Shown here piece by piece: positions 1-21,687 of a stretch of 21,687 nucleotides of DNA. Positions within the stretch are counted from its first letter, which is position 1, and each line of letters begins with the position of its first letter. A program made the position numbers and the translations under genes. The notes under the pieces are model-generated. The model saw nothing but the letters and a program-made list of their open reading frames with translations, was not told the origin of the DNA and ran no database searches. This stretch comes from DATKZS01 sp035527835 [NCBI: bacterium] (lineage in GTDB: Bacteria > RBG-13-61-14), in contig DATKZS010000106.1 in assembly GCA_035527835.1 (NCBI GenBank), positions 1 through 21,687 on the forward strand, read 5' to 3'.

Positions 1-187
1 GGTGGCGGTAGGAAGACCGGTGGTTGTATTTTTCCACCATCCATTCCCAGCCGCGCACGTAGTAAGGGCACTCGTCGTTAAAACAGACCCAATGCCATTC
101 CTCGTTCCAGGTGGAATCGGGGGGTACCTTCCATTTTTTCATGGGCTGGTTGCAATGGGGGCAGCACGGTCGTGTATTATCCGTCAT
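1..187 (-). CDS. Small zinc-ribbon protein (ogr/Delta-like), partial at left edge
   Basis: Reading leftwards from an ATG at 185-187, an open frame of 62 codons runs off the left edge. A good ribosome binding site (AAGGAG, 195-200) sits seven bases before the start. The protein begins MTDNTRPCCPHC and carries two cysteine pairs, C9-x2-C12 and C35-x4-C40, separated by a tryptophan-rich stretch (PPDSTWNEEWHWVCFNDEC). This is the look of a short zinc ribbon; I recall similar proteins annotated as ogr/Delta-like zinc finger proteins in sulfate-reducing Deltaproteobacteria. The sequence still ahead at the edge suggests it is nearly complete, but its stop lies outside the window. It is on the same strand as sat-aprBA and 343 bases downstream of aprA, so it may or may not share that transcript. 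Its function is unknown; nucleic-acid binding or a structural zinc role are the usual guesses. Confidence 0.75.
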   Translation of the reverse strand, partial: MTDNTRPCCPHCNQPMKKWKVPPDSTWNEEWHWVCFNDECPYYVRGWEWMVEKYNHRSSYRH

Positions 188-251
188 TTCGTGTCTCCTT
201 GCTGCAATATTATAACCCGTTTACCCCCTTGTTCCAGTTAAGGGGCAAACC

Positions 252-282
252 CCGGACGCCGCTCGACTGCCGCGGCGTCCGG
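252..282. repeat. 31-bp hairpin repeat, copy 1
   Basis: Perfect 11-bp inverted repeat CCGGACGCCGC / GCGGCGTCCGG (252-262 and 272-282) with a nine-base loop. A second copy at 465-495 is identical except for one loop base. No run of T follows on either strand, so it looks more like a REP-type interspersed palindrome than an intrinsic terminator. Confidence 0.8.
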
Positions 283-308
283 AGAGTTTGCATTACCATA
301 CTGCTCAG

Positions 309-403
309 AGAATTTTCAGACAGGATTAACAGGATTTACGGGATTTTCAGAATACGCCTCTTGTTTTTTCATCCTTTAAATCCTGTTAATCCCGTCTGAA
401 AAA
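309..403. repeat. Long inverted repeat with ACAGGAT-type arms
   Basis: The left arm (about 311-345) reads ATTTTCAGACAGGATTAACA and continues with GGATTTACGGGAT. The right arm (about 369-410) is its imperfect reverse complement, with AAATCCTGTTAATCCCGTCT followed by GAAAAAATTTTC. The arms could pair over roughly 28 bases with a few mismatches. Related ACAGGAT motifs recur near 6302-6335 and 7786-7862. The element lies exactly between the two 31-bp hairpins. Confidence 0.7.
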
Positions 404-464
404 ATTTTCATGATTTCCGGGCACCGCCTCGCGGCATGATAAGCTGTCCCAAAGGTTGAGGCCC

Positions 465-495
465 CCGGACGCCGCCTGACTGCCGCGGCGTCCGG
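465..495. repeat. 31-bp hairpin repeat, copy 2
   Basis: Second copy of the CCGGACGCCGC / GCGGCGTCCGG hairpin (arms 465-475 and 485-495), in the same orientation as copy 1 and 213 bases away. It lies 36 bases beyond the aprA stop codon, so it could stabilise the 3' end of the sat-aprBA message even though it lacks a U-tract. Confidence 0.8.
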
Positions 496-530
496 AGGGT
501 CTCGAAACTACATGGAACCCGCGGTTATGA

Positions 531-2426
531 TTAGATCAGGTCCACGACGGGACGCTTGATCATTTCCCACTTGTCGGTCTTGGGGTCCCACTTGGCGTTG
601 GCGAAGACCTTCCACTCGTCCTTCATGACGGGGAAATCGGCGCGGCGATAGTAGCCGGGCCACCGGGTTTCCTCACGGAACTGGATGGTGCGGACGTGGA
701 TCTCGGCCTGCCACATGCGCTGCACGTTCTCCCAGCACCTCATCAGCTCGTGCAGGTCCTCGGCGGCGAAGTTCGCGGAGTCTTCCTTGAGGTAAGCCAG
801 GAGCTCGAGGGCGCGCTCCAGGCCGGCCTTGTTGGTCATGAAGTTGGAGGTGACGCCGCCCGCGTATTCGTCCATGACCTTCTGGAGCCGGAACATGAAC
901 ATCTTCGGCCGGATGTAATTGGGGTTGATGTTGGGGTCGGTGGTCTTCTTGGAGTTCTCCTCGTAAACCTTGAGGGGCTTGAGGATGATGTCCTTGAGCT
1001 TTCCGAGCTCGCCCGCGTCAACCTTGGGCTGCGAGTTGTTGTCGAGGATGAAGCGGATGGCGGCCTTCGCGGCGATCCTGCCCTCGGCATGGGACCCTGA
1101 AGAGAACTTGTGGGAGGACGCGCCGGAGGCATCGCCCGCGCAGAAGAGGCCCTTCACGGTGGACATGTTCTCATAGCCCCAGAAGTACCCGGCCTTCTTG
1201 GTGGCATCGTTCTGGAGGTCGGCGGGACCGGACACCCACGCCCCGGAAGCGCCGGAATGGGAGCCGATGAAGTAAGGCTCGCACGCGGCGATTTCCGAAG
1301 CCTTCTCCTCGGGCTGCGTGTTGGTGGCGGCCCACAAGATGGCCTGAGAGATGGTCATGTCGAGGAAGTCTTCCCAGGCTTCCTCTTCCAGGTGTTTCAA
1401 TTTCTTTTTGGCGGACTTTTCGTCCGGCTCGGCCTTGGCGATCTTCTGGATGGCTTCCTCGGTCCTCATGAAGAGCGGGCCCTTGCCCTCGTTCAAGTCC
1501 ATCATCCCGAGCCAGTTCCGGAGGTTGGCGGGGATGGGCTTGACCAGCCCGTAGGGTTTCCACTTCTCGAGCTCGTCCTTCCGCTCGGCCATGTAGTCGC
1601 CGCCGAAGGCGTTGGTGGCGCGGGACTTGAACAGCAGGAACCACGCGCCCACCGGCCCGTAACCGTCTTTGAAGCGGACGGGGATGAACCGGACTTCCTG
1701 GCAGGTCTGCTCGGCGCCGGCCCGGGTCGTGAAATACAAAGACGAGCCGGAGTTCCACGGCGGATACCAGGCGCGGCCCAGGCCCTCGCCCACGGAGCGC
1801 GGCCGGAACACGTGCACGGCCCCGCCCATGGCGGCCATGACCGCCTTGGCCTTGATCACGTAGAACTTGTTCTCGCGCACCGAGAAGCCAACCGCGCCGG
1901 CGATGCGGTCGCCGTCCAGCAGCGGCTCCACGATGAACACGCGCTCCAGGATCTCGCCCTTGTCGCCCAGGGCCTTCATCGCGTTCTTGGCGGCCTCCGC
2001 CACGATCACCTTGTACGACTCGCCGTTGATCATCAACTGCCAGCGTCCCTCGTGAACGTACGCGCCCTTCTCGTCCTTCCAAATCGGCAGGCCCCACTTC
2101 TCGAACAGGTGCACCGTCGAGTCAACGTGCCGGGCGATCGAAGCCACCAGGTCGTCGCGCGCGATGCCCATCAGGTCCTGCTTCACGTAATTGATGTAGT
2201 CCTCGACGGTGTTCTGCCCGTCCTTGATGCCGACGTACTGGTTGATGGCCGAAAGGCCCATGGCCACGGCGCCGGAACGGTCCATCGCCGCCTTGTCAAC
2301 CAATGTCACCTTGAGCCCGTTCTTCTTGGCCCAATGCGCGGCTTCCACCGCGGCGCCGCAAGCAGACATGCCGCCGCCGCAGATCAAAAGATCAGTCGTG
2401 ATTTCCACGGTTTCAAAGTTCTGCAT
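531..2426 (-). CDS. aprA: Adenylylsulfate reductase, alpha subunit (FAD)
   Basis: AprA is the catalytic flavoprotein subunit of dissimilatory APS reductase. It reduces APS to sulfite and AMP in the cytoplasm, taking electrons from the AprB iron-sulfur clusters. The 631-residue product starts with an FAD-binding Rossmann motif (GGGMSACGAA, residues 17-26). It carries the family's active-site segments, including RFIPVRFKDGYGPVGAWF near residue 250 and YFIGSHSGASGAWVSGP near residue 390, which contain the conserved arginine and histidine regions. Length is within the family range (about 630-665). The start ATG at 2426 follows a GGGGGA binding site and lies only 12 bases after the aprB stop, so the two are translationally close. 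The enzyme could also run in reverse in sulfur oxidisers. Against that, the three-gene order with a dissimilatory-type Sat favours reduction, as an inference. Identification is very secure. Confidence 0.97.
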   Translation of the reverse strand: MQNFETVEITTDLLICGGGMSACGAAVEAAHWAKKNGLKVTLVDKAAMDRSGAVAMGLSAINQYVGIKDGQNTVEDYINYVKQDLMGIARDDLVASIARHVDSTVHLFEKWGLPIWKDEKGAYVHEGRWQLMINGESYKVIVAEAAKNAMKALGDKGEILERVFIVEPLLDGDRIAGAVGFSVRENKFYVIKAKAVMAAMGGAVHVFRPRSVGEGLGRAWYPPWNSGSSLYFTTRAGAEQTCQEVRFIPVRFKDGYGPVGAWFLLFKSRATNAFGGDYMAERKDELEKWKPYGLVKPIPANLRNWLGMMDLNEGKGPLFMRTEEAIQKIAKAEPDEKSAKKKLKHLEEEAWEDFLDMTISQAILWAATNTQPEEKASEIAACEPYFIGSHSGASGAWVSGPADLQNDATKKAGYFWGYENMSTVKGLFCAGDASGASSHKFSSGSHAEGRIAAKAAIRFILDNNSQPKVDAGELGKLKDIILKPLKVYEENSKKTTDPNINPNYIRPKMFMFRLQKVMDEYAGGVTSNFMTNKAGLERALELLAYLKEDSANFAAEDLHELMRCWENVQRMWQAEIHVRTIQFREETRWPGYYRRADFPVMKDEWKVFANAKWDPKTDKWEMIKRPVVDLI

Positions 2427-2438
2427 GGCTATTCCCCC

Positions 2439-2882
2439 TTACTTCTTCGGAGTCCAAACGGCATCCAGACCCAGCGAAACCGGCTCAGTGTAGAGCGTGG
2501 TGTCCTTGATGTCGCCCTTGCCGTCGCCGAACCCGCCGTCCGGGACCGCCTGCCCCTCGACCGTGGTGCGGATGGGGAACTTGAAACGCTTCACCATGCC
2601 GTTCCGGAACTTAACGGTCCACATGATCGAGTCCGTGCTCCGCAGCGGCGTCACCACCGCGCCCATCGGCACGAAGTCCGCGTAACCCCGGACCTCAACC
2701 GCCTGCGTCGGGCAGATCTTCACGCAGTTGTAGCACTCCCAGCACATCTCGGGAGCGCGGTTGTACGCCTTCATCAGCTCCTTGTTCAGAACCATGAGGT
2801 CGTTGGGGCAGATGTACTGGCAAGCCGTCTTGTCCAGCGCCTTGCACCCGTCGCACTTTTCAGGAATCACAAAACTTGGCAT
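2439..2882 (-). CDS. aprB: Adenylylsulfate reductase, beta subunit (2 x 4Fe-4S)
   Basis: AprB is the electron-transfer subunit of APS reductase, passing electrons to the FAD of AprA. The 147-residue protein has two ferredoxin-like cysteine sets: C10, C13, C21 and C25, and C47, C50, C53 and C57 (CWECYNCVKICP). The insertion between C13 and C21 is typical of AprB. The remaining 80 or so residues form the family's C-terminal beta part and tail, which is known to wrap around AprA. Translation starts at 2882 behind a strong GGAGGAG site (2887-2893). It lies between sat and aprA on the same strand, 126 bases after sat and 12 bases before aprA. The family length (about 145-165) matches. Confidence 0.97.
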   Translation of the reverse strand: MPSFVIPEKCDGCKALDKTACQYICPNDLMVLNKELMKAYNRAPEMCWECYNCVKICPTQAVEVRGYADFVPMGAVVTPLRSTDSIMWTVKFRNGMVKRFKFPIRTTVEGQAVPDGGFGDGKGDIKDTTLYTEPVSLGLDAVWTPKK

Positions 2883-2913
2883 ATCACTCCTCCTGTTTCC
2901 CGGTTTAATTTTC

Positions 2914-2927
2914 GGGGAAAACTCCCC
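2914..2927 (-). other. Small hairpin in the sat-aprB spacer
   Basis: On the coding strand GGGGA-GTTT-TCCCC forms a five-pair stem with a four-base loop, 20 bases upstream of the aprB binding site. It could act on mRNA processing or differential expression between sat and aprBA. No U-tract follows, so it is not a standard terminator. The spacer (2883-3009) also holds a perfect Shine-Dalgarno match (AAGGAGGTGA, 2973-2982) with no usable start codon behind it. Confidence 0.35.
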
Positions 2928-3009
2928 CGGCTAATTCGTCAAATGACTCAATCCCCGTTGACCTCTACTCGTTCACCTCCTTGCTGTGATTTCATCGAAC
3001 TTTTATTCC

Positions 3010-4230
3010 CTATCTCTTTATCTTTTTTTCCGCGTCGCCCGTGGCGTGGCCGTGCAGCTTGATCTCGACCTTTTCGTCCAGGTTCTGATAGTACTCCTGG
3101 AGGATCTTCCCCACCTCGGGACGCGAGAACTCAACCGGAAGCGGCTTGCCCTCCGAGAGCATCTTCCGCACCACCGTGCCCGAAAGCATCAGCCGGTCTT
3201 CCTTGCCGTGAGGGCAGGTCTTCATCGAGGCCATGCCCCCGCACTTGTTGCACCAGAACGTCCAGTCTATCTTCAGAGGCTTGGTCAGCAGGGCGTCCGG
3301 CGCGATCTCGTCGAAGATCTTCTGCGCGTCGAACGGACCGTAATAGTCGCCCACCCCCGCGTGGTCCCGCCCCACGATCAGGTGCGAGCACCCGTAATTC
3401 TGGCGGAACACCGCGTGCAACAGCGCTTCCTTCGGGCCCGCGTAACGCATCTCCAGCGGATACCCGCCCTGGATCACCGTGTTCTTCACGAAATAATTCT
3501 CCACCAGGGCGTCAATCGCCTTCACCCGCACGTCCGCCGGGATGTCCCCCGCCTTCAGCTTCCCGATCAGCTGGTGGATGTAAAGCCCGTCGCAGACCTC
3601 GACCGCGATCTTCGCCAGGAACTCGTGCGACCGGTGCATCGGGTTCCGAAGCTGCAACGCCGCGATCGTCTTCCAGCCCTTCTCCTCGAAGGCCTTCCGC
3701 GACTCCGCCGGCCGCTGGTAGATGCCCTTGAACTCCGTCGGATACGTGGACTCCGACAACACCTTCACCGGACCGCCGAGGTTGTACTTCGCCTGCTCCA
3801 TAACCTTCGCCACGCCCGGGTGCTCCTTGTCCGTCGTCCGGAACACCGACTGGCACTCGTGGGCCTTGTCAATCTCGTACTTGTCCGTGATCTTCATCGT
3901 CGCCATGAGCTCTTTGGATTCCTCGTCAACCAAAGCGACCTCGTCGCCCTTCTTCACCGACTCGTCGCCGGTCGAGCAGGTGATCGGGATCGGCCAGAAC
4001 ACCCCGCTCTTGAGCGTCATCTGGTCGCATACGCCCTTCCAGTCCGCCTGGTCCATGAAACCGTCCAGCGGAGTGAAAGCCCCGATGCCCAGCATGATCA
4101 GGTCCGAGGTTTCGCGGGAGGTGATCAAGAGCTGCTTCAAGCCCTTCGCCCGCTTCAGTTCGTCGTCCTTGGCCTTGCCTTCCAGCAACAGGCACTTCAG
4201 AGTCTTCGATCCATGAGGTGGTACCAGCAT
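3010..4230 (-). CDS. sat: Sulfate adenylyltransferase (ATP sulfurylase), dissimilatory type
   Basis: Sat joins sulfate and ATP to form APS and pyrophosphate, the activation step before APS reductase, in the cytoplasm. The 406-residue protein has the nucleotide-binding signature [11 protein letters not shown] (193-203) and the second active-site motif [14 protein letters not shown] (285-298). Near the end is a zinc-type set C327-x2-C330, C339 and H341, followed by SGTVVRKML (350-358). There is no APS kinase domain, which fits the single-domain enzyme of sulfate reducers. The ATG at 4230 has an AAAGGAG site eight bases upstream. It is first in the sat-aprB-aprA unit, so the promoter for all three probably lies upstream, in the region starting at 4231. 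Only the usual substitution of A by S in the HRSHE motif is seen, so the enzyme should be active. Confidence 0.97.
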
Positions 4231-4792
4231 TATCTGTCTCCTTTCTTTCTAGTACAATGCGATCCAATGAGACCTGGGGACCCTTATCCCGAAATTAACC
4301 CTAATTGACCACGGCTGTTCCGCTGATGTTCCGCATCCGCCGGAAGTTAAATTATAAGGCGAGCTGCCGCTGCCCGGACACTGGCCCGGCCCGCCGTCAC
4401 TCATGCCTGTTGGTGAAATTGCGTGGACCCTTTATCATGATGCCCCGGTACTGCCCTCCGGGCGGCTTACTCACTTACTACGGCAACTTAAATTCTCTAA
4501 TCTGCGGATGGGAGCTGGGTATGAATGCTCGATCTCTATACGCGATCTTTAAACTATTCTTCTCTAGCTTACTATCTTCCCAAAAACACCATTAGAGACC
4601 GGTTAAAACAAAATTAATTTTTCTTAATTCCCAACATTTAGCCGACATAACCCCAAAATTCACACCCCCCTCCATTAAAAATATTAAACCCCAGTAACCC
4701 TATCGTCTTACTTCAATCAGGGGCGCCTACACCCAGCGCCCGCTCCCCCATGACAACAGCAGGATCTGAAGGGGGGAGTCGGGCCGGGGAAA
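4231..4792. other. Long gene-free region upstream of sat
   Basis: No convincing gene is seen in these 560 bases. The sat-proximal half is GC-rich with small hairpins, for example CCCGG / CCGGG around 4443-4461. From about 4590 to 4710 it turns AT-rich with many A and T runs. Open frames here have no family resemblance and poor codon character. It should contain the sat promoter and perhaps an untranslated leader. Otherwise I see nothing identifiable. Confidence 0.5.
4351..4380 (-). promoter_or_regulatory. Possible sat promoter
   Basis: On the minus strand a perfect TATAAT occurs at 4351-4356, about 120 bases upstream of the sat start. The matching -35 region near 4375-4380 (TGTCCG) is a poor fit to TTGACA. 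The call therefore rests on the -10 box and its place upstream of the first gene of the operon. Confidence 0.25.
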
Positions 4793-4957
4793 GGTTTGAG
4801 GTTTGAGGTTGGGGGTTTGAGGTTTGAGGTTAAAGATCGAGGCTTGGGGCTTGGGGCTCGGGGCTTGGGGCTTGAGGCTTGGGGCTTGGGGCATGAGGCT
4901 CGGGGCTTGAGGCTTGAGGCTTTAACCACAAACCTCAAACCACAAACCTCAAACCTC
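4793..4957. repeat. Seven-base tandem repeat element with palindromic ends
   Basis: Three parts are visible. The left arm (4793-4835) is built of GGTTTGA units. The core (4839-4921) holds about twelve tandem units of GGCTTGG or GGCTTGA. The right arm (4919-4957) is built of CAAACCT units and is the inverse of the left arm. The inner 22 bases of the arms match with one mismatch, so the whole can fold into one large hairpin. A second element of the same build lies at 7583-7675, and loose arms occur at 7752-7782 and 8227-8265. Confidence 0.85.
4846..4870 (+). other. G-quadruplex motif
   Basis: Within the heptad core the plus strand has four GGGG runs (4846-4849, 4853-4856, 4860-4863, 4867-4870), each separated by exactly three bases. 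This fits the strict G4 consensus with four tetrads and short loops. More GGGG runs follow at 4881-4905. In a leftward transcript the C-rich strand would be the RNA. Confidence 0.7.
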
Positions 4958-5027
4958 CTCTGCACGAGCGACTTCAGTCGCGACCCTCTCCCTGTTCCCC
5001 GCTCCGCGCTCCCCGTTCCGCGCCCCC
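4958..5027. repeat. Short palindrome and C-rich repeats
   Basis: GCGACT-TC-AGTCGC is a perfect palindrome at 4968-4981. It is followed by a near-tandem CCCCGCTCCGCGCT / CCCCGTTCCGCGCC pair (about 4998-5027). It lies just past the stop of the first pilin-like gene, but no U-tract is present for a terminator. Confidence 0.5.
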
Positions 5028-5468
5028 CTACCTGGCCACATCATCAACCACGTGCTCGATCACCTTCGCGTCATTCATCGTCCAGACATCACACCCCGGA
5101 TCATTATCCACGTTCCCCGACGCCATGATCGTAAACCCCCGCGCCGATACCGCCGACAGGTTCGTTGTCACGCACTCCTCCTTACAACGATTGCACAGAA
5201 TCTTGTCAGTGTCGCAATAAAAGCTGTGAAATCTCCCGATATACGGGTGCCAGCCGAGCAAAGCAAAGCAGTTTTCCCCGGAGGCATAAGTATGGTGTTT
5301 TAGAAAGTACTCTTTTTGCGCGTCATATATCTCACCAAGATAGACTTGTACAGGCCTGCTTTGAAATCTCAGGAACTTAGGAATTGCATAGCCCGCAAGA
5401 ATGGCAATAATAAACAAAGAAATAAACCAAGGAATAACGTGCTCCTTCCAGATGCTCCGATCAACCAT
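5028..5468 (-). CDS. Pilin-like single-pass membrane protein, paralog 1
   Basis: The predicted product has 146 residues. A hydrophobic helix lies at about residues 13-31, directly followed by AIPKFLRFQSR, then an amphipathic stretch with IYDAQKEYFLKHHTYASGENCF. This AIPxFxxFQ...AQ.xYF...YASG...CFxxLGW pattern is known from type IV pilin-like proteins of Deltaproteobacteria. The usual prepilin peptidase site (G followed by FTLIE) is missing, so it may stay as an uncleaved membrane protein with a periplasmic domain. Four cysteines, C85, C92, C95 and C99 (CDTDKILCNRCKEEC), form a possible metal-binding or disulfide set. I chose the ATG at 5468 because AGGAGGAGGGG stands directly before it; an in-frame start 24 codons upstream lies in repeat sequence. 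A paralog lies upstream at 5711-6181. Exact role unknown. Confidence 0.75.
   Translation of the reverse strand: MVDRSIWKEHVIPWFISLFIIAILAGYAIPKFLRFQSRPVQVYLGEIYDAQKEYFLKHHTYASGENCFALLGWHPYIGRFHSFYCDTDKILCNRCKEECVTTNLSAVSARGFTIMASGNVDNDPGCDVWTMNDAKVIEHVVDDVAR
5077..5144. repeat. 68-bp identical segment, copy in paralog 1
   Basis: These 68 bases, coding for the conserved segment ARGFTIMASGNVDNDPGCDV and its next few residues, are identical to 5754-5821 in the second pilin-like gene, at a constant offset of 677. The rest of the two genes is clearly diverged. Confidence 0.9.
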
Positions 5469-5473
5469 CCCCT

Positions 5474-5527
5474 CCTCCTCCTTTCCCAACCCCCTCGCCA
5501 AAGGGGAGCGGGTGCCCTCACCCGCGG
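5474..5527. repeat. 54-bp leader repeat, copy 1
   Basis: Identical over 54 bases to 6184-6237. On the minus strand it supplies the AGGAGG binding site of the first pilin-like gene. Upstream of that it contains two hairpins, GCGGGTG / CACCCGC and CCCCT / AGGGG. It is therefore a duplicated 5' leader. Confidence 0.9.
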
Positions 5528-5540
5528 TCTCCGCCTTCAT

Positions 5541-5659
5541 TTGGACTGCGAGCGGCTTGCCGCTTTGGACTGCGCGCGGCTTGCCGCCGCTTTAGATCGG
5601 CAAGCTTGCTTGCCGGCGCACGCGCAAAGCTCTTCAATCCGCCGGGAGCAAGCTCCCGG
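5541..5659. repeat. Cluster of TTTGGACTGCG palindrome repeats
   Basis: TTGGACTGCG occurs twice (5541-5550 and 5565-5574), each time followed by a small palindrome built around GGCTTGCC. Perfect hairpins CGGCAAGC-TT-GCTTGCCG (5598-5615) and CCGGGAGC-AA-GCTCCCGG (5642-5659) follow, and an inverted CCAAAGCG closes the cluster. I recall similar units as interspersed repeats in Verrucomicrobia-type genomes, but that is from memory. The spacer 5528-5710 holds no gene. Confidence 0.75.
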
Positions 5660-5710
5660 AACCAAAGCGATAGCAAGCCCTCGCACTCCACATCTGACGC
5701 CGCAACCGCC

Positions 5711-6181
5711 TCACGGATCCACGATCACGTTCTTCATCACCTTCGCATCATTGATCGTCCAGACATCACACCCCGGATCATTATCCACGTTCCCCGACGC
5801 CATGATCGTAAACCCCCGCGCGGATGCCGCCGACAGGTTCGGCGTCAAGCATTCCTCCTTGCAACGGGTGCACAAAATCTTGTCCTCTCCGCAATAATAG
5901 GTGTATAACTGCTTGCAATCCGGTTTCCACTTGAGCTCCTCGAAACAGTTTTTGCCACCGGCGTACCCGTGGTGCTCCTCGAAATATTTTTCCTGTGCCT
6001 CGAATATGGAACGAAGGTTTGGCTTGGCCATAATGCAGTTACCCTTTGATTGGAATTTCATAAAGTCCGGTATCGCGATCGCCGCCAAAAGCAGTATGAT
6101 GAATAATAGAAACACCACAATCATCCACGGCAAAAACGAACATCCACTGCCCTTCTTCCCGCCCTCATTCCAGTTCTCCAT
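5711..6181 (-). CDS. Pilin-like single-pass membrane protein, paralog 2
   Basis: The predicted product has 156 residues. A short charged start (MENWNEGGKKGSGC) leads into a strong hydrophobic helix at about residues 17-38. Then come AIPDFMKFQSK and IFEAQEKYFEEHHGYAGGKNCFEELKW, the same pilin-like layout as paralog 1. No GFTLIE-type prepilin cleavage site is present. The cysteine set recurs as C97, C104, C107 and C111 (CGEDKILCTRCKEEC), with further cysteines at 79 and 89. The C-terminal segment ARGFTIMASGNVDNDPGCDV is identical to paralog 1. The ATG at 6181 sits behind AGGAGGAGGGG within the 54-bp duplicated leader. Transcription would run towards paralog 1, about 240 bases away across a repeat cluster, so separate transcripts are plausible. 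Function unknown; a membrane-anchored periplasmic protein is the safe reading. Confidence 0.75.
   Translation of the reverse strand: MENWNEGGKKGSGCSFLPWMIVVFLLFIILLLAAIAIPDFMKFQSKGNCIMAKPNLRSIFEAQEKYFEEHHGYAGGKNCFEELKWKPDCKQLYTYYCGEDKILCTRCKEECLTPNLSAASARGFTIMASGNVDNDPGCDVWTINDAKVMKNVIVDP
5754..5821. repeat. 68-bp identical segment, copy in paralog 2
   Basis: Partner of 5077-5144, identical over 68 bases. It suggests recent gene conversion or very strong constraint on this part of the coding sequence. Confidence 0.9.
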
Positions 6182-6183
6182 CC

Positions 6184-6237
6184 CCTCCTCCTTTCCCAAC
6201 CCCCTCGCCAAAGGGGAGCGGGTGCCCTCACCCGCGG
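6184..6237. repeat. 54-bp leader repeat, copy 2
   Basis: Partner of 5474-5527. On the minus strand it holds the ribosome binding site of the second pilin-like gene and the same two upstream hairpins. Confidence 0.9.
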
Positions 6238-6501
6238 ATCAGCGCCTCCCGCCGCCCCAACCAGAAACCAGAAACAAGAAACACCCTCAATTAAAATTAA
6301 TCCTTTAAATCCTGTCCATCCCTGTTAAACTCCTCTTCTTCCTGTCTTGCAAACATGGTGCCGCCAAGCCACCATCGCACCAACCCCCCGTTCCCGCACG
6401 CAAATCTCCCCCGCGAGCGCACCCGGCGCCCCAAGTTCACGTATGAATGCGCTTACCAGGAAGGAAAACAAAATACCCGGCAGTGAAATCCGCGGACTCT
6501 C
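6238..6501. repeat. Gene-free spacer with degenerate heptad and ACAGGAT repeats
   Basis: About 260 bases without a gene lie between the dehydrogenase and the second pilin-like gene. At 6259-6282 the minus strand has GTTTCTG units with a seven-base period. At 6302-6335 it has GTTTAACAGGGATGGACAGG followed by ATTTAAAGG, nearly the same as the plus strand at 7786-7807. The rest shows no gene, and no clear terminator or promoter. Confidence 0.6.
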
Positions 6502-7509
6502 CTACAAGCAATCAATCAAGACCTTGGCCTGTCCCGGGGCGTGGAGGGATTGGAAGGCGAGGTTGAGGTCGGCGAGGGGGATGACGGCGCTGATGAGGAC
6601 GGCGGGGTCGAGGGCGTTGGCGGCGAGAGCGGAGAGGGCGGCGGAGAACTCGGCGGCGGTGTAGCCGAAGCTGAATTTGATTGAGATTTCCTTGCCGAAG
6701 CAGATGATGGGCAAGATGCTGACCTTGCCCATGTTGATGCCGAGCATCAGGACCGTGCCGGCCGGGCGCACCATGTTGATGGCCTCCATCATCGAGGTTT
6801 CCGTGCCCGCGCAATCGAGCACGGTTTGCGGCGGCCCGCCCGCCTCCTTTATCACAACCGTGAGCGGCTTTTCCCGGGCCGGGTCAATCACCCGCGCGCC
6901 CGCCCTCTTGGCCCGCTCGGCCCGGGCAGGGTCCGGCTCGGACACGAAAATATTGTTCACGCCCCTCTCCCTGAGCGCGTAAATGCACATCAGCCCGATG
7001 GGTCCGGCGCCCATGATCAGGACCGGGCCCCCGGTCCCGAGCATGGCCACGCCGTGCCGGCCGACCGCCCAGGGCTCGGTGAGGGCCGCAGTCTTGAGGT
7101 CGAGGCCGGCCGGGATGCGATAGAGCATGGAGGGCTTGACCCGCATGAACTGGGCGAACCCGCCCGGGTTCATGCCCAGGCCGTAGCTGCTATTGAGCCC
7201 GTTCTGACAGTGCTGGGTGTTGCCGGCCCGGCAGAACTCGCAGGTCCCGCACGGCGCCAGCGGCATCACCGCCACTTCTTCGCCCTCGCGCCAGCCTTGA
7301 ACGCCATCGCCCAGGGCCGCCACCTCTCCGGTCAGCTCATGCCCGATGATCGCCTTCGGCGGCAACAGCCCCTTCTCCACCAGGTGCAGGTCGGAGCCGC
7401 AAATCCCGCAATACCTGACCCGCACCACCGCCTCGCCCGGACCCGGAACCGGGACCGGGACCTCGGCGATCTCGAACGTCCCGCCCCGCTGGAACAACGC
7501 CGCTTTCAT
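6502..7509 (-). CDS. Zinc-dependent medium-chain alcohol/polyol dehydrogenase
   Basis: This is a cytoplasmic NAD(P)-dependent oxidoreductase of the MDR superfamily, closest in look to sorbitol, threonine or alcohol dehydrogenases. The GroES-like half has the catalytic-zinc cysteine in YCGICGSDLH, the GHE motif (IIGHELTGEV) and the four structural-zinc cysteines in CGTCEFCRAGNTQHC. The Rossmann half starts with VLIMGAGPIGLM and is followed by an acidic residue (VSEPD) that favours NAD. The 335 residues are near the usual 340-350. I chose the ATG at 7509, which has GGAGGA six bases before it; the in-frame ATG at 7518 lacks a site and earlier ones fall in or before the promoter. A good promoter lies at 7543-7570. 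It stands alone between repeat-rich spacers, so its substrate cannot be inferred from neighbours. Confidence 0.9.
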   Translation of the reverse strand: MKAALFQRGGTFEIAEVPVPVPGPGEAVVRVRYCGICGSDLHLVEKGLLPPKAIIGHELTGEVAALGDGVQGWREGEEVAVMPLAPCGTCEFCRAGNTQHCQNGLNSSYGLGMNPGGFAQFMRVKPSMLYRIPAGLDLKTAALTEPWAVGRHGVAMLGTGGPVLIMGAGPIGLMCIYALRERGVNNIFVSEPDPARAERAKRAGARVIDPAREKPLTVVIKEAGGPPQTVLDCAGTETSMMEAINMVRPAGTVLMLGINMGKVSILPIICFGKEISIKFSFGYTAAEFSAALSALAANALDPAVLISAVIPLADLNLAFQSLHAPGQAKVLIDCL

Positions 7510-7542
7510 CTTGTCCTCCATTCCTTGCATTAGTCCGCCGCC

Positions 7543-7570
7543 AGCATATCCCATCGTGGTTCCATGTCAA
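7543..7570 (-). promoter_or_regulatory. Sigma-70-type promoter of the dehydrogenase
   Basis: The minus strand has a perfect TTGACA at 7565-7570 and TATGCT at 7543-7548 with a 16-base spacer. This would start the message about 27 bases before the ATG at 7509, leaving room for the GGAGGA site. Spacing and position agree well. Confidence 0.6.
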
Positions 7571-7582
7571 GCCTTTTAAGAA

Positions 7583-7675
7583 GGTTTGTGGTTTGGGGTT
7601 TATGGTTTGTGGTTCAATTTCGGGCCTCAAGCCCTAAGTCCCAAGCCCTGAACTACAAACCCCAAACCACAAACC
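7583..7675. repeat. Seven-base repeat element with palindromic ends, copy 2
   Basis: The left arm at 7583-7614 is made of GGTTTGT/GGTTTGG units. The core at 7622-7649 has CAAGCCC-type units on this strand. The right arm at 7650-7675 is made of CAAACCC/CAAACCA units and is the inverse of the left arm. It has the same build as 4793-4957, but the core is on the opposite strand. Confidence 0.8.
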
Positions 7676-7751
7676 CTCCCCTTCGCGACATTACTTTTTT
7701 TCCTCTTGGGGTGCGACCAACTTACTATTAATAGGGGAGCATGAAATTGAA

Positions 7752-7862
7752 GAGGTTTGGGGTTTGAGGTTTGTGGTTAAAGAGGTTTAACAGGGATATA
7801 CAGGATGAACATGACAAGAGAAATTTAGAATTTATCCTTAAAATCCTTGACATCCTTGTTTA
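7752..7862. repeat. Heptad arm joined to an ACAGGAT inverted repeat
   Basis: GGTTTGGGGTTTGAGGTTTG (7754-7773) with a TGGTTAAAG tail resembles the heptad arms. It is followed by AACAGGGATATACAGGAT (7789-7806). About 45 bases later comes the inverse ATCCTTGACATCCTTGTT (7843-7860). The two repeat families are thus physically joined, as they are at 6259-6335. Confidence 0.7.
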
Positions 7863-8226
7863 TTATTCTTGATTGGGGGCAAAAAAAGTGTATAGCCGTG
7901 CTCAACAACGGGGTCGGAAGCGAACATTTTGGCGCGACGTTTCGTGGCCTGATTTGTGGGACAGAGCGGCCCGGGTTTCAGGCCGCGGGTGGCCTGGACG
8001 GTGGGACGCGGGAGGCCGGAGATTGGGCCAGCCGTGGTCCAGTTCAGGGGCTTCGCGGCCTGGGCCCTGGGCCTCAAAATTCAGGCCACGGGCGGCCAAC
8101 TGCCGGATTTGTTTGGAGACCGGGTCAAAAACAGGGAAAAATTTTGGGGAAAAAGGCTTGCGTGGCCTGAATCCGCCGCCATTGGTCAAGTCAAAAAATT
8201 CTTCAGCCGCGCCCATCATATCTTTC
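7863..8226. other. GGCC-rich stretch without a recognised gene
   Basis: About 360 bases separate the repeat clusters. Open frames cross it but none resembles a protein family. TTCAGGCCGCGGGTGGCC (7977-7994) and TTCAGGCCACGGGCGGCC (8080-8097) are near-identical direct repeats. ATTCAGGCCACG (8079-8090) and CGTGGCCTGAAT (8161-8172) form a perfect 12-bp inverted repeat 70 bases apart. A further inverted CGTGGCCTGA lies near 7943. It could be a structured RNA or a decayed repeat; nothing firmer can be said. Confidence 0.5.
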
Positions 8227-8265
8227 CTCAAGCCTCAAGCCCCAAGCCTCAAGTCCCAAGCCCTT
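8227..8265. repeat. Seven-base tandem repeat, CAAGCCT type
   Basis: Five to six tandem units of CAAGCCT/CAAGCCC/CAAGTCC run over 39 bases. They match the core units of the two larger heptad elements but lack the palindromic arms. It lies about 60 bases upstream of the carbamoyltransferase start. Confidence 0.75.
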
Positions 8266-8282
8266 GGCCCATGCCTCAGTGC

Positions 8283-8309
8283 TTGCAACCCGTCGTGTTG
8301 CCCTATATC
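8283..8309 (+). promoter_or_regulatory. Possible carbamoyltransferase promoter
   Basis: TTGCAA (8283-8288) and TATATC (8304-8309) each match four of six consensus bases, with a short 15-base spacer. It lies 20 bases upstream of the start codon, which makes a very short leader. The match is weak. Confidence 0.25.
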
Positions 8310-8328
8310 CTTTTTAGCGGAGGCAAAA

Positions 8329-10152
8329 ATGACCTCGATACTCGGCATCTCGGCTTTTTATCATGATTCGGCGGCGTGCCTGGTTAAGGACGGTGAGATC
8401 GTGGCGGCGGCGCAGGAGGAGAGGTTCACCCGGAAGAAGCACGACGCGGGGTTCCCGGAGAACGCGGTGGCGTATTGCCTTTCGGCGGCCGGGCTCAAGA
8501 TGGAGGAGCTGGATTACGTGGCGTTTTACGATAAGCCGTTCGTGAAGTTCGAGCGGCTCTTGAAGACGTATCTCGCTTACGCTCCGTTCGGGCTGCGCTC
8601 GTTTGTGATTGCGATTCCGGAGTGGATGGGCAAGAAGCTCTGGCTCAAGGAGCAGCTCCAGGAGCGGGCCGGGGACAAGGTGCCGATCCTGTTCCCGGAG
8701 CACCACGAGTCGCACGCGGCGTCGGCGTTTTTCCCGTCGCCGTTCGAGGAGGCGGCGTTCATCACGGTTGACGGGGTGGGGGAGTGGACGACCACGAGCT
8801 TCGGGACGGGCCGGGGCAACAGGATCGAGCTGATGCGGGAAATCAGGTTCCCTCACTCGCTGGGGCTTCTGTATTCGGCGTTCACCTATTTCACGGGGTT
8901 CAAGGTGAACTCGGGCGAATACAAGCTGATGGGGCTCGCGCCCTACGGCGAGCCCCGGTACGTGGACCTGATCAAAAAGGAGCTGGTTGACATCCGGGAC
9001 GACGGGTCGTTTCGGCTGAACCTGAAATACTTCGACTACATGGTCGGGCTCTACATGACCAACCGCAGGTTCGCGGAGCTGTTCGGCGGCCCGGCGCGGA
9101 AGCCCGAGACCAAGATCACGGAGCGGGAGATGGACCTGGCCCGGTCGGTGCAGGCGGTGACCGAAGAGATCATGATGAAGATGGCGCGCCACGTGCACAA
9201 GGTCACGGGCATGAAGAAGCTGTGCCTGGCCGGCGGCGTGGCGCTGAACTGCGTGGCCAACGGGCTGATCCTGCGGGAGGGCCCGTTCGAGGACATCTGG
9301 ATCCAGCCGGCGGCGGGCGACGCGGGGGGGGCGCTGGGCGCGGCGCTGTACTCGTGGTACCAGTACCTGGGCAACGGGCGATCGGCCACCCCGGACCGGC
9401 GCGACCGCCAGCGCGCGAGCTACCTGGGTCCGGCCTTCTCCGACGATGAGATCGAGTCGTTCCTCGAGGACAACGACATCCCCTATAAGAAGATCGAGCC
9501 CGGCGAGCTGGCGCGGGTCGCGGCCGGGCTGATCGCGGAGAGCAAGGTGGTGGGCTGGTTCCAGGGCCGCATGGAGTTCGGGCCGCGCGCGCTGGGCGCC
9601 CGCTCCATCATCGGCGACGCCCGCAGCCCGGAGATGCAGTCGGTGATGAACCTGAAGATCAAGTTCCGCGAGTCGTTTCGGCCGTTCGCGCCCACGGTGC
9701 TGGCGGACCGGGCGTGCGATTACTTTGACATCAGCTGCGAGTCGCCGTACATGCTGCTCACGGCCTACGTGCGCGACAAGTATAAAAAGCCCGTGCCGCC
9801 GGAGATGGACCAGGCGCGGGGCCTGGACAAGCTCAAGGTGCACCGCTCCGAGATCCCGGCCATCACGCACGTTGACTACTCGGCCCGGCTCCAGACCGTG
9901 AACCGCAACGACAACCGGCTTTATTACGACATGATCAAGGCGTTCGAGGACCTGACCGGGTGCCCCGTCATTATCAACACCAGCTTCAACGTGCGCGGCG
10001 AGCCCATCGTCTGCTCGCCCGAGCACGCCTGGCGCTGCTTCATGCGCACGCGCATGGACTACCTGGTCATGGGCAACATCCTGCTCGACAAGAAGGACAT
10101 GCCGGAGTGGGAAGAGACCGAGGACTGGGAAAGCGAGTTCCCGCTGGACTGA
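8329..10152 (+). CDS. Carbamoyltransferase, NodU/CmcH family
   Basis: This family moves a carbamoyl group from carbamoyl phosphate to hydroxyls of sugars, antibiotics or surface polysaccharides. The protein has 607 residues. The N-terminal Kae1-like ATP domain begins MTSILGISAFYHDSAACLV. It contains the metal-binding HHESHAASAFF (125-135), DGVGEW (149-154), YKLMGLAPYG and the nucleotide site CLAGGVALNCVANG with IQPAAGDAGGALG. The C-terminal domain carries GRMEFGPRALGARSIIGD, FRPFAPTVL and NTSFNVRGEPIV. All expected family motifs and the full length are present, so it should be active. I chose the ATG at 8329 because AGCGGAGG stands seven bases before it and the family's N-terminus starts there; the frame stays open upstream to 7873 but that part is repeat sequence. 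No sugar or antibiotic biosynthesis gene is adjacent, so its substrate is unknown. Confidence 0.93.
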   Translation: MTSILGISAFYHDSAACLVKDGEIVAAAQEERFTRKKHDAGFPENAVAYCLSAAGLKMEELDYVAFYDKPFVKFERLLKTYLAYAPFGLRSFVIAIPEWMGKKLWLKEQLQERAGDKVPILFPEHHESHAASAFFPSPFEEAAFITVDGVGEWTTTSFGTGRGNRIELMREIRFPHSLGLLYSAFTYFTGFKVNSGEYKLMGLAPYGEPRYVDLIKKELVDIRDDGSFRLNLKYFDYMVGLYMTNRRFAELFGGPARKPETKITEREMDLARSVQAVTEEIMMKMARHVHKVTGMKKLCLAGGVALNCVANGLILREGPFEDIWIQPAAGDAGGALGAALYSWYQYLGNGRSATPDRRDRQRASYLGPAFSDDEIESFLEDNDIPYKKIEPGELARVAAGLIAESKVVGWFQGRMEFGPRALGARSIIGDARSPEMQSVMNLKIKFRESFRPFAPTVLADRACDYFDISCESPYMLLTAYVRDKYKKPVPPEMDQARGLDKLKVHRSEIPAITHVDYSARLQTVNRNDNRLYYDMIKAFEDLTGCPVIINTSFNVRGEPIVCSPEHAWRCFMRTRMDYLVMGNILLDKKDMPEWEETEDWESEFPLD

Positions 10153-10169
10153 TCCGCTCTCCATAAATA

Positions 10170-10236
10170 AGGTGGGAGGCCGGCTCCGACGGGCGATCCC
10201 TTAAAGAGTCGCCGGCCGGAGGCCGCCTCCCACTTT
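10170..10236. terminator. Long hairpin between convergent genes
   Basis: GTGGGAGGC (10172-10180) pairs perfectly with GCCTCCCAC (10225-10233). Inside these arms, CGGCTCCGACGGGCGA pairs well with TCGCCGGCCGGAGGCC. The stem is flanked by AA on the left and TTTC on the right. Lying between the convergent carbamoyltransferase and giant-protein genes, it would suit a bidirectional terminator. The U-tract is weak, and it may instead be an interspersed palindromic repeat of a kind found in many genomes. Confidence 0.6.
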
Positions 10237-10252
10237 CAATTAACGGCCGCGG

Positions 10253-10830
10253 TCAGTTCCCGAAGGCCTGATAGCTGAACAGGCTGCCGCCCACGTCGCC
10301 ATGTCCCGAAAGTGCCCGGAAGGTGACGTCAAACCCCGAGGCGCTGATGTTGGAGATCCTGGTCGCCACGTATTCCTCGCTTCCGATCGGGCCGGCCAGC
10401 GGCGAGACCAGGACCTGGGGCGGACCCGTGAATCCGCGCTTGAAGCTGACGTGGACCGTAACGCTCACGGCGGGCGTGGCCACGTCCAAGGTCCTCGTGT
10501 CCATTTCCAGGCGGCCGTCGAGCAGGCCGTCGGCCTTGATGGCATAAGGGACGCTGGTGATGCGCGCGCGGGGTATCATCAGCTCGCCGTTCACCCTGAT
10601 CCTCAGGTAGAGCGGGACCGCGCCGAAAATGTCCGGGTCGAGCGGCGTCACGCTCCCCAGCAGCACGTTGTAAATGCCCTGGCTCACCAGCACGTTGGCC
10701 TGCGTCTCCTGCCAGAGCAGCGTGCCGCCGGTGGGCGCGTCGAAAATCTGGAAGATGATGTCCACGGTGTCGGAGACGGACACGCCGGCGGCGTCGGTGA
10801 GCCGGCCCTGGTAGTTGATGAGGTGGGCGG
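10253..10830 (-). other. C-terminal domain of the giant protein
   Basis: About 190 residues. The first half (INYQGRLTDAAGVSVSDTV through PRARITSVPYAIKAD) is a pattern I know from the C-termini of many exported proteins of Deltaproteobacteria. The second half (VHVSFKRGFTGPPQVLVSPL to the end, FSYQAFGN) resembles the H-type lectin fold. A carbohydrate-binding or trimerising role is inferred. Confidence 0.5.
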
Positions 10831-13800
10831 GCGAGCTCGGGAAGTCGAACGGGTCGGTGGGGTCGGTGCCGGAGCTCACCTCGATGCCGTCGTTGTAGCC
10901 GTCGCCGTCGGTGTCGGGATTCAGCGGGTCGGTGGAGAACAGGATGACCTCGTCCCGGTCGGAGAGGCCGTCGCCGTCAGTGTCGGGATTGGCCGGGTCC
11001 GTGCCCAGGGTGAAGATTTCATAATCGTCGTTAAAGAGATCGCCGTCGGTGTCCGCGTTGCAGGGATCGGTGCCGTAACTGAACTCGATAATGTTGGCCA
11101 GCGCGTCGAGGTCAGGGTCCGCTAACGCATCGGCGACGGAGGCGTCGGTGCAGGTGTAGAGGTCCTCCCAGACGTCGGGCATACTGTCGCCGTCGCGGTC
11201 GGTAAGGGTGTTGCCGCCCGGCTCCGCGCCGTCGGGGATGCCGTCGCCGTCGGTGTCCGGGTCGAGCGGGTTGGTAGAGTTCACGAAAATCTCGCTCCAG
11301 TCGGTGAGCCCGTCGCCGTCGCTGTCGCTCAGCCAGGGATCGGTGAAATAAGTTCCGACCTCGATTAAATCACTCAATCCGTCTCCGTCCGAGTCCGCGG
11401 CGTTGGGATTAGTGCCGTAGATCATGACCTCGTCCGCGTCGTCAAGCCCGTCGCCGTCGCTGTCGGTGGCCAGCGGATCGGTGTGCGAAGTCTGCACCTC
11501 AAAGGCGTCATTGAGCCCCTCGCCGTCGGAGTCAGGGTTGGTGGGATCGGTGCCGTAGGTGTTGACTTCGGCCCCATCAAAGAGTCCCTCGCCGTCGGTG
11601 TCCGGGTTGCACGGGTCGGTGCCGTGGGCAAACTCGCCGGTGTTGTTGAGCCCGTCGGAGTCGTTGTCGGCCAGGGAGTCGCCGCTCAGGGGATCGAGTC
11701 CGCAGGAAACGTATAACACCTCCCAGTCGTCGGGCAGGCCGTCGCCGTCGGGGTCGGAGGAGCAGGGATCGGTGCCCAGGTTGTACTCGGCGAGGTTGGT
11801 GAGCCCGTCGCCGTCGCTGTCGGCTCCGGCGTCAGGAGAGAGGGGATTGCAGCAGGCGGAATGGGCGGCTTCCCATCCGTCGGGCAGAAGGTCGTCGTCG
11901 GTGTCCCAGTCGGCGGGGTCGGTGCCCAGGGCGGCATCCTGGGCGATGGCGAGGCCGTCGCCGTCGGCGTCAATACCGACGCGGGTGAAATAAATCTGCT
12001 GGACGCCGTCGCGGGAGTCGCGCCAGGCGATGCCGAACTCGGAGCCGGTCCAGGCCATGGTCGGCTCGTTCTTGGCGGAAGCGACGGTGGTGACGGGAGC
12101 GCCCGTCCCCAGGGTGGAGCCATCTATGGCCAGGCGCATGAAGTAGATCTCAATGCCCTCGCGCCAGGCCACTCCGAGCTCCGATCCGGCGCGGACGAGC
12201 CGGGAGGATTGCGAGAAGGCCCACGTGTTCGTGAGCCTGGTTTCGGCGCCGATGGCCGTGCCGTCCGGGCCGATGCGGCGGAAGAAGAGCTCCCAATTGG
12301 TGGTGCGGGCGTCCTCCCAGATCACCGCGTACTCTGTCCCGGTCCAGGCCAGCGACGGATAATTGGACCCATTGCCATCGTCGCTCAGCCGGACCTCGGG
12401 GCCCACCGTGGCCCCATCCGCAGTCAGCCTCCGGAAATAGATCTCGTAGTTGCCGTCCCGGTTGTCATACCAGGCCGTCCCGAACTCGTTATAGGGCCAG
12501 CCGCTCCAAGCGAGAGAAGGAAAATTAGAACTGCCCGCTGCCTGGGTGGCCCGGGTTTCCGTGGGCAGGACGGTGTTCCCGTCGGCCGCCAGCACCGAGT
12601 CATAAATCTCGTTGTCGCCGTCGCGGCTGTCGTGCCAGGCCACGCCGTAGCGCGAGCCGGTCCAGATCACCGTGGGTCCGGAGGAGACTGAAGCATTGCT
12701 GGAGAGGCGCAGGTCCGGGCCCACGGTCGAGCCGGCAAGGTCCAGACGGTTGAAGAAGATCTCATAGTTTCCATACCTGTTGTCATACCAGGCGATCCCG
12801 TATTCCGATCCCGACCAGGCGAGCGTGGGGAGCTCGTTGTTGCTGGGGCTATAAGTCAGGCGGAGGTTCAGTCCCACGGTCGAGCCGTCCACCGCGAGCC
12901 GGCTGAAATAGAGCTCGCGGTTGCCGGTGCGGGTGTCGCGCCAAACCAGGCCGTACTCGCTCCCGCTCCAGGCCAGGTTCGGGTAATAGGCCTCGCCGCC
13001 TCCGATGGTCACCCGAACCTCCGGGCCCAGGGGCAAGTTGGACGGCGCGATGCGGGCATCGAAGGGCTGGGCGCCCCATAAGACCTCATTGCCGTCAAGC
13101 GCGCCGTCATCGTCGGCGTCGGGGTCATTGGGGTCGGTGCCGGTGTCGGCCAGGTCAATAAAGACGCCGGTGTCGGTCTCGACCTGGTCGGGCAGGCCGT
13201 CGGCGTCGGAGTCCGGGGTGGGGGAGTTGGGATCGGTGGCGAAGGAGTTGACCTCGAGGCCGTCGGAGAAGCCGTCGCCGTCGGTGTCGGTCGCGCAGGG
13301 GTCGGTGCTGTTCCCCCATTCCGCGAGGTTCATGAGGCCGTCGCCATCCGCGTCGGAGAAGGCGTCGTTGCCCGCGGGGTTCAGGCAGGAGTATGCCTCC
13401 TCCCACCAGTCGGGCATGCCGTCGCCTTCCGCGTCGGTGAAGACGCAGGGGTCGTCGCCGCGGAGGAACTCGGCGAGGTTGGAGATGCGGTCGCCGTCCG
13501 GGTCGCCGGTGGTATCGGCGGCCAGCGGATTGAGGCCGCAGGCCGATCCCTGGATCACCTCGTAGCCGTCGCTCATGCCGTCATCGTCGGTGTCCCAGTC
13601 CGCGGGGTCGGTGCCGGCCGGCGGCTCGAGCACGTCCACCAGTCCGTCGCCGTCGCTGTCCGGGCCCAGGCGGGCGAAATAAACCTCGTAGGCGCCGGAG
13701 CGGGTGTCGTGCCAGGCCATGCCGAACTCGGACCCGGTCCAGACCAGGTCGGGCCAGCCCGAGGTCCCCGGGGCGAAGGTGATGCGTTGCTCGGCGCCGA

Positions 13801-16800
13801 TCCGCTCGCCCTGCTCGTCCAAGTAAGTGAAGTAGATCTCGTAGTTGCCGTCGCGGGAATCGTTCCAGCAGATCCCGTACTGGGAGCCGGTCCAGGCCAT
13901 GGCGGGCATGGATGACTCGGAGGGGGTTGAGCTGATCCGGAGGTTCGGACCCAGCGCCCATAACATGTCGTCGGCATGGACGAAGTAGGTCTCGTAGACC
14001 CCGCCCGCGCGGTTGTCGTTCCAGGCGATGGCGAACTCGGAGCCGTTCCAGGCGAGCGTGGGGATCAAGGAGTCGGCGGAGTCGGAGGTCATCCTGACAT
14101 CGCCCATGTATCGGGATCCGTTCGGATTGAGCAGGGTGGTGTAAATCTCGTTGTTTGAATTCCGGTTGTCGTTCCAGGCCAAACCGTAATACGTTCCATC
14201 CCAGGCCAGGGAGGCGTAGCGCGAGGCGGAGGTGTCGTAGGTGATGCGCCGGAAGTTGCCGACGGTGGAGCCGTCGGCGGCGATCTGCGCGGTCAGGATC
14301 TCGAGGTTGGAGCTGCCGTAGTCGGCCTCCCAGGCGGCCACGAAACCCGTCTCGCCCCAGCTCAGGGAGGGCCAATGGTTTGCGGTCTGGCTGGAGCCGA
14401 GGCGCTGGAAAGAAAGATCACCCGAGCCGTCCGCGGCGATGCGGGCCATGTAGATGTAGGCCGCGGGCCAGGCGCCCTCCTGTTCCCAGGCCACGCCGAA
14501 CTCGGAGCCGGTCCAGACCAGCGACGGGTACAGGGAATCATAGGAGCTGAACACCACCCTCAGGTCCGGTCCCAGCGTATCCCCCACGGCCGAGAGCCGG
14601 GTAAAGTATATTTCGTAATAGTATAAACCGTCGCGGGGGTCTTCCCAGGCCAGCCCGAACTCCGAGCCGGTCCAGGCCAGGTCGGGGTCGCCCGCGCCCC
14701 CGCCATCCCAGGTGACGCGCCGGGCGCTGCCGATCACGGCGTAGCCCGGGGCGATGTTTCCGTTAAAGGGATTGGAGCCGCCGATGATCTCGTAATAATC
14801 GTTGACCGCGTCGCCGTCGGTGTCCGGGTTGCCGGGATCGGTGCCGGTGTCGGCGAAGCCGTTGAACACGCCGGTGTTCGTCTCCACCGCGTCGGGCAGG
14901 CCGTCGCCGTCGGTGTCGGCATCGGGAACGAGGGGGTCGGTGAGGAACAGGAAAAGCTCGTCGTAGTCGCTGAGGCCATCGCCGTCGGTGTCGGGGTCGA
15001 GGGGATCGGTTCCGTAGGTCAAGGCCTCGTCGCCGTCGCTGATGCCGTCGTTGTCGGAGTCGGGGTCGCAGGGATCGGTGAGGCCGTCGTACTCCTCAAG
15101 GTTGGACAGGCCGTCGCTGTCCGCATCGCTGAGCGCGTCCGCGGCCAGGGGTTGCACGCCGCACGACGAATGGGCCACTTCCCAGCCGTCGGGCATGAGG
15201 TCGTCATCCGAGTCCCAGTCGTTCGGCGAGGTGATGGTCTCGAGGCCGTCGTTCAGGCCGTCGCCGTCGGAGTCCGGACCGAAATACATCATATATGGCT
15301 TATAGGAGCCGTCGCGGTTGTCAAGCCAGCCGGCCGCGAACCTGGATCCGGTCCAGGCCAGGGACGGTGTGGAGCTGCCCACCGTGGTGCCGTCCGAAAG
15401 CCGGATCGGACCATATAACGGCCCCCCCGCGGCCGTGCCTAATGACGCCACTCCAAAATACAGAAAGGGAAAGTTGAAGATGCCCGTCCCGAATCCCAGC
15501 AGCGAGCCGCCCCGCACCACGCTGGCTTCGTAGATATATTCCACGCTGGAGCCGGAGACAACCATCGGCTGGGCCGGGGCCAGCGGCGATCCATCCGCGC
15601 CCAGGCGCAAATACTTCACCTCCCATAAGCCATCAAGCAGCTCGATGTAGGTCAGCCCGTACTCGGAGCCGGTCCAGATCAGGGAAGGCCCAACGGATCC
15701 CGCGGTGTCTCCCCCGGTTATTTGAACTTCGCCGCCCACCACGGTCCCGCCGGCGCTGACCCTGGTGAAGTAAATCTCCGAGGTCCCGGTCCTGTCATCG
15801 TACCAGGCCACCCCGAACTCCGAGCCGGTCCAGGCGGCCGCGGGAGAGATGGCGTTGGTGGCATCATGACTGAGCCTGAGCTCGGGTCCGATGACCGTGT
15901 TTCCATCGGCGTTGATCCTGGCGAAATAGATCTCAATCGGCCCGTCCCGGTTATCGGGCCAGGCCAGGCCGAACTCGGTGCCGGTCCAGGCCAGGCTCGC
16001 GCGGTTGTTGCTGTAGTATTTGTAATACGTAGTGGATACCACGAGAGGCGGGCCAGCGGTGGAGCCGTCAAGGCCGAAGGTGCCCAGGCGGACCTCGTAG
16101 AGGTTGTCGAAGCCATGGGCGTATCCGAACTCCGAGCCGGTCCAGAGCAGGCTCAGCTCATCCGGTGTTCCCGAGTTGCCGGCCACCATGAGGTTCGGGC
16201 CCAGGTTGGAAAAGTCGGCGCTCAGCCGGGTGAAAATTAAATCGCGATTGCCCGCCAGACCCGTCCACATGGCGCCGAACTCCGAGCCGGTCCATGCAAT
16301 TCTTAATTGATTGGTATAGTCACCATTTATCTGGCGTTCCGGCCCTTCCGCTTTCACGCTCGGAGTGATGCGGTCATCCGAGGGGTTCGAGCCGGCAAAA
16401 GCCTCGGCGCCGTCCCCGACCCCGTCATCGTCCGAGTCCGGGTCCCAGGGGTCGGTGCCGTAGACGTTGATTTCCTGGCCGTCGTTGAGGCCGTCGTAGT
16501 CGCTGTCGGGGTTGAGGGGGTCGGTGCCCCAGACGATGGCCTCCAGATAGTCGGTGAGGGCGTCGCCGTCGGTGTCGGGGTTGCAGGGGTCGGTCCAGAC
16601 GGTGAACTCGCCGAGGTTGTCCAGCAAGTCGGAATCCGGGTCGGCGGTGGTGCTCCCCGCGAGCACCGGGTCTATGCCGGTACAGGAGCGGTAATTGTAC
16701 TCCCAGCCGTCGCCCATGCCGTCGTTGTCGGTGTCCGTGTCGCAGGGGTCGGCGCCGATCGTGTATTCGTCCAGGTTGGCGAGTCCGTCCCCCTCGGCGT

Positions 16801-17827
16801 CGTCCAGGGAGTCGTCGGCCAGCGGATTGAGCCCGCAGCCGGCGTAAGTGATCTCCCAGCCATCATCCATGCCGTCGCCGTCGGTATCCGAGTTGCAGGG
16901 ACTGGTCCCGGCCGCGTCCTCCTCGCGGTTTTCGAGCCCGTCGGTGTCGGCGTCGGCCAGCGAGTCGCCGGCCAGGAGCGGATCAATCCCGGCGCAGGAG
17001 CTGTATTTGTCCTCCCACCCGTCACTCATGCCGTCGCCGTCGGTGTCGGGATCGCACGGATTGGTCTCGGTCGCGTCCACCACGCCGTCAACATCCAGGT
17101 CCTCGCCCGCCAGGCAAACGTTAAACACCGACCGCGGGCCGTCGCACGACCCGTCGCCGTCGGTGTCGGCCTGGCTGGGGCTCGTGCACATGGTGTTCTC
17201 CAACACGTCGGGGAGGCCGTCGGCGTCGGAGTCCGGCGGCACGAACATGACCACGTCGTCATGATCGTTATACGCTCCGGGCAGGCAAGCCACGACCCCG
17301 CCTCCGCGCACGAAGCTCAGCCTCACCGCCGTGTAGCCGGGGGACGTCTGGAGGGTGAAGTTAAGGGTCAGCACCCTGGTCCCGGCCCCCGTACAAGCGA
17401 CGTTGCCGCGATAGTTCCAGCTCGGGGACGTGGCCGAGGGGGAGTTGTAGACGAAAAGGCGGTCGTTGACCCAGTTGGCGGTATCGCAATATACCGTGGC
17501 CTGGAGCTGGATGGTGTCGTTGGGCTGAAAATAGAGCGAGCTTAGGTCCGTGAGCACAAAACTGTTTAACGATTCGTTAGTGTTGAAAGTGCCGGAGGTC
17601 CCGTCCGCGCAGGGGCTTTGCAGCAAGGTGTTGGGCTGGTGCGGCTCCGCCGCGCCGATAATGTTGTCGCGGCTGTTGACCAGGGTCGAAGGCACGCTGC
17701 ACGGGCTCTGGCCCGTCGAACAATAGGGGGTCAGGTAGGCGCCGTTAAAGCCCGCGGTCTCGGCCGCCGCCCGGCCGGCGACGATGATCGCCGCCAGCGC
17801 CACCAACGCCATAATAATCCTGCGCAT
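10253..17827 (-). CDS. Giant secreted protein: three beta-propellers alternating with thrombospondin type 3 calcium blocks
   Basis: The product has 2524 residues and begins with a signal peptide (MRRIIMALVALAAIIVAGRA, cleavage likely after residues AAA near 22). The mature order is as follows: a beta-rich N-terminal domain (about 25-190); type 3 block A (195-481); propeller 1 (494-848); block B (849-1016); propeller 2 (1033-1386); block C (1387-1587); propeller 3 (1601-1950); block D (1950-2327); and a C-terminal part (2332-2524). The last part opens with INYQGRLTDAAGV and ends in a segment that resembles an H-type lectin fold. Each propeller has seven repeats of about 50 residues centred on LAWTGSEFGLAW.D.RDG..EIYF. 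The type 3 blocks hold about 40 DxDxDG calcium motifs. The ATG at 17827 has AAGGAGGAAATC before it and gives the signal peptide. No anchor or sorting motif is seen. It is probably a surface or released adhesion or binding protein; its ligand is unknown. Confidence 0.92.
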   Translation of the reverse strand: MRRIIMALVALAAIIVAGRAAAETAGFNGAYLTPYCSTGQSPCSVPSTLVNSRDNIIGAAEPHQPNTLLQSPCADGTSGTFNTNESLNSFVLTDLSSLYFQPNDTIQLQATVYCDTANWVNDRLFVYNSPSATSPSWNYRGNVACTGAGTRVLTLNFTLQTSPGYTAVRLSFVRGGGVVACLPGAYNDHDDVVMFVPPDSDADGLPDVLENTMCTSPSQADTDGDGSCDGPRSVFNVCLAGEDLDVDGVVDATETNPCDPDTDGDGMSDGWEDKYSSCAGIDPLLAGDSLADADTDGLENREEDAAGTSPCNSDTDGDGMDDGWEITYAGCGLNPLADDSLDDAEGDGLANLDEYTIGADPCDTDTDNDGMGDGWEYNYRSCTGIDPVLAGSTTADPDSDLLDNLGEFTVWTDPCNPDTDGDALTDYLEAIVWGTDPLNPDSDYDGLNDGQEINVYGTDPWDPDSDDDGVGDGAEAFAGSNPSDDRITPSVKAEGPERQINGDYTNQLRIAWTGSEFGAMWTGLAGNRDLIFTRLSADFSNLGPNLMVAGNSGTPDELSLLWTGSEFGYAHGFDNLYEVRLGTFGLDGSTAGPPLVVSTTYYKYYSNNRASLAWTGTEFGLAWPDNRDGPIEIYFARINADGNTVIGPELRLSHDATNAISPAAAWTGSEFGVAWYDDRTGTSEIYFTRVSAGGTVVGGEVQITGGDTAGSVGPSLIWTGSEYGLTYIELLDGLWEVKYLRLGADGSPLAPAQPMVVSGSSVEYIYEASVVRGGSLLGFGTGIFNFPFLYFGVASLGTAAGGPLYGPIRLSDGTTVGSSTPSLAWTGSRFAAGWLDNRDGSYKPYMMYFGPDSDGDGLNDGLETITSPNDWDSDDDLMPDGWEVAHSSCGVQPLAADALSDADSDGLSNLEEYDGLTDPCDPDSDNDGISDGDEALTYGTDPLDPDTDGDGLSDYDELFLFLTDPLVPDADTDGDGLPDAVETNTGVFNGFADTGTDPGNPDTDGDAVNDYYEIIGGSNPFNGNIAPGYAVIGSARRVTWDGGGAGDPDLAWTGSEFGLAWEDPRDGLYYYEIYFTRLSAVGDTLGPDLRVVFSSYDSLYPSLVWTGSEFGVAWEQEGAWPAAYIYMARIAADGSGDLSFQRLGSSQTANHWPSLSWGETGFVAAWEADYGSSNLEILTAQIAADGSTVGNFRRITYDTSASRYASLAWDGTYYGLAWNDNRNSNNEIYTTLLNPNGSRYMGDVRMTSDSADSLIPTLAWNGSEFAIAWNDNRAGGVYETYFVHADDMLWALGPNLRISSTPSESSMPAMAWTGSQYGICWNDSRDGNYEIYFTYLDEQGERIGAEQRITFAPGTSGWPDLVWTGSEFGMAWHDTRSGAYEVYFARLGPDSDGDGLVDVLEPPAGTDPADWDTDDDGMSDGYEVIQGSACGLNPLAADTTGDPDGDRISNLAEFLRGDDPCVFTDAEGDGMPDWWEEAYSCLNPAGNDAFSDADGDGLMNLAEWGNSTDPCATDTDGDGFSDGLEVNSFATDPNSPTPDSDADGLPDQVETDTGVFIDLADTGTDPNDPDADDDGALDGNEVLWGAQPFDARIAPSNLPLGPEVRVTIGGGEAYYPNLAWSGSEYGLVWRDTRTGNRELYFSRLAVDGSTVGLNLRLTYSPSNNELPTLAWSGSEYGIAWYDNRYGNYEIFFNRLDLAGSTVGPDLRLSSNASVSSGPTVIWTGSRYGVAWHDSRDGDNEIYDSVLAADGNTVLPTETRATQAAGSSNFPSLAWSGWPYNEFGTAWYDNRDGNYEIYFRRLTADGATVGPEVRLSDDGNGSNYPSLAWTGTEYAVIWEDARTTNWELFFRRIGPDGTAIGAETRLTNTWAFSQSSRLVRAGSELGVAWREGIEIYFMRLAIDGSTLGTGAPVTTVASAKNEPTMAWTGSEFGIAWRDSRDGVQQIYFTRVGIDADGDGLAIAQDAALGTDPADWDTDDDLLPDGWEAAHSACCNPLSPDAGADSDGDGLTNLAEYNLGTDPCSSDPDGDGLPDDWEVLYVSCGLDPLSGDSLADNDSDGLNNTGEFAHGTDPCNPDTDGEGLFDGAEVNTYGTDPTNPDSDGEGLNDAFEVQTSHTDPLATDSDGDGLDDADEVMIYGTNPNAADSDGDGLSDLIEVGTYFTDPWLSDSDGDGLTDWSEIFVNSTNPLDPDTDGDGIPDGAEPGGNTLTDRDGDSMPDVWEDLYTCTDASVADALADPDLDALANIIEFSYGTDPCNADTDGDLFNDDYEIFTLGTDPANPDTDGDGLSDRDEVILFSTDPLNPDTDGDGYNDGIEVSSGTDPTDPFDFPSSPAHLINYQGRLTDAAGVSVSDTVDIIFQIFDAPTGGTLLWQETQANVLVSQGIYNVLLGSVTPLDPDIFGAVPLYLRIRVNGELMIPRARITSVPYAIKADGLLDGRLEMDTRTLDVATPAVSVTVHVSFKRGFTGPPQVLVSPLAGPIGSEEYVATRISNISASGFDVTFRALSGHGDVGGSLFSYQAFGN
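10845..11977 (-). repeat. Thrombospondin type 3 block D
   Basis: Longest calcium block of the giant gene. It has about 17 DxDxDG motifs, mostly in 18-20 residue steps of the form TDPxxPDTDGDGLxDxxEV. At DNA level the unit gives the recurring GCCGTCGCCGTCGGTGTC seen on the plus strand. Confidence 0.85.
11978..13025 (-). repeat. Beta-propeller 3 (seven WTGSEFG-type repeats)
   Basis: Seven repeats of about 50 residues. Blade cores read LAWSGSEYGLVW, LAWSGSEYGIAW, VIWTGSRYGVAW, a variant with a short insertion (LAWSGWPYNEFGTAW), LAWTGTEYAVIW, a degenerate sixth (LVRAGSELGVAW) and MAWTGSEFGIAW. The last blade runs straight into block D. Confidence 0.85.
13065..13667 (-). repeat. Thrombospondin type 3 block C
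   Basis: About eight DxDxDG motifs, including longer cysteine-bearing units of the form CGLNPLAAD...DPC. It ends with GAQPFDARIAPS, the counterpart of the ending of block B. Confidence 0.85.
13668..14728 (-). repeat. Beta-propeller 2 (seven WTGSEFG-type repeats)
   Basis: Seven repeats of about 50 residues, with cores LAWTGSEFGLAW, LVWTGSEFGVAW, LSWGETGFVAAW, LAWDGTYYGLAW, LAWNGSEFAIAW, MAWTGSQYGICW and LVWTGSEFGMAW. The seventh runs directly into GPDSDGDG of block C. Confidence 0.85.
14780..15281 (-). repeat. Thrombospondin type 3 block B
   Basis: About seven DxDxDG motifs, closing with GGSNPFNGNIAPG before propeller 2. Its second half (ETNTGVFNGFADTGTDP) parallels the same part of block C (ETDTGVFIDLADTGTDP), showing that propeller plus block was duplicated as one module. 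Confidence 0.85.
15282..16345 (-). repeat. Beta-propeller 1 (seven WTGSEFG-type repeats)
   Basis: Seven repeats with cores IAWTGSEFGAMW, LLWTGSEFGYAH, LAWTGTEFGLAW, AAWTGSEFGVAW, LIWTGSEYGLTY, a strongly diverged sixth (VVRGGSLLGFGT) and LAWTGSRFAAGW. The sixth blade is the weakest here, as in propeller 3. Confidence 0.8.
16385..17242 (-). repeat. Thrombospondin type 3 block A
   Basis: About twelve DxDxDG motifs. Three consecutive long units of about 50 residues contain DGWE, a cysteine, GIDP or GLNP, and then DPC, so a disulfide-bearing variant of the repeat is mixed with the short 18-20 residue form. Confidence 0.85.
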
Positions 17828-17871
17828 GATTTCCTCCTTGGGTCTCTGGGCTTTTCCAAAGTTTCGCCGGC

Positions 17872-17896
17872 GCAAATCCATACTGTGAGGATTTGC
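17872..17896 (-). other. Hairpin in the 5' leader of the giant gene
   Basis: GCAAATCC (17872-17879) and GGATTTGC (17889-17896) form a perfect eight-pair stem with a nine-base loop, about 45-70 bases upstream of the start codon. It may affect translation or message stability. No known riboswitch signature was recognised around it. Confidence 0.45.
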
Positions 17897-18009
17897 TCTA
17901 CAGCCCTCCCCCGGCCCGGAACTCCGAGTTGGACTGGCGAATAAATTTTTATTTTCAGCAACCGATAGCGGTGATAAGTAATAAAGGCGCCCCCTGATAT
18001 GATATAACA

Positions 18010-18039
18010 AGCTTAACCGTTCAGGTAGCTGGTTGTCAA
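18010..18039 (-). promoter_or_regulatory. Possible promoter of the giant gene
   Basis: Perfect TTGACA on the minus strand at 18034-18039, followed by a modest -10 candidate TAAGCT (18010-18015) at an 18-base spacing. It lies just past the DUF4276 stop and would give a leader of roughly 175 bases containing the hairpin at 17872-17896. Confidence 0.35.
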
Positions 18040-18058
18040 GACCGGATGCGATTTTTTT

Positions 18059-18715
18059 TCAGTTGGGAGAGGAGAAGCTTTCGAGAAAGCCCACGAAGGG
18101 CGCGAAGCACTGGGGGCAGCGTCGGATAATCAGGTCAAGGCAGCTCGCCTTTAAGATTTGAGGTGCATCGGATTTTTCCTGGTATTTTTTCCCATGCCGC
18201 CGGAAAAGCTCTTCTACGAGTTTCTTTGGATTGTTTTCATGGTCCTGGTCTTCAACAGGCTCACGCCATGTCACGGGCAGTTCTTTGATTCCCAGAAAAG
18301 ATTGCAGCTCCTCACGGGCCGCGAGCAACAAAACTTCCAGATCATATTTAAAACAGTGAACGTGGAAACGGCCCAGGAAAGGATCAGAGGAGGTTATTCC
18401 TCTCTTTCTCAAGGCTTCTTGAACCCTGCCGTACAAGAGATCATTCAACTCCTTTACGGTTTCATTCGGCCCTCCCGCGTTCTTCGGATATAGATCAGGA
18501 AGAAGAACGACATGGGCGTTAGAGTCATTGATCAGAATATCAGCGGCCCGCTCCGGTCCTTTTTGCAGCAGAGCGGTCTTGCCCTGCCAGTGATTATTAA
18601 AACAGATCCCGATCCCCTTTTCCGCGGCCTCTTTGATTTTTTCGGACAAAAGGACCTCCATTGCGGACTTGTCGCTTGGTCCTTCAACATAAACCACGAG
18701 CCGGCATGGCATCAC
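18059..18715 (-). CDS. DUF4276 (TOPRIM-like) protein, partner of the upstream ATPase
   Basis: The 218-residue product starts with a beta strand and acidic loop, LVVYVEGPSDKSAMEVLL, with E11 in the place of the TOPRIM glutamate. It goes on to VVLLPDLYPKN, with D74 where the second acidic site is expected, and HVHCFKYDLEVLLLA with D125 and E127. The C-terminal half fits the DUF4276 pattern that ends in a cysteine-containing helix (DLIIRRCPQCFAPFVGFLE). DUF4276 proteins are often encoded beside RecF/OLD-like ATPases. Here the start codon overlaps the ATPase stop by four bases (18712-18715), a strong sign of coupled expression. The role is inferred: a nuclease or effector controlled by the ATPase, comparable to AriB in PARIS. 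Family assignment is moderately secure; activity is unknown. Confidence 0.75.
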   Translation of the reverse strand: MMPCRLVVYVEGPSDKSAMEVLLSEKIKEAAEKGIGICFNNHWQGKTALLQKGPERAADILINDSNAHVVLLPDLYPKNAGGPNETVKELNDLLYGRVQEALRKRGITSSDPFLGRFHVHCFKYDLEVLLLAAREELQSFLGIKELPVTWREPVEDQDHENNPKKLVEELFRRHGKKYQEKSDAPQILKASCLDLIIRRCPQCFAPFVGFLESFSSPN

Positions 18716-19881
18716 GAGAAGGTCTCCAGTTCCTCGCTCCTATGCATGGCCTCAATATCGCTCTGGCCGAAATCCTCCAGAAAAGCGTTAAGGACCTTGG
18801 AGCTTGCCGGCTTTTTCGCCACTACCTCTCCATTCTCCTTGGCCATCACCGTGATGTTCTGAAAAGGAAATTGCGCGAGCATATAGGAAGAGTGAGTCGT
18901 TATAAAGACCTGAGTCCGTTCCGTGGCCTGCTCCAAGAGTCCGGCAAGGAGCGGGAGGGCGCGGGGGTGCAGGCCGACCTCCGGTTCATCAATGCAGATA
19001 AGCGGGGGAGGGTTGGGATGAACGCATAGAGTGGCCCAGATGATGAAATTCAAAACGCCGTCGGAAAGATCGGCCATGGTTAATTCGCTCTTGATGCCTT
19101 CTTCCGTCCAGAAAGCAATAACTTCCCCAGGCCCGCCCCGCGCCCGGATTTTAAGCCCCCGAAATCCGGGGATCACCTGTTTGATGTAACCCTGGAGAGC
19201 GTCATAGATGTCGGCGTGATCGGTAAAAAGGTTGAAGAGTATCGCACTAATATTGCCGGCGTCCTCACGCAACTCCGCATGTTGCTCAATTGGAATGCTG
19301 CGGCGCATAGTTGATCGGTCAATTTCAAATGAACTATAAAATCCCCAAGACCCAATATAATCAGAGAGAAAATTTATAGCTTTGTTTTTCTCGCTGGGGA
19401 ATTGAAGTCCCAATTGGTTAGGTCCAATATTATAGCCTCTGTAAGTACGAATATCGCCTTCAAATGCCCAATCAGGATTACGATTAACCAAGCGGTCGTA
19501 GTTTATATTATCCATCCTTTTCCAGTGAGGGCATGCGATTCCCTCTTTATTTATAATGATTTTTCCAATTGGACCCTTCAATTCCCCTTCATACAAAATA
19601 CCCAAGCCGTTTCCGTTAACAAACTGCAGAGACCATGAGAAGAAATCACCTTCTGATTTGTTTGATTTATTAAACACCTCCTGGCCCAAGAAGCCCGTTA
19701 TTATGCCCGGGGGGATTTTATCTTTCACGCCGTCCCGGAGGAACCTGAGAAAGTCAAAAAGGCTGGTCTTTCCAGTCCCGTTGGCCCCGACGAAGACCTC
19801 GAACTCCGAGAAGTCGGCGGAGAAGTCGCGGAAGCATTTGAAGCCTTTGATGTTGATGGAGGTGATGCGAGGGAAATCCAT
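18712..19881 (-). CDS. OLD/RecF-like AAA ATPase (AAA15/AAA21)
   Basis: This is an ABC-type ATPase of the SMC/RecF/OLD group, 389 residues, cytoplasmic. It begins with the typical strand ITSINIKGFKCFRDF, then Walker A GANGTGKTS (32-40). The signature is LSDGVLNF (272-279), Walker B is LICIDEPE (294-301) followed by VGLHP, and the switch histidine is H330 in TTHSSYML. There is no long coiled coil. The ATG at 19881 is preceded by GGGAGG seven bases away. It overlaps the DUF4276 gene by ATGA. Its middle part (about 19320-19690) is clearly more AT-rich than the neighbouring genes, which suggests horizontal transfer. Such pairs are typical of defence islands; by analogy the ATPase senses or holds in check the effector. 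It may be co-transcribed with the ExeA-like gene 68 bases upstream, but I think it is a separate unit. Confidence 0.88.
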   Translation of the reverse strand: MDFPRITSINIKGFKCFRDFSADFSEFEVFVGANGTGKTSLFDFLRFLRDGVKDKIPPGIITGFLGQEVFNKSNKSEGDFFSWSLQFVNGNGLGILYEGELKGPIGKIIINKEGIACPHWKRMDNINYDRLVNRNPDWAFEGDIRTYRGYNIGPNQLGLQFPSEKNKAINFLSDYIGSWGFYSSFEIDRSTMRRSIPIEQHAELREDAGNISAILFNLFTDHADIYDALQGYIKQVIPGFRGLKIRARGGPGEVIAFWTEEGIKSELTMADLSDGVLNFIIWATLCVHPNPPPLICIDEPEVGLHPRALPLLAGLLEQATERTQVFITTHSSYMLAQFPFQNITVMAKENGEVVAKKPASSKVLNAFLEDFGQSDIEAMHRSEELETFS

Positions 19882-19949
19882 GAGTTGGCCTCCCGCCTTT
19901 TATATTACCCGGCTTGGATGCCGCCGGCCAGCCGCTGTCCGCTGGTGTT

Positions 19950-21257
19950 TCACTTGTCCTCCAGGTCGTCCAGCATCTCATCAATGGCGTCATCCTCGCG
20001 GCCCTGTTTTTTGGGCTCGGGCTTGTCGGTGAGGCCGTTGAACATGGCGTCAATGTCGTCGGGGTTGGCCCGGGTCCGGGCGCCGGCGGAGGGCGCGGGC
20101 TCGAACTCGGGCGGCGGCTCGGTGGGGACCGGGGGAATGGCGGGCACTTCGTAGGCCTCGGCCTCGGTCACGGGCTCGGGTTCCATGTCGTAACCGCGTC
20201 CGATGGATGGCTGGCGGCGGGCGGCCAGTCCCATGTCCACCTCGGTATCGGAATCTTCCGCGGGCTCGATGCTGACGCCTTCCGGGAATTCGTCGTCCTC
20301 ATATTCCTGCTCGTAGGCGGGTTGGGCCTTGACCGGCCGGCGTCCGGGCGGGGGCTGGCGCGGGTCCTGGACCCGGCCGGCGCCGGGACCGCGGAGCACG
20401 TCGGCGGGGCCTCCGCGCTGGGGGCGGCGGGCGGTTTTGGGCATGGCGGCGAGGCCCAGGTCCATGGCCACGGCCTGGACCAAATCGGGCTCGACGAATT
20501 TTTTCTTGAGCAGGTATCCCTCGAACAGGCTGTTGTCGCAGATGGTGTTGATGAGGCGGGGGATGCCGCGCGAATAATGGTGGATCAGCTTGGCGGCCTC
20601 GGAGTGGAAGAGCTGGGCCTTGGCGCCGGCCAGGCGGAGGCGGTGGGTGATGTAGCCGTCGGTGGACTCGAGGTTGAATGATTCGAGCTTGCACTTGAGG
20701 GCGACGCGCTGGGCCAGGGGCTCGTCGAGGTGCAGGTATTCCTCGAACTCGGGCAGGCCGAAGAAGACGAAGTTGATGAGCTTGGACTCGGGGACTTCGA
20801 GGTTGAGCAGGCCTCGGAACTCCTCCATGATCTCGCGGGTGTGGAGCATCTGGGCCTCGTCAATCAGGACCACGGCCTTCTTGCCCTGCTCGTGGAGCTC
20901 GACCAGGCGGGAGTAGAGCTGGTTCAGGAGCTTCAGCTTCTCCGGGGCCGGGTCCTCGACCCCGAGCTGGCGCGCGATACGGGAGAGGAGCCAGTCCGCG
21001 GTGATGCCGGAATGGATGATGACGAGCAGGGCCGACTCGTACTCCTCCTCGGGCAGGTTGTCCAACATGCGGCGGGCCAGGGTGGTCTTGCCGGTGCCCA
21101 GCTCGCCGATGAGCACGGCCAGTCCCTTCATGGTGTCCACCGCGTACATGAGCCGGACCAGGGCGCGCTGGTGCTGGGCGGAGTTGTAATAGAACTTGCT
21201 CACCGGCGCCGAGGAGAACGGCTCCTGCTCCAGGCCGTAAAAATCAAGGTAATCCAT
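19950..21257 (-). CDS. ExeA/GspA-like AAA ATPase with long disordered tail
   Basis: The 435-residue protein starts MDYLDFYGLEQEPFSSAPVS, the classic opening of ExeA/GspA/MshM-type ATPases. It has Walker A GELGTGKTT (51-59), Walker B VVLIDEAQML (129-138) and the sensor-2 segment GIPRLINTICDNSL (231-244). The ATPase ends near residue 270. The remaining 165 residues are rich in P, E, D and R and look disordered. They close with two similar acidic motifs, DDIDAMFNGLTDK (about 400-412) and DDAIDEMLDDLEDK (422-435). Members of this family help assemble secretion or pilus structures through the cell wall, or act beside exopolysaccharide export. No peptidoglycan-binding domain or membrane segment is seen here. 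The ATG at 21257 has GGGAGG eight bases before it. No secretion genes are in the window, so the exact machine is open. Confidence 0.88.
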   Translation of the reverse strand: MDYLDFYGLEQEPFSSAPVSKFYYNSAQHQRALVRLMYAVDTMKGLAVLIGELGTGKTTLARRMLDNLPEEEYESALLVIIHSGITADWLLSRIARQLGVEDPAPEKLKLLNQLYSRLVELHEQGKKAVVLIDEAQMLHTREIMEEFRGLLNLEVPESKLINFVFFGLPEFEEYLHLDEPLAQRVALKCKLESFNLESTDGYITHRLRLAGAKAQLFHSEAAKLIHHYSRGIPRLINTICDNSLFEGYLLKKKFVEPDLVQAVAMDLGLAAMPKTARRPQRGGPADVLRGPGAGRVQDPRQPPPGRRPVKAQPAYEQEYEDDEFPEGVSIEPAEDSDTEVDMGLAARRQPSIGRGYDMEPEPVTEAEAYEVPAIPPVPTEPPPEFEPAPSAGARTRANPDDIDAMFNGLTDKPEPKKQGREDDAIDEMLDDLEDK

Positions 21258-21288
21258 TCGGATTCGCCTCCCTTTCCCTATTCACCAT

Positions 21289-21317
21289 ATAATATCACGA
21301 ACGGCCCTTGTTTCCGA
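21289..21317 (-). promoter_or_regulatory. Possible promoter of the ExeA-like gene
   Basis: On the minus strand TATTAT (21289-21294) matches five of six -10 bases and lies 32 bases upstream of the start codon. The -35 position (TCGGAA, 21312-21317, spacer 17) matches only three of six. It overlaps the end of the HEPN gene. Confidence 0.3.
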
Positions 21318-21687
21318 GCGCCAAGGCTTCGGGGGGAAGCTTGTCCCGGACTGCTTTCCGAACCTTTTTGGCAACGGCCACCGCTTTTTCCGCCTCATTC
21401 CGGGTAAACCGGTCCCAATCATCCGGATAACGAGACTCCACGGCATAACGATTGAGTTTGATCGCCTCTCTTGTTTCCAACACGAGCTGGCTCCATAGCG
21501 GGACCAACTGAAGCAATGCCCGCAGGTCATGAGTCTTGGGGAATTCAACGGATTCGTAGACCAAAAGGGCCTTTAAATACTTTTCCGCGCATTGCTGAGC
21601 GTGAAAGCAGATGGTGTCGAAGGGGCAGTTTTTCTTCATTTTGAGACACTCTTGTCCAAAATAGGCCGTAAGAAAACCGCCAAGACG
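21295..21687 (-). CDS. HEPN-domain protein, partial at right edge
   Basis: The frame is open from the right edge to the stop at 21295-21297. An ATG at 21639 exists, but it has no convincing binding site. The sequence before it (FLTAYFGQECLKMKKN) fits the first HEPN helix, so the real start probably lies outside the window. The body has the family signature DTICFHAQQCAEKYLKALL, then THDLRALL and the conserved YAVESRYPDDW, and ends in a lysine-rich helix. HEPN proteins of this type usually pair with a small MNT nucleotidyltransferase as a toxin-antitoxin module, in which the HEPN partner can be an RNase. The partner would have to lie beyond the right edge. The next gene downstream, exeA-like, is 37 bases away. 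Confidence 0.85.
   Translation of the reverse strand, partial: RLGGFLTAYFGQECLKMKKNCPFDTICFHAQQCAEKYLKALLVYESVEFPKTHDLRALLQLVPLWSQLVLETREAIKLNRYAVESRYPDDWDRFTRNEAEKAVAVAKKVRKAVRDKLPPEALALGNKGRS

Follow-up and report, generated by a model that had tools for sequence, protein, structure and literature searches.

A single gene in the 21,687-nucleotide stretch of DNA analyzed here (the window) very likely encodes a protein that folds into three seven-bladed propeller heads joined by spacers of a calcium-binding type, as judged from its repeats and from structural models. The computation supports the reading frame, the number of blades, the propeller fold, the thrombospondin type 3 (TSP3) repeats, and the lectin domain of this protein. 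We put the probability that the gene product is a secreted, calcium-dependent, multi-headed adhesin or matrix scaffold at roughly 60%. The gene occupies a single open frame on the minus strand (window positions 10253–18010), with an ATG at position 17827 as its likely start, which gives a protein of 2524 amino acids (gene at 17827–10253, minus strand). Residue numbers below count from the longer frame of 2585 amino acids, which has 61 extra residues ahead of the likely start. The features are listed in Table 1.

Table 1. Features of the propeller gene, in order from the N-terminus to the C-terminus of the protein
Feature	Position in window	Strand	Evidence
Signal peptide MRRIIMALVALAAIIVAGRAAA	17762..17827	(-)	By eye from translation
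N-terminal domain, ~175 aa	17237..17761	(-)	No significant Pfam match
Stalk 0: TSP3, 14 overlapping DxDxD motifs, ten cysteines	16346..17236	(-)	Pfam, motif count
Propeller 1, seven blades (blade 6 divergent)	15275..16345	(-)	Blade profile, AlphaFold, fold match
Stalk 1: TSP3, terminates GSNPFNGNIAP	14732..15274	(-)	Pfam, motifs
Propeller 2, seven blades	13661..14731	(-)	Blade profile, AlphaFold
Stalk 2: TSP3, terminates GAQPFDARIAP	13031..13660	(-)	Pfam, motifs; low model confidence
Propeller 3, seven blades	11972..13030	(-)	Blade profile, AlphaFold (pLDDT ~95), fold match
Stalk 3: longest TSP3 stretch, ~377 aa	10841..11971	(-)	Pfam, motifs
MAT_N-like domain (INYQGRL...SVPYAIKA)	10511..10840	(-)	28.7 bits, cut-off 60
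H-type lectin domain (PF09458), C-terminus	10256..10510	(-)	Pfam

Blades and their predicted fold

The sequence-only reading had described 21 repeats, each some 50 residues long, that fall into three groups with exactly seven members apiece, and this arrangement was confirmed. The blade anchors lie at residues 572, 622, 674, 726, 778, 831, and 885 in group 1, at 1112, 1165, 1216, 1269, 1320, 1372, and 1423 in group 2, and at 1680, 1731, 1782, 1834, 1888, 1938, and 1986 in group 3, with a spacing of 48–54 residues. When two of the groups were used to build a blade profile and the third was held out as the target, six of seven, seven of seven, and seven of seven blades were recovered in groups 1, 2, and 3, respectively (20 of 21 in total), at scores of at least 9.3 bits, whereas the best scores among 200 shuffles of each group were 2.7, 5.7, and 4.2 bits. 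The sole blade missed was blade 6 of group 1.

Two AlphaFold models that together cover the three groups gave propellers (mean pLDDT 78.2 and 68.6; pTM 0.57 and 0.50); the overall confidence of the models was middling, with a pLDDT of 54–80 for blade 6 of propeller 1. The earlier proposal of three closed seven-bladed rings agrees with these models. Propeller 3 superposed on the C-terminal domain of CylK over the whole ring (Z 42.8, 338 residues, 1.9 Å), as did propeller 1 (Z 38, 337–338 residues, 2.4–2.5 Å). Propeller 2 has seven strand sets in the DSSP assignment of its AlphaFold model, sorted by eye, and was matched by 8xi2_T, which we take to be a seven-bladed WD40 protein (Z 28.5, 289 residues, 2.8 Å; model range 1–373). 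In the sequence, the last blade of all three groups is without a fourth strand, and a strand stands ahead of each group (GPERQI, SARRVT, and GPEVRVT); each ring would thus be closed by a first strand that takes the place of the one absent from its last blade.

None of the Pfam propeller models fits the blades of the window. The propeller model DUF5122 scored 13.5 bits there against a cut-off of 27 and was met in one of 35 propellers, and profile searches gave no convincing sequence match between the propellers and solved structures. The named blade repeat most often met by sequence was TIGR04275 (beta_prop_Msarc repeat; E ≤0.001 in 14 of 35 propellers), which, from the name of the model, presumably represents repeats of Methanosarcina surface proteins; its scores of 39.7 bits for propeller 3 alone and 20.6 bits for the whole protein are below its cut-off of 85. 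The TolB model TIGR02800 reached an E-value of 0.001 in 7/35 propellers, propeller 3 not among them, and TolB, which has six blades, was also present among the Foldseek matches. The Pfam model SMN_Tudor exceeded its cut-off of 22.7 in the relatives L001 (37 bits) and L003 (30 bits) and was met in four of the 35 propellers, again not in propeller 3; no single stretch passed alone, and we took these matches to be summed chance resemblance to blade strands.

Stalks, terminal domains, and gene context

As the sequence-only reading had stated, every propeller group passes straight into TSP3 repeats. These begin with GPDSDGDG, GPDSDGDG, and GIDADGDG after groups 1, 2, and 3, respectively, and TSP3_bac (PF18884) matched 27 stretches with 209.2 bits in total (Pfam cut-off, 25). 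The ending GxxPFxxxIAP, said to be shared after groups 1 and 2, was found at both places, and its relative GSNPSDDRITP terminates stalk 0, ahead of group 1. Beyond that description, the protein has an N-terminal domain that precedes stalk 0; group 3 is followed by another long TSP3 stalk, the fourth, and the C-terminus holds a module of a MAT_N-like and an H-type lectin domain. TSP3_bac, H_lectin, and DUF5122 were the only matches in a Pfam scan of the whole protein at E-values up to 10. Part of stalk 3 matched a solved biofilm-associated surface protein (7c7r, E 1.6e-4). The TSP3 repeats carry aspartate motifs and may bind calcium, in which case the spacers would fold on taking up calcium in the extracellular space and would keep the three propellers apart. 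The pLDDT was ~80 over most of stalk 0 (model residues 241–390) and ~45 in stalk 2, which is modeled poorly, so the stalks may, but need not, be straight and rigid. Of the 23 stalk cysteines, 18 can be paired by eye at 29–33 residues, and the resulting nine pairs, each about 30 residues apart, could form disulfides.

The best Pfam match of the N-terminal domain was DUF769 at an E-value of 0.17, and relatives of this domain share frames with propellers in L003, L013, L079, and L080 (E 2e-42 to 6e-34). The MAT_N-like match covers residues 2395–2456 of 2585 and is below the model cut-off; relatives of this domain occurred in six of ten genomes. When the last 91 residues were scanned by themselves, H_lectin scored 31.1 bits, above its cut-off of 24; within the whole protein it scored 23.9 bits, slightly below that cut-off. 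H-type lectins bind sugars and assemble as trimers; the domain found here probably recognizes a sugar and may assemble three chains. The lectin domain also hit malate dehydrogenase (E 0.56), which was taken as chance. No lipobox was seen by eye in the translated signal peptide, and no cell anchor was found in Pfam and NCBIfam scans of the whole protein, which is therefore possibly freely secreted.

Genome-wide context was drawn from relatives. The AprA encoded in the window shares 82% identity with an AprA of G001 (the genome of the MAG RBG_13_61_14), where the gene order Sat-AprB-AprA is kept. The gene adjoining the carbamoyltransferase in G001 is other than a propeller gene, so the gene neighborhood gives no clue to function, and the neighboring genes in the window are uninformative as to adhesion.

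Relatives and origin of the repeats

The sequence-only reading had expected the repeat counts of homologs to be multiples of seven. This expectation held among the near relatives, L001–L024, in which 23 of 28 blade groups had exactly seven detected blades, although L016 had six clear blades; it did not extend to more distant genomes, in which the matches were weaker and irregular and one of 40 groups had a detected seven (6/40 when gap-inferred blades were added). A count of seven per group is thus typical of near relatives rather than obligatory. These tallies took in all groups. Forty-two groups with at least six detected blades and a span of 290–400 residues were retained, from which three row sets were drawn: A2 holds 26 of the 42; A3 holds 23 and two longer rows (L003 and L013), each of which contains one more of the 42; and A4 holds 32, leaving out nine groups with six detected blades only and L018, which is cut by a contig end.

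In the 60 genomes around and including G001, the propeller profile found matches in 18 at an E-value of 0.001 and none in the other 42, and the best match outside G001 scored 79 bits. Within the phylum of G001, two of three genomes searched had a propeller match at 1e-20. L010 and L013 have the same string-of-propellers plan as the window protein, and in a related genome, two propellers per chain are joined on calcium-type repeats. Two relatives combine the propeller with a papain-type protease and Lectin_like (L002) or with Kelch and Lectin_C (L010), and L001, L005, L007, L008, and L009 are small single-propeller proteins that end in the propeller and have no DxDxDGxxD motif. Acidobacteria bacterium Mor1 encodes chains with three propellers (L140, 1790 amino acids, the same as in L021) and two propellers (L138, 1112 amino acids).

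Blades that occupy the same position in different groups were hardly more similar than those in unlike positions (0.357 vs 0.349), which lends little weight to the duplication of whole propellers. Most of the propeller tree lacked resolution, with good support for 4 of its 32 inner branches and a bootstrap that had not settled, and would fit more than one order of duplications. Propellers 1 and 3 grouped together in this tree (94/90), with propeller 2 elsewhere. A segment of 207 bases recurs close to the ends of stalks 1 and 2, the two copies being 71% alike and 1704 bases apart, which favors, without settling, the duplication of a stalk end and a propeller as a unit for these two.

Interpretation and comparison with known systems

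The reading as an adhesin or matrix scaffold draws on the lectin end, the MAT_N-like domain, the match of stalk 3 to a biofilm-associated surface protein, and the evidence for blades and TSP3 repeats, and also on the union of the same propellers with lectin-type domains in L002 and L010 and on the recurrence of the same plan in L010, L013, and Mor1. Some propellers of similar fold, however, are enzymes, and the fold matches include CylK, virginiamycin B lyase, rhamnose-glucuronate lyase, and glycoside hydrolases. If the propellers were catalytic, the protein would be a multi-headed secreted enzyme, for example a polysaccharide lyase or hydrolase, with TSP3 repeats as spacers, and the papain-type protease adjoining the propeller in L002 would suit such a role; yet the best conserved positions among 443 distinct blades (two W, G, D, R, and G) are common to blades in general, as a framework would require, non-systematic inspection gave no sign of one conserved active site, and the propeller profiles match no solved enzyme propeller by sequence, and we regard an enzymatic function as quite improbable. 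We also consider it unlikely that the protein is a structural surface-layer or sheath component whose propellers pack together, so that the chain is a building block rather than a receptor. Its great length and regularity and the frequency of TIGR04275 would fit such a component, but the small single-propeller relatives and the lectin end of the giant encoded in the window do not. Misassembly of a repeat array, which would render the blade number of this repetitive gene meaningless, is extremely improbable, given that blades with a mean identity of 35% and a maximum of 65% do not lend themselves easily to the collapse or multiplication of reads, that the frame is open across 7.7 kb, and that seven-blade groups were found again in other genomes.

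A further step from the adhesin or scaffold reading is possible, though doubtful: the protein may be one of a group of giant, polyvalent adhesins strung on calcium stalks, all built from a single unnamed family of seven-bladed propellers that is used two or three times per chain on interchangeable stalks (TSP3 in the lineage of the window, MopE-type in Acidobacteria), and the lectin module of the window protein would gather three chains, whose nine heads would act as one calcium-switched binding device. The blades point to a propeller family outside the reach of every Pfam propeller model, and the architectures suggest that one design recurs among bacteria seen mainly in metagenomes, with binding heads spaced on calcium-type strings whose type depends on the lineage. 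If this design works as we infer, such proteins would serve as multivalent binders that calcium can switch, available without engineering, and would offer a way to test how these bacteria attach to particles, matrix, and one another.

The C-terminal propeller of CylK (7fh6, 7ron), to which propellers 3 and 1 both gave their strongest fold match, is also seven-bladed; the next-best other protein reached Z 31.8 for propeller 3 and 30.3 for propeller 1. According to the CylK study, its propeller is joined to a calcium-binding domain and calcium is found at every blade junction (PMC8916777). CylK differs in that it is a Friedel-Crafts alkylating enzyme with one propeller and an N-terminal, RTX-like beta-roll calcium domain, and no such domain was found in the window protein by Pfam at E-values up to 10. 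Its propeller shares ~10% identity with those of the window, and no CylK chain appeared in sequence-profile searches of the propeller. The myxobacterial TSP3 surface proteins CglD and MtsD (NCBIfam) have long bacterial TSP3 runs like those of the window protein, which scored 221.5 against the CglD cut-off of 400, with the best stretch in stalk 3, and 113.4 against the MtsD cut-off of 800, with the best stretch beginning where propeller 3 meets stalk 3 and continuing along the stalk.

Highly repetitive propellers are described by Pereira and Lupas 2022 as having grown through blade amplification, with some arrays predicted to form more than one propeller (PMC9218822). In contrast to those propellers, the window blades are diverged (mean identity 35%), their groups hold exactly seven, and calcium repeats lie between the propellers; the word "thrombospondin" is absent from the main text of that paper. 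A propeller and TSP3 architecture was not described among the matches listed from the open literature, as far as their accessible text goes, or in the accessible portions of PMC10769870, PMC9218822, PMC12045341, and PMC8916777. The Bdellovibrio mosaic adhesive trimers (MATs), which PMC10769870 presents as adhesive multi-domain fibers, combine MAT_N with a lectin at the C-terminal tip, as the window protein combines a MAT_N-like domain with its lectin; MAT_N follows immediately after the signal peptide in MATs, whereas its counterpart here lies near the C-terminus, behind the propellers and TSP3 stalks. L140 and L138 of Mor1 likewise have the same propeller family, several propellers per chain, and joining repeats of a metal-binding type; these joins are MopE-type (L021 by Pfam, L138 by eye), whereas those of the window protein are TSP3.

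Domain order and the blade repeat

A single gene encodes the protein, which comprises 2524 amino acids when counted from the ATG that opens a signal peptide recognized by eye. The signal peptide is followed by an N-terminal domain of approximately 175 residues, three stalk–propeller pairs (stalks 0 to 2 leading to propellers 1 to 3, respectively), stalk 3, which is longer than the other stalks, a MAT_N-like domain, and a C-terminal H-type lectin domain. The thrombospondin type 3 (TSP3) repeats of the stalks and the lectin domain were shown by computation.

Features of the window (gene coordinates on the contig)
Feature	Position	Strand	Basis
Sulfur genes, ordered Sat–AprB–AprA	531-4230	minus	Sat by Pfam
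Carbamoyltransferase	7873-10152	plus	Pfam Carbam_trans_N and _C
Propeller gene	17827-10253	minus	
AAA_21 ATPase and overlapping DUF4276 protein	18059-19881	minus	
AAA_22 ATPase with long acidic proline-rich tail	19950-21257	minus	

The blades are spaced at 48–54 residues, and the 21 copies divide as 7 + 7 + 7, as the sequence-only reading had proposed. When a blade profile built from two groups was run against the third, 20 of the 21 blades were recovered at 9.3 bits or more, and the top score among the shuffled controls (200 per group, 600 in total) was 5.7 bits. The sole blade missed, blade 6 of propeller 1, still has four strands in the AlphaFold model, of which the fourth is short and the others are long (pLDDT 54–80). 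Pairwise identity among the blades averages 35%, with a maximum of 65%, and this divergence argues against an assembly artefact.

Predicted fold of the propellers

Two AlphaFold jobs were run with 28 aligned rows each, one covering propeller 2, stalk 2, and propeller 3 (mean pLDDT 78.2, pTM 0.57), and the other the N-terminal domain, stalk 0, and propeller 1 (mean pLDDT 68.6, pTM 0.50). Confidence was approximately 95 for propeller 3 and mostly 70–97 for propellers 1 and 2. Stalk 2 was poorly modelled (pLDDT ~45), most of stalk 0 was modelled better (pLDDT ~80, model residues 241–390), and the N-terminal domain model was of low confidence. In all three groups there is an extra opening strand (GPERQI, SARRVT, and GPEVRVT), and the closing blade does not have that strand; this is the customary closure of propellers.

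The top solved match of both propeller 3 (Z 42.8, 338 residues, 1.9 Å; next other protein Z 31.8) and propeller 1 (Z 38, 337–338 residues, 2.4–2.5 Å; next other protein Z 30.3) was the C-terminal propeller of the Friedel-Crafts alkylating enzyme CylK, described as seven-bladed in its report (PMC8916777). An alignment of 338 of approximately 350 residues onto a seven-bladed ring is the result expected from closure. The model strands of propeller 2 sort by eye into seven sets, and chain 8xi2_T matches this propeller (model residues 1–373) with Z 28.5 over 289 residues at 2.8 Å. The computed models show the seven-bladed folds, and the earlier proposal of three closed propellers agrees with the prediction.

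Relatives, blade numbers, and gene neighbours

Scanning the three propellers against the genomes of 84,980 species yielded 27 loci, nine in MAG RBG_13_61_14 and eight in MAG Meg19_46_Bin_197 (both records titled Deltaproteobacteria), with the remainder in Acidobacteria, myxobacterial, Bdellovibrio, and other records. When 60 genomes around RBG_13_61_14 were searched, 18 gave any match and 42 gave none. RBG_13_61_14 has 13 propellers at E 1e−20 or better: seven blades were detected in nine, two more are seven-bladed by eye (the first group of locus L010, and L080), L079 has six detected blades plus a stretch of unknown residues, and L016 has six clear blades. In L016, the seven-bladed family has a naturally occurring sister with six blades. 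The expectation that homologue counts would be multiples of seven describes the rule, though not without exceptions, among near relatives: exactly seven blades were detected in 23 of the 28 groups in L001–L024 (24 if gap-inferred blades are counted), with six blades detected in three groups (one of which, L012, has a divergent seventh by eye) and five in two. In distant genomes, where the hits were weaker, 40 groups had 1–16 blades, with seven detected in one and six sevens when gap-inferred blades were included. In a broader near set of 55 groups, fewer than five blades were detected in 13, and exactly seven in 31 of the other 42.

Propeller 3 matched no Pfam family at E 0.001. Pfam matches over 35 propellers were scattered, the commonest being SMN_Tudor (4/35), and the propeller model DUF5122 matched one. 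At the same threshold, the NCBIfam models TIGR04275 and TolB matched 14 and 7 of the 35, respectively; propeller 3 scored 39.7 bits against TIGR04275, below the cut-off of 85.

The propeller and carbamoyltransferase genes stand end to end; in RBG_13_61_14, a 72% relative of the carbamoyltransferase has a different neighbour. That genome keeps Sat and the presumptive AprB and AprA (62.7, 81.7, and 81.8% identity, respectively), and given the AprA identity of 82% the window probably derives from a relative of RBG_13_61_14. In PADLOC, the AAA_21–DUF4276 pair had as its top matches two candidate defence proteins, HEC-01A (E 4e−56, ranking first among 128 families) and HEC-01B (E 1.2e−7). The AAA_22 ATPase presumably resembles ExeA.

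Proposed working and comparison with known systems

The protein would be secreted, and calcium outside the cell would fill the TSP3 repeats and render the spacers compact. By eye, 18 of the 23 stalk cysteines are pairable at 29–33 residues, and such pairs, approximately 30 residues apart, may clamp the spacers. The three propeller heads and both protein ends could then provide many weak contacts that are summed. H-type lectins form trimers or hexamers and bind galactose-type sugars. The domain adjoining the lectin resembles the first domain of the mosaic adhesive trimer (MAT) proteins of Bdellovibrio, which their report describes as trimeric fibres (PMC10769870). These two likenesses make a trimer plausible for the window protein.

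Among the relatives, numerous shorter frames have the propeller at their end. Examples of partner domains are, in L002, a papain protease and a lectin-like domain; in L003, LVIVD repeats; and in L010, Kelch repeats and a C-type lectin domain. At L016 (9239–10921), a MAT_N-like domain precedes the propeller of six closely similar blades. At L115 (1405–2721), a MopE motif links a MAT_N-like domain to an FGE-sulfatase (sulfatase-modifying factor) domain; therefore, this module also keeps company with enzyme-like domains.

None of the elements (propeller, TSP3 stalk, lectin tip) is new by itself; three exact seven-bladed heads on TSP3 were not found as a combination in the titles and abstract openings listed for the literature on bacterial propellers, tandem propellers, and TSP3 adhesins. 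In RBG_13_61_14, propellers lead into TSP3 or similar calcium motifs at L003, L004, L010, and L013, and two propellers occur with TSP3_bac repeats in both L010 (4768 aa) and L013 (1881 aa), whose frames are open at the locus end. Acidobacteria bacterium Mor1 encodes a protein with three related propellers (285, 269, and 135 bits; a 1790-aa frame on the minus strand of L140, the same protein as in L021) and a second with two (205 and 77 bits). The Mor1 proteins thus resemble the window protein in carrying multiple propellers per chain, whereas their joints are MopE-type metal-binding repeats (by Pfam in the three-propeller protein, by eye in the other) in place of TSP3.
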